Shown here: positions 1-64,000 of the stretch, in pieces
Position numbering within the stretch: position 1 is the first letter of the stretch
Layout of the letters: each line of letters opens with the position of its first letter
Notes under the pieces: model-generated
What the model saw: only the letters and a program-made list of their open reading frames with translations
Database searches by the model: none
What the model was told of the DNA's origin: nothing
Made by a program: the position numbers and the translations under genes
NCBI RefSeq assembly: GCF_030816935.1
Contig: NZ_JAUSYO010000001.1
Coordinates: 3,596,001-3,660,000 of the forward strand
Source: Arthrobacter sp. B3I9
Lineage (GTDB): Bacteria; Actinomycetota; Actinomycetes; Actinomycetales; Micrococcaceae
Length of the DNA: 64,000 nucleotides
Reading direction: 5' to 3'

Positions 1-1274
1 GGCCGGGTTCACGCCGGTCCCGTAGAAGATGCCGATGAGCACCGTCGCTGTGATCGCGCCGACGTAGCGGCAGGTCTGGTAGATTCCGGCGGCCACGCCG
101 CGTTCCTCCGGCCGGGTGGAGAGGAACATGCCCTGGCTGGTGGCGATACTCACCACCCCGTATGGGACCCCCAGCAGGGCAGTCACTCCAATGACAAGAG
201 GAATGGCGAATGACGCCGTCAGTAGCCACATCGTCGCGGATGCGACGATCAGCAGTACGACGCCGGCAATCAGCACCCGCTTCACGCCGAAACGGTCCAT
301 TGCGCGGACCGCGGGCGGCGTCACTACCACCGACATCGCGGCTAGGGGAAGCATCAGGATGCCGACGATCCCCGGGTTGTATCCGCCGGCTTCCTGCAGC
401 AGCTGAGGCAGGCCGAAGAACGCGAAATAGTAGACGCCGCTGAAGAGGGCGAAGCCCAGATAGACGAGCAGCAGCTCGCGGTTTGAACCCAACAGCCGGA
501 GGTCCAGGAACGGCGGGGCGAAGCGCAGTTCACGCCACACGAAGAGCACGGCCAGCAGGGTCCCGGCGCCCAGTAGCCACCAGCGGTATCCCGGCAGGAC
601 ATTCAGCAGCGACATCATCACAAGCACCATGGCCGCCAAGAAGGCGAGGATTCCCGGTATGTCGGAGTCCCGCAGCAGCTCGGAGACCTTGCCGCGTTCA
701 CGTTCCTCATCCGCCGGGGCGAACCGCCGGACCAGGAGAATGGCCGCGAGCGCGAGAGGAACGTTGATCAGGAACAGGGCCTGCCAGCCGACCAGGCTCA
801 CCAGAAGCCCGCCGACCACCGGTCCGACGGCCGCCGCTGAGGTGTTGGCCATCTGGATCCGGCCCAGCGGACGACTGGACTGCACCTCGGCCAGCCGGGC
901 CAGCGGCCCCACCAGAACAACGGCACTGGGATACGCCGTCGCGGTCCCGAGTGCCATGAACGCCCGCGCCACGCACAGCAGCGCGAAGTTCGGCGCGAAC
1001 GGTGCCACGGCGCAGGTCACGGCAACCACTGCCATCCCCAGCATGAACAGGCGGCGCGGCCCGAACCGGTCCGCCAACCGGCCCATCACCGGCTGGCCCG
1101 CGGCAGAGGTCAGGTAGAACGACGTGATCACCCAGGTGACCGCGGCGACGTGAGCCCGAAGTCCGCGCGCAGCACCACAAGGGCGACGGCGATCATGGAC
1201 GAGTTCAGCGGGTTCAGCGCCGTGCCAAGGCTGAGGCCTGCGACGGCGAGGCCGGTCCGGGGAGAGTTGCTCAC
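1..1274 (-). pseudogene. MFS drug-efflux-type transporter, frameshifted and cut by the window edge
   Basis: A GTG start at 1274 opens a frame reading a typical first MFS helix (start of the product VSNSPRTGLAVAGLSLGTAL). It hits a stop near 1138 because one base is missing at about 1148-1152. The shifted frame then stays open to base 1 and reads a normal MFS protein: AAVTWVITSFYLTSAAGQPV, then the loop motif GRLADRFGPRRLF, then further membrane segments. The fold and the AVTWV motif C region suggest a multidrug/proton antiporter of the DHA type. The C-terminus lies outside the window. Either this is a recent pseudogene or the sequence lacks one base; the long intact downstream frame (over 370 codons) favours a sequencing or assembly error. 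Confidence 0.75.
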
Positions 1275-1530
1275 GGCAACAGTCTGTCGCACGACGGGTG
1301 CCGATCAGAACTCGGTGTCAGCCGGCGGACGCCCATGGGCGCGTCATGCGGCGCAGGCTTTGGGCCACGCGGCGCCTGGGAGCCCCCGGAAAACCGCGGA
1401 TGTCCTCCCCACGCCGGCCGAAAGGCTGCCTCCCGTGACGCCTGGCGCCTTACCCGAGTCTGAGCCCGGCTCGACGCAAGCGACGACAGAAAGGTCGACG
1501 CCCGCGCGCTGGCGAGCCGCAAGCCGGCCC

Positions 1531-1866
1531 TTAGCGGTCCGTCTTCGCCACCGTCATCAGGATGGCAGAATCCTCTTCCGCCTCCAGGCTGTGCAGACCG
1601 TCCGGCACGATCAGGAGATCACCGGCCTTCCCCTGCCAGGACTCGTTGCCTGCCTGCAGGCGTACGCAGCCATGGAGCACGAACACCGTGGCTTCACCGG
1701 GGTTCAGGTGCTCGCTCAACTGGGTGCCCGCCCGGAACGCCATGACGGTCTGCCGGAGCACTTTCTCATGGCCGCCGAATACCGTGTCACTGGCCCGGCC
1801 GCTCGGCGCCGCCACCGCTGCCGCGATCTGCTGTCGGGCCAGGGCCTCGATCGATATCTTTTGCAT
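1531..1866 (-). CDS. small single-domain cupin protein
   Basis: The product has 111 residues. The ATG at 1866 was chosen because the cupin-type sequence starts there (MQKISIEALARQQIAAAV); the open frame extends 20 codons further without family-like sequence. The cupin core spans roughly residues 30-105: the first motif is around SEHLNPGEATVFVLHGCVRL, with His and Glu, and the second is around GDLLIVPDGLHSLEAEEDS, with His. This is the small cupin_2 barrel that often binds a metal, and the sequence gives no substrate. It is divergent from recQ, with about 146 bases between the starts. Confidence 0.75.
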   Translation of the reverse strand: MQKISIEALARQQIAAAVAAPSGRASDTVFGGHEKVLRQTVMAFRAGTQLSEHLNPGEATVFVLHGCVRLQAGNESWQGKAGDLLIVPDGLHSLEAEEDSAILMTVAKTDR

Positions 1867-2012
1867 GGCCCCACCGTACCTAGAATCACCGGTTGTGCCG
1901 AGTGCCCTTGGCCCCGGACGGTGCACCCCAGCGGCACTGACGAAGGGAACGGGTTAGGCTGGTGGCACGGCTGAAGCCAACGGCCAACGGATCGTCCCAC
2001 CGGAGCACCGCC

Positions 2013-3797
2013 ATGACCAAGGCCCTTGAAGACCCCGCCGCCAACTCTCCTGCAACCGCCCCGCCCACCGGCACAGAGGCCCAGCAAACAGCCGCCGAAC
2101 TGCGCCGGCTTGCCGCGGAAACCTTTGATCTGCCGCACCTGCGCAGCGGACAACTGACCGGAATGGCCGCGCTCGCAGCGGGCCGCGACGTCCTTGCAGT
2201 CATGCCCACCGGCTACGGCAAGTCCGCCGTCTACCAGGTCGCCGCCGTGGCCATCCGCCAACGGGAGGCCGACGCTGACCGGCCGGGTATCGCCGTCGTG
2301 GTTTCCCCCTTGATCGCCCTGCAGGAAGACCAGGTGGACAGCCTGAACACCCGCCTCGGTCCGCAGACCGCGGTGGTGGTCAACTCCAATCACAGTGCTT
2401 CTGAGCTGGAGGAAGCCTGGCAGTCCGCAGAGACCGGAAAAGCTACCTTCCTCTTCCTCGCCCCGGAGCAACTGGCCAAGGACGCCACCGTGGACCGCCT
2501 CGCGGCCTTGAACGTCGCGCTGTTCGTCGTGGACGAGGCGCACTGCGTGTCCTCCTGGGGCCACGACTTCAGGCCCGACTACCTCGGGCTGGGCGCGGTC
2601 CGCAGCCGGCTTGGCAACCCTCCGGTGGCAGCCCTCACCGCAACTGCCGCCCGGCCCGTCCGGGAGGAGATCCGGGAGCGGTTGAAGATGAAGGACCCGC
2701 TGGTCCTGGTCCATGGCTTCGACCGGCCCAAAATCCGGCTCGAGGTGATCCGCCACCAGGAAGACAAGGCGAAGCGCCGTGCCGTCGTCGAGCGGGTCAC
2801 AGAGCTGGCCACCGGCTCCGTAACAGGGCTCGCCGGACCCGGGCTTGTCTACGCCGCTAAACGCAAGGACACGGAGAAGTACGCGGAGAAGCTGGTCAAG
2901 AAGGGCTTGCGTGCCGAGGCTTATCACGCGGGCCGAAGCAAGGAGGACCGCGAGCGCGTCTACGGGCTCTTCATGGACGACCAGCTGGACGTGGTGGTCG
3001 CGACCACGGCGTTCGGCATGGGCATCGACAAGCCCAACGTCCGCTTTGTGGTCCATGCCGACATCACTGAGTCGCTGGACAGCTACTACCAGGAAATCGG
3101 CCGCGCCGGCCGGGACGGCGAACCCGCCCTCGCTGAACTGCACTACCGGTCCGAGGACCTCGGCCTGCGCCGGTTCTTCGGCACCCACAACGCGGACGAG
3201 GACGCGCTGCTGGCTGTCCTTACCGCCCTCCGCAGCGCCGACGGCCCGCTGGCCAAGTCCGCCCTGGCGGAGGCGACCGGCTTTTCGCCGCGGAGGCTAA
3301 CCGGCTTGCTGAACCAGCTCCAGGAGACGCGGAAAGTCAAAGTAGGAAAGCGGGGCGTGAAGCTCGACGCCGGCGCGAAGCTGCCTAAGGTGGTGGCGGC
3401 AGCGGTGGAACTCGCCGAAGCCCGGCAGCGGATGGACCACTCCCGGATTGAAATGGTGCGCGGCTACGCCGAGACCGACAGCTGCCGCCGGCAGTACCTG
3501 CTCGGCTACTTCGGCGAGGACCTTCCCGAAGGCTGCGGCAACTGCGACAGCTGCACCAACGCCGCTGCCTCCCCCGCCAGCCCGGACGACGGCGACACCG
3601 CCTCAGATGCCGGCTCCGACGACGGCGCCGAGCTTTTCCCGCTGCAGTCCGGGGTGGTCCACAAGGAGTGGGGTCCGGGCCTGGTGATGCGGCACGAGGA
3701 CGATGTCATTACCGTGCTCTTCGAGCAGGAGGGCTACAAGACCTTGTCCCGGACCGCCGTCGTAGAGCACGGGCTGCTCACCCGGGCACGGGACTGA
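2013..3797 (+). CDS. recQ: ATP-dependent DNA helicase RecQ
   Basis: The product is a 3'-5' DNA helicase for repair and recombination, 594 aa from the ATG at 2013. An upstream in-frame start would add 17 residues unlike the family. Walker A is MPTGYGKSA at about residue 64, and the DEAH box with the RecQ aromatic-rich loop (DEAHCVSSWGHDFRPDY) is at about 172. Helicase motif VI is QEIGRAGRDG near 365. The RQC zinc site is at about 490-513 (CRRQYLLGYF, then GCGNCDSC). No HRDC domain follows; instead an acidic linker leads to a C-terminal module (HKEWGPGLVMRHEDD) common in actinobacterial RecQ. It stands alone, divergent from the cupin gene and convergent with the acylphosphatase gene. Confidence 0.95.
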   Translation: MTKALEDPAANSPATAPPTGTEAQQTAAELRRLAAETFDLPHLRSGQLTGMAALAAGRDVLAVMPTGYGKSAVYQVAAVAIRQREADADRPGIAVVVSPLIALQEDQVDSLNTRLGPQTAVVVNSNHSASELEEAWQSAETGKATFLFLAPEQLAKDATVDRLAALNVALFVVDEAHCVSSWGHDFRPDYLGLGAVRSRLGNPPVAALTATAARPVREEIRERLKMKDPLVLVHGFDRPKIRLEVIRHQEDKAKRRAVVERVTELATGSVTGLAGPGLVYAAKRKDTEKYAEKLVKKGLRAEAYHAGRSKEDRERVYGLFMDDQLDVVVATTAFGMGIDKPNVRFVVHADITESLDSYYQEIGRAGRDGEPALAELHYRSEDLGLRRFFGTHNADEDALLAVLTALRSADGPLAKSALAEATGFSPRRLTGLLNQLQETRKVKVGKRGVKLDAGAKLPKVVAAAVELAEARQRMDHSRIEMVRGYAETDSCRRQYLLGYFGEDLPEGCGNCDSCTNAAASPASPDDGDTASDAGSDDGAELFPLQSGVVHKEWGPGLVMRHEDDVITVLFEQEGYKTLSRTAVVEHGLLTRARD

Positions 3798-3810
3798 GCC
3801 GCCGCGGAGA

Positions 3811-3897
3811 ACCGAGCCGGGCCGCTCGGCCTAACGAAGAAATATAAGCCGGGCCGCTGGGCCTAACGGGGGAACCGAGCCGGGCCGCTCGGCTTAG
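3811..3897. repeat. three degenerate copies of a 25-bp GC-rich hairpin unit
   Basis: Copies lie at 3811-3835, 3844-3867 and 3874-3897. Each reads close to CCGAGCCGGGCCGCTCGG followed by CTAACG, and each can fold into a 6-bp-stem hairpin (CCGAGC/GCTCGG). The array sits exactly between the convergent recQ and acylphosphatase genes, and the third copy runs into the acylphosphatase stop codon. A bidirectional terminator role is plausible, though no T-tract is present. Confidence 0.6.
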
Positions 3898-4199
3898 TAC
3901 ACGACGTCGAAGTCGTTAAACTCCCCGGTGGCCGCGGTGACCTGTTCCTCGACATTGGCCACACGTCCGGGCGCTTCCGGGGAGCGCAGCCAGCGACGGA
4001 ACTCGAGTACCGCGGGCTGCGGTCCCTCCGCCACAATGCCGACCGACCCGTCGTCGTTGTTCCGGACGGTGCCCGTCAGCCCCAGCTCCTCCGCCTTGCG
4101 CACCGTCCAGTACCGGAAGCCGACGGCCTGGACGGCGCCTTCTGCCTTGGCCGTCAGCCGCACACGCTCACCGGAATCGTCGGCCCGAAAATCTGCCAT
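3894..4199 (-). CDS. acyP: acylphosphatase
   Basis: A small cytosolic enzyme of about 101 residues that hydrolyses acyl phosphates. The ATG at 4199 (MADFRADDSGERV) matches the family N-terminus better than the ATG three codons upstream. The active-site loop reads GAVQAVGFRYW, with the catalytic Arg conserved in VGFR; the usual GRVQGVGFR is slightly altered (R to A, G to A). The catalytic Asn is present in TGTVRNNDDGSV. The gene is convergent with recQ. Confidence 0.9.
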   Translation of the reverse strand: MADFRADDSGERVRLTAKAEGAVQAVGFRYWTVRKAEELGLTGTVRNNDDGSVGIVAEGPQPAVLEFRRWLRSPEAPGRVANVEEQVTAATGEFNDFDVVY

Positions 4200-4369
4200 G
4201 CCCTCCAATCTAGCGCGCTGCGGCGGCGGGACATCGGGACTTTCGCCCCTTACCCGGCCATTACCCCCAAGGCAGGCTTGTCAGCACTGCGGGACCTGTC
4301 GAGCAAAACGGCATCAGCACAGACGAAGTGCCTCACCTGCCCGCGGTAATTGCCCGAAAGGACAGAAAA

Positions 4370-4633
4370 ATGGCAGGACAATTCGAACTATTCACAGACT
4401 CAGAGTCCAACGTCCGGTTCCGGCTGCTCGGAGCGGACGGAACGGTGTTGGCTGTTTCCAAGCCGTACGCCGACAAACGCGCGGCAGCGGACGGCATCAT
4501 GGCCGTGCGCGAGTGCGCGGGCACCGGCCTGATCAAAGAGACCCGGTCCAACGCATGGGGCGGTACCGGTCGGATCAGGCCGGGCGTGCCCAGCCCCTCG
4601 CACCGCAGTCACAGGCATTTCCCCGCCGTCTAG
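4370..4633 (+). CDS. DUF1508 (YegP-like) small protein
   Basis: An 87-aa protein. The ATG at 4370 follows a GAAAGGA ribosome-binding sequence. Residues 3-50 (FELFTDSESNVRFRLLGADG, then SKPYADKRAAADGIMAVREC) form one DUF1508 unit, a beta-beta-alpha fold of unknown function found in YegP and in many stress-related actinobacterial proteins. E. coli YegP carries two such units. The C-terminal 30 residues are basic and His-rich. The gene stands alone between the acylphosphatase gene and the ABC operon. Confidence 0.8.
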   Translation: MAGQFELFTDSESNVRFRLLGADGTVLAVSKPYADKRAAADGIMAVRECAGTGLIKETRSNAWGGTGRIRPGVPSPSHRSHRHFPAV

Positions 4634-4778
4634 ACGCCGCCGTCCAGACGTAAGGTCTCCTGCCGGGAACCAGCCGGCTCCCGGCAGGAGCCCGACCAAG
4701 CCCCGGGCCCGCGGTCCAGCCCGGCGGATAAAGTAAGCGCCCGGGCTGCAGGGCGGTCCGGCATAGGCGGGAGCAGCC

Positions 4779-5741
4779 ATGGGCGAACCGCGGGTCCACA
4801 TCAGCGGCTTCCGAATGGACTTCGGGAACACCACGGTGATCCGCGACCTGTCCTTCGACGTTCACGCCGGCGAAACCTTCGGCTTCTTGGGCAGCAACGG
4901 TTCAGGGAAGACGACGACGATCCGGGCGCTCCTGGGAATCTACGAGCCCACCGCAGGCATCCTCCACATCAACGGACGCGGGTTCAAGCCCGAGCACGGC
5001 GACAGGCTGGGCTACCTCCCGGAGGAACGCGGGCTGTACAAAAAGGAAAAGGTCATCGACATCATGACCTACTTCGGCCGGCTCAAAGGAGTGGAAAAGC
5101 GCGCCGCCCGGCGCTGGTCCCTCGAGTACCTCGAGCGGGTCGCCCTGGCGGACAAAGCCGGTTCCCTGCTGGACAAGCTCTCCAGCGGCCAGCAGCAAAA
5201 GGTCCAGCTCGGCGTCACCATCATGAACCGGCCCGAACTCCTCATCCTCGACGAGCCGACGAAGGGGTTCGACCCCGTCAACCGGCGCCTGTTGATCGAG
5301 ATCATCGCTGAGCAGAAACAGGCCGGCGCCACCGTGGTGATGGTCACCCACCAGATGGAAGAGGTGGAGCGACTCTGCGACCGCGTCATCCTGCTCAAGG
5401 ACGGCACGGCCGAGGCCTACGGGACCATCGACGAAGTGCAGAACAAGTACGGCGGCAGGATGATCAGGCTCAGGTACAGCGGCGTGATCCCCCGCTCGCC
5501 CCATTACGATGCCGTGCTCGAGGAAACCAACTATGCCGAACTGAGCATCACAGACGCCACCGACGAGGCGGCCATCCTCAAAAACCTCGTCGACGCCGGC
5601 GTCCGGGTGCGCAGTTTCACCACCACCAAGGTTTCGCTTGAGGACATCTTCATCCGCGTCTACGGCGACCAGAACAGCCCCGGCCCGTCCCCAACAGCCG
5701 CTCCGGCCGGGCTTCCCGCGCGGGCAGGGGAAGGGGTGTAG
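4779..5741 (+). CDS. ABC transporter ATP-binding protein (NatA/EcsA-like)
   Basis: A 320-aa ATPase subunit. Walker A is GSNGSGKTTT near residue 39, the signature is LSSGQQQKVQ near 137, and Walker B is LLILDEP near 157; the switch His lies in VMVTHQMEEVERL. Residues 220-300 match the DUF4162-like C-terminal extension typical of drug/sodium export ATPases. The permease gene starts 5 bases after its stop, so the two are co-transcribed and form one exporter with the permease as membrane partner. The substrate is unknown; NatAB-type sodium export or antimicrobial resistance are the nearest precedents. Confidence 0.9.
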   Translation: MGEPRVHISGFRMDFGNTTVIRDLSFDVHAGETFGFLGSNGSGKTTTIRALLGIYEPTAGILHINGRGFKPEHGDRLGYLPEERGLYKKEKVIDIMTYFGRLKGVEKRAARRWSLEYLERVALADKAGSLLDKLSSGQQQKVQLGVTIMNRPELLILDEPTKGFDPVNRRLLIEIIAEQKQAGATVVMVTHQMEEVERLCDRVILLKDGTAEAYGTIDEVQNKYGGRMIRLRYSGVIPRSPHYDAVLEETNYAELSITDATDEAAILKNLVDAGVRVRSFTTTKVSLEDIFIRVYGDQNSPGPSPTAAPAGLPARAGEGV

Positions 5742-5746
5742 CGTCC

Positions 5747-7015
5747 GTGGCCCAGCATAATCTCGGAACGGTCATCGGCTTCGAGTTCGTCCGCACCGTG
5801 ACCAAGCGGCGGTTCTGGATCGGCACGCTGTCCGTGCCCGTCATCATGGCAGTGGTGTTCGGCTTGATCTACCTGAGCAACACCACCACCGACACCGCCT
5901 CGGAGGCCCAGAAATCGGCCCAGTTCAGCATCGCCTACACCGATGCCTCCGGCCTGATCACCGCCGAAGAAGCTGCCCTCTTCGGCGCCCGGCCCGCCGA
6001 GACGCCCGACGCCGGTCTGCAGGGCGTGCAGGCAGGGACGCTGGAGGCCTACTTCGATTTCCCGGCCCGCCCGGACACGGACGTGATCCGTGTCTACGGC
6101 GCGGACAAGGGGATCTTTGAGAACGGCAAGTATGCCGCCGTCGCACAGGCCATGCTGACCCGCGCCGTCGAACAGAAAATCGGCTCAGCCGAGCTGTCCA
6201 CCCTGGCCGGGGGCAAAGCCACAATCGAAACCGTCACCTACGACGGGACGCAGGAATCCGGCGGGCTGGGCTCCGTCATTCCGCCTCTGGTTTTCCTCGT
6301 CATCTTCTACGGGCTCATCGTTCTGCTGGCCGGTCAAATGCTCAATTCCACCCTGGAGGAGAAGGAAAACCGCGTGACGGAGATGATCCTGACCACGCTC
6401 AAACCGACCACGCTGATCGCGGGCAAAGTGGTCGCGCTGTTCGCGATAGGGCTGGTCCAGATGATCGTGTTCCTCTCCCCGGTCCTCATCGGTTGGCTGC
6501 TCCTGCCCGACCAGCTGACCCCGGCCACGCTGGCCCTGCCACCACTGATCTTCGACCCGATCCGGATGGCCGTGGGCTTCCTGATCCTGGTGGGCGGCTT
6601 TGCCTTGTTCACCACCACGCTGGTGGCCATCGGCGCCGTCATGCCGACCGCCAAGGAAGCCGGGAACGTCCTGGGCGTCATGATGGCGCTGATCTTCATA
6701 CCGTTCTACGCGGTGGCCCTGGTGGTCTCCGACCCGCACTCCATGATCGTGCAGGTCTTCACCTACTTCCCCTTCTCCGCCCCGGTCACCGCGCTGCTGC
6801 GCAACGGTTTCGGTTCCCTGAACCCGCTCGAAGCTGGAATCGTGATCGTGATCCTGTTCGTCGGGGCCGCCGTCATGCTCCGCCTCGCCGTGCGGCTCTT
6901 CCAGTACGGCTCGATCTCCTACACCTCGAAGGTCAATATCCGCACTGCGCTCCGGGCCGGCTCGCGGCAGGCCTCCCCAGCCGCACCGCAGCCGGGTGGC
7001 GAGGCGTCCGGCTAG
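5747..7015 (+). CDS. ABC-2 type transporter permease (NatB/YhaP-like)
   Basis: A 422-aa permease with a GTG start at 5747, preceded by a GGGGAAGGGG purine tract inside the end of the ATPase gene. One membrane segment lies at about residues 20-45 (FWIGTLSVPVIMAVVFGLIY), a ~130-residue extracytoplasmic domain follows, and five to six helices lie from about 180 onward. The motif NSTLEEKENRVTEMILT is the coupling helix typical of NatB/YhaP permeases. The gene partners the preceding ATPase. Confidence 0.9.
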   Translation: MAQHNLGTVIGFEFVRTVTKRRFWIGTLSVPVIMAVVFGLIYLSNTTTDTASEAQKSAQFSIAYTDASGLITAEEAALFGARPAETPDAGLQGVQAGTLEAYFDFPARPDTDVIRVYGADKGIFENGKYAAVAQAMLTRAVEQKIGSAELSTLAGGKATIETVTYDGTQESGGLGSVIPPLVFLVIFYGLIVLLAGQMLNSTLEEKENRVTEMILTTLKPTTLIAGKVVALFAIGLVQMIVFLSPVLIGWLLLPDQLTPATLALPPLIFDPIRMAVGFLILVGGFALFTTTLVAIGAVMPTAKEAGNVLGVMMALIFIPFYAVALVVSDPHSMIVQVFTYFPFSAPVTALLRNGFGSLNPLEAGIVIVILFVGAAVMLRLAVRLFQYGSISYTSKVNIRTALRAGSRQASPAAPQPGGEASG

Positions 7016-7043
7016 CGACGCGTCCCGTTAGTGACGCTTCCGG

Positions 7044-8108
7044 CTAACGAATCGTCCGGCCAGTGACGGCCAGGAACTCCCGGATCTTCTCGGCCATCGG
7101 CTTTGCCTGGGTCCAGTGCAGGTAGTGGCCACCGGCAAGCGGAACGATCTCGTGGCGCTGGACATTCTTCAGCAGCTCCTCGAGCGTGGCGGCCTTGGCG
7201 GGCTCCTCCGATTCCCCGGCGCCGGACACAAAGGCCAGTACCGGCAGCCCGTCCGGGTAGCGGACGCCCCGGAGAGCCGAAGCGTTGTTTCCGATCCGCG
7301 CCGTCTCGTCTTCCACGGCCTGGTTGCCCAGGTTCCAGCTCGTCATGAGGCGTATCCGCTCCCGTTCGTCGGCCGTGTATGCGTTTCCGTCCGGCTCGGC
7401 CAACCCCGGAGCCACGGCCACTACCGCGCGGGCCACCCCCGTGACCGAGAGCATCCGCAGCCACCCCGGCCCCTGCAGTGGCAGCTCCACCGGGCCTTCC
7501 GTTGCCTTGGGCACGGTGGGGTCAATCCCGATTACGGCTGAGACCTCCGAAGGGTACCGGTTGACGTAGTCCAGCATGTAGAAACCGGCGATCGAGTGCC
7601 CCGCCAGTAGATACGGCCTTGCGATGTTGAGATTGGTGAGGACCTCGTGGAGTTCGGTGCTGATGTCCTGGTTGGTCCGCTCGCTGGCAGTGAGGTCACT
7701 GTAGCCATATCCAAACCCCTCGACGACGATCACGTTGAAGTCGGGCAGCTCCCGAATCAGGGGCGCGAAGTCCAGCGCCGGCGCGGCCGTACCAAGCCCG
7801 CTGAGCAGCACCATCGGCGGCCCGGTGCCCCCACTGCGGTACACGTTGACGGCGCCGCCGGCGATGTCCATCCGTTCCCCGTACGGGGCGATAGTGGCCC
7901 GCTCATACCTTTCGAGCAGCAGATTGACCGCCGTCGACGCCAGCACCAGCCCGAGTACGGCCAGGACGACAATAGCGACGCGGCGCAGGGCCCTCCGCGG
8001 CCGCCCACGCCGCTCGGGCCGCTGGCGGACCGTTCCCGGTTGACGGTCCGCGTCGTTGGAGGCAGAATCCGCGGAGGATTCTTTGGGGCTGCGAGCGTAC
8101 GGGCCCAT
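7044..8108 (-). CDS. membrane-anchored alpha/beta hydrolase
   Basis: A 354-aa protein. A basic cytoplasmic N-terminus of ~40 residues precedes one membrane helix (VAIVVLAVLGLVLASTAVNL, about 44-64), so the catalytic domain is probably outside the membrane. The hydrolase fold shows the nucleophile elbow GHSIAG (Ser about 175), a catalytic Asp in GIDPT or later in FVSG, and a His in GGHYLHWTQ near residue 331. The substrate is unknown. It is convergent with the ABC permease gene, 28 bases away. Confidence 0.8.
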   Translation of the reverse strand: MGPYARSPKESSADSASNDADRQPGTVRQRPERRGRPRRALRRVAIVVLAVLGLVLASTAVNLLLERYERATIAPYGERMDIAGGAVNVYRSGGTGPPMVLLSGLGTAAPALDFAPLIRELPDFNVIVVEGFGYGYSDLTASERTNQDISTELHEVLTNLNIARPYLLAGHSIAGFYMLDYVNRYPSEVSAVIGIDPTVPKATEGPVELPLQGPGWLRMLSVTGVARAVVAVAPGLAEPDGNAYTADERERIRLMTSWNLGNQAVEDETARIGNNASALRGVRYPDGLPVLAFVSGAGESEEPAKAATLEELLKNVQRHEIVPLAGGHYLHWTQAKPMAEKIREFLAVTGRTIR

Positions 8109-8184
8109 GGCCGCTCTTTCCGTGCCTGGCGTTCCAGCAAGCTGGTGGAACTTGTACGGTGCCAGAACGAACGCTGGAACGCAA

Positions 8185-8598
8185 TCACTTCGCTTTCGCT
8201 GCCCTCCAAAGGAGGACAGCCAGCGCCGCCGTGACGGGTGTCCAGATCATCCGTTCAACGATGGACGGGGACGCCAGGTTCACCGCTGCCCCCATCACCA
8301 TGAGCCCGGCTGCCCCATAGAGGACCCGCCGGCGGAGGACCGGCGGAACCAGGGATGTTCCGGCGGCCGATGCCAGCACCACGTAGACGGCGGATGCTCC
8401 CGCGCTCGTTGTGCGGAAGGAATCCGGCAGGACCCCCGGATTCCCACCGCCATAGGAAGCTGCCCCCCACGGCGCCCCCAGGGCAAGGGCGGCCTGGAAT
8501 CCCGCGAGCCCGAGAAGGAGCGCTGCGGCCGCCTTTCCTGCCGGGACGGCCGAGCCGCTGCCGGCCAAGTGGAGGGGTGCTCGTGTGTCTGCTTCCAT
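8185..8598 (-). CDS. four-helix membrane protein of unknown function
   Basis: A 137-aa hydrophobic protein with segments at about 20-42, 65-85, 90-110 and 113-132. No family was recognised. It is divergent from the PadR regulator at 8672, and the shared 73-bp gap contains a perfect palindrome, so it is the likely regulated partner of PadR. Confidence 0.65.
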   Translation of the reverse strand: MEADTRAPLHLAGSGSAVPAGKAAAALLLGLAGFQAALALGAPWGAASYGGGNPGVLPDSFRTTSAGASAVYVVLASAAGTSLVPPVLRRRVLYGAAGLMVMGAAVNLASPSIVERMIWTPVTAALAVLLWRAAKAK

Positions 8599-8618
8599 CG
8601 CGGATCCTTTGGCTCTTC

Positions 8619-8639
8619 AGCGTTCGGCAGCCGAACGCT
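8619..8639. promoter_or_regulatory. perfect 10-1-10 palindrome, probable PadR operator
   Basis: AGCGTTCGGC, one central A, then GCCGAACGCT. The arms match with no mismatch. It lies between the divergent membrane-protein and PadR genes, where an autoregulated PadR dimer would bind to control both. Confidence 0.65.
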
Positions 8640-8671
8640 CCTACCATCTTCCAGATATAACCGGAGTACCG

Positions 8672-9292
8672 ATGACACGTTCGGACCAGACGCAGACTGC
8701 CGTCCTGGGCGCCCTGAGCGTCATGCCGATGTCCGGTTATGCGCTCCGGGAGGAAATCAAAAACACCCTGGGACATTTCTGGAGCGAAAGCTTCGGCCAG
8801 ATCTACCCTGCCTTGGCCGAACTCCAGCGCTCTGGGCTCGTCCAGCGCCAGGACCAAGCCGGGGGCCGTTCCTCCAGATATGACATCACCCCGGCCGGCA
8901 CGGCCCGGCTCCGGGACTTGCTCACGGAACCGCCCCAGCCGAACAAACCCCGGAACGGCGTGCTCCTGCGCCTCTTCTTCGGGCGGCAGCTCGGACCGGA
9001 CGCATGCCGCCGGCTGGTGCTCGAGGCACGTGACCAGGCCGAAACCCAGCTCGCGGCCATGGAAACGGCCCGGTCCGAACTGGCTGAAGGCAAGCTTGGG
9101 GACAACACGCCGTTTGCGCTGATCACCGTGGCGGCCGGCGAACACTCCGCGCGGGCCACCATCGCCTGGGCCAACGACGCCCTGGCCATCCTCGAGGCGC
9201 TGGACGAGTCACCGAACAATTCGCCGAGCAAGGCACCGAACGATTCACCGAACGAGCCGCCTGCTACTTCCCCGCCGGCCGCAGCGACGTGA
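8672..9292 (+). CDS. PadR family transcriptional regulator
   Basis: The ATG at 8672 gives a 206-aa protein starting MTRSDQTQTAVLGALSVMPM; an upstream open frame overlaps the divergent gene and the palindrome and is rejected. Residues 8-80 are the PadR winged helix (MSGYALREEIKNTLGHFW, then QIYPALAELQRSGLVQ), and residues 95-185 form the C-terminal dimerisation helices (Vir_C type). The tail has repeats of SPNN/SPSK/SPNE-like Asn-Ser-Pro. Its 3' end overlaps the convergent lipoprotein gene by 29 bases. Confidence 0.88.
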   Translation: MTRSDQTQTAVLGALSVMPMSGYALREEIKNTLGHFWSESFGQIYPALAELQRSGLVQRQDQAGGRSSRYDITPAGTARLRDLLTEPPQPNKPRNGVLLRLFFGRQLGPDACRRLVLEARDQAETQLAAMETARSELAEGKLGDNTPFALITVAAGEHSARATIAWANDALAILEALDESPNNSPSKAPNDSPNEPPATSPPAAAT

Positions 9293-10034
9293 TCATCTTC
9301 CGGATGTCCTGGTACTCGGGCGTCGACGCGTAAAGCCTCGCCTTCTCCAGGTACGGCAGGGACGGGTCGCCCGGCGTCGCATTGTTGTCCGGGTTGTACG
9401 CCGCCCCAAACAAGGCACCGCTCGGTGGCCATAGGAACAGGTGGAACATCGGGCATGCCGTACTTCCGGCCTCCTCCGGAACCATGGTGATCCCGTAGCC
9501 GGCGATAGTAGGCGGCGCCGCCACCGGAGCCGTGCCGCTTCCGCGGGCCTCGAACACGAAGCGGGGAACCGGGGCATCGGCCCCGCCGCCCTCAGCCAGC
9601 GCCTGCAGCGGCACCGTGTCGAACACTTCGGCCGGGTACCTCTCCGTGCAGTCAGCCCCCGTCACCACGTTGGTCCGCAGGCTCGCCATCGGCTTGCCGG
9701 CCTCATTGACCACATCGACGAACTCCCCCTCGAGAGGCATCTCCCCCGCGGGGTCCCTGACGGTCCAGCGGGAGGGATAGTCGAACGACAGCCCGCCGTC
9801 CGACGTCGTGAAGGTCTTCCAGCCCGACGACGGCGTCGTCGCCGTTGCGCCGCTGGTTCCCGACGACGAAGCGGACGGCCCCGCGGTGCCGGCTGCCGCT
9901 GACGACGCCGGTGGCGACGATGCGGGTGGTGTCGATGCCGGCGGTGCCGGCTCCGCCGTCGAACTGCAGGACGCCAACATCAAGACGATGCACAGGCCCG
10001 CGCCAGCAGTGGTGGCTGGTCTCCTCCGCCCCAT
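9264..10034 (-). CDS. secreted lipoprotein of unknown function (paralogue A)
   Basis: About 256 aa from the ATG at 10034, which has GGAGCAAGG in front. The lipobox LASC follows a short hydrophobic signal (CIVLMLASC), so the protein is a membrane-anchored lipoprotein. A Ser/Pro/Ala-rich linker of ~45 residues leads to a globular domain with SFDYPSRWTVRD, NVVTGADCTERYP and CPMFHLFLWPPSGALFG. The same blocks and the same C-terminal MITSLRPAGK occur in the next gene upstream, so the two are tandem duplicates. The domain resembles proteins annotated only as hypothetical in Arthrobacter. Confidence 0.8.
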   Translation of the reverse strand: MGRRRPATTAGAGLCIVLMLASCSSTAEPAPPASTPPASSPPASSAAAGTAGPSASSSGTSGATATTPSSGWKTFTTSDGGLSFDYPSRWTVRDPAGEMPLEGEFVDVVNEAGKPMASLRTNVVTGADCTERYPAEVFDTVPLQALAEGGGADAPVPRFVFEARGSGTAPVAAPPTIAGYGITMVPEEAGSTACPMFHLFLWPPSGALFGAAYNPDNNATPGDPSLPYLEKARLYASTPEYQDIRKMITSLRPAGK

Positions 10035-10070
10035 CCTTGCTCCGCGCACGCCCACCATTCGGCCCAACGG

Positions 10071-10802
10071 CTACTTCCCCGCCGGGCGGAGCGAGGTAAT
10101 CATCTTCCGGAGGTCTTTGTACTCAGCGGTCTCGGTGTAGGCCTGCGGAGTATCCACGTTGGGCGGGTTTCCGGGCGTCGTGTCGAAGGGATTGTAGGCG
10201 CCGCCGAACATCGCGCCGCTGGGCGGCCAGGTGAAGAAGTGGAAGATGGGGCAGGCCGTCGATCCCGAGGGTTCCGGGGCCGAGGTGATCCCGTAAGCCA
10301 GCGGGTTCGACTGAGCCGGGTCCGATGCGGAGGCAATGGTCCGGCCCTCAAAAACGAAGCGTGGCGTCTGACCCGCCTGTTCCAGTGCGGGCAGGTCCTC
10401 GGAGTCGATGCGGGAATACGGATACTTTTCGGTGCATTCAGCCCCGGTCACCATGTTGGTCCGCAGGGTAGCGATCGACTTCCCCGTGTCCGCGAGGACC
10501 TCCACAAAGACACCGCCCGGGGCGGCTTCTGCTGCCCGGTCCCTGACGGTCCACTCGGCCGGGTAGTTGAACGCCAGCTGGCCGTCCGTCGTCGTGTAGT
10601 TCTTCCAGTCCCCCGATGCCGGTTCCGAGGGGGATGCCGGCGTCGCTGTTCCGGATGTGCCTTGCGTGGCGGAAGCTGAACTGGCTGTGGCCGGCGGCGC
10701 GGTGGCTTCCGGCGCGGTTTGTTGAGGGGCGCAGGCCACCAGCAAAGCAGCTGCGCAGACCGAGGCAGACAAAGCCCTGCAGAATGATCCAATGCGGCGC
10801 AT
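10071..10802 (-). CDS. secreted lipoprotein of unknown function (paralogue B)
   Basis: About 243 aa. The ATG at 10802 follows a GGGGGGAGGGG ribosome-binding tract; the upstream open frame is not family-like. The signal and lipobox are AAALLVACAP. The globular part shares with paralogue A the blocks FNYPAEWTVRD, NMVTGAECTEKYP, CPIFHFFTWPPSGAMFGGAYNP and the ending DLRKMITSLRPAGK. The four conserved Cys and aromatic positions suggest a folded extracellular domain. The two genes are 36 bases apart on one strand and are probably co-transcribed. Confidence 0.82.
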   Translation of the reverse strand: MRRIGSFCRALSASVCAAALLVACAPQQTAPEATAPPATASSASATQGTSGTATPASPSEPASGDWKNYTTTDGQLAFNYPAEWTVRDRAAEAAPGGVFVEVLADTGKSIATLRTNMVTGAECTEKYPYSRIDSEDLPALEQAGQTPRFVFEGRTIASASDPAQSNPLAYGITSAPEPSGSTACPIFHFFTWPPSGAMFGGAYNPFDTTPGNPPNVDTPQAYTETAEYKDLRKMITSLRPAGK

Positions 10803-10993
10803 GTGCCCCTCCCCCCGGGATACAAGTTGTTCGACAATTCTCGTTTCCCCGGGGCCGAAAAACAGGGTCTTCAGGCCCCTTGCAGGATGCGGCGTCGGCA
10901 AGCTCGCTACGCAGGACGGCCATGGGGTGATGCTTCCCACATTGTCCACGCACCGATTTCAGTTGCCCGCGGAAGCTTGCTAGAGCTTAAGTC

Positions 10994-12247
10994 ATGCAAG
11001 AGTTTTTGACCCCCGCAATCCCGTTCCTGGCGATGGCCCTCGCCGTGGTCGCCGGACTTGTCCTGTCTTGGCTGGTGCGCCGCGTGGTGCTGCAGCTCAA
11101 CCGCTCGAAGCCGGAGCTGCGGGAGACCTCCCGCGTTGCCCGGTTGCCCTTGCGCCTGGTGCTGTGCCTGATCGGCGTCCGGATCGCCCTGGCGGTGACC
11201 ACCGAGGACGTGCCTTGGCGCCGGAATGTGGACCATTTGCTCGTCATCGCCCTGATCGCCTCGGTGGCGTGGCTGGCGATCGCATTGCTGCTCATCATCG
11301 AGTTGATGGTGCTGACGCGCTACCGGGTGGATGTAGCGGACAACCGCCGCGCGCGGCGGCTCCGCACGCAGGTCATCCTGGCGCGCCGCATCGGCGTGGC
11401 GTTGATTGCTGTGGTGGCGCTGGGCAGCATGATGCTGACGTTCCCGGCCATCCAGGCCCTAGGCGCCGGCCTGCTGGCCTCCGCCGGTGTCATCTCGATC
11501 GTGGCCGGCCTCGCCGCGCAGACGTCCCTGGTCAACGTGTTTGCCGGCATCCAGCTCGCCTTCACGGACGCCATCCGGGTAGACGACGTCGTGGTGGTGC
11601 AGAAGGAATGGGGCCGGATCGAAGAGATCACCCTGACCTACGTGGTGGTGCATATCTGGGACGACCGCCGCCTGATCCTCCCCTCGACCTACTTCACCAC
11701 CACGCCGTTCGAGAACTGGACCCGCCGGCAGTCCGAGGTGATGGGCACCGTGGAGTTCGACCTCGACTGGCGCGCCCCCGTCGAGGCCATGCGCACCGAG
11801 CTGAAGAGGGTTCTGGCCGGCACCGAGCTGTGGGACGAACGGGTGGGCATCCTGCAAATTACCGACGCGACGTCCGGATATGTCCGCGTCCGTGTCCTGG
11901 TCAGTGCCGCGGACAGCGCCTCGCTCTTTGACCTGCGCTGCCTCATCCGGGAAGAACTCGTGCTGTTCCTGCAGCAGGACCACCCCACCGCGCTCCCGCA
12001 CGTACGCCTCGAATCTCTGCCCTCCGCCGCGGCGGCCGGCACCCCGGGCACGTCCCCAACTGGTGCCGGGGCTCGGCGTCCGGGCAAGCTGTCCGCCGCC
12101 GATGTACCCTCCCGGCACCCGGCCGACCCGCAGGATTCGCAGCTGTTCACCGGATCCATCGAGGCAATCCAGCGTTCCCGCGCCTTCTCGGGTCCGGGCG
12201 AGGACGTCTTTGAGGACCGGGACAAGACCATCGCCAGCAAGAACTAG
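10994..12247 (+). CDS. mechanosensitive ion channel of the MscS family
   Basis: A 417-aa protein with four to five N-terminal membrane helices (about 8-30, 55-75, 80-105, 130-155, 158-180). The Ala/Gly-rich pore helix is GLLASAGVISIVAGLAAQTS, followed by the beta domain of MscS (VDDVVVVQKEWGRIEEITL, then LILPSTYFTTTPFENWTR). The C-terminal 90 residues are a low-complexity cytoplasmic tail. Function by family: tension-gated solute release on osmotic downshift. Confidence 0.9.
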   Translation: MQEFLTPAIPFLAMALAVVAGLVLSWLVRRVVLQLNRSKPELRETSRVARLPLRLVLCLIGVRIALAVTTEDVPWRRNVDHLLVIALIASVAWLAIALLLIIELMVLTRYRVDVADNRRARRLRTQVILARRIGVALIAVVALGSMMLTFPAIQALGAGLLASAGVISIVAGLAAQTSLVNVFAGIQLAFTDAIRVDDVVVVQKEWGRIEEITLTYVVVHIWDDRRLILPSTYFTTTPFENWTRRQSEVMGTVEFDLDWRAPVEAMRTELKRVLAGTELWDERVGILQITDATSGYVRVRVLVSAADSASLFDLRCLIREELVLFLQQDHPTALPHVRLESLPSAAAAGTPGTSPTGAGARRPGKLSAADVPSRHPADPQDSQLFTGSIEAIQRSRAFSGPGEDVFEDRDKTIASKN

Positions 12248-12342
12248 GAGGGGTCTTCCCCAGCTCCGGCCAACTGTTCGATAATCAGACGTTGGGCGTG
12301 GCCTCCGCGGGTACTGCGCCGGCACCTAGGAGGGAGCTGCAG

Positions 12343-12579
12343 ATGACTATTCCACCGCCGCACGAACCGGACCCGTTCCCGCCGGATCCCGGACCCACGA
12401 CGCCGCCGCACCCCGGCCCCGGGGACCCGTTTCCCCCTGAGCCCGGACCGGTCACGCCCCCGCCGCCGATCCCGGAGCCCGGTCCGTCCCCGGCTCCCGG
12501 GCCTTTCCCGGCGCCGGGGCCGCTTCCGATTCCTGATCCCGGACCTGTGCCGCCAAGCCCTGATCCGACCCGGATCTGA
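12343..12579 (+). CDS. 78-aa proline-rich repeat peptide
   Basis: The ATG at 12343 is preceded by a strong AGGAGGG site 6 bases away, which supports real translation. The product is almost only Pro, Gly, Asp, Glu and Phe, in repeats such as DPFPPDPGP, DPFPPEPGPVTPPPP and PAPGPFPAPGPLPIPDPGP. No signal peptide or membrane helix is present. Similar short acidic Pro-Gly peptides occur in actinobacteria without assigned function. Caution: GC-rich repeats can give chance open frames, but here the ribosome site argues for a gene. Confidence 0.5.
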   Translation: MTIPPPHEPDPFPPDPGPTTPPHPGPGDPFPPEPGPVTPPPPIPEPGPSPAPGPFPAPGPLPIPDPGPVPPSPDPTRI

Positions 12580-12630
12580 AGAGCTTCGGCCCCTTCTGCC
12601 GGTCCATGCCGGTCAGTCGGCCGCCGCGGT

Positions 12631-12725
12631 CCAAGCTTCGCCGCGCTAGCCACGCGCCTGCGGCCCCAAGCTTCGCCGCGCTAGCCACGCGCCTGCGGCC
12701 CCAAGCTTCGCCGCGCTAGCCGCGC
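12631..12725. repeat. 35-bp tandem repeat, about 2.6 copies
   Basis: Two exact units at 12631-12665 and 12666-12700 and a partial third from 12701. The unit begins CCAAGCTTCGCCGCGCTAGC. It lies between the convergent Pro-rich gene and hydrolase gene, outside any coding frame I trust. Confidence 0.85.
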
Positions 12726-12753
12726 CATGCCGGCCACCCCTGCGCCCTGCCCG

Positions 12754-13551
12754 TCACCCGGCGGCGACACCGCGCAGGAACCGCCGCACCTCGGTGTTGA
12801 ACGCCTCCGGCGCTTCAACGAAAACCTGGTGGCCGACGTCGGGAATTATCACCAGCGTTGAGCCCGGAATCTGCCGGTGCATCTCCAGGGCCACGCTCTG
12901 CGGCGCCCTGACATCTTCCGCGCCGTAGAGCACGAGCGAGGGCACCTTGATGGTTCGCAGAACGTCGCGGTAATCGGCGTGGCCGTTGGCGCCCAACAGG
13001 GCGCGCATGCCGATAGGCCGCGAGCCGGCCATGATCCCGCTTTTTTCTTGCACCGCGGCCGGGTCGGCTCGGTGCGTGAACAGGGTGGGCAGCCAGACCG
13101 GAATGAATTGCTCCGGGGGCTGCTCGAGCTCGGCCAGAACCTGGGCGTAGCGCCGCTCGACTTCTTCCGGAGGCAGCGACCCGGCCCATCCGGCGTAGGC
13201 CGAGACCAGCAGCAGGGACGAAGGGATGTCCGGGTGCGCCCGGTACAACTCCAAGGCGATCCCCGACCCCATGGAAAACCCCAGGAGGTGGGGCCGGTCC
13301 GGCACAGCGAGCCGCAGGAATCCGGCCAGCGCCTCCGCCAGATCCACACCGGAAAAATCCGGCGGAGGATCGGCCGAAGCGCCGCATCCGGGCGCGTCCC
13401 AGGCCACCACGGTGAACTCGTCCGACAACGCCTCCAACTGGCGGCGCCAGACGCGGCTGTCCTCGTAGGCGCCGTGCAGCAGGACCAGCGGCTGGCCGGT
13501 GCCCGCTCGCTGGTACCCGATGCGCAGACCCGCAACCTCGACGGTGTCCAT
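12754..13551 (-). CDS. alpha/beta hydrolase
   Basis: A 265-aa soluble hydrolase. The oxyanion motif is LLHGAYEDS near residue 26, the nucleophile elbow is GFSMGSG (Ser about 96), the acid is in YGAEDVRAP near 215, and the His is in PDVGHQVF near 243. The ATG at 13551 gives the normal family N-terminus (MDTVEVAGLRIGYQRAGTG). It belongs to the broad haloalkane dehalogenase/peroxidase-like branch; the substrate cannot be assigned. It stands alone. Confidence 0.87.
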   Translation of the reverse strand: MDTVEVAGLRIGYQRAGTGQPLVLLHGAYEDSRVWRRQLEALSDEFTVVAWDAPGCGASADPPPDFSGVDLAEALAGFLRLAVPDRPHLLGFSMGSGIALELYRAHPDIPSSLLLVSAYAGWAGSLPPEEVERRYAQVLAELEQPPEQFIPVWLPTLFTHRADPAAVQEKSGIMAGSRPIGMRALLGANGHADYRDVLRTIKVPSLVLYGAEDVRAPQSVALEMHRQIPGSTLVIIPDVGHQVFVEAPEAFNTEVRRFLRGVAAG

Positions 13552-13646
13552 GGGCCCAGTTTAGGAGGATTGGCTACGGCCGGGTGGCTGGGTAACCAGG
13601 TGGCCGGGCGCCGGGTGGCCAGCCGCGAGCTGGGCCCGCTCCCGCC

Positions 13647-14543
13647 TTACGGGTAGACGATGTCGTGCGTCCGGTGGTCGTAGTGGATGACGAGGACGCC
13701 GCCGCCGTGGTGCACCTCATGGTTAGGCCCGTCGAATTCCCCGTAGGCGCCGTAGTTCTCATCCCAGGAGCGGTTCAGGGCGATCTTGAAGCTGTAGAAA
13801 CCGGCCGGAATATCCGCCGCGATCTTCCACAGCTGGTCCACCAGATCCAGTTCCATCTGCGCTTCGTCGTACTGAGGGGCCCAGTTGGCGGGGGCACCCA
13901 GCAGGATGTTGAAGTCACCGGCAACCGCAACGGCGTCCGGCTGGTTGATGGTTTCCGTGCTGACGGCGGGAGTCTCCACCGCGGCGGCCGGCGCTTCGGC
14001 CGGAGCCGGAGCTTCGGCGGCGGCCGCCGTCTTTTCCGTTTCCGTCCGCTTCTGCACGGCCTTGGCGACCGGGGCGACAGCGCCCTCGATGAGCTTGGCG
14101 GCCTTGCCGGCCACCTTGGCAGCCTTCGACGTCGGTTCCTCAGCGGGAGCGGCCTTAACCGCAGGCTTACCCTCCGGAGCAGCCGGCAGGGGCGTGTCGG
14201 CCGGAACCGGAGTTCCGGACTCGAGCGCCGCGGCGAACTTAGCCGGTTCGGCGAACGCGACGGTGGCCCGCTGGCCGTCCTCGGTGATCGACCAGCCAGA
14301 GCGGCCCTTGACGAGCCAGCCGGCCTTGACCAGCTTCGCGGTGGCGGTGGTCAGCGTCTTGTGTCCGCGGGGAATGCCACCGCTCAGGAGCTCACGCTCA
14401 TGGTCGTTGAGCGGCACCTGCTCGATCGCTTCGCCCAATACGGCTCCGGCGTTGAGTTTTTCGCCCGTCCACACCCCCTCTGCCAGGACATCCAGCACAG
14501 CCTTAAGCCGAAGGTTGGTGTTTTCCGCGGTGTTCGCGCCCAT
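13647..14543 (-). CDS. winged-helix (Mrr-N-like) protein fused to a pullulanase X25-type domain
   Basis: 298 aa from the ATG at 14543, which has AAGGAGACCC in front. Residues ~8-95 look like the Mrr N-terminal winged helix (LKAVLDVLAEGVWTGEKLNA, then LVKAGWLVKGRSGWSITEDG). Residues ~100-200 are an Ala/Pro/Lys/Glu linker. Residues ~205-298 match the X25 domain of pullulanases: DFNILLGAPANWAPQYDEAQ, DIPAGFYSFKIALNRSWDEN, then YDHRTHDIVYP. There is no signal peptide, so the carbohydrate-type domain would be cytoplasmic, perhaps sensing or binding glycogen. Function unknown; the domain calls are by eye. Confidence 0.72.
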   Translation of the reverse strand: MGANTAENTNLRLKAVLDVLAEGVWTGEKLNAGAVLGEAIEQVPLNDHERELLSGGIPRGHKTLTTATAKLVKAGWLVKGRSGWSITEDGQRATVAFAEPAKFAAALESGTPVPADTPLPAAPEGKPAVKAAPAEEPTSKAAKVAGKAAKLIEGAVAPVAKAVQKRTETEKTAAAAEAPAPAEAPAAAVETPAVSTETINQPDAVAVAGDFNILLGAPANWAPQYDEAQMELDLVDQLWKIAADIPAGFYSFKIALNRSWDENYGAYGEFDGPNHEVHHGGGVLVIHYDHRTHDIVYP

Positions 14544-14805
14544 GGGTCTCCTTAGAAGCAATTGATCCACCTGCATTTTGCCAAGGAATGGTGTCTTTTC
14601 GCGAGTGGAAACGGTTAACTCAGTGTGTCGTGACCCACTATGACAGTTCAAAGGGGTGTTCTTGCGCAATTAGCGCCGCTGTACTCGCCAGTAGCTTTCC
14701 CGCCGCGGCGGGATTCCCGCCGTCGGTCACTACCCGGATCACTGGATTCGGTGCACCGGCGAGCGCAAAATGATCACTACACGTCCTGTTGCTCGGGAGG
14801 CCGGC

Positions 14806-15632
14806 ATGCCTCGATTCAAGGTCTGGCTGCAGCGACACCGCCTTCCGGCGTTCTTTGTCCTGGCGCTCGCCATTTCCTGGTCGTCCTGGCCCGTCCATAC
14901 CGCCGGCCTCCTGCCGCGCTTCGAATTCCTGCCCATTGGCCCACTCGCGGCGGCCCTGATTATTGTCGGGCTCGCCGAAGGCAGGGCCGGGTACCGTGCA
15001 TGGGGACGGAGGCTGATCCGCTGGCGTGTCGGCTGGGCCTGGTACGCCGTGGCCCTGCTGCTCCCAGCACTGCTGGTGCTGCTCACGGGCTTCGCGAACA
15101 TGGCCCTCGGCGCGGGGGCACCGGGGCTGGCGGACATCACGTGGTCCGGGCTGCTCACGGTGTTCGCCATTCGGCTGGTGAATCCATGGACGGCCCGCTG
15201 GGCGAGGAACCCGGCTTCCGCGGCTACGCCGTACCCCTGCTCCTGGCCCGGTGGTCGCCGCTGCAGTCCGCGGCGGTTCTTGGCGCGCTGGTGTCCCTGT
15301 GGCACCTCCCGCTGGTCCTCTTCGGTCAGCTCAGCCTGATCGGGATTCCCACCACGTTTGCCATCACGTTCCTCTACGTGTGGGTGTTCAACCGCACCGG
15401 GGGCAGCGTGCTGCTGGCACTGCTGTTCCACAACAGCCAGGGCACGTTCACCGTGGGTTCCTACGGATTCTCCGGCGTCGATGCCGGCCGCGCGGAGTTG
15501 CTCTACTTCGGGTTTGTTGTTCTTGCCGTGCTGGCCACCGTGCTCGTGGACCGGGACGGCTGGCGTTCCGCGTTAGCCTCCGCCGTCGACGCCGCCGAAC
15601 TGCCTTCCGAATCGAACCGGCTCCACCGCTAA
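14806..15632 (+). pseudogene. CPBP family intramembrane metalloprotease, one frameshift
   Basis: The ATG at 14806 has CGGGAGG 5 bases upstream. The frame reads seven-helix-type membrane sequence up to TVFAIRLVNP. At about 15180-15185 one base appears missing, and the next frame continues with MDGPLGEEPGFRGYAVPLLL. That holds the EExxxR active-site motif, followed by SLWHLPLVLFG (His) and ALLFHNSQGTF (second His motif). The joined product would be ~275 aa, normal for CPBP/Abi proteases, which act on membrane substrates and in bacteriocin immunity. It is either a sequencing error or a fresh pseudogene. Confidence 0.8.
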
Positions 15633-15873
15633 GGAGGAAGCCCTTACCTATCGGACTGATGCTCGCGCTGGTGGATCAGCCGCAGCGCCCGCACGCCTGC
15701 AGTGCAACAACGAGGCACGCACTCTGAGTTGTAGCGCTCCTCGCGCCGTAGCCCTCCGCCGTTGTGCGCCCGAAGCGATGGGATTACAGTAGCGGTCTGC
15801 CCGACGTCGACCCTTCCGGCTCCGCGCCCATCTGCGGGTGCTGGGACCCGCCGCTCTTCTTGAGGAGATCCCC

Positions 15874-16848
<975 letters not shown>

Positions 16849-16876
16849 AGCGTTCAGCCCCTAGCCCCGCCCTGCG

Positions 16877-16939
16877 CGTTGCCCTATCAGTCATGGTGCT
16901 TTTGCCCTCGTTTTAGCGACCAAAACTGATAGGGCAACG
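16877..16939. repeat. 15-bp perfect inverted repeat with 33-base loop
   Basis: The arms are CGTTGCCCTATCAGT at 16877-16891 and its exact complement at 16925-16939. The loop has further short complementary stretches. It sits between the convergent aldo/keto reductase and deaminase genes. No T-tract follows, so this is either an atypical bidirectional terminator or a small dispersed palindromic element. Confidence 0.7.
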
Positions 16940-16945
16940 GGGGGC

Positions 16946-18037
16946 TCAGTGCCCTGATTCCGCCAGCTCTGCCAGCAGCTCGGCCTTCCGTTCCTCGCTG
17001 GCGAACGAGGAACGGATCGAGTTGGCCGCAAGGCGCACGCAGTCGAACTCGGACAGGCCGATCACGGTTTTCAGCTTTGCGAAGTTCTCGTCCACGTACC
17101 CGCCGAAGTAGGCCGGATCGTCCGAGTTCACGCTCACGTTCAGCCCGGCCGCGAGCATCACCGGCAACGGATGGTCCGCGAGCGTGTCCACGGCCCGGAG
17201 CCGCACATTGGACAGCGGACACACAGTCAGCGGCGTGAGGTCGTTCACCAGCCGCTCCACCAGCTCGGGATCCTCCATGCACCGGATGCCGTGGTCGATC
17301 CGTTCCACCTCCAGAAGCACCAGCGCATCGATGATGTACGACGGCGGCCCCTCCTCGCCGGCGTGCGCGGTGCGCCGCAGCCCGGCTTCCTTGGCGCGGG
17401 CAAAAAGCCGCTCGAACTTTTCCGGCGGATTGCCCACCTCGGCCGAATCCAGTCCGATTCCCGCGATGGGGGCGTTCAGGGCGAGCAGCTGTTCCAGCAC
17501 GTCGAGGGCGGATTCCTCGGGCAGGTCGCGCAAAAACGCAGCAATGAGCAAGGTGGAGATGCCGAACTCTTCGAAGGAATTCTTTAGCACCGAGGCCACA
17601 CCGTTGACGCAGGTTTCTAGTGACACTCCGCGGGACAGGTGGGCCTGCGGGTCCATCATGATTTCGGCATGCCGTACCCCGGCGAGCGCCGCCCGGGCAA
17701 GGTACGCCCGGGTCATGTCGGCGAAGTCCTGCTCGGTCTGCAGCACCGCCATGTTGGCGTAATAGAGGTCCAGGAAGGACTGAAGGTCCGTGAAGTCATA
17801 CCGTGAGCGGAGCTCCTCCAGGTCCGCGTACGGCAGCTGGATTCCGTTGCGTTCCGCGAGGGCGAAGATCAGCTCCGGTTCCAGGGTTCCTTCGATGTGC
17901 AGGTGCAGTTCCGCCACCGGCAGCAAGGCATCAACGCCCTCGGGAAGCTCCTCCGGTTCCAGTGCCGTGGCGCTCGCCGGGCCGGTGTCTGCCGCATCAG
18001 TTCCCGTGGCTTCAGGGCCGCCGTCGTAAGTGTCCAT
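16946..18037 (-). CDS. adenosine/adenine deaminase family protein
   Basis: 363 aa from the ATG at 18037, chosen because upstream sequence is antisense to the UvrA-like gene. It is a zinc TIM-barrel amidohydrolase: HxH in ELHLHIEGTLEPEL (about residue 45), His and Glu in RRTAHAGEEGP (about 230), His in VERIDHGIRC, and Asp-Asp in SVNSDDPAYFGGY (about 315). The AYFGGY extension after the Asp pair is characteristic of adenine deaminases (Aah1/PA0148 type), so hydrolysis of adenine to hypoxanthine is as likely as adenosine deamination. The ~30-residue acidic N-terminal tail is extra. Confidence 0.88.
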   Translation of the reverse strand: MDTYDGGPEATGTDAADTGPASATALEPEELPEGVDALLPVAELHLHIEGTLEPELIFALAERNGIQLPYADLEELRSRYDFTDLQSFLDLYYANMAVLQTEQDFADMTRAYLARAALAGVRHAEIMMDPQAHLSRGVSLETCVNGVASVLKNSFEEFGISTLLIAAFLRDLPEESALDVLEQLLALNAPIAGIGLDSAEVGNPPEKFERLFARAKEAGLRRTAHAGEEGPPSYIIDALVLLEVERIDHGIRCMEDPELVERLVNDLTPLTVCPLSNVRLRAVDTLADHPLPVMLAAGLNVSVNSDDPAYFGGYVDENFAKLKTVIGLSEFDCVRLAANSIRSSFASEERKAELLAELAESGH

Positions 18038-18085
18038 CCGGTAAGGATATGCCCGCCGCTGGAGTGCACCGCTAGAGTCGAACCA

Positions 18086-20710
18086 ATGCCTATTGACCAG
18101 CGTGCCTCCGATCTTGCGACTTTGACCCTCGATTCCACCGGCGATGGCTTCGTCCGCGTCCGCGGCGCACGGGAGAACAACCTGCGCAATGTGGACGTGG
18201 ACGTGCCCCGGGACGCGATCGTCGCGTTCACCGGGGTGTCCGGCTCCGGCAAGTCGTCCCTGGCCTTCGGCACCATCTACGCCGAGGCGCAGCGCCGCTA
18301 CTTCGAATCCGTAGCGCCCTACGCCCGCCGGCTCATCCAGCAGGGACACAATCCCAAGGTGGAGGCCATCACGGGGCTGCCTCCCGCCGTCGCTCTCCAA
18401 CAGCGCCGGGGTACCCCGAGCTCGCGTTCCACCGTCGGCACGCTCACCACCCTGTCCAACTCGCTGCGCATGCTCTACTCGCGCGCCGGCAGCTATCCGG
18501 ACGGCGCCGCCCCGCTGGACTCGGACGCATTCTCGCCCAACACCGCAGCGGGCGCCTGTCCGGAGTGCCACGGGCTCGGCATCGCGCACACGGTCTCCGA
18601 GGCGTCCCTGGTTCCGGACACCTCGCTCAGCATCCGCGACGGCGCCATCGCGGCGTGGCCCGGGGCCTGGCAGGGCAAGAACCTGCGCGACATCCTCACC
18701 CATCTGGGGTACGACGTCGACACACCCTGGCGGAAGCTGCCCAAGAAAGAGCGCGACTGGATCCTCTTCACCGAGGAACAGCCCGTGGTGGAAGTAACGC
18801 CGCAGCGCGACCGCGTCGCCAAGCCGTACAAGGGCCGGTTCTGGAGCGCCCGGAGCTACGTCCTCCACACCCTTGCCGACTCCAAAAGCAACACCATGCG
18901 CGAGCGTGTGCTGCGCTTCATGGAAACCGGTCCGTGCGCGCGGTGTGGCGGCAGCGGCCTTACCCCGGCAGCGCTCGCCGTGACGTTCGCCGGAAGGACG
19001 ATCGCCGAGCTCAACGCCGTCCCCATGAGCGAACTGGCGGAGATCATCCGCCCCACCACCGAACTGACGGCCGCGGGGACCGCCTCGCGCAAGCAGTCCT
19101 CCGGCGAGGGCAACGAGGTGGCCGTCGCCATCACCCGCGACCTGCTCCAACGCGTCACCGTCCTGCTGGACCTCGGCCTCGGCTACCTGGCGTTGGGCCG
19201 GTCCACCCCCACCCTCTCCCCCGGCGAAATGCAGCGGCTCCGGATCGCGACCCAGCTCCGCTCCGGACTTTTCGGCGTCATCTATGTGCTGGACGAGCCC
19301 TCCGCTGGCCTGCACCCGGCCGACGCCGAGCCCCTCCTCGCGGTCCTGGACCAGCTCAAGTCCTCCGGCAACTCCGTGTTCGTCGTGGAGCACAACATGG
19401 ACATCGTCCGGCGGGCCGACTGGCTCGTGGACGTGGGCCCCCGCGCCGGCGAGGGCGGCGGCGAAGTGCTCTACAGCGGACCTGTCGCCGGCCTGGCCGA
19501 CGTGGACGCGTCCGTGACCCGGCCGTTCCTGTTCCCGGATGGTGCCGACCGGGATGGCGCCGTGTCTTCAGGGTTCCGCCCGTTGGGCAGCAGCCCCCGG
19601 AAAGCCGCCGGCTGGCTTGAGCTGCGCGGTATCACCCGCCATAACCTGCGCGAGCTCGACGCCGAATTCCCTCTCGGTGTGCTGACGGCGGTCACCGGCG
19701 TGTCCGGCTCGGGAAAGTCCACGCTGGTCAGCCAGGTCCTTGCCGAAGTCGTCGGGGCGCGCCTTCATCCGGAGTCCGGCGTTACGCCCGACGCGGCAGG
19801 GGCGGCGGCAACGACGGTCGACGACGACGACGTGCTGGCCGACGACGACGCGGCGGCGCTCGAAGCCGGCGCAGCCGAGCTCGCCGAGCCTCTGGCGGTC
19901 GGTCCGGTATCCGGCCTGGACCAGCTGGACCGGCTTGTCCGGGTTGATCAGAAGCCGATCGGCCGAACGCCGCGGTCCAACCTCGCCACCTACACCGGCC
20001 TCTTCGAGGCAGTACGCAAGGAATTCGCGGCCACGGACGAGGCGAGGGCCCGAGGCTTCGGTGCCGGCCGCTTCTCCTTCAACGTTGCTGGCGGGCGCTG
20101 CGAAACCTGCCAGGGTGAAGGCTTCGTCGCCGTCGAACTGCTGTTCCTGCCCGGCAGTTACGGCCCCTGCCCGGAATGCCATGGCTCGCGCTTCAACCCG
20201 GAAACCCTCGAGGTGACCTACCGCGGCAAAAACGTGGCCGACGTGCTGGGCATGACGGTCAATGCTGCCGCGGACTTCCTCGAGGGCGTGCCCGCAGCCG
20301 CACGAAGCCTGCAGACCTTGCGCGAGGTGGGACTCGGTTACCTCCGTCTCGGCCAGCCGGCAACCGAACTCTCCGGCGGCGAAGCCCAACGCATCAAGCT
20401 CGCCACCGAACTGCAGCGTGCCCAGCGCGGCCACTCGCTCTACCTGCTGGACGAGCCCACCACGGGGCTGCACCCGGCCGACGTCCAGCTGCTGATGGCC
20501 CAGCTTCACCGCCTGGTGGATGCGGGCAACACCGTCATCGTGGTCGAGCACGAGATGGATGTGGTGGCTGCGGCGGACTGGGTGATCGATCTGGGACCTG
20601 CCGGTGGCGATGCCGGGGGTGAGATTGTCGCCGTCGGGACCCCTGCCGCCGTCGCCCGTTCCAAAACAAGCCGGACGGCGCCTTATCTGGCCGCGCTGCT
20701 GAGCAACTGA
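18086..20710 (+). CDS. UvrA-like ATPase lacking the UvrB-binding insert
   Basis: 874 aa from the ATG at 18086. It has two ABC halves with Walker A GVSGSGKSSLAFG (about 47) and GVSGSGKSTLV (about 540), and signature/Walker B LSPGEMQRLRIATQL and LSGGEAQRIKLATELQ with LDEPSAGLHP and LDEPTTGLHP. Zinc Cys pairs are in CPECHGLG, CARCGGSG, CETCQGEG and CPECHGSR. After STVGTLTTLSNSLRMLYSRA it passes straight to the zinc region, so the UvrB-binding domain of canonical UvrA is absent and an acidic insert occupies part of the second half. Such short class II UvrA proteins are linked to drug tolerance or accessory repair. Confidence 0.9.
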   Translation: MPIDQRASDLATLTLDSTGDGFVRVRGARENNLRNVDVDVPRDAIVAFTGVSGSGKSSLAFGTIYAEAQRRYFESVAPYARRLIQQGHNPKVEAITGLPPAVALQQRRGTPSSRSTVGTLTTLSNSLRMLYSRAGSYPDGAAPLDSDAFSPNTAAGACPECHGLGIAHTVSEASLVPDTSLSIRDGAIAAWPGAWQGKNLRDILTHLGYDVDTPWRKLPKKERDWILFTEEQPVVEVTPQRDRVAKPYKGRFWSARSYVLHTLADSKSNTMRERVLRFMETGPCARCGGSGLTPAALAVTFAGRTIAELNAVPMSELAEIIRPTTELTAAGTASRKQSSGEGNEVAVAITRDLLQRVTVLLDLGLGYLALGRSTPTLSPGEMQRLRIATQLRSGLFGVIYVLDEPSAGLHPADAEPLLAVLDQLKSSGNSVFVVEHNMDIVRRADWLVDVGPRAGEGGGEVLYSGPVAGLADVDASVTRPFLFPDGADRDGAVSSGFRPLGSSPRKAAGWLELRGITRHNLRELDAEFPLGVLTAVTGVSGSGKSTLVSQVLAEVVGARLHPESGVTPDAAGAAATTVDDDDVLADDDAAALEAGAAELAEPLAVGPVSGLDQLDRLVRVDQKPIGRTPRSNLATYTGLFEAVRKEFAATDEARARGFGAGRFSFNVAGGRCETCQGEGFVAVELLFLPGSYGPCPECHGSRFNPETLEVTYRGKNVADVLGMTVNAAADFLEGVPAAARSLQTLREVGLGYLRLGQPATELSGGEAQRIKLATELQRAQRGHSLYLLDEPTTGLHPADVQLLMAQLHRLVDAGNTVIVVEHEMDVVAAADWVIDLGPAGGDAGGEIVAVGTPAAVARSKTSRTAPYLAALLSN

Positions 20711-20720
20711 CAACGCGATG

Positions 20721-20749
20721 TTCATTGTCCGGCAGAACAGCCTTAATAT
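20721..20749 (+). promoter_or_regulatory. candidate promoter of the Rpf-like gene
   Basis: TTCATT at 20721-20726 and TAATAT at 20744-20749 with a 17-bp spacer. This would give a leader of about 195 bases before the ATG at 20951. The leader holds a 9-bp inverted repeat (TACTGCCCG at 20837-20845 and its complement at 20884-20892). The assignment is by eye only. Confidence 0.35.
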
Positions 20750-20950
20750 CACGACTTGATAACGGCGGCGTCCTGCCTTAGCCTTAGGTCCATGCCCGAT
20801 CTCGGGTATTAAGTGCCCGGTGCCGCCACCACCAGATACTGCCCGACCGGCGGACACCGTAATGACCTCTATTTGTCACGGGGCGGGCAGTAGCGCGACA
20901 ACGTCCGGGGACGGACCGAGCGCCGGTGGCCCTCAGGAGCAGCTGTCACC

Positions 20951-21628
20951 ATGAAAAAATCCACGTACAGCACTGCAGCGCGCCGCGGCATCACTTTCGC
21001 GGCGGTCTCGCTCGCCGGTGTTGCGCTCTCCGCCGCATCGGCCAACGCGGCAGTCCCCGGTTCCACCGCTACTGACGTCTGGGATTCCCTGGCCCAGTGC
21101 GAAAGCAGTGGCAACTGGGCCATCAACACCGGAAACGGCTACGCGGGCGGGCTGCAGTTCAGCCCCAGCACCTGGGCGGCTTATGGCGGTACGGGATCCG
21201 CAGCCAACGCCAGCCGCGAGCAGCAGATCGCCGTCGCCCAGAGGGTCCAGGCGAGCCAGGGCTGGGGGGCGTGGCCCTCCTGCTCTGCAAAGCTCGGCTT
21301 GTCCGGAAGCCCTGCCGCGCAGGCAGCTCCCGCAGCACGGACGCCGGCCCAGGTTCCGGCGGCCAAGGCCCCCGCAGCCAAGGCCCCTGCGGCTCAGGCA
21401 ACTGCCCCTCAGGCGGCCCCCAAGGCCGCCGCCCCGGCAGCCCGCCACGCTGCGGCCGTCCCCCTGAGCGGCGAGACGTACACCGTCCAGAGCGGCGACA
21501 CCCTGAGCAAGGTTGCCTCCAAGCTCAACATCGCCGGAGGGTGGCAGCAGCTGGCCGACGCCAACACCGCCACCATCAGCAACCCGGACCTGGTGTTCCC
21601 GGGCCAGGTTCTGAACCTTCCCGCGTAG
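20951..21628 (+). CDS. secreted Rpf-like transglycosylase with LysM
   Basis: 225 aa. Signal peptide at residues ~1-35, ending ASANAAVPG. The transglycosylase/Rpf core is at ~38-115 (WDSLAQCESSGNWAINTGNG, then GGLQFSPSTWAAYGG), with catalytic Glu in CESSGNW. An Ala/Pro linker spans ~116-170 and one C-terminal LysM ~172-224 (YTVQSGDTLSKVASKLNI). Function by family: a resuscitation-promoting muralytic enzyme that cleaves peptidoglycan and binds it through LysM. The 240-base upstream gap and long leader suggest post-transcriptional control. Confidence 0.92.
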   Translation: MKKSTYSTAARRGITFAAVSLAGVALSAASANAAVPGSTATDVWDSLAQCESSGNWAINTGNGYAGGLQFSPSTWAAYGGTGSAANASREQQIAVAQRVQASQGWGAWPSCSAKLGLSGSPAAQAAPAARTPAQVPAAKAPAAKAPAAQATAPQAAPKAAAPAARHAAAVPLSGETYTVQSGDTLSKVASKLNIAGGWQQLADANTATISNPDLVFPGQVLNLPA

Positions 21629-21653
21629 CCCGTCCGGCTAGAGGCGCTCCTTA

Positions 21654-21705
21654 AACCACGACGCCGGAGCAGTCCCCCAAAGGGGAGAGCTCCGGCGTCG
21701 TGGTT
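21654..21705. terminator. 17-bp stem hairpin, bidirectional terminator candidate
   Basis: The arms AACCACGACGCCGGAGC at 21654-21670 and its exact complement at 21689-21705 enclose an 18-base loop that itself holds a TCCCC/GGGGA mini-hairpin. It is 25 bases past the Rpf-like stop and just before the 3' end of the convergent membrane-protein gene. Confidence 0.7.
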
Positions 21706-21750
21706 GACGACTTCGGGCGTCTGAAAACTTCCGGCGTCGTGAGGACGAGA

Positions 21751-22323
21751 TCAGGCGGCGCGCGGTATCTCGCGGATGATCCGGACCTTCCAGGCGGCGT
21801 CGTCGCTGGTGTCGAGGAGGGCAACAGTGCCCATGGCGAGGTGGAGGGCCACCCGCTTGGCGGCAAGAAGCTCAAGGTAGAGGTTCTCATTCATGCGCCC
21901 CGGCGCATCAATGACGTACTTCACGGCGTCACGGACCTTGCGGTAGTTCGCACTCTGCTCCCGGTGCAAGTGCAGTTCAAGCATCCGGCGCTGCTTGATG
22001 CGCGGCTCGTGGCGGTTCAGCCAGGACACAGCAGCATGCACCGCAACCACCAATGCCAACGAGATGACGTAGATTTCCCAGCCGCTGGAGAGCAGGAAGA
22101 GTGGCAGGTTGGCGATCGCCACCACCGCGATGAACAGACGGAGCGCAAGCAGCCGGCGCATCGTGAGGGCCACCGAAGCCATGGCTGCCCGGAGCCGGTG
22201 CTGCTCCTTGCGTGCGGCTTCCGGATCGATCGTGAATTCCTCCAGCACCAGGATGCCGTTCGCTTCGGGGCTGAGCATTTGTCCGTACTTGGGCGCGAAC
22301 GGCGCCGAAACTGCAGTGTTCAT
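21751..22323 (-). CDS. membrane protein of unknown function
   Basis: 190 aa from the ATG at 22323 (GGAAG upstream). The N-terminal ~60 residues are soluble (FAPKYGQMLSPEANGILVLE), two membrane helices lie at about 70-90 and 95-115, and a basic helical cytoplasmic tail carries HRE and RKVRDAVKYVIDAPGRMNEN. No family was recognised; the pattern is a helical two-TM protein conserved in style with Arthrobacter proteins. It is convergent with the Rpf-like gene and divergent from the next gene. Confidence 0.65.
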   Translation of the reverse strand: MNTAVSAPFAPKYGQMLSPEANGILVLEEFTIDPEAARKEQHRLRAAMASVALTMRRLLALRLFIAVVAIANLPLFLLSSGWEIYVISLALVVAVHAAVSWLNRHEPRIKQRRMLELHLHREQSANYRKVRDAVKYVIDAPGRMNENLYLELLAAKRVALHLAMGTVALLDTSDDAAWKVRIIREIPRAA

Positions 22324-22467
22324 GGCGTGTCTTCCGGGGCGGCGGGGCTTGTCCATGTTATTTTATCCGCTCTCGGACGCCCCTGTCTGCCCGGTTCCGA
22401 AATGTGAACAGAGTCACCAGCAAAGCCTGCAATTGGCGCAATCGCTCCGGGGCCCCAAACTGGAGAG

Positions 22468-23367
22468 ATGCAGACTTTTCTCCCCTTCCCGGATTTCCAG
22501 CAGAGCGCGGCGGTTTTGGACCGCGCGCGTCTCGGCAAGCAGCGCGTTGAAGCCCTGCAAGTCCTGCGTGCGCTGGTGATTCCGCAGTATGGCTGGCAGT
22601 CGCACCCGGCTGTCCGGATGTGGATGGGACATGTGCCCGCGCTGACCCTCTACGGCCTGGCGATGGTGGACGAGTGGACGGCCCGGGGCGGCGAGGACAC
22701 TACGCGGGACAAGATCATGGAGTTCGCGCCCCAGGCAGCCCATCCGGACTATGCCGCCAAAATTCCGATGCCACACTGGCTCGGTGACCCTGATTTCCAC
22801 TTGAGCCACCGCTCCAAGCTGGTCACGAAGGACCCGCACTTCTACTCCGCTTTGTTCCCGGATACAGAAGCGGACCTGGACTACGTCTGGCCGGAGCCCC
22901 GGCTGGAGCTGCTGCCCGAAGAACCCGCCGGGGATCGTATGTGGGTTCTGCGGCTTCCACTCGGAGACACCGATCCTGAGCAGCTGAAAACCATCAGCCT
23001 GCCTCCGGTGGGGGGCACCAAGGCGGCGGCCGCGGACGATGAATACCAGTTCGTCTATGCCGATTCAGGCTCGCGGCGCCCGGCCAAGCAGCGGAAGCTG
23101 CCGCCGAAGCAACTCGTCAAGAAGCCCAGCCGGAAACGCCTGCACCAGGAAGAGGCGTTCACCACCCTTCCCGGCAACTCCCTGGTGGCCATCCCGGTCG
23201 ACGGCGGACGCTCCTTTGCCGTGGGCAAGGTCCTGGGCCGCCCGATCACCGTGGACGGCCAGTTCGCCCGCACCTTCCACGTGGACGAGATTGTGGACCG
23301 CTCGGCCTTTGATTACCCGGCGCTGCTGCAGGACCCGCGGACCTTCTTCCCGGTTCCCGCACCGTAA
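22468..23367 (+). CDS. MSMEG_6728 family protein
   Basis: 299 aa. The N-terminal ~140 residues (MQTFLPFPDFQQSAAVLDRA, RLGKQRVEALQVLRAL, then HPAVRMWMGH) match the family named after M. smegmatis MSMEG_6728, which is distantly related to pyrimidine-dimer DNA glycosylase/endonuclease V-like proteins. The conserved Arg-Leu-Gly-Lys-Gln and HxxxRMW motifs are present. The C-terminal half, with a basic linker (residues ~205-225) and a small beta domain, is less typical. The biochemical role is not established. Confidence 0.8.
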   Translation: MQTFLPFPDFQQSAAVLDRARLGKQRVEALQVLRALVIPQYGWQSHPAVRMWMGHVPALTLYGLAMVDEWTARGGEDTTRDKIMEFAPQAAHPDYAAKIPMPHWLGDPDFHLSHRSKLVTKDPHFYSALFPDTEADLDYVWPEPRLELLPEEPAGDRMWVLRLPLGDTDPEQLKTISLPPVGGTKAAAADDEYQFVYADSGSRRPAKQRKLPPKQLVKKPSRKRLHQEEAFTTLPGNSLVAIPVDGGRSFAVGKVLGRPITVDGQFARTFHVDEIVDRSAFDYPALLQDPRTFFPVPAP

Positions 23368-23446
23368 CGGGGAGGCCTGGGGCGGGGGCTCCCACGGGGG
23401 CGGGCGAGGTTCAGGGCCGAGCTAATGCCCGCGAGGTCGCCGACGC

Positions 23447-23902
23447 TCAACAGGTGACGGATTGCTCCAAGGGCGTGCCGGTCCAGGAGCCTACCCGTGC
23501 CACCAGGCTGAACGTGTATGTACCCGCACTGCCGGAGACAGACATCTGGATGGTGGCCCCGGCCGCGACCGGCATCGTCGCAACTCCGCCCGGACCCTTC
23601 AGTGTCGCCGTATACCCCGTCGCGCGGGCAACTTTCGCGAATTCCGTGAATTTGATTGTCGCGCCCATCGTCTGGCCGTTCGTCGTGCACTGCAATGTCC
23701 CGTTGATGGATGCCGGGGCGGGAATCTTGTAGGTTCCGGCGCTGACTGTCGCGGTGGTGCGGGATGTGAAGGCGGCGTTGGCCAGGCTAGGAACGCCCAG
23801 CATCAGGGCCACGGCGACGAGAACAGCCAACGGTCCCCGCAGCCGCATCACAAGAGCGGAGGGGGCCTTGGGGGCTGCCGGAGTGGCCTTGGCGAGGTTC
23901 AC
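23447..23902 (-). CDS. alternate-signal exported small protein
   Basis: 151 aa. The N-terminal signal has a basic start, the hydrophobic core GPLAVLVAVALMLGVPSLANA and then AFTSRTTATVSAGT, the pattern of proteins processed by SipW-type peptidases (TasA/camelysin-like or alternate-signal exported). The mature part is Thr/Ala/Gly-rich beta sequence with Cys in TLQCTTNGQ and a terminal SVTC, a likely disulfide. The signal peptidase gene lies 2.4 kb away on the same strand, with the two-component genes between. Confidence 0.7.
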   Translation of the reverse strand: MNLAKATPAAPKAPSALVMRLRGPLAVLVAVALMLGVPSLANAAFTSRTTATVSAGTYKIPAPASINGTLQCTTNGQTMGATIKFTEFAKVARATGYTATLKGPGGVATMPVAAGATIQMSVSGSAGTYTFSLVARVGSWTGTPLEQSVTC

Positions 23903-24101
23903 TGGCGCGCTTTCTTTCGCAGCGGTTGATCTTCGTGCTTTTACTCTGGCATCTCCGCTTCAGGACAAAGCTAGGGAAAGCCTCAACGTTCACTCAAGAA
24001 AGCGTGTTAGCCTGTAGCCACTGTGACGCGTGAGGTTGGTGGGACAGGGGCACGTGGGGTGCCTGTGGCGCTAGGTCTCGTTCGTCTTTGAAGCTGGGGT
24101 T

Positions 24102-25046
24102 ATGGTTGGTTCGCTGGGGCGGCTCCGCGCCGTCGTCGTCGATGACGATGCAGACATTCGTCTGCTGGTTCGCAAGACGCTCGAGATGCAAGGGTTCGAA
24201 GTTTTCGAGGCTGACTCCGGCGCCGAAGCGCTTCTGAGCATCCAAAACAACCTCCCCGACGTGGTGACCTTGGACCTCAACCTTCCTGATTTGGACGGCG
24301 TGGAAGTATGCCGCCGCTTGCGCAAATTCTCCGACGCCTACGTCCTCATGATCACGGCCAGGTCAGATGAAATCGATGAATTGATGGGCCTGGAAACCGG
24401 CGCCGATGATTTCATCAGCAAGCCGTTCAGCCCCCGCGGCGTCCAGGCTCGCGTGACAGCAGTATTGCGCCGCCACCGTCCCACGCCGCAACGCCCTACG
24501 CCTCTTCGCCGCGCAACGGATTTCATGCCCCGTGCCGCCGCCAACGTGGCTGGCGACACGGCAACGCCGCTCCGCCGGTCCACCGATGTCCCGCGCCACA
24601 CCGACTCCTCCTCTGAGGCCCCCGCGCTGCCTCGGCGCCGAGCGGACGATGTCGCCTCCACGACGCCGGGGAACTCCCCGGCCGAACCCGGCTTAGTTGC
24701 TGGATTCGGCCGCCGGCAAAGCGATGCCACCGGCGTAGTTCGGCACGGTCCCCTGGTGGTCGAAGCCGAGGGCCGTTCCGCCTCCTTGGACGGCGTCGAA
24801 CTGGTCCTGACACGCACCGAGTTTGACCTTCTCGAGGCACTCGTCGGCGCGCCACGGCGGGTGTGGACCCGCAAGGCTCTCCTGACCAAGGTATGGGGCA
24901 CGGAATGGCCGATGGACGAGCATCTCGTGGAGGTCCACATCGGCAACCTGCGCAGGAAACTCGGTGACAAGGGCCGCGAACCGCGGTTTATCCGCACAGT
25001 ACGCGGCGTCGGATACCGGATGGCCCCCGCGGAAGTGGTGGTGTAA
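24102..25046 (+). CDS. OmpR-type response regulator with long linker
   Basis: 314 aa. The receiver domain (~8-122) has acidic pair VVDDDADI, phospho-acceptor Asp in VVTLDLNLPDLDG, Thr in MITARSD and Lys in ISKPFSP. The winged-helix DNA-binding domain is at ~225-310 (LTRTEFDLLEALVGAPRRVW, then VEVHIGNLRRKLGDKG, RTVRGVGYRM). Between them is an unusual ~95-residue linker rich in Arg, Pro, Ser and Thr with repeated LRRxTD-like blocks. The stop is TAA at 25044-25046, and the kinase frame continues directly in the same phase. Confidence 0.93.
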   Translation: MVGSLGRLRAVVVDDDADIRLLVRKTLEMQGFEVFEADSGAEALLSIQNNLPDVVTLDLNLPDLDGVEVCRRLRKFSDAYVLMITARSDEIDELMGLETGADDFISKPFSPRGVQARVTAVLRRHRPTPQRPTPLRRATDFMPRAAANVAGDTATPLRRSTDVPRHTDSSSEAPALPRRRADDVASTTPGNSPAEPGLVAGFGRRQSDATGVVRHGPLVVEAEGRSASLDGVELVLTRTEFDLLEALVGAPRRVWTRKALLTKVWGTEWPMDEHLVEVHIGNLRRKLGDKGREPRFIRTVRGVGYRMAPAEVVV

Positions 25047-25193
25047 CTGTCTGCGTCGCCGCATTCCGCGGCAAAGGCTGAGGACCGTAAGGAGCGACGG
25101 TCAGTACTGGCGGAGTACGGACTGCCGGGCCTGGAAGCGCCAGACCCGGGAACGGATGCACAGGTCCCGGATGCGGTAGGGCAGCTCCGCAAA

Positions 25194-26291
25194 TTGCTGA
25201 TCCTTGCCACCACCATGACCGGCGTTCCCTACGGGGCCATCAACATCATCACGCCCGACGAGCAGCACCACATCGCCACGGTAGGGATTGACCCGGGCGT
25301 TTGCTCCCGTGAGCTGTCCATGTGCGACCGGGTTTTTCTCAGCGGCGAAACCACAGTGGTGCCGGACGCATCGCAGGATCCCCTTTTCCATGACCATCCG
25401 TTGGTGACCGGGCAGCTGGCCTCCGTCCGGTTCTACGCATCAGTTCCTCTCAGCACTGCCGACGGCTTCGTGCTCGGGTCGCTGTGTGTCTCTTCGGCGT
25501 CACCCGGCCAGCTATCGCCGGAGAAGAAGACCGCGCTGGAAATCATTGCGTCGCAGGCCGTGGAGGTACTTGAGCTCCAACGTCACGCCCGCATGCTGGC
25601 CCGCAGCCTGGCGGAAGCACGGAAGAGCAACGAGCTGCTCGAATCCTTCGCCGGGCGCATCAGCCATGATTTGCGCAACCCGCTGACGAGCATCATCGGG
25701 TTCACTGAACTTGGCGAGCTGCACAGCGGTCCGAACGCCGCGGAGTACGGCGTGATCGGCAGGACCTCGCGCCGAATGCTGGCCATGCTGGACGACATCT
25801 TGTCCTTTTCACGCATCGGCGGGGCGCTCCGCCTCCAGCCAGTGTCACTCGCTGCTTTGGTCCGGGAGGTGGAGGAGGATCTGGCCGCGTCGCTGCAGGA
25901 GACAGGGGCGGAAGTTGAAGTGTCAGACTTTGTCCTGCAAGCCGATCCCGACCAACTGCGCGAGCTCCTGCAAAACCTCATCCATAACGCTGTGGCCTAC
26001 CGTCGCCCGGACGTCCCACCGAGAATTCTGGTCACCGCCGAGGCCGTCGGCGAGGACGTTGAAGTGCAGGTGACGGACAACGGCAAGGGCATCCCGGTGG
26101 AGGAACAGTCCCGCGTCACAGAGCCCCTGGTGCGCTTACACCGCGACAGCGACCCTCCCGGTTCCGGGTTGGGGCTGGCGACATGCGTCCGGATCGCCGA
26201 CGCCCACGGCGGCCACTTGAAGGTCAGAACCAGCCCCGACGGCGGAACCACCGTGTCCCTCAGGTTGCCTTCTCTGGCTGCCACCGACTGA
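25194..26291 (+). CDS. GAF-domain sensor histidine kinase
   Basis: The TTG at 25194 gives 365 aa, but family-like sequence (VLAEYGLPGLEAPDPG) extends upstream to 25047 with no ATG, GTG or TTG. The true start may therefore be a CTG (25107, behind AAGGAG, or 25047), or translation may be linked to the preceding regulator. The GAF domain is at ~1-130 with no membrane helix, so it is a cytosolic sensor. The HisKA phospho-His is in RISHDLRNPLTSIIGF. The ATPase boxes are NLIHNAVAYR, DNGKGI and GSGLGL. It pairs with the adjoining response regulator. Confidence 0.88.
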   Translation: MLILATTMTGVPYGAINIITPDEQHHIATVGIDPGVCSRELSMCDRVFLSGETTVVPDASQDPLFHDHPLVTGQLASVRFYASVPLSTADGFVLGSLCVSSASPGQLSPEKKTALEIIASQAVEVLELQRHARMLARSLAEARKSNELLESFAGRISHDLRNPLTSIIGFTELGELHSGPNAAEYGVIGRTSRRMLAMLDDILSFSRIGGALRLQPVSLAALVREVEEDLAASLQETGAEVEVSDFVLQADPDQLRELLQNLIHNAVAYRRPDVPPRILVTAEAVGEDVEVQVTDNGKGIPVEEQSRVTEPLVRLHRDSDPPGSGLGLATCVRIADAHGGHLKVRTSPDGGTTVSLRLPSLAATD

Positions 26292-26320
26292 CGGTCGGCG
26301 GAAGGGGGCGCCAAGCCCCC

Positions 26321-27100
26321 TCAATCCGAATCGGTGCCTGTGTTTTTTGTGGTTGCAGAACTGCCGGCTTTTGCGGGCGCCGAACTGCCGGCGTCGGCGG
26401 GCTTCCCCCAGATGGATGTCAGAAGTACGACGACGAGCAGTGCTGATCCGCCGTACATAATGAGCGGTTGCACCAACGGCTGACGCAAGGCCCTGATGAC
26501 GTCGCCAAGGTGGGGAACGACGCCGGCCTGGGTGTACACATAATCCTCGCCCAGCACTGCAGCCCACGGATCCGGCGTAGGGTTCGCGTCACCTTTCGTG
26601 GTCACCGTTGTCACGCCAGCATCGCTGCGTTGGATGCTCGTGATGCGGTGGGTTTCGACCCGGCGATCATCAATCGGAATGCTGTAGGTAATGACATCGC
26701 CAACTTCTAGCTCCGACACGGGCGTCTTCACGCTGACCACGACGTCGCCCGGGTTGATTCCCGGCGACATGCTTCCGGTGAGCATCGTGGAGGTCTGGTA
26801 GTTCAGGACACGTGGCCCAATGGCGAGGAAGAAGAACAGCAGGGCGGCCAAAACCAGGAAACCTGTGAAAGCCGTACGCCCGGCCGCGACTCCAAACTTC
26901 GACGCCGAGCGCCATCTGGAGTTCGAGGCGACCCTCGGGTCCACGCCGGCTGCTTGACGTGACCGTGGGCCCCGGTTGGGGGCGGGCCGGGGCTGAGCCG
27001 GCCGGGGCGGAGCTGCCACGAATGGCAGGTCCCGGGGCGCGTCGCTGACCGAGCCGAGCCCGAGGGAATCCCTGGGACTCGGATTGATGACGGTAGTCAC
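26321..27100 (-). CDS. SipW-type signal peptidase I
   Basis: 259 aa. A ~75-residue Pro/Arg-rich cytoplasmic N-terminus precedes a membrane helix (FTGFLVLAALLFFFLAIGPR) and the catalytic Ser in MLTGSMSPGINPGD. The general base is His rather than Lys (RRVETHRITSIQ), the mark of the ER/SipW branch. A second helix is near 215-235 (PLIMYGGSALLVVVLLTSIW). It probably processes the two alternate-signal exported proteins nearby. It lies downstream of the TasA-like gene on the same strand, 116 bases apart. Confidence 0.92.
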   Translation of the reverse strand: MTTVINPSPRDSLGLGSVSDAPRDLPFVAAPPRPAQPRPAPNRGPRSRQAAGVDPRVASNSRWRSASKFGVAAGRTAFTGFLVLAALLFFFLAIGPRVLNYQTSTMLTGSMSPGINPGDVVVSVKTPVSELEVGDVITYSIPIDDRRVETHRITSIQRSDAGVTTVTTKGDANPTPDPWAAVLGEDYVYTQAGVVPHLGDVIRALRQPLVQPLIMYGGSALLVVVLLTSIWGKPADAGSSAPAKAGSSATTKNTGTDSD

Positions 27101-27216
27101 AGAAAGTTCCCCCTGCCGATGTTAAAAGTACGGATACAGCCGGTACGGATAAGCGGTGCGAACAAACCAGGGTCCAATCCAACCGGCTCCGGGCTGGACC
27201 GAAGTTCTGAAAAAGA

Positions 27217-27810
27217 CTACTTGCTGGTCGCGAGGCGTTGGACCGCGTCAAACTTTAGGGCGATGGTGGCCCGCAGACCTTGGTACCTATCGTCTGCCTG
27301 CCCTGGAAGAGTAAGGGTCACCCGGAGGTTGTCTCCAGCCTTGGCTTTGAGGGATGCGAGGGGTGTCAGGGAGACGCCACTGAAGGTGGCAGCTTGCGAC
27401 TTGAGTACGGCGACGGGAGCAGCACACGTGAAGACATTGCTGCCCGCAGGACTTGCAGTCCACTCGACAGGGCAGCTGTCGATCGCCATTGTCAGCCCGT
27501 TCTCCCCGGTCGTCAGGAGCGACGCCGCCGCCGAGGACGTCAGGATGATGCTGGCCAGATCCGTGTTGCCGTCGTTGGACAGCTTGAAGGTGCGTTGCAT
27601 GGAGTCCCCGGGGATCATTCCGTCGGCAGAGAATGTCACCTGGCCGTCGCCGGCCTGAAGTTTTACAGTGCCCGCGTTGACGGTGGCAGACGCCACTGTC
27701 GTGGACGTGAAGTCGCCGTAGGTGCCCAGCCCTGCGACAGCGGCGGCCGCGGTCAGGAGGATGGCGGAGGCAAGGACCTTGCTGGACGTGGACTTGAGGT
27801 TGAGACCCAT
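27217..27810 (-). CDS. TasA-like alternate-signal exported protein
   Basis: 197 aa. The signal is KVLASAILLTAAAAVAGLGT followed by YGDFTSTTVASATVNAGT, the SipW-dependent pattern. The mature part is a beta-sandwich-like domain with FSADGMIPGDSMQRTFKLSN and DLASIILTSSA and a Cys pair (DSCPVEW, FTCAAP). Bacillus TasA and camelysin show the same layout and form surface fibres or act as proteases; here only a surface or structural role is inferred. It is first in the TasA-SipW unit and divergent from the SDR gene at 28000. Confidence 0.82.
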   Translation of the reverse strand: MGLNLKSTSSKVLASAILLTAAAAVAGLGTYGDFTSTTVASATVNAGTVKLQAGDGQVTFSADGMIPGDSMQRTFKLSNDGNTDLASIILTSSAAASLLTTGENGLTMAIDSCPVEWTASPAGSNVFTCAAPVAVLKSQAATFSGVSLTPLASLKAKAGDNLRVTLTLPGQADDRYQGLRATIALKFDAVQRLATSK

Positions 27811-27999
27811 CGAACATCCTTTTCATGGTGCCGGCCATCGTCGGCCGGTCGAGGTAGTTCTGCAGTCAGCCCCGTTGGCTGACCCTCCCAACGATGCCCG
27901 GAGTCCTTCAAGGCAATGCTTCTGCCCTAAACAAGATCAATGCAAGATTCCCTCAAGCCGCGTCCAGGTGGCTCGTGGAAAGCTGGCAGACTGGGTCCT

Positions 28000-28908
28000 A
28001 TGACTGTTCTCCTGGCCGGCTGCGGCGATCTCGGCACCGAGGCCGGGCTGCGTTTTGCCGCCGTGGGCCACCGTGTGGTGGGCTGGCGGCGTTCGCCCGC
28101 TAACCTTCCGCCCGCCATCGAAGGGGCAGCGGCTGACTTGAGCGCTGGCAACCTGCCGCCCATCCCGGCCGGCACTTCCGCCGTCGTCGTGGCCGTCGCG
28201 GCGCAGTCCCCCACGGAGAACGCCTACCGGGCCGCGTATGTCGACGGGCTGTCCCATGTGCTGGATGCCGTACTGGCGTCCGAGGCCGGCGTCGGCCGGG
28301 TCCTGTTCGTCTCCTCCACGGCCGTCTACGGTGACGCCGCCGGTGGCTGGATCGATGAAAGCACGACGCCGGAACCCGGCGGGTTCTCTGGCCGCATCAT
28401 GCGTGAGGCGGAGGAATTGCTGTTCGAGCGGTTGCACGGCGCAGGTATGACTCCTATCGCCCTGCGACTCGGCGGCATTTACGGCCCTGGCCGAACCCGG
28501 CTGATCGACCAAGTGCGCAGCGGGACAGCCGTGATCCCGGCGGAACCGCGCTACACCAACCGCATCCACCGCGACGACGCGGCTGCCGCAATCGTCCAGC
28601 TGTGCTCCATGGACGCGGTTCCCGCGCCCATGTACCTGGGAGTGGATGACGACCCGGCGGAGCTGGGCGAGGTGCTGACCTTCCTGTCGGTCGAGCTGGG
28701 GCTCCCCCGTCCGGCGTCGTCCGCTGGCGTGGATGCCCAGGCGGGCGGGGACGCCGTCGGGTCCAAGGCAGGCGGGGAGCCGGCACGGGGCGGCAACAAG
28801 CGCTGCTGCAATGCGCTGCTTAGAAGCACCGGTTTTGAGTTCCAGTACCCGAGCTTCCGTGAGGGTTACCGCGACATCCTTGCCGGCGTCGGCGTGCGTC
28901 ATCCCTAG
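28000..28908 (+). CDS. NAD-dependent epimerase/dehydratase-like SDR
   Basis: 302 aa from the ATG at 28000. Extended SDR: the nucleotide-binding start is TVLLAGCGDLGTEAGLRFAA, with VGWRR after beta-2 suggesting NADP preference. VLFVSSTAVYGD precedes the active-site region, the LRLGGIYGPGR motif is at about 165-175, and RIHRDDAAAA is near 205. The usual YxxxK is weak (FSGRIMREAEE), so catalytic competence is uncertain. It resembles YeeZ-type proteins. A Gly/Ala insert around 250-270 is unusual. Confidence 0.8.
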   Translation: MTVLLAGCGDLGTEAGLRFAAVGHRVVGWRRSPANLPPAIEGAAADLSAGNLPPIPAGTSAVVVAVAAQSPTENAYRAAYVDGLSHVLDAVLASEAGVGRVLFVSSTAVYGDAAGGWIDESTTPEPGGFSGRIMREAEELLFERLHGAGMTPIALRLGGIYGPGRTRLIDQVRSGTAVIPAEPRYTNRIHRDDAAAAIVQLCSMDAVPAPMYLGVDDDPAELGEVLTFLSVELGLPRPASSAGVDAQAGGDAVGSKAGGEPARGGNKRCCNALLRSTGFEFQYPSFREGYRDILAGVGVRHP

Positions 28909-28962
28909 CCTGCTTGCGCTACCCCCGCTTGCACTCTCACTGGCCAAATCTCAAAGGAACCC

Positions 28963-29349
28963 ATGGATTTTCAGCACCTCATCGAGAACGTCGGCCGCTA
29001 TATGGACCTCGCCGGAGTAACGGTTATGGTGGTCGGCGCCGTCGTGTCACTCGTGTTGGCTCTGCGCGGATTCCAGCCGCGGCGCATGCCGGCCGGATCC
29101 GAACCGCTTTCCGTCTACCGTTCCTACCGCCAGCTGCTGGGTCGCTCGATTCTGTTGGGCCTCGAGCTCTTGGTGGCGGCCGACATCATCCGGACCGTTG
29201 CCGTCACCCCGACGTTTGAGAGTGTCGGTGTGCTGGCCATTATCGTGCTCATCAGGACGTTCCTGAGCTTCTCGCTTGAGCTGGAGATCACCGGACGCTG
29301 GCCCTGGCAGAAGGAGCCCGAGCGCCCGACGGCGGCAGCCGCGAGCTGA
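28963..29349 (+). CDS. DUF1622 membrane protein
   Basis: 128 aa with three helices at about 18-36, 60-80 and 88-107. Family-typical blocks are LLGRSILLGLELLVAADIIR, then VLIRTFLSFSLELEITGRWP. Function unknown. It follows the SDR gene by 54 bases and precedes the DUF2071 gene, same strand. Confidence 0.85.
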   Translation: MDFQHLIENVGRYMDLAGVTVMVVGAVVSLVLALRGFQPRRMPAGSEPLSVYRSYRQLLGRSILLGLELLVAADIIRTVAVTPTFESVGVLAIIVLIRTFLSFSLELEITGRWPWQKEPERPTAAAAS

Positions 29350-29391
29350 AGACCCCTTTCGGGCGTCGTGGGGTCACGTTAGGCTCAGGCA

Positions 29392-30156
29392 ATGAGCAGG
29401 CTTCAGCCTAAAGGCCGTGATCCCTCTGTAGGCGGCGATCCCTGGCCGGCTGCCCCGGAGCTCCCGTCCCCGGCCATCATGGACCAACGATGGTTGGATG
29501 CCGTATTCCTGCATTGGCGCATCCCTCAAGCCGTCGCCGCGGCGTATATGCCTTCGGGCGTCATCGCAGACGAATTTGACGGGTCCTCGTGGGTGGGGCT
29601 GATCGGTTTCCGGATGCACGGAGCAGGGCTGGGTCGCGGGCCGGGCGTCCCATACCTCGGCAACTTCAATGAGATCAATGTCCGCCTCTACTCCAGGGAA
29701 CCCGACGGCACGCGGGGTGTTGTGTTCCTGAGCCTGGACGCTTCCCGGTTGGCGGTGGTGCTGGCGGCGCGCGCGGCCGGAATCCCGTATGTTTGGTCGC
29801 GGACGGGGTGCACCCTCGATGCCTCGGACTCCGTCGGGTACACCGTGAGGCGGTTCCGGGCCGGCGCCCGGAGCTCTTTCACTGTGATTCCTGACCTCGA
29901 CGCCGGCGCCACAGACCCGCTCTCCGTCCACGTCACAGCCCGGTTTGGCCTGCATAATCGCCTCTTGGACCGAACCCTGTACATCCCCAACACACACGGC
30001 GCGTGGCCGTTGTATCGCGCGCGACTGACCCGGCTTGAGGACCAGCTCGTTGCCGCCACCGGCATCAGCGTCACGGGGCCGCCGGAGTCCGTCCTGTTTT
30101 CCCCAGGGGTGCACACGCAGTTCGGGCGGCCGCGCGTTGTCGATCGGCGAGTGTGA
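29392..30156 (+). CDS. YqjF-like DUF2071 protein
   Basis: 254 aa. After a Pro-rich ~30-residue start it reads the DUF2071/YqjF pattern: DAVFLHWRIPQAVAAAYMPS, SWVGLIGFRMHG, then GNFNEINVRLYS and GVVFLSLDASR, ending in a predicted beta-barrel with GAWPLYRARL. It is cytosolic, and the family has no established reaction. Last gene of the 28.0-30.2 kb plus-strand run. Confidence 0.82.
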   Translation: MSRLQPKGRDPSVGGDPWPAAPELPSPAIMDQRWLDAVFLHWRIPQAVAAAYMPSGVIADEFDGSSWVGLIGFRMHGAGLGRGPGVPYLGNFNEINVRLYSREPDGTRGVVFLSLDASRLAVVLAARAAGIPYVWSRTGCTLDASDSVGYTVRRFRAGARSSFTVIPDLDAGATDPLSVHVTARFGLHNRLLDRTLYIPNTHGAWPLYRARLTRLEDQLVAATGISVTGPPESVLFSPGVHTQFGRPRVVDRRV

Positions 30157-30242
30157 AAGCAGCTTGATGGTGGCTGCGCAACCGGGACCTGAACGTATCG
30201 GTCGTCGCTAAAAATGTCGGAGCCAAGTATTAGCGTGTGGGT

Positions 30243-31503
30243 ATGGAAGCCGTCAGGGATTTCCTCCCGCTTGCGGACGCTGACCAGGCCAGAAGCCGGT
30301 CCGTGGATTCGGCTGTGGACGAGGCCCTCGCGCTGCTCCGGAGCGCGAGCTCGACGGCGGTAGCTGACGCGGCGTCCTGGGGATTCGGGGCCGCGTCCGA
30401 CTTCGCCGGCAAGGTGGAGGAACTGTCCCGGGCCACGGAGTATCTGCAGCTCCTCGCGGCCGGCGCCGTGGACCGGACACGGAAACAAGACATAGCCACG
30501 GCCGGCACAGGCTCCGGAACCACCGGCTGGACCACCGGCTGGCGCGACACCCCTGCCGCCGGAAGCCCGGCTGCACAGAGCCGGGGTGCTTCTGCAGTTG
30601 CCGACAGCACGATGGGAACGCCGGACGACAGCATCCGGGCCGCAGACATGACGGCCTTACCGGGCGGCACAGGTTCGGCGATCGACCGGGACGCCGCGAG
30701 TGACCGCGGCGCCGTGCGTGACGGGGCTGCCTCGGGTGACTCGGACGCCGCAGGTGACGGGAACGCCACGGTCGGCAGGGATACCGGGAACGCGGTGGAC
30801 GACGGGGTACCAGAACACCACCGAGTTCCTGCGGGCCCGGTTGCGGATCAGCGCCCCGGAGGCCCGGCGCCGGCTCGCCCTCGCCGGGGACCTGCTGCCC
30901 CGCACCCGGTTCGGCGGCCAGGAGCTGCTGCCCCCTGTCCGTGAGGAACTCGGCGCCGCGGTCGCCTCAGCCGAGGTCTCGTCCCGGACCGCGGGCATCA
31001 TCACCGCAGCACTGGACCGGGTCCGGCACGTCTGCGACCCGGAAACCGCAGCACGGATGGAGGACGTCCCAGGCGCAGAAGCTTCTCGACGGCCTCGTCG
31101 GCGGCTGCAAGGTTGCCCTCGCCGCGGGGTCCCTGCCCGCCACCGGCGGACTCCGCCCCCAGGTCATGGTCACCATCGGCTATTGCGACCTCCTGGCCCG
31201 GCGCGGCACCAGACGGCGCCGACGCCGGCGCAGGGAGGACGGAAGGCACCGGGACGCTGCTGTTCACCGGCCCCGTCACCGCCTCCACCGCCCGGAAAAT
31301 CGCCTGCGACGCCGACATCCTCCCCGTCCTGCTCGGCAGCGAGGGCCGGATCCTGGACATCGGCCGGACCACACGGATCTTTCCCCCGCACATCCGCAAA
31401 GCCCTCACCGCCCGCGACCAGGGCTGCACCATCCCCGCCCCCGGTGCGAGGCCCACCACATCACCTACTGGTCCCGCGGCGGGACCACCGGCACGGACAA
31501 CGG
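30243..31503 (+). pseudogene. DUF222/13E12-type HNH endonuclease, 5' part, decayed and interrupted
   Basis: The ATG at 30243 starts a DUF222 N-terminus (RSVDSAVDEALALLRSASST). The reading then moves between frames: EFLRARLRISAPEARRRLAL near 30830, QKLLDGLVGGCKVALAAGSL near 31080, TGTLLFTGPVTASTARKIAC near 31250, and the HNH-side sequence EAHHITYWSRGGTTGTDNGT near 31450. About 100 residues of the normal middle, between ARMED and QKLLDG, are missing. One base is lost just before the EAHH motif. The gene is split after CAACGG at 31498-31503, and its C-terminus resumes at 34553. Confidence 0.85.
31498..31503. other. left attachment core (attL-like) CAACGG
   Basis: The last bases at which the HNH frame is recognisable. 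The same hexamer lies at 34552-34557, where the HNH frame resumes, so joining the two copies restores TDNGTLLCSHHH. A third CAACGG at 31545-31550 lies inside the element. Confidence 0.55.
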
Positions 31504-31593
31504 GACAACTTGTGATTGTGCCCCCTAATTTGGTCGTGTGGGGGCAACGGGAGAGTAAGCATTAGCGTCCTTGCGGCGCTTAAACACAGCCGG

Positions 31594-32556
31594 TCAGGCT
31601 CTACGTGATGACCGCTCCCAAGGGTAGGGCAGGAGGCAGATCGCCATCAACGTCAGTGGTTTGCCTGGGCTAAGGCTGCCAGAGAACTTTGGGTGGCTCC
31701 CCGGCAAATATTTTGGGAGCGGTTTGGCGGCCTCAGCCATACTTTTGCGCGCCCACACAATCGCAGCACCTCGATCATAGGGTCCACGGTCGATGTCGAA
31801 ATGCATAGCGGCAGGACCACTACCGCCGCTACCGTCTCCGACTGAAATGGCCGTGTCGATTCCTGCGATGGAACTGCCCGAAACAAGGATGAGGTTATTC
31901 AGGATGCAAAGACCACGCGGATCGATTAGCAGGTCGACCCCATTGTGAGACACAAGGCCCTTTTCGATCACCACGCGCTGCTTGTCGGCCTCGAAGACAA
32001 CCGTCAGGTAAATCTGCCCTTTTCTCTCCCGAATGGACAGCTGCTTTCCAGTGAACTCGTAGTCCCAGAGGTGCGTGGAGTGTACTAATTCATTTTGCCG
32101 CACAGTAAGTACGGGTGCGCCGTCTCGGTCCCGAAAGTCTAGGTTGAGCATGAGGTTGCCTTCAACCAACTCAAAGTCAACGAGACTATCACCGTCAATT
32201 TTGACCCCGGAAGCGCTCCGATTCGAGACGACAACGCGGTTTCCTCCGGCCACAATTTCCGCATGGTCGGCGAAGTAGAACAGGGAATGCGTTGCGGTGC
32301 TGTTTTGAACCACGTTGTGCGGATTAGCGTTCTTGGCCCGCACCACTTCGACCGGCAACTGGCCCCGCGACTTAAGATCGTGGTGGTAACCGCACAGTAG
32401 CGTCAGGTTAGCCTCGGCATGTTCTTGGACAATGTTGTACTCATCCATGTGGTCATAGTGATAGACGGGAATTCCGCAAATCACGCAGCCGAAGCCGCAA
32501 CGTTGGCGAACTCGCCTCTTCATGCCTTCTCGTATTTCCGGTCGTCCAGAGCTCAT
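31594..32556 (-). CDS. HNH protein with a novel C-terminal domain, element cargo
   Basis: 320 aa. The N-terminal ~65 residues form an HNH/zinc module: CGFGCVICGIPVYHYDHMDE and LTLLCGYHHDLKSRG (Cys pair, His-Asp-His, Cys-x-x-His-His). The remaining ~250 residues are beta-rich with many Asp-Gly turns (NRVVVSNRSASGVKIDGDS, then LLIDPRGLCILNN, IAGIDTAISVGDG) and match no family I know. The frame is intact although the neighbouring recombinase is broken, so it may be under selection. Codon use is less GC-biased than in the flanks. A nuclease role, perhaps in defence, is inference. Confidence 0.72.
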   Translation of the reverse strand: MSSGRPEIREGMKRRVRQRCGFGCVICGIPVYHYDHMDEYNIVQEHAEANLTLLCGYHHDLKSRGQLPVEVVRAKNANPHNVVQNSTATHSLFYFADHAEIVAGGNRVVVSNRSASGVKIDGDSLVDFELVEGNLMLNLDFRDRDGAPVLTVRQNELVHSTHLWDYEFTGKQLSIRERKGQIYLTVVFEADKQRVVIEKGLVSHNGVDLLIDPRGLCILNNLILVSGSSIAGIDTAISVGDGSGGSGPAAMHFDIDRGPYDRGAAIVWARKSMAEAAKPLPKYLPGSHPKFSGSLSPGKPLTLMAICLLPYPWERSSRRA

Positions 32557-32675
32557 TCGTCAAGCATACGAGCCGATCGTTCCCAGCTGTGCAGCGCCAG
32601 TAACCCGCAGAGCGTGTTCAACGAGGAACGGCGGCGGAGCCGCCGCTTCACTTGAAATAGCAACATAACTCGGCG

Positions 32676-32891
32676 CTAGATCAGGCACATATCGCCGTCT
32701 ACATCGGTGATCGCCGCAATCCCCTTTTTCCGTGCTGACTTGGCGCAACGCTTGCATCCGGTCAGAGCGAACCACGTCCGTGAGGGCCAGGAAGTCTCCA
32801 CTCCGCAAAAGGTGAGGTACGGGTCATCCAGCAGTGCCAGGTGAGGCGGCTTCCGAGTATCTGAACGCACCTCCAGTGACTCAGTGGTCAT
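32676..32891 (-). CDS. 71-aa Cys-pair protein of unknown function
   Basis: Start at 32891 (MTTESLEVRSDTRKPPHLAL). The sequence YLTFCGVE followed by TGCKRCAKSARKKGI resembles small zinc-finger proteins common in actinophages and integrated elements. No good ribosome site is seen, and a longer open frame extends upstream without protein-like sequence. Confidence 0.45.
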   Translation of the reverse strand: MTTESLEVRSDTRKPPHLALLDDPYLTFCGVETSWPSRTWFALTGCKRCAKSARKKGIAAITDVDGDMCLI

Positions 32892-33114
32892 CGGAGGATG
32901 TTGAGGACTGGGCCGGGGCTCCTGCCATCTGGGCGCAGTGGGGTGCATGATGCTCAATAGGCAAAGACTCGCAGCATGGGTAGAGGCTAGCTGCGCTGCG
33001 CAGGGTGTCCCCGTTCGGGTGACTGATCCTAGCGTTACCGCCCGTATCGGTGTCCTTCTGGGGGCCGCGCCCGGAACGGACGGACGCGCCAGCGGCCGGA
33101 GTACCGCCGCGGCC

Positions 33115-34526
33115 TCAGAGCCGCCAGACGGGTTCAATGCGGGCCGGATCCAGCGAGCGTGACCCTGGGGTTCCGGGGAGGATTGTGGCGTAGTCAAGGA
33201 CGGCTTTGATAATCGCCGACTGTCGGTCGAGATTCAAGGTCTCCCAGCTCGCCCGGAGTTCTTCGCCGTGTCCGATGAGTCCGTCCAGGCTGCTCGATCC
33301 GGACAAGTGGGCAAGTTGACGGCTTCGGGTCCGGATGCGGGCTTCAATGGGTTCACGGGCGGCTTTCCATTCGCCGACGGATATCTCCTTTGCCGCCCAC
33401 GTCTGGGAGAGGACCTTCATCTGTTCCTCGTCGTCGTCCAAGTCGGCCACGAGAGCGCTGTGCTGTTCGTCCGCTGCCCTGCGGCCAGCAAGCGCGTCGG
33501 ACATCGCAGGAGTGTCCAGACGCATTAGGACGGCATCGCACAGGAACTCTTCCAGCGGCGGCGCAACAACAGTGATGACGCCGCAACCTCCCCGGTCGGG
33601 CCCGGAAGCACAAACATACCGGCGCGTATCAACACGGACCGCTGAATAGAGCTTGTTGCCGCATTTGCCGCACCGCAGAAGCCCGGACAAAACATACCGG
33701 CGCGGGGCCCTCGTATTGTTGCGCTTCTTTGTGGCGAAGTGAGCCAGGATGCGCTCTCGTTGATCCTGCGTGGTAATCGGGTCCCACACGGCCTCCGCCA
33801 CGACAGTTCCCTTGCGTTCCCTGAGCCCGGCGATCCTGGCAGATTTCAGCATCGCGTTCAGCGTCATAGTTTGCCACTGCCCACCGGCGCTGGTGGATAC
33901 GTTTTGGTCGTTGAGCCAGACACAGATGGACCGCGACGACTCCCCGGACAGAAACCCGGGCCACGATCTGCCGCAGAATCTCCGACTAGGACTCAATGAC
34001 AGTCCTGCGGTCCCTTTTGTAACCGAATGGGCGCAAATTGCCCCCGTTTGGCATCCCCTGCTCTGCCAGCTGCTGCGCCTTCCTCTTCAGCCTCTCGGAT
34101 TTCCTCGCTGACTCCTTGGAAGCGATCGCCGCGAGGATGCGCGCCATGAACAACCCGTCATCATTGCCGAGATTTATGTCAGCCGTCACGGACTTCACCT
34201 GAGTCACCCCGGCGCGTGCACACAAACGAGTGAACTCCTCCAACTCCATCGGCTGCCGTGTCAGCCGGTCCAGGTTGTAGACGATCACAGCGTCGCGGTG
34301 GCCGTCGGCCAGGTCAGCCAGCAGCCGCTGATACTGCGGGCGTAGTTTCGCTGCGCTTGACTTGTAGGCTGCTCACGTCGTTGTCGACATATTCATCACC
34401 CACGGTCCAGCCTTGGTCCGCAGCCAGCTTGCGGCAGTCCTCGAGCTGTCTGGTGACGCCTAAAACCTCGCCCGTATGATCCGACGAAATACGGGCGTAG
34501 ATTGCGGCGGAGCGCGGCGTATTCAT
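33115..34526 (-). pseudogene. large serine recombinase, broken by frameshifts and a stop
   Basis: The N-terminal resolvase part starts at 34526 (AAIYARISSDHTGEVLGVTR, catalytic Ser in ARISSD). It loses frame near 34325, resumes with AVIVYNLDRLTRQPMELEEF, meets a TAG near 33989 after RRTVIES, and shifts again near 33960. It then continues with SGESSRSICVWLND, the zinc-ribbon recombinase block GLLRCGKCGNKLYS (second Cys in YVCASGPDRGGCG) and a coiled-coil C-terminus ending at 33115. All domains of a ~470-aa integrase are present, but at least three lesions break it. Confidence 0.85.
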
Positions 34527-34551
34527 CGGGGTCAGACTAACAAACAGTCAG

Positions 34552-34557
34552 CAACGG
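34552..34557. other. right attachment core (attR-like) CAACGG
   Basis: Copy of the hexamer at 31498-31503. The HNH C-terminal coding sequence starts here (NGTLLCSHHH). The recombinase start codon is 25 bases to the left. Confidence 0.55.
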
Positions 34558-34720
34558 AACCCTGCTCTGCTCCCACCACCACGTCATCCACAAAGAACAC
34601 TGGACCATCCAACTCCAGGCCGGGATCCCCTGGTTCATCCCACCCCCACACCTCGACCCCCGCCAAAGACCCCGCCGCAACCACTACTTCCAACCCGTCG
34701 CTCCGCCTGCCACCGCATAG
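34553..34720 (+). pseudogene. 3' part of the interrupted DUF222/13E12 HNH gene
   Basis: The frame from AACGGA reads NGTLLCSHHHVIHKEHWTIQ, then IPWFIPPPHLDPRQRPRRNH, and ends at TAG 34718-34720. The CSHHH is the last His motif of the HNH centre, whose first half (EAHHITYW) lies at ~31450. This is the evidence that both pieces were one gene. Confidence 0.88.
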
Positions 34721-34787
34721 TCACGGCCAGGCAGCTCCGGTCGGCCGTCTGCGTAGTCACGGCCTGAGCAGCTCCGGTCGGCCGTCC
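34715..34787. repeat. imperfect 36-37 bp direct repeat in a 306-bp gene-free stretch
   Basis: Copies at 34715-34750 and 34751-34787, both containing GTCACGGCC, then CAGCTCCGGTCGGCCGTC. The rest of the stretch from 34721 to 35026 shows no gene, and its AT content rises towards 34900-34990. Confidence 0.7.
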
Positions 34788-35026
34788 GCGTAGCTTGCGG
34801 GACGCGCCACACGAACGGCCGCGCGGTTGGCGCGGCCCTACAAAGATCCACCATCAGCCAACTGGCGCTCATCGGCGGTGATCTGGATTCATCCTTCTAT
34901 CAGCTCGGACGCAAGGCCGTCGACAGTTATCCTGTATATCCGCAAGACTTCCAAACTCATATCAGATTTGCGCGTTCCAGAGTTTCTTGATCGATCTTGA
35001 CGACCAATTCCAAAGTGGGAAAGCAT

Positions 35027-35293
35027 ATGACAAAGACATTGCCGATACATCTAAGAGCAACGAGGATAACCAGGAACCGCCGGTCACTGATATTTGGCAA
35101 AACGTACTTTACTTACGACGTTCGATTCCGGGATGGCGAAGTTCAAGTCAACGTAAATCCCAATGATGTGCTGGAGGGCGCCCGTTACCCAGCTGATTAT
35201 CGGACGGTCATGCGCGGCGCGGAGGCAGTGGCCGGTGATGGCGTTCCGGGCGAGTGGGTGGACTATCCGTATGGGCGACTGCTCGCTGATTGA
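35027..35293 (+). CDS. 88-aa protein of unknown function (pair member 1)
   Basis: The ATG at 35027 with GGGAAAG 5 bases upstream is preferred over a TTG at 34997. The basic N-terminus (RATRITRNRRSLIFGKTYFT) is followed by a beta-alpha-like domain ending VPGEWVDYPYGRLLAD. The next gene is homologous: the spacing matches and the ending is QSEWVGYPSGAVVAD. Composition is AT-richer than the flanks, which suggests transfer. No known family was recognised. Confidence 0.6.
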   Translation: MTKTLPIHLRATRITRNRRSLIFGKTYFTYDVRFRDGEVQVNVNPNDVLEGARYPADYRTVMRGAEAVAGDGVPGEWVDYPYGRLLAD

Positions 35294-35418
35294 CGGATGA
35301 ACGAGAAGCGAGGTTCCTCGGGTATTCCAGCGGCCCTCCATGAGACCGAAAACTTTCGCACGTGTAGGGTTAGCCCCGTTATAGTCGGGATCTGCAACCT
35401 CGAATTCGGGTGATACGC

Positions 35419-35697
35419 ATGCCATATCAGGAGAAGTTTTTCAGGGTGGTCGAGCATAAGCGGTCGGGCCTATTCGGGCTGACGCACCGTTGGACGTATG
35501 TGCTTGTCGATGCTCTCGGCGACGAGCGCAGGCTGGATAGGCGTGAATTACTGGCAGCACTCCTGTCGCACGGAAAGACCACGAATCAGGATGCATACAT
35601 GTGTATGCATCGCGCCTCCGAACTCTTTCGCAACGGTCAATCCGAATGGGTGGGGTATCCTTCCGGAGCTGTCGTCGCTGATTTGAACCGTATATAA
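35419..35697 (+). CDS. 92-aa protein of unknown function (pair member 2)
   Basis: The ATG at 35419 is chosen over a GTG three codons upstream. It aligns with the preceding gene: FFRVVEHKRSGLFGLTHRWT against the basic-aromatic start of member 1, RRELLAALLSHGKTT against NPNDVLEGARYPADY, and the shared EWVxYPxGxxVAD-type ending. There is no signal or membrane helix. The tandem arrangement of divergent copies next to a mobile element is typical of immunity or antitoxin families, but nothing in the sequence proves it. Confidence 0.6.
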   Translation: MPYQEKFFRVVEHKRSGLFGLTHRWTYVLVDALGDERRLDRRELLAALLSHGKTTNQDAYMCMHRASELFRNGQSEWVGYPSGAVVADLNRI

Positions 35698-35807
35698 AGG
35701 CAACTGCCCGTGGTCATCTAAAGCCAGCCGCCAGTGGTCCTCACAAGATTCGCGTGCCGGCGACCACCCGAGGTCCTCCAAATGCAACGTTCACCCGAAC
35801 AGCGCAG

Positions 35808-35939
35808 TCACCCGAACAGCGCAGTCACCCGGGTAAGGGTCTCGTACACGCCGTAGGCAAGGGGCACCCCGACGAGGGCCCAGGCAACGGTGAGTCTTCC
35901 GGTGGACTGTTTAGCAGCTGAAGTATTTGCTGTACTCAT
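35808..35939 (-). CDS. 43-aa single-helix partner of the MFS permease
   Basis: Start ATG at 35939, one base after the permease stop, with a GGAGG site inside the permease end. The product is MSTANTSAAKQSTGRLTVAW, then a membrane helix (AWALVGVPLAYGVYETL) and a short tail. Small proteins of this size and sequence are annotated as MFS transporter small subunit next to OFA-family permeases. Too short for most gene finders. Confidence 0.75.
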   Translation of the reverse strand: MSTANTSAAKQSTGRLTVAWALVGVPLAYGVYETLTRVTALFG

Positions 35940-35940
35940 C

Positions 35941-37335
35941 TCAAGCCTCCAAAGCGGGTTCGTCGGTACGGGCACGGCCGGGGCGGGGTTCATGGAACTT
36001 GGTGTCCACAGGCTTCACCAGCAGGTTGGCCACGAAGCCAATCACCAGCAGCGCCACCATGGTGAGCAGCGCCGGCTGGTAGGACGCGGCGTTCAGCTGG
36101 CCGGGCTTGCCCTGGGCGTCCAGGATGGCGTTGACGATCAGCGGTCCGGCGACGCCGGCGGCAGACCAGGCGGTCAGCAGCCGGCCGTGGATCGCGCCGA
36201 CCTGGAAGGTGCCAAAAAGGTCCCGCAGATACGCCGGCACTGTCGCGAAGCCGCCGCCATAGAAGGAAATGATCAGGAATGCGAGGGCCACGTAGAGAAC
36301 AGTGGTGGTCGACCCGGCCAGTGCCAGCACAACGTACAGCACGGCTCCGACTCCGAGGTAAAGCATGTAGATGCGCTTGCGGCCCGTGATATCGGAGGTG
36401 GCGGACCAGGCAAAGCGGCCGGCCATGTTGCCAATGGAGAGCAGCCCGACGAAGCCCGCGGCAACCGTCGCGCTCACGAGTGATACGCCGTCGGACTTGC
36501 GGAAGAAGTCCTGAATCATGGGAGCGGCCTGCTCCAGAATCCCGATCCCTGCAGTGACGTTGCAGAACAGCGCGATCCAAACGAGCCAGAACTGCTTGGT
36601 CTTCACGGCGTTCTTGGCGGAGACGTTTTCCGTGGTCACCAGCTTGGCCGCCTTGACCTTGGCGGGGTCGAAGCCGGCGGGCCTCCAGCCTTCGGCCGGT
36701 ACCCTGATGGTGAGGGCGCCAAACAGCATGTAGGCCAGGTAGACGACGGCGAGGGTCAGGAACAGCTTGCCGACCGAGTCGCCGCTGGCCACCCAGCCCT
36801 GGGCGCCGGAGTTGGGGTCGTACATCTTGAGCAGGGCCGTAGAGACCGGGCTGGCGATCAAGGCTCCACCGCCGAACCCCATGATTGCCATGCCCGTGGC
36901 GAGGCCGGGACGGTCCGGAAACCACTTGATCAGTGTGGAGACCGGGGAGATGTAGCCGATGCCCAGGCCGATCCCGCCCACGACGCCGTAGCCGAGGTAG
37001 ACGAGCCACAGCTGGTGCGTGAAGATGCCGAGCGAGCCGATCAGGAAGCCGCTGGCCCAGAACATTGCCGAGGTGAACATCGCCTTGCGCGGGCCATTCG
37101 TGTCCACCCAGGTCCCCATGATGGCCGCCGAGAGCCCCAGCATCACGATCGCGATGGAAAAGATCACACCGATCTCCGTGAGGCTGGCGCCGAAGTGTTT
37201 CACCAAGGCCGTCTTGTAAACACTCGTCGCGTACGCCTGGCCGATGCACAGATGCACGGCGAGCGCTGCAGGCGGGACCAGCCAGCGGTTGAATCCGGGC
37301 GGCGCAATGGTTCGTTCTCTGTCCAACCAGCCCAT
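35941..37335 (-). CDS. OFA-family MFS transporter (oxalate/formate antiporter-like)
   Basis: 464 aa, 12 helices. It starts FNRWLVPPAALAVHLCIGQA with VYKTALVKHFGASLTEIG, the loop TWVDTNGPRKAM between helices 2 and 3, and helix 5 GLGIGYISPVSTLIKWFPDR, all typical of OFA permeases. The central loop spans ~200-260 and the second half carries FAWSATSDITGRKRIYM. The family exchanges small carboxylates such as oxalate and formate or monocarboxylates; which one is unknown. It is translationally coupled to the 43-aa small subunit downstream. Confidence 0.9.
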   Translation of the reverse strand: MGWLDRERTIAPPGFNRWLVPPAALAVHLCIGQAYATSVYKTALVKHFGASLTEIGVIFSIAIVMLGLSAAIMGTWVDTNGPRKAMFTSAMFWASGFLIGSLGIFTHQLWLVYLGYGVVGGIGLGIGYISPVSTLIKWFPDRPGLATGMAIMGFGGGALIASPVSTALLKMYDPNSGAQGWVASGDSVGKLFLTLAVVYLAYMLFGALTIRVPAEGWRPAGFDPAKVKAAKLVTTENVSAKNAVKTKQFWLVWIALFCNVTAGIGILEQAAPMIQDFFRKSDGVSLVSATVAAGFVGLLSIGNMAGRFAWSATSDITGRKRIYMLYLGVGAVLYVVLALAGSTTTVLYVALAFLIISFYGGGFATVPAYLRDLFGTFQVGAIHGRLLTAWSAAGVAGPLIVNAILDAQGKPGQLNAASYQPALLTMVALLVIGFVANLLVKPVDTKFHEPRPGRARTDEPALEA

Positions 37336-37510
37336 GATTGTTCCCCTTGCTCGTCAGCGAAAGCGGTGCCAGGACACAGCAAAGGCGCCTAACCGGGCCG
37401 TTGCCTACGGCAATCATGGTCCAGATACTCAGCAGACGTACTAAGCGTGCGCCGAACGGTGGCGCTGCCGCGGTAAGCGGCAGGAGGCCGGCGCCAAGAC
37501 CGGCGGGGCG

Positions 37511-40081
37511 CTACTTGGCCAGTCCTGCCTGACGGAGTGCTTCGGCCATCGCCGTGTTAGCGGGCGACGGCGTGGTTCCCGGCTTTGTGGACCGCCGCTG
37601 GGGCTGGGGCTGCCTTTCCGGTGATTTTTGGGTGTTCGGTTGCCGCGGCTGAGACTTCGCCGCTTGCGGCTGCCCGGACTGCGGCTGCTGGGACTGCACT
37701 TGCCGCGCACCGGCGCGGCCCCCACCTCCGTTGCCCCCGGCGGCGCGGCCCCCGGAATTAGGTGCGGCACCCGCGGAACCTGCCGGTTCGTCGTCGAGCC
37801 TCAGCGTCAGCGAGATGCGCTTCCGTTCCGGATCCGCCTCCAGCACCTTGACCCGGACGACCTGCCCGGACTTCACCACCTCGCGGGGGTCTGAGACGAA
37901 GCGGTTCGCCAGCGCGGACACGTGGATGAGTCCGTCCTGGTGCACGCCGACGTCGACAAACGCCCCGAACGCCGCCACGTTGGTCACCGTCCCTTCCAGC
38001 ACCATGCCGGGCACCAGATCCGAGATCTTCTCGATGCCTTCGGAGAACGTCGCGGCCGCGAAGGCCGGACGGGGGTCCCGGCCTGGCTTCTCGAGCTCGG
38101 CGATGATGTCCCGCACCGTCGGCAGCCCGACGGAGCCGTCCACGAAGTCCTGCGGGTTCAGCGCCGAGTACGTCCCGGCCCCGCTGCCCGCGGCGGCCTT
38201 GATTTTGCGGGCCACCGGGTATGACTCCGGATGGACACTGGACCCGTCGAGGGGCTCCGCTCCCCCGGTGATCCGCAGGAAGCCGGCGCACTGCTCGAAC
38301 GCCTTGGCACCCAGCCGCGGCACTTTTTTGAGTTCACTTCGCCTGGTGAAGGGACCGTGCTCGTTCCGGTACGCCACGATGTTCTCGCTCAGGAGCGGCC
38401 CGACGCCGGCCACGCGGCTCAGCAGTGCGGGCGAGGCGGTGTTGACGTCCACGCCCACCGCGTTCACGCAGTCCTCGACCACCGCGTCCAGGCTGCGGTC
38501 CAGCTTGGCCGCCGTGACGTCGTGCTGGTACTGCCCGACGCCGATCGACTTCGGCTCGATCTTCACGAGCTCGGCGAGCGGGTCCTGGAGCCGCCGCGCG
38601 ATCGAGACCGCACCGCGCAGGGAAACATCCATGCCCGGCAGTTCCGCGGCGGCGAGCGCTGACGCCGAATAGACCGAGGCCCCGGCCTCGGACACGACAA
38701 TCTTCTGCGGCTTGGTGCCCGATTCCGTGCCCAGCTGCTTGAGGAGTTCGGCCGCGAGCTTGTCCGTCTCCCGCGACGCCGTCCCGTTGCCGATGGCCAC
38801 GAGTTCGACGCCGTGCTTCCGGGCGAGGATTACGAGTGTTCGCAGCGCCTCGTCCCATTTCCTGGCCGGGGCGTGGGGGTAGACGGTGTCCGTCGCGACC
38901 ACCTTGCCAGTGCCGTCCACCACGGCCACCTTCACGCCGGTCCGCAGCCCCGGGTCCAGGCCCAGGGTGGCGCGGTTTCCGGCGGGCGCCGCGAGCAGCA
39001 CGTCCCGCAGGTTGGCCGCGAACACCCGCACGGCCTCGTCCTCGGCCGCGGCGAACATCCGGCTGCGCAGATCCCCGGTCAGCCGTGCCAGCACACGCGA
39101 ACGCCAGGCCAGTTGCGCGGTCTGCAGCAACCAGGCGTCGGCGGGCCGGCCACGGTCGGCGACCCCGAGGAACCTGGCCACGGCGGCTTCGTACCGGGCG
39201 CGGGCAGCGGCCAGGGCGGCGTCGTCGGCCGGCTCCGCTTCGGCAAGATCGAGCTCCAGCACCCCGTCCTTCTCCCCGCGCAGCAGCGCCAGGACGCGGT
39301 GTGAGGGCATCCCCGACGGTTGCTGGGAGAACTCGAAGTAGTCCTTGAACTTCTGGCCCTCGGCCTCCTTGCCCTTCTTGACGCGCGACACCATCCGGCC
39401 CTGCATCCACAGCCGCTCCCGCAACGTCGCTGCAAGGTCGGCATCCTGCGCGACGCGCTCCACCAGAATGGAGCGGGCACCGGCGAGCGCGGCGGCCGCG
39501 TCCGCGATGGCGTGCTCCGCGTTCAGGTACTTGGCCGCCTCGCGCTCCGGATCCAGTTCCGGGCGCTTGAGCAGCGCATCCGCAAGGGGCTCCAGGCCGG
39601 CCTCACGGGCGATCTGGGCCTTGGTGCGGCGTTTGGTCTTGAACGGCAGGTAGATGTCTTCCAGCCGGGACTTCGTGTCGGCACTGACGACGGCGGCCTG
39701 CAGTTCCGGAGTCAGCGCACCCTGCGCTGCGATCGCTTCCAGGACGGCACGCCGGCGGTCCTCGAGCTCGCGGAGGTAGCGCAGCCGCTCTTCCAGCTCG
39801 CGGAGCTGGGTATCGTCCAGCGTGCCGGTGGCTTCCTTGCGGTACCGGGCGATGAACGGCACCGTCGAGCCGGCGTCGAGCAGGTCCACGGCAGCCTTGA
39901 CCTGCCACGACTGCACTCCGAGTTCGGCGGCAAGTTGGGTCTCGATCGGTGCGCCGATGCCGGATTGCTTGGTGGGGGTCCGGGCCTGGGGGGAACTTGC
40001 CTTCGACGACGGCGTGGAAGCGGGTGTGGCGGGGCGCTGCGGGTGTTGGGTCACCCTGCTATTTTGCCCCATGCCGTTCAT
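37511..40081 (-). CDS. tex: Tex family RNA-binding transcription accessory protein
   Basis: 856 aa. The Tex N-terminal helices start near residue 45 (IETQLAAELGVQSWQVKAAV, then VPFIARYRKEATGTLDDTQL). The YqgF/RNase H-like domain is near 365-470 (LGLDPGLRTGVKVAVVDGTG). The helix-hairpin-helix region is at ~530-600 (NTASPALLSRVAGVGPLLSE). The S1 domain is at ~690-765 (DLVPGMVLEGTVTNVAAFGA, then DGLIHVSALANRFV). A Gln/Pro/Lys-rich tail of ~85 residues is extra to most Tex proteins. A stretch rich in Ser/Pro precedes the conserved start, so the true start may be slightly downstream. Confidence 0.93.
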   Translation of the reverse strand: MNGMGQNSRVTQHPQRPATPASTPSSKASSPQARTPTKQSGIGAPIETQLAAELGVQSWQVKAAVDLLDAGSTVPFIARYRKEATGTLDDTQLRELEERLRYLRELEDRRRAVLEAIAAQGALTPELQAAVVSADTKSRLEDIYLPFKTKRRTKAQIAREAGLEPLADALLKRPELDPEREAAKYLNAEHAIADAAAALAGARSILVERVAQDADLAATLRERLWMQGRMVSRVKKGKEAEGQKFKDYFEFSQQPSGMPSHRVLALLRGEKDGVLELDLAEAEPADDAALAAARARYEAAVARFLGVADRGRPADAWLLQTAQLAWRSRVLARLTGDLRSRMFAAAEDEAVRVFAANLRDVLLAAPAGNRATLGLDPGLRTGVKVAVVDGTGKVVATDTVYPHAPARKWDEALRTLVILARKHGVELVAIGNGTASRETDKLAAELLKQLGTESGTKPQKIVVSEAGASVYSASALAAAELPGMDVSLRGAVSIARRLQDPLAELVKIEPKSIGVGQYQHDVTAAKLDRSLDAVVEDCVNAVGVDVNTASPALLSRVAGVGPLLSENIVAYRNEHGPFTRRSELKKVPRLGAKAFEQCAGFLRITGGAEPLDGSSVHPESYPVARKIKAAAGSGAGTYSALNPQDFVDGSVGLPTVRDIIAELEKPGRDPRPAFAAATFSEGIEKISDLVPGMVLEGTVTNVAAFGAFVDVGVHQDGLIHVSALANRFVSDPREVVKSGQVVRVKVLEADPERKRISLTLRLDDEPAGSAGAAPNSGGRAAGGNGGGGRAGARQVQSQQPQSGQPQAAKSQPRQPNTQKSPERQPQPQRRSTKPGTTPSPANTAMAEALRQAGLAK

Positions 40082-40301
40082 CCGGCGGCTGTCACGCGGC
40101 GCCGGAAAGGAATGCCCGGCGTCACAAGAGGATGCCCGGGCGAATTGTCAGAGGGCTTTGATAGCTTGGCAGGAAGACATCGACGGCGACAGTCACCACC
40201 GGTTACAGGTCCACAACAGGCGGGCCACAACAGCGGGCCCAAACAAGACCGCGCCACACCATACGGGGCCACTACGGCCAAGCAATGACAACGGGGGCAC
40301 A

Positions 40302-43300
40302 GTGTTTTTTCTCGAACCGGAAGTACCGGGCGCAGCACCGGATCTGGTCTTCTCCGCGAGCGACCTGGTGATCGCGGCCAGCTGCGAATACCAGCTTCTG
40401 CGGAAACTCGACGAGAAGCTCGGCCGCTCACCGAAGGCCACCTTCGAGGACGACGAGATGCTCAAGCACGCCGCCACGCTCGGCGACGTCCATGAGCGCA
40501 GGGTCCTGGACGCGTTCGTCAAGGAGTTCGGGATGTGGGATGCCGCGGCCGGACGGGGCGTCTACGATGTCGCCACGGCCGAAACCATGGACCGCGCAAC
40601 CTTGCTCGCGAAGCACTCCGAGTCCGTTGAAGCGCTGCGCTCGGGAGCGGACGTGGTGTTCCAGGCGGCCTTCTTTGACGGCAAGTTCCACGGACGCTCC
40701 GACTTCCTGGTCCGGCAGGATGACGGCAGCTACGCCGTGTTCGACACCAAGCTGGCCCGCCACGCGAAGGTGACCGCCCTGCTGCAGCTCGCGGCCTACG
40801 GGGACCAGCTCCTGAAGGCCGGGATTACGCCGGACCCGGCCGTGACGCTCGTCCTCGGTGCCACTGCGCCGTTGCCCGGCGGTGGATTCGACTACGTCCG
40901 CAGCCACCACAAACTAGCGGACATCCTGCCGGTGTTCCGCGAACGCCGGGAACGCTTCCTCTCCCTTACCGCCGGGCACGTGGCGCAGCCCGGCACCGTC
41001 AGCTGGGGCGCGGCGGGCATCACCGCCTGCGGCCGCTGCGACTATTGCCGGGAAATGGTCAAGGCAACCGACGACCTGCTCCTGGTGGCCCGGATGAACT
41101 CCGCGCAGCGCAAGGCGCTCCACAAAGCCGGCATCTTCACTGTGACGGAACTGGCGCAAGCCACCCTTCCGGACGCGAGTCCTGCCCTCCGGCGGCTGCA
41201 GGAGCAGGCCCGGATGCAGAGCGGGACCGGCGGCGCCGACGGCGGCGTGCGGTACGTCAAGGACGGCGAGGAGCGTTCGCTCCGGTATGCCGTCCTGCCA
41301 GACAACACCCTGGACAAATTCCGGCACCAAGCAAGGGCGACATCTTCTTCGACTTCGAGGGCGACCCGCTTTGGCAGGAAAGCGCCACCGGTGTCTGGGG
41401 GCTGGAGTACCTTTTCGGCGTCATCGAAGCACCCGCCGAAGCCGGCGCCCCGGGCGTGTTCAAGCCGTTCTGGGCGCACAGCCGGGAAGCGGAAAAACAA
41501 GCCTTCCTGGACTTCCTCGCCTACGTGGAGAAGCGCCGTCAGGAGTACCCGGACATGCACGTCTACCACTACGCCGCGTACGAGAAGACTGCCTTGCGCA
41601 AGCTGTCCGTGATGCACGTCGCAGGCGAGGACACCGTGGACCAGTGGCTTCGTGACGGGCTTCTCGTGGACCTGTACCAGACAGTGCGGAACAGCATCCG
41701 CATCTCGGAAAACTCCTACAGCATCAAGAAACTCGAGCCGCTCTACATGGGGCAAAACCTCCGCTCGGGAGATGTAAAGGATGCGGGCGCTTCCGTGGTG
41801 GCTTACGCCCACTACTGCGAAGCCCGGGATAACGGCCGGCCCGAGGAAGCGGACAAGATCCTCGACGGGATCGCGGACTACAACGAGTACGACTGCCTGT
41901 CCACGCTCGAGCTCCGGAACTGGCTCCTGGGCCTGGCGCAGGACCGCGGGATCACACCGCGAGGCCAGGCCAGCGACGCCGGTGCTGAGTCCGGCGCCGC
42001 CGGCGGCGCCGGCGTTGATGCCTCCCTGGACGCCGGTGCTGCGGCCGGCGCCGGCGCTGATGCTGGCGTCGGCACTGCGGAGGAACCCGGGCAGGAAGAC
42101 CAAGGCACCGTCGCCCTGAGCCCAGCCGAACTCGCACTGACAGAGTTCGCCGCGCCGGGGAGCGATCTGCCGGAGGACGACCGGAAGGCCGTATCGATCT
42201 TGGCGGCGGCCGTGAGCTATCACCGCCGGGAGCGCAAGGCGTTCTGGTGGGCGCACTTCGACCGGTGCGAACACGGCCCCGACACCCATGTCCGGGACCG
42301 GAACGTCTTTCTCGTGGAAGCGGCCGAAATACTGGACGAGTGGCAACAGGAGGGCACCAAGCTCCCCGAACGCCGGGTCAAACTCACCGGCACCGTCAGC
42401 CCGGGCTCGGATCTGCGCGTGGGCAGCAAGTGGTTCCGGATGTATGACCGCCCGCTTCCTGCCGGGCTGGAGGGCACAGGGAAAGACGGAATCGGACGCA
42501 ATGGTTGGTTCGGGACGGAAGTACTGGAGCTGGGACACGAGGACGGCAGCGACACGGTCATCATCCGGGACCGGCTGCACCGTAAGGTGCCACCCCACAA
42601 TGCCCTCCCCATTGCCCTGACGGAGGACCAGCCGCTCGCGACCAAGAGCCTCGAGGAGTCACTGGCGTCCCTCGCTGAGAAGGTGGCAGCTGGACTTAGA
42701 TTGCGGTCGATTCCCCGTCATCCCGCGCTGGACCTCGTCCGGCGGCTGCCGCCGCGGCTGACCGCCGGGCGTTCGTTGCCGCAGCCCGGCGAGGGGCTGG
42801 ACCGCTTTATCGACTCCATCGCGGAGGCTGTCCTGGGCCTCGATCACTCCTACGTGGCCGTGCAGGGACCTCCGGGCACGGGCAAGACCTATGTGGGTTC
42901 CCGCGTCATCGCCCGGCTCGTGGCCCGCGGCTGGAAGGTCGGCGTCGTGGGCCAGTCCCACGCCGTCGTGGAGAACCTGCTCAAGACTGCCGTGACCAGC
43001 GCCGGAATCGATCCGTCCATGGTGGCCAAGGAGGTGAAGCATTCGGATCCGCTGCCCTGGGAGCAGCGTGCTGCGAAGGATGTTGCGCGGCTCCTCGGCT
43101 CCCCCGGCGGGGCGCTCGTTGGCGGCACCGCATGGACCATGACGGGAGCCAATGTTCCCGCCGGATCGCTGGACCTGCTGGTGATCGACGAGGCCGGCCA
43201 GTTCTCCCTGGCCAACACCCTGGCGGTGGCACAGGCCAGCAGCCGGCTGCTGCTGCTGGGCGATCCCCAGCAGTTGCCTCAGGTCAGCCAAGGCTCGCAT

Positions 43301-43984
43301 CCCGAGCCGGTGGATGAGTCCGCCCTGGGCTGGATATCGGCCGGCCACGCCACGCTGCCCCCGGAATTCGGGTACTTCCTGGCCGACTCGTGGCGGATGA
43401 CGTCCGAGCTGTGCCGGGCCGTGTCCGAACTGTCCTACGAAGGGCAGCTCCGGTCCGCGCCCGCCGCGGATCTCAGGCGGCTTGACGGGGTTCCAGCGGG
43501 CATCGAAACCGTGCTGGTCGAGCACAGCGGAAACATCACCTCCTCGGTGGAGGAGGCCCAGGAAGTTGTCCGCCAAGTACGCCGGCACCTGGGGCTGCAA
43601 TGGCACACCGAGCAGGGCTCCCGGCCACTCGGAACCGACGACGTCCTGGTGGTGGCAGCCTACAACGCACAGGTCAACACAATCCGCGACGCCCTTGAGG
43701 CGGCCGGCCTGTCAGGGATTCGGGTGGGGACGGTGGATAAGTTCCAGGGCCAGGAGGCAGCGGTGGTGATCGTGTCGATGGCCTGTTCGGCCGTGGCCGA
43801 AGCTCCACGCGGGATGGAGTTCCTGCTGTCGCGCAACCGGATCAACGTGGCTGTCTCCCGCGGGCAATGGCGTGCGGTGATCGTCCGCGCCCCGGAACTG
43901 ACCAACTACCTGCCTGTGCACCCGGAGGGGATGGAACAGCTCGGCGGTTTCATTGGCCTGTGTCAGCGGACTGCCGCTTCCTGA
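40302..43984 (+). pseudogene. TM0106-type RecB-like nuclease/superfamily 1 helicase with one frameshift
   Basis: A GTG at 40302 starts MFFLEPEVPGAAPDLVFSAS. The nuclease core follows (SCEYQLLRKLDEKLGR, then DFLVRQDDGSYAVFDTKLAR) with a C-terminal Cys cluster (ITACGRCDYCREM). At ~41325 one base is missing; the next frame continues with KGDIFFDFEGDPLW (RNase H-like nuclease, DxE). The helicase follows: Walker A VQGPPGTGKTYVGSRV, Walker B LLVIDEAGQFSLAN, DPQQLPQVSQGSHP, and motif V/VI VDKFQGQEAAVVIVSMACSA and NRINVAVSRGQWR. The joined length is ~1,227 aa. An Asp/Ala/Gly linker at ~545-590 is low complexity. A sequencing error is likely. Confidence 0.82.
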
Positions 43985-43994
43985 GCGGCGCCGC

Positions 43995-44810
43995 CTAGGG
44001 GGTGCTGGGAGCGTCCGCCGGGCGGATGCCTCCGGCCAGGGTCAGTGCTTCATCCAGCACCGCACCGAAGTTCGCGGGATCGTGCGCGAAGCGCCCCAGG
44101 AACAGGCCCGAGACGCCGTCGAGTGTGGGCAGGAGGCCAGGCTTGGCCGAACCCCCGTAGATAATCGGGAGCCCTGACACGCCGGCCGCGGCAAGCTGCG
44201 CCCGGACCCGGTTGACGACGTCGGACACGTACTCGGCGCCGGCAGGCTCAGCCGCGCCAATGGCCCAGACCGGTTCATAGGCGATGGTGAGCCGGCCGGC
44301 GAGGGTCCAGTCGCCGTCGACGGCCGATTCGATCTGACGGTACACAAACTCGGCCGCCGCGGCCGGCTCGCCGGAGTCGGACTCCCCCACGCACAGTAGC
44401 GGCGTGAGCCCGGCGTCGGCCGCGGCCCGGACCTTGAGGGCAACCGTGGCATCGTCTTCGTTGAAGTGCTTCCGCCTTTCGGCGTGGCCAATCTCGACGA
44501 GCCGGACACCAAGTTCCGCGAGCATGGACGGGGCCACCTCACCGGTCCAGGGTCCGTCTGCCCAGCCGCAGTTCTGCGCCCCGAGCAGCACCTGGGAACC
44601 AGCGAGAAGCTGCGCCGCCGCAGGCAGAACCGGGAAGGACGGGATGACAAACGGGACAACCCGCCCGGCCGCAAGGGCCGGACGGGTGTCCACTTCGTGC
44701 CTCAGCCGTTCCAGCCAGTCCAGGCTGTCCCGGTAACCCAGGTACATCTTGGTGCTGACGCCCACCAGGATGGGCGGCCGGGAGGTCTGGCTGGCTGGGC
44801 TCTGCTGCAT
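43995..44810 (-). CDS. triosephosphate-isomerase-like sugar phosphate isomerase (LerI-like)
   Basis: 271 aa from the ATG at 44810. TIM barrel of the TPI family with catalytic Lys (STKMYL), His (EIGHAERRKHF) and Glu (AYEPVWAIGAA) and the phosphate motif IIYGGSAKPG. It differs from true TPI: NxK is STK, HS is HA, and the flexible loop GTGKTAT is replaced by AAEPAG. Within this operon, beside an RpiB homologue and a DhaKL-type kinase, L-erythrulose-1-phosphate isomerase (to D-erythrulose 4-phosphate) is the best guess. Last gene of the operon, 49 bases after the permease gene. Confidence 0.85.
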   Translation of the reverse strand: MQQSPASQTSRPPILVGVSTKMYLGYRDSLDWLERLRHEVDTRPALAAGRVVPFVIPSFPVLPAAAQLLAGSQVLLGAQNCGWADGPWTGEVAPSMLAELGVRLVEIGHAERRKHFNEDDATVALKVRAAADAGLTPLLCVGESDSGEPAAAAEFVYRQIESAVDGDWTLAGRLTIAYEPVWAIGAAEPAGAEYVSDVVNRVRAQLAAAGVSGLPIIYGGSAKPGLLPTLDGVSGLFLGRFAHDPANFGAVLDEALTLAGGIRPADAPSTP

Positions 44811-44859
44811 TTTGTTGCTGCTTTCGCTGGGTCGAGTTGCCGTGCGGGGCCAGAAGGCC

Positions 44860-46206
44860 TTAGTGCTCCAGCAGCTCGTCGGCCTTGTTGTGGAACCTCT
44901 TCGTCGCATACATCATGACGGCCGCCAGGAACGGGAGCACGCCCAGGGCGAAGATGCCTGCAGAGCCGGTGGGGTCAGCCGCCATCTGGTTGACGGTGGT
45001 CCGGAGGATCGGCGCCACGAACCCGCCGAGGTTTCCGAGCGAGTTGATCAGGCCGATTCCCGCAGCTGCCGCCGTTCCGGTGAGGAACGCCGTCGGGTAG
45101 GACCATGCGATCGGGCCGATGGAGAGGAAGCTGCACACGGCAAGGGTGATGAAGATGATGCCGAGTGCCGGGAGGTGGTTGGTGCCGGCCCACGCGGAGC
45201 CGAAGATGCAGAGGCCGGTGGAGATGAACAGCCCGGTGCCCCAGACCCGGCGGCGGACCAGGGTGTTGGCGGCCTTGCCGATGAAGTAGCAGGCAAAGAT
45301 GCCGAAGAACCACGGGATGGCTGCCATCAGGCCGACGGCGAGGCCCACCTTCTGGCCGGTCAGCTGGGACACCTGCTGCGGCAGGTAGAAGGTGACACCG
45401 TAAACGGCGATCTGCAGGCAGAAGTAGATGATGGTGAAGTACCAGACCTTGCCGTTCCGCATGGCGGGAAGGACACCGCGCGGGCCGGTCTCTTCCTTGA
45501 CGTTGTCTTCCAGCGCCATGACCTCGAGGAGCGCGTTCTTCTCGTCCTTGTTCAGGAACTTGGCGTCCTGCGGGCTGTTGATGAGGAAGAAGTACGCCGC
45601 GATGCCGGCGAGTACGGCCAGCATGCCTTCGACGAAGAACATGACCTGCCAGCCCTGGACTCCGGGCACCTGGTCGCCGATGTTGATCAGCCAGCCGGAC
45701 AGCGGCGCGCCCATCATCTGGGAGAACGGCTGGGCCAGGTAGAAGATGGCGAACATCTTGACGCGGACCTTGTTGGGGAACCACGCCGCCAGGAACATGA
45801 TGACGCCCGGGAACAGGCCGGCCTCGGTGACACCCAGCAGGAACCGCAGGATGATGAAGGAGGTCTCGCCCTGGACGAACGCGAAGCAGGCGGACACGAT
45901 GCCCCAGGTGATAGCAATGCGGGCCAGCCACACCTTCGCGCCGAACTTGGTCAGGAGCAGGTTGCTGGGGATTTCGAACAGGGCGTAGCCGATGAAGAAG
46001 ATACCGGCGCCCAGCGCGAAGGCTCCGGCACTGATGCCCTTGTCCACGCCGAGGGCTGCTTCGGAGAAGCCGACGTTGGTGCGGTCCAAGAAGGCGACCA
46101 CGTAGAGGATCACCAGCATGGGCATCAGCCGGCGGGAGGCCTTGGAAATCGCCGATTTAAGGACCGGCGAGTCCAGGAGCTCCTTGGTGGATGTTGTTAC
46201 GGACAT
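44860..46206 (-). CDS. ACS-family MFS transporter (tartrate/phthalate-permease-like)
   Basis: 448 aa from the ATG at 46206 (GAGGAG upstream); 12 helices. Key blocks are LDRTNVGFSEAALGVDKGIS, GYALFEIPSNLLLTKFGAKV, and the loop FLLGVTEAGLFPGVIMFLAA, with a ~35-residue central loop near 220-260. The anion:cation symporter branch imports sugar acids and dicarboxylates. Its place in the sugar-acid operon supports uptake of the substrate or an intermediate. It is separated from the 42-aa gene by a hairpin. Confidence 0.92.
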   Translation of the reverse strand: MSVTTSTKELLDSPVLKSAISKASRRLMPMLVILYVVAFLDRTNVGFSEAALGVDKGISAGAFALGAGIFFIGYALFEIPSNLLLTKFGAKVWLARIAITWGIVSACFAFVQGETSFIILRFLLGVTEAGLFPGVIMFLAAWFPNKVRVKMFAIFYLAQPFSQMMGAPLSGWLINIGDQVPGVQGWQVMFFVEGMLAVLAGIAAYFFLINSPQDAKFLNKDEKNALLEVMALEDNVKEETGPRGVLPAMRNGKVWYFTIIYFCLQIAVYGVTFYLPQQVSQLTGQKVGLAVGLMAAIPWFFGIFACYFIGKAANTLVRRRVWGTGLFISTGLCIFGSAWAGTNHLPALGIIFITLAVCSFLSIGPIAWSYPTAFLTGTAAAAGIGLINSLGNLGGFVAPILRTTVNQMAADPTGSAGIFALGVLPFLAAVMMYATKRFHNKADELLEH

Positions 46207-46269
46207 AAAAACTCCTCGTCGAGCAATCATTGGTGTAACTCAGTGGGGTGAATCAGTTGCGTGGAGAAA

Positions 46270-46298
46270 GGCCGGATCCGGTCAGGCCGGATCCGGCC
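46270..46298. terminator. 12-bp stem hairpin between the small-protein and permease genes
   Basis: The arms GGCCGGATCCGG (46270-46281) and CCGGATCCGGCC (46287-46298) have a 5-base loop. On the minus strand it follows the 42-aa gene stop and is followed by TTTCTCC, so it may attenuate or process the operon transcript before the permease gene. Confidence 0.5.
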
Positions 46299-46310
46299 GG
46301 GAAAAACTGC

Positions 46311-46439
46311 CTAGCGTGAAAAGACCATCATCAGTACCCCGGCCACGCAGGCCAGGATCCCGACGGCGAGATAAATCTTCCGGCCCTTGCTCCAGGATGC
46401 GAAGCCGGAGCCGGCCGGAGGCTGATTGCGTGGGGCCAC
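46311..46439 (-). CDS. 42-aa single-helix membrane peptide
   Basis: A GTG at 46439 (GAGAAG 5 bases upstream) starts VAPRNQPPAGSGFASWSKGR, followed by the helix IYLAVGILACVAGVLMMVF and Ser-Arg-stop. It lies 14 bases after the SDR stop and before the permease gene on the same strand. By analogy with the 43-aa partner at 35.8 kb it may assist the permease, but the sequences do not clearly match. Confidence 0.55.
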   Translation of the reverse strand: MAPRNQPPAGSGFASWSKGRKIYLAVGILACVAGVLMMVFSR

Positions 46440-46453
46440 AATGCTTCTCTTTC

Positions 46454-47221
46454 TTAGTGCATGTAGAGTCCGCCATCCACATTCAGCGTCTGGCCGGAGA
46501 TGTACCCGGCGTCCTCGCTGATGAGGAAGGCGATGGCTGCTGCGATGTCCCGGGTGGAACCAACGCGGTTGACCAGGAGGTCCTTGGTGAGTTCGTCCTT
46601 GCGTTCCTCGCTGAGGGTGCCGCCCATGATGTCGGTGTCGATGGGACCCGGTGAGATGGCGTTGACGGTGATGTCGTACTCGCCCAGCTCGCGGGCCGTC
46701 GCCCGGGTCAGGCCGATGACGCCCGCCTTGGCAACCGAATACGGGGTCTTGGAGAACGTGCCGCCGCCCCGCTGCGCGGAGACAGAAGAAATGTTCACGA
46801 TGCGCCCGATCCGGTTCTTGACCATGGACTCTGCAACGCGGCGGGTGGCGTAGTGGACACCGTTGAGGTTGATGTTCAATACGCGGTCCCATTCGGCTGC
46901 GTCGAGCTCCAAGTAGGGAACCGGTGAGCTCACGCCTGCCACGTTGGCCAGCGCAACGATCTGCGGCAGTTCCGCCTCGATGGCGTCGATGGCCGCACGC
47001 ACCGAGCTCTCGTCAGCTACGTTGGCGCCGGCGCCGAAGGCCTTGACGCCGTGCTCGGCGGCCAGCTCCTTGGCGGCGATCTTGCACATCGCGTCATCGA
47101 GATCGATGATGCCGATGTTCCAGCCCTGTGCCGCGAGGTAGCTGGCGGTGGCGCGGCCGATGCCTCGCTTGGAAACGGCGCCGGTGATGATGGCTGTGCG
47201 TTCAGTGGGGAAAGTGCTCAT
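46454..47221 (-). CDS. short-chain dehydrogenase/reductase of the sugar-acid operon
   Basis: 255 aa. Classical SDR: cofactor loop TGAVSKRGIGRATA, Asp after beta-2 (IGIIDLDD) indicating NAD, NVAG near 95, catalytic Ser in VNISSVSAQ, Tyr-x-x-x-Lys in TPYSVAKAG, and VNAISPGPIDTDI. It ends ISGQTLNVDGGLYMH. It is probably a polyol or ketose dehydrogenase; D-threitol dehydrogenase (DthD) of M. smegmatis is a functional analogue in a related context. It has an AGGAG site and lies 35 bases after the 3-hydroxyacyl-CoA-dehydrogenase-fold gene. Confidence 0.9.
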   Translation of the reverse strand: MSTFPTERTAIITGAVSKRGIGRATASYLAAQGWNIGIIDLDDAMCKIAAKELAAEHGVKAFGAGANVADESSVRAAIDAIEAELPQIVALANVAGVSSPVPYLELDAAEWDRVLNINLNGVHYATRRVAESMVKNRIGRIVNISSVSAQRGGGTFSKTPYSVAKAGVIGLTRATARELGEYDITVNAISPGPIDTDIMGGTLSEERKDELTKDLLVNRVGSTRDIAAAIAFLISEDAGYISGQTLNVDGGLYMH

Positions 47222-47256
47222 GGATGCTCCTGGAGTGGGAAGGAAAAGTTGGGGGC

Positions 47257-48243
47257 TCAGCTGATGGGGGCCGGACCGAGGTCCTCGATGAGCTTCTGCA
47301 TGGCCACGTAGGCCTTGTTGCGGTAGGCGATCAGTTCCGGGGTGCGCTCAGCAGGGACGTTGAGGAAGCCGCTGCCGGTCTTGGTGCCCAGCTTGCCGGC
47401 TTCCACCAGGTCACTGAGGATCTTCGGGGTTGCGAAGCGCTCAGGGAAGTCCGTCTGGAGGGACTTGTAGCAGAAGTTGTAGACGTCCAGACCGGCCATG
47501 TCGGCGATGGCGAAGGGCCCGAAGAACGGCAGCCGGAAGCCGAAGGTCGTGCGGACCAGGGTGTCGATGTCTTCCGCCGTCGCAATGTCCTGCTCCACCA
47601 GCTGCGCGGCTTCGTGGAACAGCGCGTACTGCAGCCGGTTGAGCACGAAGCCGGTGACGTCCTTGACCACGGCGGTCTGCTTGTTGGCCGCGTGGACCAG
47701 GTCGCGGACCGCACCGACGGTCTCTGCCGAGGTGCCGGCGTGAGGGATGATCTCCACGCCAGGAATGAACGGGGACGGGTTGGAGAAGTGCACGCCCAGG
47801 AAGCGTTCCGGGTTGCTGACCGGCTCGGACAGGTCCGCGATGGAGATCGTGGAGGTGTTGGAGCCGATGATGGCGTCGGGACGGGCGGCAGCGCTGATGC
47901 GGGCCAGCGTCTCGTGCTTGATGGCGATGACCTCGGGCACTGCTTCCTCGATGAAGTCCGCATCCGCCACGGCCTCCTCAATGTCCTTGGCGGCCCAGAG
48001 GTTTTGCCGCAGGATGTCGGTGGCGCCTTCGGGGAACAAGCCGTCGGCCACGAACTGGTCGGACTCGGTGAGGAGGCGCTCGTAGTTCTTCTGGGCAACT
48101 TCGGCGGAGACATCCGCCAGGGCGACCCGGGCGCCGCCGAGGGCCAGGACCTGGGCGATGCCGCCGCCCATGTAACCGGAGCCGACGACGGCGATCTTGC
48201 GGGCGGCGTTGACTGCGGCTGCGGTTTCTGGTGATTCGGTCAT
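47257..48243 (-). CDS. 3-hydroxyacyl-CoA-dehydrogenase-fold enzyme, probably a 3-hydroxy sugar-acid dehydrogenase
   Basis: 328 aa. Rossmann motif GSGYMGGGIAQVLALGG with Asp at the end of beta-2 (VALADVS), hence NAD. The catalytic His is in LGVHFSNPSPFIPGVEIIP and the partner Glu region is PGVEIIP. The C-terminal helical domain starts near 205 (VTGFVLNRLQYALFHEAAQL). The family includes 3-hydroxybutyryl-CoA, L-carnitine and L-gulonate 3-dehydrogenases. In an operon without CoA genes, oxidation of a C3-OH of an aldonate is more likely than acyl-CoA chemistry. It overlaps nothing and is 2 bases after the RpiB-like stop. Confidence 0.85.
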   Translation of the reverse strand: MTESPETAAAVNAARKIAVVGSGYMGGGIAQVLALGGARVALADVSAEVAQKNYERLLTESDQFVADGLFPEGATDILRQNLWAAKDIEEAVADADFIEEAVPEVIAIKHETLARISAAARPDAIIGSNTSTISIADLSEPVSNPERFLGVHFSNPSPFIPGVEIIPHAGTSAETVGAVRDLVHAANKQTAVVKDVTGFVLNRLQYALFHEAAQLVEQDIATAEDIDTLVRTTFGFRLPFFGPFAIADMAGLDVYNFCYKSLQTDFPERFATPKILSDLVEAGKLGTKTGSGFLNVPAERTPELIAYRNKAYVAMQKLIEDLGPAPIS

Positions 48244-48245
48244 GT

Positions 48246-48728
48246 TCAGACTGCCTTTGAGTATTCGGGTTCGTACGAGCAGATGGCATCCACCTTGGCG
48301 GCGGAGGAGGAGTTCTCATCGAAGCGGTGGTTCAACCATTCGCCGACGAGCTTTTTGGCGAGTTCCAAGCCGATGACGCGCTGGCCCATGGTGAGGACCT
48401 GGGCGTTGTTGCTCAGGACGGAGCGTTCCACGGAGTAGCTGTCGTGCGCGGTAACGGCCCGGATCCCGGGGACCTTGTTGGCTGCGATGGCAACGCCGAG
48501 GCCCGTTCCGCAGATCAGGAGCGCGCGGTCGGCTTCGCCCTCGGCGACTTTCCGGGCGGCGGTGACAGCGAGGTGCGGGTAGGCAGTGGAGTCGTCGGCG
48601 GCAACGCCGATGTCCACCACCGAGGCGACGCGCGGGTCCGCTTCGAGGAATGCCTTGAGGGCGTTCTTGTATTCGACTCCGGCCTCATCGTTGCCGACGA
48701 CGATGCGCCAGCCTGATTGTGTGCTCAT
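48246..48728 (-). CDS. RpiB-like sugar phosphate isomerase (DerI-like)
   Basis: 160 aa. Ribose-5-phosphate isomerase B family: the N-terminus [20 protein letters not shown], catalytic Cys in [20 protein letters not shown], then [20 protein letters not shown] and LTMGQRVIG. In tetritol catabolism this fold converts D-erythrulose 4-phosphate to D-erythrose 4-phosphate, which fits the neighbouring kinase and TPI-like genes. Its start overlaps the kinase stop by 4 bases (ATGA), so they are translationally coupled. Confidence 0.9.
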
Positions 48729-50527
48729 GCTTTAGCTCCTTGTTCCGCCGACCCGTCATCAGCGGGCCCGGCGTCGGTGTATGCAGTATCGGTGGGTGCA
48801 GCGTCTGAATGTGTGCTCTCGACGTATTTTGAAATCCGTGTCGCGATCAGTCCGAAGGAGACCGCGCCGGGGTCCGGGTGTCCCAGGCTCTTTTCGGCCA
48901 GCGGACGGGCGCGGCCCTTGAGCGGGCGGAGTTCGGCCGTCGCGTCGGCGGCTTGCGTTGCTGCTGCGGCCGCCTCGGTCAGGGCGCCGGCCACGGAGTT
49001 CCCTTCCTCGAGCGCGTTTAGGAAGGCGTCCCGGAAGGGCAGAAGGGCATCGACCATGGTTTTGTCGCCGGGTTCGGCCTTGCCGAGTTCGGTGATGGCA
49101 TTGCTGAAGGCGCTGACTGCCGCGGCGGCGTCCTCGCGGGAGTAGTGGTTCCGGTTCCCCAGGGCATGCCCGGCCGCGATGACCGCCGAACCCCACAATG
49201 CCCCGGAGGTCCCGCCAGCCCGTTCGCTCCACGCCTCACCGGCCGCGGCCAGCACCCGCTCCGGCGAAGCACCGCCGGACGTGGCCGCTGCCTGCTCTGC
49301 TGCGGCAACCGCCGCGTCCACACCGCGGCGCATCCCGATCCCGTGGTCACCGTCCCCGGCGATCGCATCCAGGTCGCCCAGTTCCGCTTCATGCTCGACG
49401 ACGACGTCACGCACCTGCCCGAGCACGGCCGCGGCCTGCCCGCCCAGGACCGCCGCCGCCGTCGTGGCCTGTTCGGATTCCTCAGCGGCCGCGTCATCGG
49501 CTGCGGCGACTTCCCGGCGCGCCCGCGGGGCGAGGTTGCCCTTCCGGAACGCCGGAGTGTCCGCCGGCGCTGCCCAGTACTGCTCGAGCTCATCATCAAG
49601 CCACAGCAGGGTCAGGGAGAGCCCGGACATGTCCAGGCTGGTGACCAGCTCCCCGCACTCGGGCTCCACGACCGTCAGGCCCGCGGCGTCAAGCAGCTTT
49701 TCGATCTTCCCGAAGAGCAGGAACAGCTCGTCGTACTTGACCGTGCCGAGGCCGTTGACGATCGCCACGACGCGCGTGCCGGCGTCCTCGGGCTTGTCCG
49801 CCAACAGCCGGGAAACCAGCAGCTCAGCCAGTTCGGAGGCGGTGGGCATGGGATGTTCGGAAATCCCCGGCTCGCCGTGGATGCCAAGACCCAGCGACAT
49901 CTGCCCGGCCGGCACGGTGAACAGCGGTTCGCTGGCGCCGGGCAGGGTGCAGCCGTCGAAGGCAACGCCGAGGGAACGGGTCCGGTAGTTGGTCTTGACC
50001 GCCAGCCGCTCCACCTCATCCAGGTCCAGGCCCGCCTCGGCGGCGGCGCCCGCGACCTTGAAGACCGTCAGGTCCCCGGCGATCCCGCGCCGTTTCTCGA
50101 TCTGTTCCAGCGGTGCGCTGGCGATGTCGTCTGTGACCAGAACGGTGCGGGTCTCGATGCCCTCGGCGTTCAGGCGCAGCTGGGCCTGGCCGAAGTGCAG
50201 GACATCGCCCGCGTAATTGCCGTAGCTCAGCAGCACGCCGCCGCCGGCATTGGCGGCCTTCGCCACCCGGTAAACCTGTCCTGCGGCCGGCGAGGCGAAC
50301 ATGTTCCCGCATGCCGATCCGGCGGCCAGGCCCGGACCCACCAGTCCAGCGAAGGCCGGGTAATGCCCGGAGCCGCCGCCGATCACGAGGGCCACCTGGC
50401 CGGCAGTCATCTCGGTGGACCGGACCACGCCGCCGTCCACCCGGGCCACATAGCCGCGGTTCGCGGCAACGAAGCCGTCCAGCGCCTCATCCGCAAAATC
50501 AGCGGGATTATCGAAAATCTGGGTCAT
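48725..50527 (-). CDS. fused DhaK-DhaL type ketose kinase (dihydroxyacetone/erythrulose kinase)
   Basis: 600 aa. The DhaK half starts [20 protein letters not shown], with [18 protein letters not shown] and [10 protein letters not shown], and the substrate-binding His in [14 protein letters not shown] near residue 215. An acidic Ala-rich linker (~345-370) leads to the DhaL half with the ATP/Mg site [15 protein letters not shown] near 392. The single-chain ATP-dependent form resembles dihydroxyacetone kinase, and the erythrulose kinases (DerK/LerK) belong to the same family. Operon context favours L-erythrulose phosphorylation. Confidence 0.92.
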
Positions 50528-50602
50528 GGTTTCCTCATTGAATCCGTTGTGGAATAGTCATGCCGGTCTGCGTCAGACGCCGGTGCGTCCGACGCCGGTG
50601 CG

Positions 50603-51607
50603 TCAGACGCGGGCGGGTTCCGTCGTTGCCGGCTGCTGGTGGCCCTGGGCGACCTTGCTCTGGCCGAGGGCGTAGCCGTCCTTCTTTGGCAGGACGTGGC
50701 GGCGCAGGTAGTCCTGGTTGCTGGCCGTGATGGAAAGCCCGTCGCCGCCGTAGTGCTCCGTGCAGAGAATCCCCTGGAAGCCCACGGACAGGGCAACCTT
50801 GAAGGCCTCGCGGTAGTTGATCAAGCCGGACTCCATCGGGGTTGGCATGGCGACGTAGCTGTCCCGGGCCACGTCCTCATCGCGGAGGTAGTTCTTCATG
50901 TGCCAGTAGTTCGAGTAGGGCAAGGTCTTGGCGAGCACTTCCCGCCAGTCCTCGATCGGGCGGTGCAGGCGGATCAGGTTCCCGGTATCAGGATTGAGGC
51001 CCACGTTGTGGAGTCCGATGTCCTGGACCAGCTGGACGGACATATCCGCCGTGCCGACGAAGGTGTCCTCGTACATTTCCAGGGAGAGCAGGAGACCAAC
51101 TTCTGCTGCGTGGCGGCCCAGTTCACGGAAACGCGCTACGGCGTTGTCCCAGGCTTCCTTGTCCCCCACCGGGTCCTTGTAGCCGTCAACCGTCCAGAAC
51201 CAGAGCTGCTTCTGCTGCTCCGGCGTGATCGCCTGGTGCAGGCCGACCGAAACCACCTCGCAGCCGAGCTCGGCGGCAGCATCGATGGTGCGGTGGCTAT
51301 AGGCCAGGTTCGCCTCCCAGTTGCGCTCGTCGATGACGCTGCGACGGATGGCCGATATAGCGGGAAGGCCAATTCCCACGTTCTCCGCGGTCTGCTTGAA
51401 CTCAGCGAGTCGGGCAGGGCTCAGATCGCCGGGGCGGACCCAGCTGTCCGTGAGGTCGGCAAGCGCGAAGCCGGCTTCCTTGACCTCCGTGAGGACCTCG
51501 GCCCAGGCGGAGGCATCGGCGTCGTTGATGTGTTTGCCTTGGCTGTCGGTTCCCGGGAACGGCAGAAGCGCTCCTGTGATGGGCCAGTTTTCCGCTGTAT
51601 AGGCCAT
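50603..51607 (-). CDS. xylose-isomerase-like TIM-barrel enzyme (isomerase or 3-oxo-acid decarboxylase type)
   Basis: 334 aa from the ATG at 51607 (GAAGGAG upstream). Metal-binding residues are recognisable: Glu in SLEMYEDTFVG (~174), Asp in GLNPDTGNLIRLH (~206), His in YWHMKNYL (~234) and Glu in CTEHYGGDG (~284). This fold covers sugar phosphate isomerases/epimerases, 2-oxo-tetronate isomerase and, in D-apionate catabolism, the decarboxylase OiaC that yields L-erythrulose. It is the first gene of the long operon, 27 bases after a putative operator. Confidence 0.87.
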   Translation of the reverse strand: MAYTAENWPITGALLPFPGTDSQGKHINDADASAWAEVLTEVKEAGFALADLTDSWVRPGDLSPARLAEFKQTAENVGIGLPAISAIRRSVIDERNWEANLAYSHRTIDAAAELGCEVVSVGLHQAITPEQQKQLWFWTVDGYKDPVGDKEAWDNAVARFRELGRHAAEVGLLLSLEMYEDTFVGTADMSVQLVQDIGLHNVGLNPDTGNLIRLHRPIEDWREVLAKTLPYSNYWHMKNYLRDEDVARDSYVAMPTPMESGLINYREAFKVALSVGFQGILCTEHYGGDGLSITASNQDYLRRHVLPKKDGYALGQSKVAQGHQQPATTEPARV

Positions 51608-51633
51608 GGGTCACTCCTTCGTGCGATCCTGTT

Positions 51634-51643
51634 TCCTATAGGA
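51634..51643. promoter_or_regulatory. operator TCCTATAGGA before the long catabolic operon
   Basis: Perfect 10-bp palindrome. On the minus strand a TTGACA lies at 51664-51669, so the site falls about where the -10 would be. Matching sites precede the other two units of the regulon (54185 and 54987). Confidence 0.7.
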
Positions 51644-51671
51644 TTCAGCATCTTGGCCGATGTTGTCAAGC

Positions 51672-52793
51672 TCACATTTGGAGCTGCCGCCTCTTTGCCG
51701 CGAAAGCCGCCGTCTCGAAGACCTCCGGGTTCAGGACGTTGGCCGGTCGCTCCCCTGCCGCAACCGCCAGGATCGACGAAAGGGCGCTGGCCGACACATC
51801 GCGGGTGAAGTCCTCGGTCCAGCAGAGTGAATGCGGGGAAAGCACCACGTTGTCGAAGGTGAGCAGCTCGTCATCGGGCAGGAGGGGCTCCGGCTCGAAC
51901 ACGTCCAGTCCGGCGCCGGCGATACCGCCGCGCCGCAGGGCGTCCCGAAGGGCGTCCGTATCCACAAGTTTTCCGCGGCCGATGTTGATCAGGTAAGCGC
52001 TGGACTTCATCCGGGCCAGGGCAGCGGTGTCGATCAAGTTTTCCGTCTCCGGCGTCAGTGCGGCACAAAGCACAACGTAGTCCGAGCGCTCCAGGAGTTC
52101 GTTCAGGCCCAGCAACTCGACGCCGAGCTCGGCGGCCTCCGCGTGGCGGCCGCTACGGTTATTGCCCACCACGTTCAGCCCAAGCGGGGCCAGCAGGCGC
52201 GCGAGCTCGGCGCCGACGCTGCCGAAACCCACGATCCCGACCGTTTGGCCCACCAGCGGCGCCCCGCGGTAGTGCTCGCGGCGGGCCCAGTCCGAAGTCC
52301 GCGTCAGCCGGTCCTTGGCCAGCAGCTTATGCGAAAGCGCCAGAAGGAGAGTCAGTCCCGCCACCGCCAAGGGCCGGCGGATGGCATCCGGCGTATTCGT
52401 GACAACGACGCCGGCGCGGGTGCACGCGTCCAGGTCGATGGTTTCGTAACCTGCCCCGAACCGGGCAATCAGCTTCAGGTCCGGGGCGTGGTCCACGGTG
52501 CGCGAGTCGAAGGTGATGTGACCCAGCGACAGAACGGCATTTACACCGGAGAGGTCGGGCAGGGGAACCGGGTCCGTGTAACTGGGCAGAACCCTCCAGC
52601 TGATGCCTTGCTCGTTAAGCCGGCCCAACCCCAAGTCACCGTGGATCGAGCTTCCATCCGGCCGGGCAGCATCGGCCGTGACCGCAACGGTAAAAGGTGA
52701 GCGGGTGGTTCCCGCCGGCTGGGTGGTTCCCGCCGGCACGGCGGCCGCCTGGGTGGCGGCCGCCGTCGTCAATTCGTTGGTGCTAGTGCTCAC
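51672..52793 (-). CDS. D-isomer-specific 2-hydroxyacid dehydrogenase
   Basis: 373 aa, with a GTG start at 52793 overlapping the permease stop by 4 bases (GTGA). Catalytic domain at ~30-125 and ~325-370. NAD domain with GIVGFGSVGAELARLL (~183) and Asn instead of Asp after beta-2 (VVGNNRSGRH), which may permit NADP. Catalytic Arg is in NIGRGKLVDTDALRDAL, Glu in VFEPEPLL and His in LSPHSLCWTEDF. A Thr/Ala/Pro-rich ~30-residue N-terminal extension is extra. By family it reduces a 2-oxo acid or oxidises a 2-hydroxy acid; a sugar acid such as a tetronate or 2-keto-aldonate is probable here. Confidence 0.9.
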   Translation of the reverse strand: MSTSTNELTTAAATQAAAVPAGTTQPAGTTRSPFTVAVTADAARPDGSSIHGDLGLGRLNEQGISWRVLPSYTDPVPLPDLSGVNAVLSLGHITFDSRTVDHAPDLKLIARFGAGYETIDLDACTRAGVVVTNTPDAIRRPLAVAGLTLLLALSHKLLAKDRLTRTSDWARREHYRGAPLVGQTVGIVGFGSVGAELARLLAPLGLNVVGNNRSGRHAEAAELGVELLGLNELLERSDYVVLCAALTPETENLIDTAALARMKSSAYLINIGRGKLVDTDALRDALRRGGIAGAGLDVFEPEPLLPDDELLTFDNVVLSPHSLCWTEDFTRDVSASALSSILAVAAGERPANVLNPEVFETAAFAAKRRQLQM

Positions 52794-54130
52794 GCGTCGA
52801 TTCCACTTTCCGTCTTGCTTGCGTTTGTCTTGTCCTTGATGGGCTCGCGGACGAGGACACCGTAGGCCACGGCAGCGAGGGCGGCGATGACGCCGCCGAT
52901 CACGAACGACGGCGCATAGGAGCCCGTGGCGTCGGCGATCACACCGGTGAGCAGCGGGGCAAAGGCACCACCGAAGTAGCCGCCGAAGTTCTGGATGGCG
53001 CCAACCGACGCCACTTGGGAGTTGTCCACGACGTCACCGGGCATGGCCCAGGCCGCTGCCTGCATGGTGGCGACGAAGCCCAGCGCCACGGTCATCACGG
53101 CGATAGCGAGCGGGAGGGAATCGACAAACGGGATGAGGCAGATCAGGATGCCTGCGACTACAGCAGCAACGGACATCACATGGCGCTTAGCCAGCAGAGG
53201 GTCACGGCCCGCCTTCTTGGAGTAGCGCGTCATAACCCAGCCGCCGGTAATGCCCAGGATGGCCGCACCGAGGTATGGCACTGAGGCCAGCCAGCCGGAG
53301 CTTGCGATGCTCGCGCCACGCTCTTCCTGCAGGTAGAGCGGAAGGAAGACGATGAAGATGTTCCAGATCCAGATGACACAGAAGAAGCCAGCCATCATGC
53401 CCCAGATCTGGCGGTGCTTGAAGAGTCCCAGCCAGGAGACCTTCTTGGCGGTCAGGACCTGCGTGGCGCGCTGGCTTTCGATGTACTCCAATTCCTCAGC
53501 GCTGATGCGCTTGTGCTCTTCGGGAGCCCTGTAGTACATGAAGAACGCAAGGGCCAGGACGAGGCCGGCGACGCCGAGGAAGAGGAAGATGGCCTGCCAA
53601 CCGAAGGCGAGCATGATTGCCGTCAGGACGGGAGGGGCGATCGCGGGACCCCACTTGGAGCCGCTGTCCCAGATGGCGGTGGCCTGTCCGCGCTCAGCAC
53701 GGGGGAACCAGTCAGCGGTGAGCCTGGCCGAGGCCGGTGCGTTGGGGGCTTCGGTGACGCCGAGCAGGAAGCGGAAGGTGACGAACTGCCACATCTTGCC
53801 GCCGATAGCCATCAGCGCGGTGGCGATGCTCCAGCCCGCGATCGCGAGGAAGTACATCCGGCGGGCACCCAGTTTGTCGACAAGCCAGCCGACGGGCAGC
53901 TGGGCAAAGGCGTAGGTCCAGGAAAAGACTGTGCCTAAGAGTCCGATGTCCGTCCGGCTCATGCCGAAATCCTTGATCAGCTGCGGCGCGGCAATGGAGA
54001 TCGCACTGCGGTCCATGTAGTTGATGATGCCGGCGGCGAGCGCCCAGCCGAGGATCCACCACCTCAGATTCTTAATGGTGCGGCGCGTTGCTGATTCCCT
54101 GGGCCCTGCGGCCAAAGCTTCTGTTTGCAC
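52790..54130 (-). CDS. ACS-family MFS transporter (sugar-acid permease, DgoT/GudP-like)
   Basis: 446 aa, GTG start at 54130 (GGGAG upstream). Twelve helices with GIINYMDRSAISIAAPQLIK, the loop GWLVDKLGARRMYF, helix 4-5 FRFLLGVTEAPNAPASARLT, ADWFPRAERGQATAIWDSGS and a central loop with EEHKRISAEELEYIESQ. That pattern is typical of D-galactonate/glucarate-type symporters. It heads the unit with the 2-hydroxyacid dehydrogenase gene and has its own operator 55 bases upstream. Confidence 0.93.
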   Translation of the reverse strand: MQTEALAAGPRESATRRTIKNLRWWILGWALAAGIINYMDRSAISIAAPQLIKDFGMSRTDIGLLGTVFSWTYAFAQLPVGWLVDKLGARRMYFLAIAGWSIATALMAIGGKMWQFVTFRFLLGVTEAPNAPASARLTADWFPRAERGQATAIWDSGSKWGPAIAPPVLTAIMLAFGWQAIFLFLGVAGLVLALAFFMYYRAPEEHKRISAEELEYIESQRATQVLTAKKVSWLGLFKHRQIWGMMAGFFCVIWIWNIFIVFLPLYLQEERGASIASSGWLASVPYLGAAILGITGGWVMTRYSKKAGRDPLLAKRHVMSVAAVVAGILICLIPFVDSLPLAIAVMTVALGFVATMQAAAWAMPGDVVDNSQVASVGAIQNFGGYFGGAFAPLLTGVIADATGSYAPSFVIGGVIAALAAVAYGVLVREPIKDKTNASKTESGIDA

Positions 54131-54184
54131 TCTTCACTCCCTCGTGACTTGCGGTGCTGGCACCATAGCCCGCACAGTCGAAGA

Positions 54185-54194
54185 TCCTATAGGG
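54185..54194. promoter_or_regulatory. operator TCCTATAGGG before the permease-dehydrogenase unit
   Basis: One mismatch from the perfect palindrome TCCTATAGGA found at 51634 and 54987. It lies 55 bases before the permease start codon, between that gene and the GntR gene. Confidence 0.65.
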
Positions 54195-54268
54195 TCTTTG
54201 ATCCGCTGTGAAGAGAGTCACATAAATAGCGGATTATGACCTTCGGGACCCGCTGTAGGGAGGCTCAG

Positions 54269-54979
54269 TTACTCTGCCGGAGCGTCAGCGATGGCGCGGC
54301 CACGCACGTTCCGCACGTGCTCCGCCATGGCCGCTGCAGCCTTTTCAGGGTCCCCTGAGGAAAACGCGTCGAGGACCGACTGGTGCTCGGCGATTGCCTG
54401 TTCCGCGTCCGTGATCCCGACGCCGCCGAACAACCGGAAGCGCTGGACCTGGCCGCCGAGGGCGGAATAGGCGGCCACCATGAACTGGTTGCCCGTCTGC
54501 TCCGCGATCAACCGGTGGAACCGCTCGTCGGCCTCCAGATAGTCACGGAACTCCGCGAACGAGGGGCCGCGCCGGGCCTTCTTCAGGTCGGCGACAGCCT
54601 CGGCCAGCGCGGCATGGTCCGTTGGCGTCAACCGGGCGCATGCCAGCCGGGCGTTGACTGGCTCTATGGCGAGCCGCGCTTCCATGAGTTCCGCAAAGTC
54701 CTCCTGCGTGAACATCGGCGCAACCCGGTAGCCCTTGAGGGCGACGCGGCGGACCATTCCGGTATGTTCGAGCCGTGCGAGCGCCTCGCGCACCGGCGTG
54801 GGAGAAACATTGAGCTCCCGGGCGGTTCCATCGATGCTCACCGCTGCCCCGGGTTCGAGCCGCCCGTCGATGAGCGACGCCAGCAGTTCTTCATAGACAT
54901 GGTCGGCGAGGACCTGGCGGCTGACAGGACGGCCCGTTTGGTAGCCCTCAGGGCGACTCCCGGAGGAAGCTAATTGCAT
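54269..54979 (-). CDS. GntR family (FadR/FCD-type) transcriptional regulator
   Basis: 236 aa. Winged helix at ~20-85: DHVYEELLASLIDGRLEPGA, then ARELNVSPTPVREALARLEH and MVRRVALKGYRVA. FCD ligand domain at ~95-225: EARLAIEPVNARLA, then ADERFHRLIAEQTGNQFM and AIAEHQSVLDAFSSGDPEKA, whose Asp/His residues bind a metal-chelated acid ligand in relatives. Such regulators usually sense a sugar acid and repress its catabolic operon. A palindromic operator overlaps its ribosome site, so it is probably autoregulated. Confidence 0.93.
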   Translation of the reverse strand: MQLASSGSRPEGYQTGRPVSRQVLADHVYEELLASLIDGRLEPGAAVSIDGTARELNVSPTPVREALARLEHTGMVRRVALKGYRVAPMFTQEDFAELMEARLAIEPVNARLACARLTPTDHAALAEAVADLKKARRGPSFAEFRDYLEADERFHRLIAEQTGNQFMVAAYSALGGQVQRFRLFGGVGITDAEQAIAEHQSVLDAFSSGDPEKAAAAMAEHVRNVRGRAIADAPAE

Positions 54980-54986
54980 GTTTAAA

Positions 54987-54996
54987 TCCTATAGGA
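54987..54996. promoter_or_regulatory. operator TCCTATAGGA overlapping the GntR ribosome site
   Basis: Perfect palindrome starting 8 bases before the GntR start codon (54979). Identical to the site at 51634, which supports autorepression by this GntR. Confidence 0.7.
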
Positions 54997-55062
54997 CAGG
55001 GACAGGCCCATCCTCAGCGTGACATACCCGTCCCTTTCCAGGGACTTGCCAGTCCTTAAGGT

Positions 55063-55167
55063 GGACATGTCCAGCCCTTATAGGGGGACATGCTCATCCT
55101 TAAACGCGAACAGTGGACAGAATCCCATTCTGCCCACTGTTCCTGGTTGCAACGGGACATGTCCCGT
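55063..55167. repeat. cluster of GGACATGTCC-type palindromes in the GntR-reductase gap
   Basis: GGACATGTCC at 55063-55072 and a perfect 16-bp palindrome ACGGGACATGTCCCGT at 55152-55167, with further GGGGGACATG and GACATACC half-sites between. No coding frame is supported in the 210-base gap from 54980 to 55189. Confidence 0.6.
55108..55142 (-). terminator. 15-bp stem hairpin downstream of the reductase gene
   Basis: GAACAGTGG (55108-55116) pairs with its complement at 55134-55142, and CAGAAT (55118-55123) pairs with ATTCTG (55127-55132). One base pair is mismatched and the loop is CCC. It follows the minus-strand gene ending at 55190. Confidence 0.6.
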
Positions 55168-55189
55168 GCCTGTGGAGCTCCTTTAAGCC

Positions 55190-56260
55190 CTAGTTCTGGT
55201 ACGCCGGGTAATCGGTATAACCCTTGGCACCCTCACCGTAGAACGTGGTCGCGTCCGGCTCGTTGACCGGCAGCCCTTCACGCCAGCGGCGCACGAGGTC
55301 CGGGTTGGCGATGGCAGGACGTCCGACGACGACGGCGTCGGCGTGGCCGTCCGCAACCAGGGCCTTGGCTTCCTCGCGTGTAGTGATGACGCCGAAGCCG
55401 GTGTTCACCAGGAAAGTGCCACCAAAGCGCGCGCGCAGGCCCTGAACCAGCTCGCCTGTTGGCTCCTTGTGCAGGATGCTCAGGTAAGCGAGTTTCAGCG
55501 GGGCCAAGGCGTCAACCAGGATGCCGTAGGTCTCAGTCACATCGGCTGCATCGAGTTCCAGGTTGCCCTGAACGTTGTGCTCGGGCGAGATGCGGATGCC
55601 GACACGGTCTGCGCCGATGGCGTCCACGACAGCACGGGTGACCTCGAGAACGAAGCGGGCGCGGTTCTCCGCGCTCCCGCCGTAGATGTCGTCGCGCTGG
55701 TTGGCGGACGGAGCAAGGAATTCGTGCAGCAGGTAGCCGTTGGCAGCGTGCAGCTCAACGCCGTCGAATCCTGCCCCTATGGCCTTGCGGGATGCCGTCA
55801 CGAATTCCTCAACGATTCCGGGCAGCTCGTCGGTGGTCAGGGCGTGCGGAACCGGGAACGGCTTCTTGCCCTCGTAGGTTCGGGTCTCACCGTCGATGGC
55901 AATGGCACTCGGTGCGACTACCTCGTAGCCACCCGTGGTGGCCTCGTGGGTGACCCGGCCAGCGTGCATGACCTGGGCGAAGATGCGGCCGCCCTCGGCG
56001 TGGACGGCGGAGGTGACGTTGGCCCAGCCCTTGAGCTGTTCCTCTGTCACGAGGCCGGGCTGGCCCGGAAATCCCTGGCCGGCGTGGCTGGGGTAGGTGC
56101 CCTCGCTGACGATCAGGCCAAGTGACGCGCGTTGGCGGTAGTGCTCAACCACCAAGGGGCCGGGAATGCCGTCTTTGCCGGAGCGGACGCGGGTAAGCGG
56201 CGCCATCACCAGTCGGTTGGGCAGTTCAAGATCACCAAGGGTCATCGGGGAAAACAGCAA
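55190..56260 (-). CDS. Old Yellow Enzyme family NADH:flavin oxidoreductase (NemA-type ene-reductase)
   Basis: 356 aa from a TTG at 56260, which has GAAAGGA 9 bases before it; the longer frame upstream is not family-like. FMN TIM barrel: SPMTLGDLELPNRLVMAPLT, GLIVSEGTYPSHAGQGFPGQ, then FAQVMHAGRV. The substrate-binding pair is His-Asn in GVELHAANGYLLHEFLAPSAN, followed by RDDIYGGSAENRARF, and the phosphate site is VVVGRPAIANPDLV. It reduces activated alkenes, nitro compounds or glycerol trinitrate with NAD(P)H. It stands alone. Confidence 0.93.
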   Translation of the reverse strand: MLFSPMTLGDLELPNRLVMAPLTRVRSGKDGIPGPLVVEHYRQRASLGLIVSEGTYPSHAGQGFPGQPGLVTEEQLKGWANVTSAVHAEGGRIFAQVMHAGRVTHEATTGGYEVVAPSAIAIDGETRTYEGKKPFPVPHALTTDELPGIVEEFVTASRKAIGAGFDGVELHAANGYLLHEFLAPSANQRDDIYGGSAENRARFVLEVTRAVVDAIGADRVGIRISPEHNVQGNLELDAADVTETYGILVDALAPLKLAYLSILHKEPTGELVQGLRARFGGTFLVNTGFGVITTREEAKALVADGHADAVVVGRPAIANPDLVRRWREGLPVNEPDATTFYGEGAKGYTDYPAYQN

Positions 56261-56352
56261 TGCACAGTTCCTTTCAAAGGGATTGGGTTCGCTTGTTGTA
56301 ACTGTGCGGCGCCTGCAAACTATTCCGGTTGAGACTCGGATCACTAAGGGTG

Positions 56353-57303
56353 TCAGGGAACGGAGGGAGCGGCGGCGGGGCATCCTTGCCCCTGAGGGTT
56401 TTGGAGGCAGTCGTCAGCGTAGTTCCGGGTGATGGTACGCCACACACTTATCGGCTGGGGCGGGGAGTTGAAGGAGCCTTGTCCCGGAATGGGCAGCGGC
56501 GGGCCGTCATTGACGGAGTAGGTGCCTTTGAAATGGGTGGTCAGCACCACTGCGAAGTCACCCGTCTGCGTGTAGACGTGGCTGGTGAGGGTCTTTTCGC
56601 CCCAGCGTTCTTGCGGCAAGGGAGCCCCGGCGGCCCGCTGCGGACCCATCACTGCTCCGTCGCCATAACTCCAGGTGTATTCGACTGGCCTTGCCACCAC
56701 ATGCACTCGCTGCGCAAGAATGGTGATGTCGAATTGCTGTTCGGCTGCATTCCCGAAAAAGTTGGTTTCGGCGCCGCGCAGGGTGTGCGGGCTCGGCTGG
56801 GCGGTCACGGTGCCTGCCGACACCGGAAGCCGCTGGAACTCGGTTTGGATGACGGCCGCTATTCGGGGCAGCAGGTCTTCGGGCTGGGGATCAAAAAGGC
56901 ACGTTGGGCCGGAGTGGTAGCTCCACGAGGGGTTAGGCACTCCGGCTGGCGCCTTGAGCCACACGACCGGAATCCCCTCTTTACCTTCCGGTCCGTTCTT
57001 GCAGTCGACAAGACCTGCCAGGCACACCGTGTCGAAGTCTCCGCCGCCTAAGTGGCACTGAAGTTCGTACTTGTACTGGTAGGGGTCCGTGGGCGGCGTC
57101 CCAGGCTGGAGGGCGACGAATTTACCTGTGGCAGGGTCAAGGCCCCAAGCGCTCACATTGACCCCTTGGTTTCCAAAACCCGCGTCTACACCGTCGTCCT
57201 CCGCCCATACAACACTGGGATGAAGGACGATCAGGGCCCCCACCAGGATTGCCGTGGCAAGTCTCAGGAACTGATCGAGAACCCGGCTGCTTGACCGGCT
57301 CAT
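56353..57303 (-). CDS. secreted PKD-domain protein of unknown function
   Basis: 316 aa from the ATG at 57303, which overlaps the lipoprotein stop by 4 bases (ATGA). Signal at ~8-35 (FLRLATAILVGALIVLHPSV, cleavage near VWA-ED). Cys pairs are in YELQCHLGGGDFDTVCLAGL and DDCLQNPQGQGC. Residues ~205-285 look like a PKD/beta-sandwich domain: EYTWSYGDGAVMGP, then HVYTQTGDFAVVLTTHFKGT. It is coupled to the DUF6318 lipoprotein gene, a pair common near Arthrobacter surface-protein genes. An adhesive or structural role is possible. Confidence 0.78.
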   Translation of the reverse strand: MSRSSSRVLDQFLRLATAILVGALIVLHPSVVWAEDDGVDAGFGNQGVNVSAWGLDPATGKFVALQPGTPPTDPYQYKYELQCHLGGGDFDTVCLAGLVDCKNGPEGKEGIPVVWLKAPAGVPNPSWSYHSGPTCLFDPQPEDLLPRIAAVIQTEFQRLPVSAGTVTAQPSPHTLRGAETNFFGNAAEQQFDITILAQRVHVVARPVEYTWSYGDGAVMGPQRAAGAPLPQERWGEKTLTSHVYTQTGDFAVVLTTHFKGTYSVNDGPPLPIPGQGSFNSPPQPISVWRTITRNYADDCLQNPQGQGCPAAAPSVP

Positions 57304-57953
57304 CGGATGGGATGTAGTCCCGTGAGCCGCCAAGCGCCGCCGGCGAATTCGGCGACCACGACGTTGCCGGTATCCGAGGGAGGCGTCGGCTTCCTGAACT
57401 CACTCCCAGCAGGACCGATGTACGAAATCATGTCTTGCTGAACTTGAACTATGACTTGGTACTGGCCATCGGGTTGGGCATCGAATGACGCAGTAACGGA
57501 AGGAGTTTTGACACGACCCCCTGCCAGCCACTTCTCTGCTTGGTAACTGGAAGTAATGGCGCGGGTGACATTCTGGCAAAATTCGCATCCCGGCCCGGTG
57601 ATGGAGTTCAAAGCAGAAGTGTCGCCCGTCTCGTATCCGTAGCTCAGCAACTGGAACCAGTACCGGGCGAATGCTTCAAGCCCTTCCTTCGTCTCCGTCT
57701 TCGCGACCTCGGGCAGCACTGGGATCGGGACGTTCTGGGCCCTGCCTGAAGCGTCGGCGGGTTTGTAGCTCGGGGTTGCGGTTGGCGTGGCACTGGGGAT
57801 GGACGTGGCCGAGGGGGTCGGGGTCCCTGGAGAAGGCGATGCGGGTGGTTGAGCGCCGGCCCCGCTGCAGGCACTAGCAGACACCAGAATCGCGGCAACA
57901 AGGGCAGCCGACCAAAAGCGCTTGATAGTGGATCTCGAAGTGCGAGATGTCAT
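57300..57953 (-). CDS. DUF6318 family lipoprotein
   Basis: 217 aa. Lipobox at SASACSG after the hydrophobic FWSAALVAAILVSAS. A Pro/Thr/Ser linker of ~45 residues leads to a DUF6318-like domain: LPEVAKTETKEGLEAFARYW, TGPGCEFCQNVTRAITSSYQ, then FAGGAWRLTGLHPI. The Cys-x-x-Cys in GCEFC is a family mark. It is membrane-anchored outside the cell. First gene of a two-gene unit with the PKD protein. Confidence 0.82.
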   Translation of the reverse strand: MTSRTSRSTIKRFWSAALVAAILVSASACSGAGAQPPASPSPGTPTPSATSIPSATPTATPSYKPADASGRAQNVPIPVLPEVAKTETKEGLEAFARYWFQLLSYGYETGDTSALNSITGPGCEFCQNVTRAITSSYQAEKWLAGGRVKTPSVTASFDAQPDGQYQVIVQVQQDMISYIGPAGSEFRKPTPPSDTGNVVVAEFAGGAWRLTGLHPIR

Positions 57954-58125
57954 GGTCAGCTACTCCCCCGATAGGAAATCAAGACGCCCAGAGCCAAACA
58001 GTGGCTTAAGGGTAACCGACGTCACATCTCGGCTGTCAGACTTATCCACAGCCGGACCGTCGCGCTCCATGCGAGCGAGGCCGGGCGCGGGAGGGGTCGT
58101 TAGCACTCCGGCCTAGACTGAATCC

Positions 58126-58566
58126 ATGGCGGACAAGCTGACACCGGAGCGGCGCAGCTGGAACATGTCCCGGATCAGGGGCAAGAACACCAAGCCGGAA
58201 CTGCTGGTACGAAGACTCTTGCATTCAAAGGGCTACCGCTACCGGTTGCACGGCACGGCCCGCGGCGGCAAGCTCCCGGGCAGTCCCGATCTGGTTTTCG
58301 CCAGCCGCCACAAAGTCATCTTCGTCAACGGGTGTTTCTGGCACTTCCACGACTGCCGGGTCGGGCAACACGCCCCCAAAGCCAATGCGAAGTTCTGGGA
58401 AACGAAGCGGACGCGAACCAGGAACCGCGATGCGGAACAGCTACGCCAACTTGAAACCTCCGGGTGGAAGGTCCTCACAGTCTGGGAGTGCGAGCTCAAG
58501 GACCCGCGGACGCTGGAGGAGCACCTGGACGCCTTCCTTAAGAACGCCGAACAGCCCTCGGCGTAA
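58126..58566 (+). CDS. vsr: very short patch repair endonuclease (Vsr)
   Basis: 146 aa. Motifs of Vsr are clear: NMSRIRGKNTKPELLVRRLL, catalytic Asp in LPGSPDLVFASRHKVIFVNG, zinc-site and active-site His in GCFWHFHDCRVGQHAPKANA, FWETKRTRTRNRD, and VLTVWECELKDP. Vsr nicks 5' of T in T:G mismatches produced by deamination of 5-methylcytosine. Its usual partner, a Dcm-type cytosine methylase, is not in this window, so it is an orphan here. Confidence 0.92.
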   Translation: MADKLTPERRSWNMSRIRGKNTKPELLVRRLLHSKGYRYRLHGTARGGKLPGSPDLVFASRHKVIFVNGCFWHFHDCRVGQHAPKANAKFWETKRTRTRNRDAEQLRQLETSGWKVLTVWECELKDPRTLEEHLDAFLKNAEQPSA

Positions 58567-58653
58567 CCCTCATCCACCGGCTAACTCCCAACAGCCGTCG
58601 TCGTAACTCCCCACCGCCGGCCTGATCCCCCTGCCAGGCCACAAACCAACAGC

Positions 58654-59304
58654 TCAACTCCGGCTGTGGGCGATCAGCCAACCAGCCATTTCACGCGCCC
58701 GCCCCGCGGCGACGAGATCCCCCTCTGCAGCGGAGACGATCGATCCCTTCATGAGGATGTGCCAAGAGCGCGAAAAGCTTTCCGGATCGCGCAGCCCGGC
58801 CTCCTCTGCCAGAAGCTGGACGTGGCCGCGGATCCTTGCAAGATAGTCGATGCTCGCCTGGCCGAGGGGGTGCTCTGCCCCCATTTCGAGGAGGATGTTC
58901 ACGAAGGAGCATGCCTCAAAGTCTTCGCGCGCAAACCAGTCCGCAAAGACGTCAAAAATGGCGAGCAACTGCTCCTCCGGGGACTCACCCCGGCGCCGGG
59001 CCTCCGTGATGATCTTCTCGACGGTCCACTGCTGGTCCCTGCGTTCGAGGAAGGCCAGCACCAGCTCATCCTTGGACGCGAAATGCCGGTAGAAACTGGC
59101 TTTGGCTACGCCAGAACGGCTGATCAATTCGTTCACGCCGACATCCCGCACTCCCCGACGCGAAAACAGCTCGTATGCGATGTCGAGGATCCGCTCCCGC
59201 ACAGCCGGCGGCGCAACAGACGCCGGAAGAGAGCCACTAATCGGCACCCCAAGCGGCGATGACGATCTCGGATCTGGACTGGTGGAAAGCGACATTAAAG
59301 ACAT
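58654..59304 (-). CDS. TetR family transcriptional regulator
   Basis: 216 aa from the ATG at 59304. The TetR helix-turn-helix is at ~35-80: RERILDIAYELFSRRGVRDV, then SRSGVAKASFYRHFASKDEL. The C-terminal ligand domain has EQLLAIFDVFADWFAREDFE, ACSFVNILLE and a Trp-rich SRSWHILMKGS. The family includes regulators of efflux and of aldehyde or quinone response. A palindrome lies 16 bases before the start. It is divergent from the small gene at 59409. Confidence 0.88.
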   Translation of the reverse strand: MSLMSLSTSPDPRSSSPLGVPISGSLPASVAPPAVRERILDIAYELFSRRGVRDVGVNELISRSGVAKASFYRHFASKDELVLAFLERRDQQWTVEKIITEARRRGESPEEQLLAIFDVFADWFAREDFEACSFVNILLEMGAEHPLGQASIDYLARIRGHVQLLAEEAGLRDPESFSRSWHILMKGSIVSAAEGDLVAAGRAREMAGWLIAHSRS

Positions 59305-59319
59305 TTTAGCGTGTTGCGA

Positions 59320-59335
59320 GACAGAGTGGTCTGTC
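59320..59335. promoter_or_regulatory. 6-4-6 palindrome, probable TetR operator
   Basis: GACAGA, GTGG, TCTGTC. The arms match exactly. The AGACAGA...TCTGT pattern is common for TetR regulators, and the site lies in the divergent gap before both genes. Confidence 0.55.
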
Positions 59336-59408
59336 CGGAGTACAGTTCGTATTCGGGGCTCGGACAACTTTAGTCCGCACCGCCTGAATCACTACACGGG
59401 AGAGCCGG

Positions 59409-59705
59409 ATGTCGCACCAGCTGATGTCAGATGGGTCCCTTCCTCCCGGCTCACCGGACACTGGGCCGTCCGCTGTAGCCCAGCTGCACGACTACCGCCG
59501 GACCAAAGACGTCCGCTCCGATCTCGAGCCTTTGCGCAAGCAAGTTTCGGAGATCATCGCTGCGATTCTTGCCGGCAAGTCGCCGGACGAGGCCGAACTG
59601 CGTGAACAACTTCGCCGGCATGTGGCACGGCACCCCGGGCGGCCGGAAAAGGCGTTGCTCGGTCATCTGATCTCAGTTTCAGACCGCCAAAACGAAGCAG
59701 GATAA
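59409..59705 (+). CDS. small helical protein of unknown function
   Basis: 98 aa. A Pro/Gly-rich N-terminus of ~30 residues precedes an amphipathic helical region: DVRSDLEPLRKQVSEIIAAI, then SPDEAELREQLRRHVARHPG, EKALLGHLISVSDRQ. It starts 104 bases from the divergent TetR gene and shares its palindrome. No known family. Confidence 0.5.
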   Translation: MSHQLMSDGSLPPGSPDTGPSAVAQLHDYRRTKDVRSDLEPLRKQVSEIIAAILAGKSPDEAELREQLRRHVARHPGRPEKALLGHLISVSDRQNEAG

Positions 59706-59769
59706 CTACCACCGAGGCGCGGTCCCCTACGATCCGAGCGCCCGTTCCTGCCGGCAGAACCGCCGGCAC

Positions 59770-59883
59770 TCAACGGCCGTTCGCGGCCTGCCGCACGACT
59801 TCGCCCCAAGACTGCTGTGCAAGATCGGCCACGGAGGCCAGGATCTCCGACGACGACTGCGACAGATCCAGCGGAAACTCCAC
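59770..59883 (-). other. possible 37-aa ORF or gene remnant
   Basis: From a GTG at 59883 the frame reads VEFPLDLSQSSSEILASVAD, then QQSWGEVVRQAANGR and stop. The codon pattern is protein-like and ends cleanly, but no ribosome site or family is visible. It may be the tail of a lost gene. Otherwise 59706-59906 shows no gene. Confidence 0.25.
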
Positions 59884-59906
59884 GATGTCGATGTCCGTGT
59901 CCGGCG

Positions 59907-60164
59907 CTAGTGGACCTCAGGGTGGCGCCGGACGCCGAAGGTGAAATAGCTGCCCGGGCCGATGAAGTTAATCAGCGTGACCGCGCGCCACAGCGCCTTG
60001 CTGCCGCGGATTTCCTCGGCGGGGCGCCGCGAGATGTCCCGTTGGGCCGCGATGAGCATGGAGAGCTGCACCCCGGCGGCCACGATCGTCCCGAACTTCG
60101 CCCGCGGCGGGAGTTCGGCCCAGGTCTTCTTCCGGGCATTCTTCATCTTGCGATGTTTTGTCAC
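59907..60164 (-). CDS. PLDc_N-like single-helix membrane protein
   Basis: About 85 aa. The GTG at 60164 lies 8 bases after AAAGGAG and is preferred to the longer frame. A basic N-terminus (TKHRKMKNARKKTW) precedes a helix region (PRAKFGTIVAAGVQLSMLIA), then an RDISRRPAEEIRGSKALWRA loop and a second short hydrophobic part ending INFIGPGSYFTFGVRR. The latter matches the phospholipase D nuclease N-terminal (PLDc_N) membrane module. Confidence 0.7.
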   Translation of the reverse strand: MTKHRKMKNARKKTWAELPPRAKFGTIVAAGVQLSMLIAAQRDISRRPAEEIRGSKALWRAVTLINFIGPGSYFTFGVRRHPEVH

Positions 60165-60302
60165 CGTCACGACTCCTTTGCTTCCAAGGGGAGTGGCTGC
60201 TCCGGGCCGGAGTGGCTGCTTCCGGGGTGTCCATTCTAGGGGCGATCCCTGACGGGAGGTAGAGGCCAGAAGCAGGGGCTGCGGGCACGGCAACGTACGT
60301 TC

Positions 60303-60365
60303 GCTGCCGCGGAGTTCACGGTGCTGCCGCGGAGTTCAGGTGTCCGGCGGCGGAGTTAAGGTGCC
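60303..60365. repeat. degenerate ~19-bp tandem repeat, three copies
   Basis: Units resemble GCTGCCGCGGAGTTCACGG. The last degenerates to GGCGGCGGAGTTAAGGT and overlaps the thioesterase stop codon at 60356-60358. Confidence 0.6.
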
Positions 60366-60808
60366 GGACGGACTGCACCCGCGTGCGCCGGGGCGAACTG
60401 GGCGAGGGTCTCTTTCTGCTCCACAGTCAGCCGCAGCACCCGTCCGGTGGCTTCCTCCACGAAGGCAAGATGGCTTGTGGCGCGGACGCAGTCCTCCCGG
60501 GTCACAGGGTCCTGCACGAGGTAGTGGATGTCGAAGCTTGCTCCCTTGACGGCACCGATCCAGAGCTGGACCACTGCCGGAACGTTGCGGTATTCAAGCG
60601 TGCGCACGTAGCGGATCTTGTGCTCCACCACGAGGGCCAGGGTGCCCTCGGGGACCTCGCTGAACAGCGGTGCCGGCGGCCCGACCCCCGGCAGTCCGGC
60701 GCCGCGGGGAGGCCCGAACGCCGCGATGCGGGCCTCCTCCAGGATCCGGACGATCTGCACGTTGTTGATGTGGCCGTACGCATCCATGTCGCCCCAGCGC
60801 ATCGGCAC
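60356..60808 (-). CDS. acyl-CoA thioesterase (4-hydroxybenzoyl-CoA thioesterase-like hotdog fold)
   Basis: 150 aa if started at the GTG 60808, but family-like sequence (SAAEHPGRIEVEV) continues upstream to a CTG at 60847 that overlaps the TGA stop of the ABC gene. Hotdog fold: VPMRWGDMDAYGHINNVQIV carries the catalytic Asp and the His-Ile-Asn-Asn, and the second half has IRYVRTLEYRN and FDIHYLVQDP. It probably hydrolyses acyl-CoA or aryl-CoA in the cytosol. It is coupled to the upstream exporter gene. Confidence 0.85.
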   Translation of the reverse strand: MPMRWGDMDAYGHINNVQIVRILEEARIAAFGPPRGAGLPGVGPPAPLFSEVPEGTLALVVEHKIRYVRTLEYRNVPAVVQLWIGAVKGASFDIHYLVQDPVTREDCVRATSHLAFVEEATGRVLRLTVEQKETLAQFAPAHAGAVRPAP

Positions 60809-60843
60809 CTCAACCTCGATGCGGCCTGGGTGCTCGGCGGCGC

Positions 60844-62886
60844 TCAGCTTCGCACCGCCGTCGCATCGTCTACCGCGTTATCCGACAAGACCGCCTCGGC
60901 GTTCTCCCCGGCGAACTGGGACATGTACAGGCGATAGTAAGCGCCCTGCAGCTGCAGCAGCTGCGCATGGCGGCCCTGCTCCACGATCCGGCCCGCTTCC
61001 ATCACCAGGATGGTGTCGGCATCGCGGATGGTGGAGAGCCGGTGCGCGATGACGAAGCTGGTCCGGTCCGTGCGCAGCGCCGCCATGGCCTTCTGAACCA
61101 GCACTTCGGTGCGGGTATCCACCGAACTGGTCGCCTCGTCCAGGATCAGCAGCGAGGGGCTCGCCACGAACGCGCGCGCGATGGTGATCAGCTGCTTCTC
61201 GCCGGCGCTGACGTTGTTGCCTTCCTCGTCAATGATGGTGTTGTAGCCGTCCGGAAGGGCGCGCACGAAGCGGTCCACGAACGTGGCCTTGGCCGCCTCC
61301 ATGATCTGGTCCTCGGTGGCGTCCAGTTTGCCGTAGCGGATGTTCTCGTAGATGGTGCCGCCGAACAGCCAGGCGTCCTGCAGCACCATGCCCACCTTGG
61401 ACCGCAGCTCGGCACGGCTCAGATGCGTGATGTCGACGCCGTCGAGGGTGATGCTGCCGTCATTGAGCTCGTAGAAGCGCATCACGAGGTTCACCAGCGT
61501 GGTTTTGCCGGCACCCGTGGGACCGACAATCGCCACGGTGTGCCCGGGCTCGGCGGTGAAGGACAAATCCTCGATCAGCGGCTTGTCCGGGGTGTAGCTG
61601 AAGGTGACGTGCCGGAACTCGACGTGGCCGTCGGTCTTGGCCGGAAGCTGCTCGCTGGCGGTCTCGGCGTCCTGCTCATCGGCGTCGAGGAATTCAAAGA
61701 CCCGCTCCGCGGATGCCACGCCGGACTGCAGCATGTTGGCCATGCCGGCCATCTGCCCCAGCGGCTGGGTGAACTCGCGGGAGTACTGGATGAACGCGGT
61801 GGCGTCGCCCAGGCTCATGCCGCCGGAGGCGACTCGGAGGCCGCCGACCACAGCGATGCCCACGTAGCTGAGGTAGGACACGAACTGCATGACGGGCATG
61901 ATCATGCCGGAGACGAACTGCGCGCCGAAGCTGGCCTTGTAGAGGGCTTCGTTTCGCTCGTCGAACCGGGCCAGCATGTCCGCATCGCGGCCGAACACGC
62001 GGACCAGGTCGTGGCCGGAGAACGACTCCTCGATCTGCCCGTTGAGCTCGCCGGTGTTCTTCCACTGCGCGGCAAAAAGCTTCTGGCTCCGGGCGCCGAT
62101 GATGCCGGCGGCGACCCCGGAAAGCGGCAGCGCGATCAGGGCGATCAGGGCCAGCTGCCAGGACACCACGAACATCATGATCACGATGCCGAGCACCGTG
62201 AGGGCGGAGTTCACCAGCTGCGCGAAGGCCTGCTGGAGCGCCTGCTGGATGTTGTCCACATCGTTGGTGACGCGGGAGAGGGTATCGCCGCGCTGCCGGG
62301 TGTCGAAGTAGTTCAGCGGCAGCTTGTTCAGCTTCGTCTCGGTGTCATCGCGCAGCCTGCGGACCACCCGCATGACAAGTACGTTCAGGACATAGCCCTG
62401 CAGCCACAGGAAGATGTTGGCCACGAAGTACATCACTAGCACCACGCTGATCAGGAAGGCGAGCTTCTGGAAATCGATGCCGACGCCGGGGACCAGGTCC
62501 ATCTTGGAGAGCATGTCGGCGAAATTGTTCTCGCCCTGGGCGCGCAGGCCCTCGACGAACTGATCCTTGCTGGCACCGGTGGGCAGTTGCTTGCCCACCA
62601 CTCCCCCGAAGATCACGTCCATGGCCTGCCCGAGGATCCGGGGAGCAATCACATTGAGCACGACGGCGACCGTCACCATGGCCAGGACCGCGATGATGCC
62701 GGCCCGCTCCGGCTTGAGCAGCCCCATCAGCCGCTTGGCGGAAGGCCAGAAATGCTCGGCCTTTTTGGCGGGGACGCCGCCGAACATGCTGCCGTCGGCC
62801 TCGCCCGGCGTGAACTCTTCCTCGTAGAAGTCATCGTCCGGGGCAGCGGCCGCGGTACTGGTGGTGGCGTTCTCGTTGGTGCTCAT
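60844..62886 (-). CDS. ABC exporter half-transporter, ATP-active partner
   Basis: 680 aa. An acidic N-terminal extension of ~50 residues precedes six membrane helices in ~65-375 (LVMYFVANIFLWLQGYVLNV in the middle). ATPase: Walker A GPTGAGKTTL near 490, signature VSAGEKQLITIARAF near 590, and a canonical Walker B LLILDEATSSVDTRT with catalytic Glu. It forms a heterodimer with the gene upstream (62883-64000), whose Walker B is degenerate; this asymmetry is known in TM287/288 and BmrCD-type exporters. The start overlaps the partner stop by 4 bases (ATGA). Confidence 0.93.
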   Translation of the reverse strand: MSTNENATTSTAAAAPDDDFYEEEFTPGEADGSMFGGVPAKKAEHFWPSAKRLMGLLKPERAGIIAVLAMVTVAVVLNVIAPRILGQAMDVIFGGVVGKQLPTGASKDQFVEGLRAQGENNFADMLSKMDLVPGVGIDFQKLAFLISVVLVMYFVANIFLWLQGYVLNVLVMRVVRRLRDDTETKLNKLPLNYFDTRQRGDTLSRVTNDVDNIQQALQQAFAQLVNSALTVLGIVIMMFVVSWQLALIALIALPLSGVAAGIIGARSQKLFAAQWKNTGELNGQIEESFSGHDLVRVFGRDADMLARFDERNEALYKASFGAQFVSGMIMPVMQFVSYLSYVGIAVVGGLRVASGGMSLGDATAFIQYSREFTQPLGQMAGMANMLQSGVASAERVFEFLDADEQDAETASEQLPAKTDGHVEFRHVTFSYTPDKPLIEDLSFTAEPGHTVAIVGPTGAGKTTLVNLVMRFYELNDGSITLDGVDITHLSRAELRSKVGMVLQDAWLFGGTIYENIRYGKLDATEDQIMEAAKATFVDRFVRALPDGYNTIIDEEGNNVSAGEKQLITIARAFVASPSLLILDEATSSVDTRTEVLVQKAMAALRTDRTSFVIAHRLSTIRDADTILVMEAGRIVEQGRHAQLLQLQGAYYRLYMSQFAGENAEAVLSDNAVDDATAVRS

Positions 62887-64000
62887 GCCACGGCCTCCGC
62901 GCTCAGCTGGGATCCGACGATTTCCTGGTAGGTGCTGGAGCTCTCCAGCAGTTCTTCATGCGTGCCACGGTCCACGATCCGTCCCTTGTCCAACACGAGG
63001 ATCTGGTCGGCGTCGGCGATCGTGGAGACGCGCTGGCCGACAATGATCACTGTGGCGTCCGCGGTCTTTGCCTTCAGCGCGCGGCGGAGCCTGGCGTCCG
63101 TCGCGACGTCAAGGGCCGAAAACGAATCATCAAACAAGTACACCTTGGGTTCGGTGACCAGCGCCCGGGCGATACAGAGCCGCTGCCGCTGGCCGCCGGA
63201 GACGTTGGTGCCGCCCTGGGCGACGCGGGAACCCAGCCCGTTCTGCTTTTCCCGCACGAAGCCCGCCGCCTGCGCCACGGTGAGCGCGTCCCACAGGTCC
63301 TCGTCGGTGGCCTCGGGCCTGCCGAAGCGGAGGTTGTGCTCGATGGTTCCGGAAAAGAGGTAGGGCCGCTGCGGCACCATGGCGACGCGCTGGGTGATCT
63401 CGGCGCGGTCAAGGTTGGTGACCGGAACGCCGTCGAGCAGCACTTCACCGGAGGCGGCATCGTAGAGCCGGGGCAGCAGTGCCAGCAGGCTCGTCTTGCC
63501 GGCGCCGGTGGAGCCGATGATGGCCACCGTCTGGCCGGGCTCCGCGGTGAAGCTGATGTCGCTCAGCACGGGTGCTTCGGCGCCCGGGTAGGCGAAGGAC
63601 ACGTTCCGGAACTCGACGCGGCCGGCCTTGGCCAGCGGCGGCACGGGGCTGAGCGGCTCGTGGATGGAGGGCTCGACGTCGAGCACCTCCCCGATGCGGT
63701 CGGCGCAGACCGAAGCGCGCGGGATCATCATGGCCATGAAGGTGCCCATCATGACCGCCATCAGGATCTGGAGCAGGTACTGCAGAAACGCGGTCAGGGA
63801 TCCGACCTGCATCTCGCCGGCGTCGACCCGCTGTCCGCCGAACCACAGCACCGCGGCGGTGGAAACGTGCAGGATCATGCCGATGGCAGGGAACATGAGC
63901 ACGAACAGGGCACCGATCTTCAGCGAAACGTCGGTGAGTTCCTTGTTGGCCGCGCCGAAGCGTCCGGCCTCGTGGGGCTCGCGGACAAAGGCACGGACCA
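62883..64000 (-). CDS. ABC exporter half-transporter, partner with degenerate Walker B (partial)
   Basis: The C-terminal ~372 residues only; the gene runs off the right edge. Membrane part with VREPHEAGRFGAANKELTDV and ALFVLMFPAIGMILHVSTAA. ATPase: Walker A IIGSTGAGKTSLL, Q-loop PQRPYLF, signature NVSGGQRQRLCIARAL, and Walker B YLFDDSFSALD, where the catalytic Glu is replaced by Asp. This is the non-hydrolysing half of a heterodimeric exporter. Substrate unknown. Confidence 0.92.
   Translation of the reverse strand, partial: VRAFVREPHEAGRFGAANKELTDVSLKIGALFVLMFPAIGMILHVSTAAVLWFGGQRVDAGEMQVGSLTAFLQYLLQILMAVMMGTFMAMMIPRASVCADRIGEVLDVEPSIHEPLSPVPPLAKAGRVEFRNVSFAYPGAEAPVLSDISFTAEPGQTVAIIGSTGAGKTSLLALLPRLYDAASGEVLLDGVPVTNLDRAEITQRVAMVPQRPYLFSGTIEHNLRFGRPEATDEDLWDALTVAQAAGFVREKQNGLGSRVAQGGTNVSGGQRQRLCIARALVTEPKVYLFDDSFSALDVATDARLRRALKAKTADATVIIVGQRVSTIADADQILVLDKGRIVDRGTHEELLESSSTYQEIVGSQLSAEAVA

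Follow-up and report, generated by a model that had tools for sequence, protein, structure and literature searches.

A predicted GntR/FCD regulon for degradation of a sugar acid through erythrulose to erythrose 4-phosphate in Arthrobacter sp. B3I9

In the D-apionate pathway, reportedly described by Carter et al. 2018, the 3-oxo-isoapionate decarboxylase OiaC is followed by LerK-LerI-DerI, and Huang et al. 2015 are said to have described a tetritol pathway of Mycobacterium smegmatis with LerK, LerI and DerI. EryC of the erythritol pathway is a PF01261 protein. Excerpts of PMC10733421 discuss the M. smegmatis tetritol pathway with its LerK-LerI-DerI module and, like excerpts of PMC12780249, describe an alpha-proteobacterial erythritol pathway in which EryC acts together with two further isomerases. 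The gene set analyzed here is that of a soil actinobacterium, is tightly co-regulated and is common to many actinobacteria. It resembles the D-apionate pathway in combining a predicted acid oxidation with a PF01261 TIM barrel, a DhaKL kinase and TPI-like and RpiB-like isomerases, but the operon carries a 3-hydroxyacyl-CoA-dehydrogenase-fold enzyme (HCDH) and has no KARI/PGDH_C oxidoisomerase. With the M. smegmatis tetritol pathway it shares the module of kinase, TPI-like and RpiB-like enzymes, the features present here being a fused DhaK-DhaL kinase, a distinct TPI paralog and an extra RpiB-like paralog. In contrast to that pathway, acid permeases and an acid dehydrogenase replace the tetritol route, a TIM barrel is added, and versions of the system without the TPI-like gene exist. 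As in the alpha-proteobacterial pathway, erythrulose phosphates would be converted to erythrose 4-phosphate, but a DhaKL kinase and an acid dehydrogenase stand in place of erythritol kinase and EryB; neither of these two families was found among the ten locus proteins scanned.

The genes lie at 43995-54979 of the window (the whole 64,000-nucleotide stretch of DNA analyzed), all on the minus strand. Profile scans bore out the gene list of the original prediction: every named gene is an intact open frame matching the family given for it. The span singled out there, 50603-54979, holds real genes, yet only half of the regulon, as the operon extends to 43995. A xylose-isomerase-like TIM barrel of the 5TNV family, a predicted 3-oxo acid decarboxylase (50603-51607; PF01261), is followed by the fused DhaK-DhaL kinase (48725-50527; PF02733 and PF02734, Dak1-Dak2; NF011049 766.8 bits, above its cut-off of 492), whose gene overlaps by 4 nt that of a DerI-like RpiB-like sugar-phosphate isomerase (48246-48728; LacAB_rpiB). 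Next come the HCDH (47257-48243; PF02737, 3HCDH_N, and PF00725, 3HCDH; nearest solved relative 4om8, 180.7 bits), an SDR dehydrogenase (46454-47221; PF13561), MFS permease a (44860-46230; PF07690) and a LerI-like TPI-like isomerase (43995-44909; PF00121, 173.8 bits). The frame of the latter as called overlaps permease a, and comparison with relatives of 238-284 amino acids places its likely start at Met34 (~44810). On the other side of the TIM barrel lie two accessory genes that overlap by 4 nt, encoding a D-2-hydroxyacid dehydrogenase (51672-52793; PF02826/PF00389, 2-Hacid_dh; closest solved structures those of glyoxylate reductases, 190 bits) and MFS permease b (52790-54130; PF07690), and then a GntR/FCD regulator (54269-54979; PF00392 and PF07729). 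Both permeases are of the anion:cation symporter type, with TIGR00893 (2.A.1.14-type) as best model, although their scores (257.5 bits for a, 295.7 bits for b) are under its cut-off of 395.

The palindrome TCCTATAGGA precedes the TIM-barrel operon (51634-51643), the pair of permease b and D-2-hydroxyacid dehydrogenase (54185-54194, one mismatch, upstream of permease b) and the GntR/FCD gene (54987-54996). These three copies, two of them exact, compare with 0.25 expected, and three copies were seen in 0 of 100 shuffles, bearing out the claim of a regulon. The GntR/FCD protein is predicted to bind this operator, including the copy upstream of its own gene (autoregulation). The pattern CCTATAGGA has four sites in the 4.1-Mb genome, the three window operators and one before a TIM-barrel paralog. 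The operator also precedes equivalent genes in other actinobacteria, in one genome two unlinked halves of the set. In 3.03 Mb of TIM-barrel loci, CCTATAGG gave 190 matches, 187 of which lay no farther than 400 nt ahead of a gene of the family (TIM barrel 107, GntR 62, kinase 10, permease b 5, HCDH 2, PdxA 1), whereas five palindromes of the same composition gave 5-21 matches each. In a set of 26 genomes the palindrome TCCTATAGGA was counted 31 times and the reversed pattern 9 times; 26 of the 31 fall in TIM-barrel loci. Two of the remaining five occupy a kinase/permease gap, one a TetR/RpiB-like gap and one a GntP/SDR gap; the last is ahead of kinase-RpiB-TPI-GntR on another contig. The motif would offer a ready handle on the regulon and on what induces it. 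Note that a sigma-70 scan placed a lone promoter-like site on the permease b operator, and that its two sites in the region, against a shuffle mean of 1.0, are near chance.

Gene calls and family labels in relatives were made with an ORF caller and BLAST cut-offs, not taken from annotation. TIM barrel, kinase, RpiB-like isomerase and HCDH occur together in 77 of 80 Arthrobacter-group loci, and the three loci without the full four-gene core are all near a contig edge. The linkage around the TIM-barrel gene, proposed as a check in the original prediction, is therefore non-random. The DhaKL kinase and the RpiB-like isomerase are the usual companions of the TIM barrel, and the HCDH adjoins it in many loci of the class. 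The dehydrogenase partner beside the barrel belongs to one of four unrelated families (HCDH, PdxA, Iso_dh or HIBADH), with at least 10 partner changes on the TIM-barrel tree. Carboxylate permeases at operator loci are ACS-type MFS, GntP, TctABC or KdgT, and at one locus (L182) a gluconolactonase-family gene lies directly 3' of the HCDH gene. The SDR is missing from part of the family's loci; it may be a sugar 1-dehydrogenase, a tetritol dehydrogenase or something else. Permease b is found in 7 and the D-2-hydroxyacid dehydrogenase in 6 of the 80 Arthrobacter-group loci, and this pair was rejected as part of the core; the additional acid permease and acid dehydrogenase on which the original prediction leaned are an optional insert, albeit under the same operator here. 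OtnK/HIBADH tetronate genes adjoin some TIM-barrel loci elsewhere, and profile scans of the window operon found no SBD_N/NBD_C kinase (DUF1537) of the OtnK tetronate pathway.

The Glu-Asp-His-Glu metal set noted earlier in the TIM barrel corresponds to E177, D207, H236 and E284 and was confirmed by alignment: E177, D207 and E284 are invariant in all 157 TIM barrels aligned (the window's included), and H236 is present in 149, with Gln in the other 8. K238, R213, R242 and R266 are invariant in 157 of 157 as well, so that an anionic substrate would fit. PDB 5TNV shows an M. smegmatis TIM barrel, xylose-isomerase-like and with Mg bound; its entry title gives no function, and a literature search mostly confined to non-subscription papers found no mention of 5TNV. 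The family was detected in 77 of 297 sampled genomes of the order Micrococcales (E 1e-50); among 151 Mycobacteriaceae-family genomes the single match was the query's own genome.

The profile scan found no ApnO-type oxidoisomerase, which we take to be PF16896/KARI_N, in the window operon. An ApnO-type gene is located elsewhere in the genome (C1, ~927.9 kb). A separate apionate-like cluster, with ApnO-like and OiaC-like members, is equipped with a kinase and with RpiB-like and TPI-like genes of its own and lacks the operator. D-apionate was therefore rejected as the operon substrate, and the apionate route considered in the original prediction did not hold. In its operon the window TIM barrel takes the position that the OiaC-like barrel has in that cluster; the two, the latter identified by context only, share ~22% identity (HHalign 96.6%), with the E, D, H-x-K and E-H residues aligned.

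Both isomerases are paralogous copies. With the TPI equivalog model the TPI-like protein reaches 198, under the cut-off of 293, and it has S-x-K in place of NWK, with the catalytic Lys/His/Glu retained. In a TPI tree, 55 operon-type sequences separate with support 1.0 from 19 housekeeping TPIs (19 of 35 loci gave sequence, the motif filter removing 16). The RpiB-like protein reaches 207 bits with TIGR02133, above the cut-off of 168.2, and 161.5 with NF051858 (DerI, Rhizobium type), under the cut-off of 240. Seventeen genomes with a TPI-less TIM-barrel locus were tested, and 15 hold one TPI only, of the housekeeping type: G239, all five of a second set and nine of eleven in a third. The nine are Arthrobacter-group genomes with four core proteins 77-90% identical to those of the window. 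The other two of the 17 have three TPIs each and an additional operon of the window's type. Thus, the core can work without the TPI-like gene, and its product need not be L-erythrulose. The proposed trio of kinase, TPI-like and RpiB-like enzymes is not obligatory in these 15 genomes, and we rejected the TPI-like step as a necessary one.

Onto the observed gene content, conserved linkage, shared operator and isomerase paralogy we place a pathway whose every reaction, substrate and substrate handedness we infer. On balance we favor a GntR/FCD regulon that degrades a sugar acid through a 3-oxo acid and erythrulose to erythrose 4-phosphate, a pentonate being the most likely substrate. A permease would import the acid, and the HCDH-fold enzyme would oxidize the hydroxyl beta to the carboxylate (C3), yielding a 3-oxo acid that the metal-dependent TIM barrel would convert to erythrulose and CO2. 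The DhaKL-type kinase would then form erythrulose phosphate. D-erythrulose 4-phosphate could reach erythrose 4-phosphate through the RpiB-like isomerase alone, while L-erythrulose 1-phosphate would need the TPI-like isomerase first and the RpiB-like isomerase afterwards. The TPI-like gene at the locus favors an acid of the L series, such as L-xylonate, L-lyxonate or L-arabinonate, or else a mixture. A 2-keto acid form probably enters by way of permease b and the D-2-hydroxyacid dehydrogenase. Genomic context supports much of the pathway originally predicted, namely an acid substrate, a beta oxidation, the TIM barrel acting next, entry at erythrose 4-phosphate and one regulon; oxidation at C3 and decarboxylation are parts that we infer.

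The TIM barrel could instead be an erythrulose(-phosphate) 3-epimerase like EryC and the L-ketose 3-epimerases, in which case the 3-oxo acid would lose CO2 by itself or while on the dehydrogenase. Once 5tnv is set aside, the folds closest to the barrel include ketose 3-epimerases, one of them a Thermotoga enzyme with bound erythrulose, and excerpts of PMC10733421 describe EryC as a 3-epimerase of erythrulose phosphate that acts ahead of LerI and DerI. Moreover, partner enzymes of the PdxA and Iso_dh families ordinarily catalyze decarboxylation, and in the PdxA-type loci L122, L124 and L185 the barrel is in one unit with kinase and isomerases. However, an EryC-type D-to-L step would serve no purpose in 15 of the 17 genomes tested, where a TPI-less locus keeps the barrel but there is no second TPI, and an L-to-D step would make the operon's own TPI-like gene superfluous. 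The barrel also travels with the HCDH in the HCDH-type split loci L130, L131 and L133, and accompanies it in loci without a nearby kinase (e.g. L129, L211-L215). We regard an epimerase as the less likely reading.

Acids of other length would alter the product. A C6 acid oxidized at C3 and decarboxylated would give a pentulose and, by the kinase, a pentulose phosphate, with the RpiB-like protein as a genuine ribose 5-phosphate isomerase. This protein indeed passes the actinobacterial model for that enzyme (207 vs 168.2), the core is able to work without the TPI-like enzyme, and keto-sugar genes of the Gfo/Idh and ThuA types lie next to the TPI-less operons of the Arthrobacter group. Nevertheless, a C6 acid appears improbable: of 142 complete loci 102 have the TPI-like gene, for which a pentulose phosphate would offer no evident role, and all 15 genomes searched have at least two RpiB genes, this one five. 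From a C4 acid (threonate or erythronate) the same two steps would yield dihydroxyacetone, which the kinase and the TPI-like enzyme would turn into glyceraldehyde 3-phosphate. The kinase passes the dihydroxyacetone kinase family model and tetronate genes (OtnK/HIBADH) neighbor some loci, but the RpiB-like gene (119 of the 142) would be left without a role, the TPI-like protein lacks the Asn of NWK, and TPI-less loci exist, making this reading very improbable.

Extending the favored pentonate pathway beyond this locus, we tentatively suggest a widespread actinobacterial route by which C5 sugar acids, giving up only one carbon, become erythrose 4-phosphate. The 5TNV family would comprise new 3-oxo-pentonate decarboxylases in a plug-in core served by four unrelated beta-hydroxyacid dehydrogenases, and the enantiomer used would depend on whether the TPI-like gene is there. 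Where a locus has both the GntR operator and TPI, it may act on vitamin C-derived L-pentonates (L-xylonate, L-lyxonate) and L-erythrulose itself; threonate-type genes adjoining some loci are consistent with vitamin C breakdown. A literature search mostly confined to non-subscription papers, and so weak evidence of absence, found no description of a route from sugar acid through erythrulose to erythrose 4-phosphate. If true, a structurally solved but unassigned family would gain a function, and the pathways known for pentoses and sugar acids would be joined by a decarboxylating route for pentonates.

That some loci have the TPI-like gene and others lack it is a natural experiment on sugar handedness. 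Among the five loci classed as having an acid permease and no TPI, L006, L075 and L080 carry TPI after all (tblastn), leaving L027 and L030 as true exceptions. The class with sugar genes and TPI present consists of L132, L206, L220, L224 and L227, all from one family group; GH39 lies within counting distance in three of these and farther out in two.

The regulon envisaged in the original prediction proved real and tightly defined. We examined 64 intergenic regions 5' of the TIM barrel gene (50603-51607, minus strand), permease b (52790-54130) or the GntR/FCD regulator (54269-54979), three belonging to the window and 61 to relatives. They revealed one strongly conserved palindrome, whose core CCTATAGGA was present in 63. 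The window holds two exact copies (51634-51643 and 54987-54996) and a third with one mismatch (54185-54194). In the whole genome of Arthrobacter sp. B3I9, CCTATAGGA occurred at four places, every one in place: the three window sites and one located 54 nt upstream of a TIM-barrel paralog (57% identical; C1:752,333-753,253, L115:9513-10460). Genes for an AI-2E-type transporter and an Ldh_2 protein are next to this paralog, but none for a kinase. The motif was rarer in this genome than its control, with 7 strand-matches compared to 14 for the pattern read backward. Of the 190 matches to CCTATAGG in TIM-barrel loci totaling 3.03 Mb, 187 were positioned 400 nt or less 5' of a family gene, whereas five control palindromes of the same composition gave 5 to 21 matches each. 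The exceptions were found between the gene for the 3-hydroxyacyl-CoA-dehydrogenase-fold enzyme (HCDH) and a KdgT-family permease (L230), and 5' of ORFs of 454 aa (L225) and 310 aa (L075).

A search of 26 further genomes returned 31 TCCTATAGGA palindromes versus 9 of the reversed control, with none in four of these genomes. In one genome with the pathway split between contigs, the palindrome precedes both halves, TIM barrel-HCDH-SDR-permease (L326) and kinase-RpiB-TPI-GntR (L325). In distant loci, 29 of 76 of which have a site, the consensus broadens to about WTCCTATAGGAW (43 sites). The operator was absent from the 11 Arthrobacter-group loci with the other two layouts. Among 142 complete loci, GntR, TPI-like gene and site were all present in 78, all absent in 31 and mixed in 33; based on the co-occurrence of GntR and site, the FCD protein is predicted to bind the palindrome. 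A conserved Old Yellow Enzyme-type gene (55190-56383; type read from the translation) adjoins the regulator, as in 47 of 80 Arthrobacter-group loci. Since operator 54987-54996 is at its 3' side, this gene is probably outside the regulon.

The TIM barrel, the fused DhaK-DhaL kinase, the RpiB-like protein and HCDH occurred together in 77 of the best 80 of 162 Arthrobacter-group loci found, the other three being close to a contig edge. In the same sample, the TPI-like gene and GntR were each present in 65 loci and permease a (44860-46230) in 63. The D-2-hydroxyacid dehydrogenase (51672-52793), originally counted as part of the regulon, shares the operator in the window but was present in only 6 of the 80. 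In L008 (~8804-9921) its slot is taken up by a pair of short ORFs (208 and 164 aa), reflecting a frameshift, decay or sequencing error. Outside the genus, 28 of the 394 class genomes sampled had a TIM-barrel match, which reached E 1e-60 or better in 19; at the order level, 77 of 297 genomes had one at E 1e-50. The complete loci were those, out of 156 with a called TIM barrel, in which enough sequence flanked it on either side. At up to 7.5 kb from the TIM barrel, the kinase was present in 122 (missing from 20), RpiB-like in 119, TPI-like in 102 and HCDH in 120. They do not count as independent loci: about half come from a single Arthrobacter group, and a handful of strains may be duplicated between collections (the L009 and L174 contigs are equal in length). 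With this group collapsed to one TPI-bearing and one TPI-less locus (n=69), the counts were 49, 47, 43 and 47, respectively. An M20-family peptidase gene is divergent beside the TIM barrel or regulator in L188 (4220-6361) and L196 (9747-11135).

The dehydrogenase adjoining the TIM barrel belongs to the HCDH, PdxA (L122, L123 and others), Iso_dh (L121) or HIBADH (L187, L203) family. The reaction common to these families is oxidation of the hydroxyl beta to a carboxylate. On the TIM-barrel tree (76 sequences, nine without any of the four families nearby), parsimony required at least 10 partner changes, compared to a shuffled-label mean of 13.5 and minimum of 9, with loci holding several families scored HCDH first. 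Transporters in GntR-type or operator loci are of carboxylate families (ACS-type MFS, GntP, TctABC, KdgT), and in one locus, L182, a gluconolactonase-family gene lies immediately 3' of HCDH. Together, partners, transporters and the gluconolactonase gene fit a route in which an acid would be oxidized to a 3-oxo acid, with the TIM barrel acting next. That the TIM barrel is an epimerase instead of a decarboxylase is a serious rival reading, though we consider it less likely. The fold does not discriminate between these activities, PdxA and Iso_dh enzymes usually decarboxylate by themselves, and in the split loci L122, L124 and L185 the TIM barrel is grouped with the kinase and isomerases while PdxA stands separately, as might be expected of an epimerase. 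In contrast, the split loci L130, L131 and L133 keep the TIM barrel with HCDH, consistent with the predicted 3-oxo acid decarboxylase. Further points that speak against the proposed route are the nine tree sequences lacking all four dehydrogenase families nearby, the 20 complete loci that lack the kinase and the kinase-free setting of the paralog in the B3I9 genome.

The original outline, in which erythrulose is converted to erythrose 4-phosphate, holds in kind but needs correcting with regard to the TPI-like (LerI-like) isomerase. The 55 operon-type TPIs form a branch (support 1.0) distinct from that of all 19 housekeeping TPIs recovered. In most operon-type sequences the NWK motif no longer has its Asn (S-x-K in the window), and the catalytic Lys, His and Glu are retained. 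Each of 13 genomes whose locus carries the gene had two or three TPIs, and G616, G582 and G439, also with TPI-bearing loci, had two each. Genomes with TPI-less loci had one TPI each in G239, G499, G602, G638, G618 and G503, as did nine of 11 such Arthrobacter-group genomes; the other two (L027, L030) have three because a window-type operon is also present. Thus, 15 of 17 tested genomes with a TPI-less locus hold a single TPI, and their core does not need LerI unless the housekeeping TPI substitutes. In G607, the TPI is missing from the TIM-barrel locus but present on another contig.

The nine Arthrobacter-group genomes with one TPI encode four core proteins 77-90% identical to those of the window. 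Their loci (L029, L032, L039, L041, L054, L069, L070, L071, L072) carry an ABC importer, Gfo-Idh, PF01261, ThuA and Gfo-Idh 5' of the TIM barrel-kinase-RpiB-HCDH core, the families being assigned by family scan in L029 and by similarity in the remaining eight. These keto-glycoside-type genes are predicted to feed the core. In the collapsed set, the TPI-like gene was present in 20 of 20 acid-permease-only loci compared to 5 of 11 sugar-importer/glycosidase-only loci, all five from one family group (Fisher p = 0.0006, a guide only as the loci are related).

A separate cluster of the B3I9 genome (L116, C1:915000-934900) looks like a D-apionate route. It comprises a permease, DhaKL kinase, RpiB-like and TPI-like proteins, a PF01261 barrel (271 aa), a PGDH_C/KARI-type protein (281 aa), a DRL_cat/SAF oxidoreductase and an FCD regulator, among which we presume ApnO and OiaC from their families. 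The genome scan found no CCTATAGGA in this cluster. The window TIM barrel occupies the slot of the OiaC-like barrel, and the two can be matched at E, D, H-x-K and E-H, with ~22% identity. Among known systems, the apionate/OiaC and tetritol routes come nearest to the regulon, but tests on features place it in neither.

Decarboxylation of a 3-oxo-L-pentonate would be expected to give L-erythrulose, and for this reason an L-series pentonate would be the favored substrate where the TPI-like gene is present. OtnK/HIBADH-type genes of threonate catabolism neighbor loci such as L118, L125, L226 and L229. A passage of a review (PMC11276620) includes L-xylonate, L-lyxonate and L-erythrulose among vitamin C breakdown products. 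Vitamin C-derived L-series acids are a lead only. Some other loci have glycosidases nearby (GH3, GH51-type, GH39), which point to pentoses as a possible source in those organisms.
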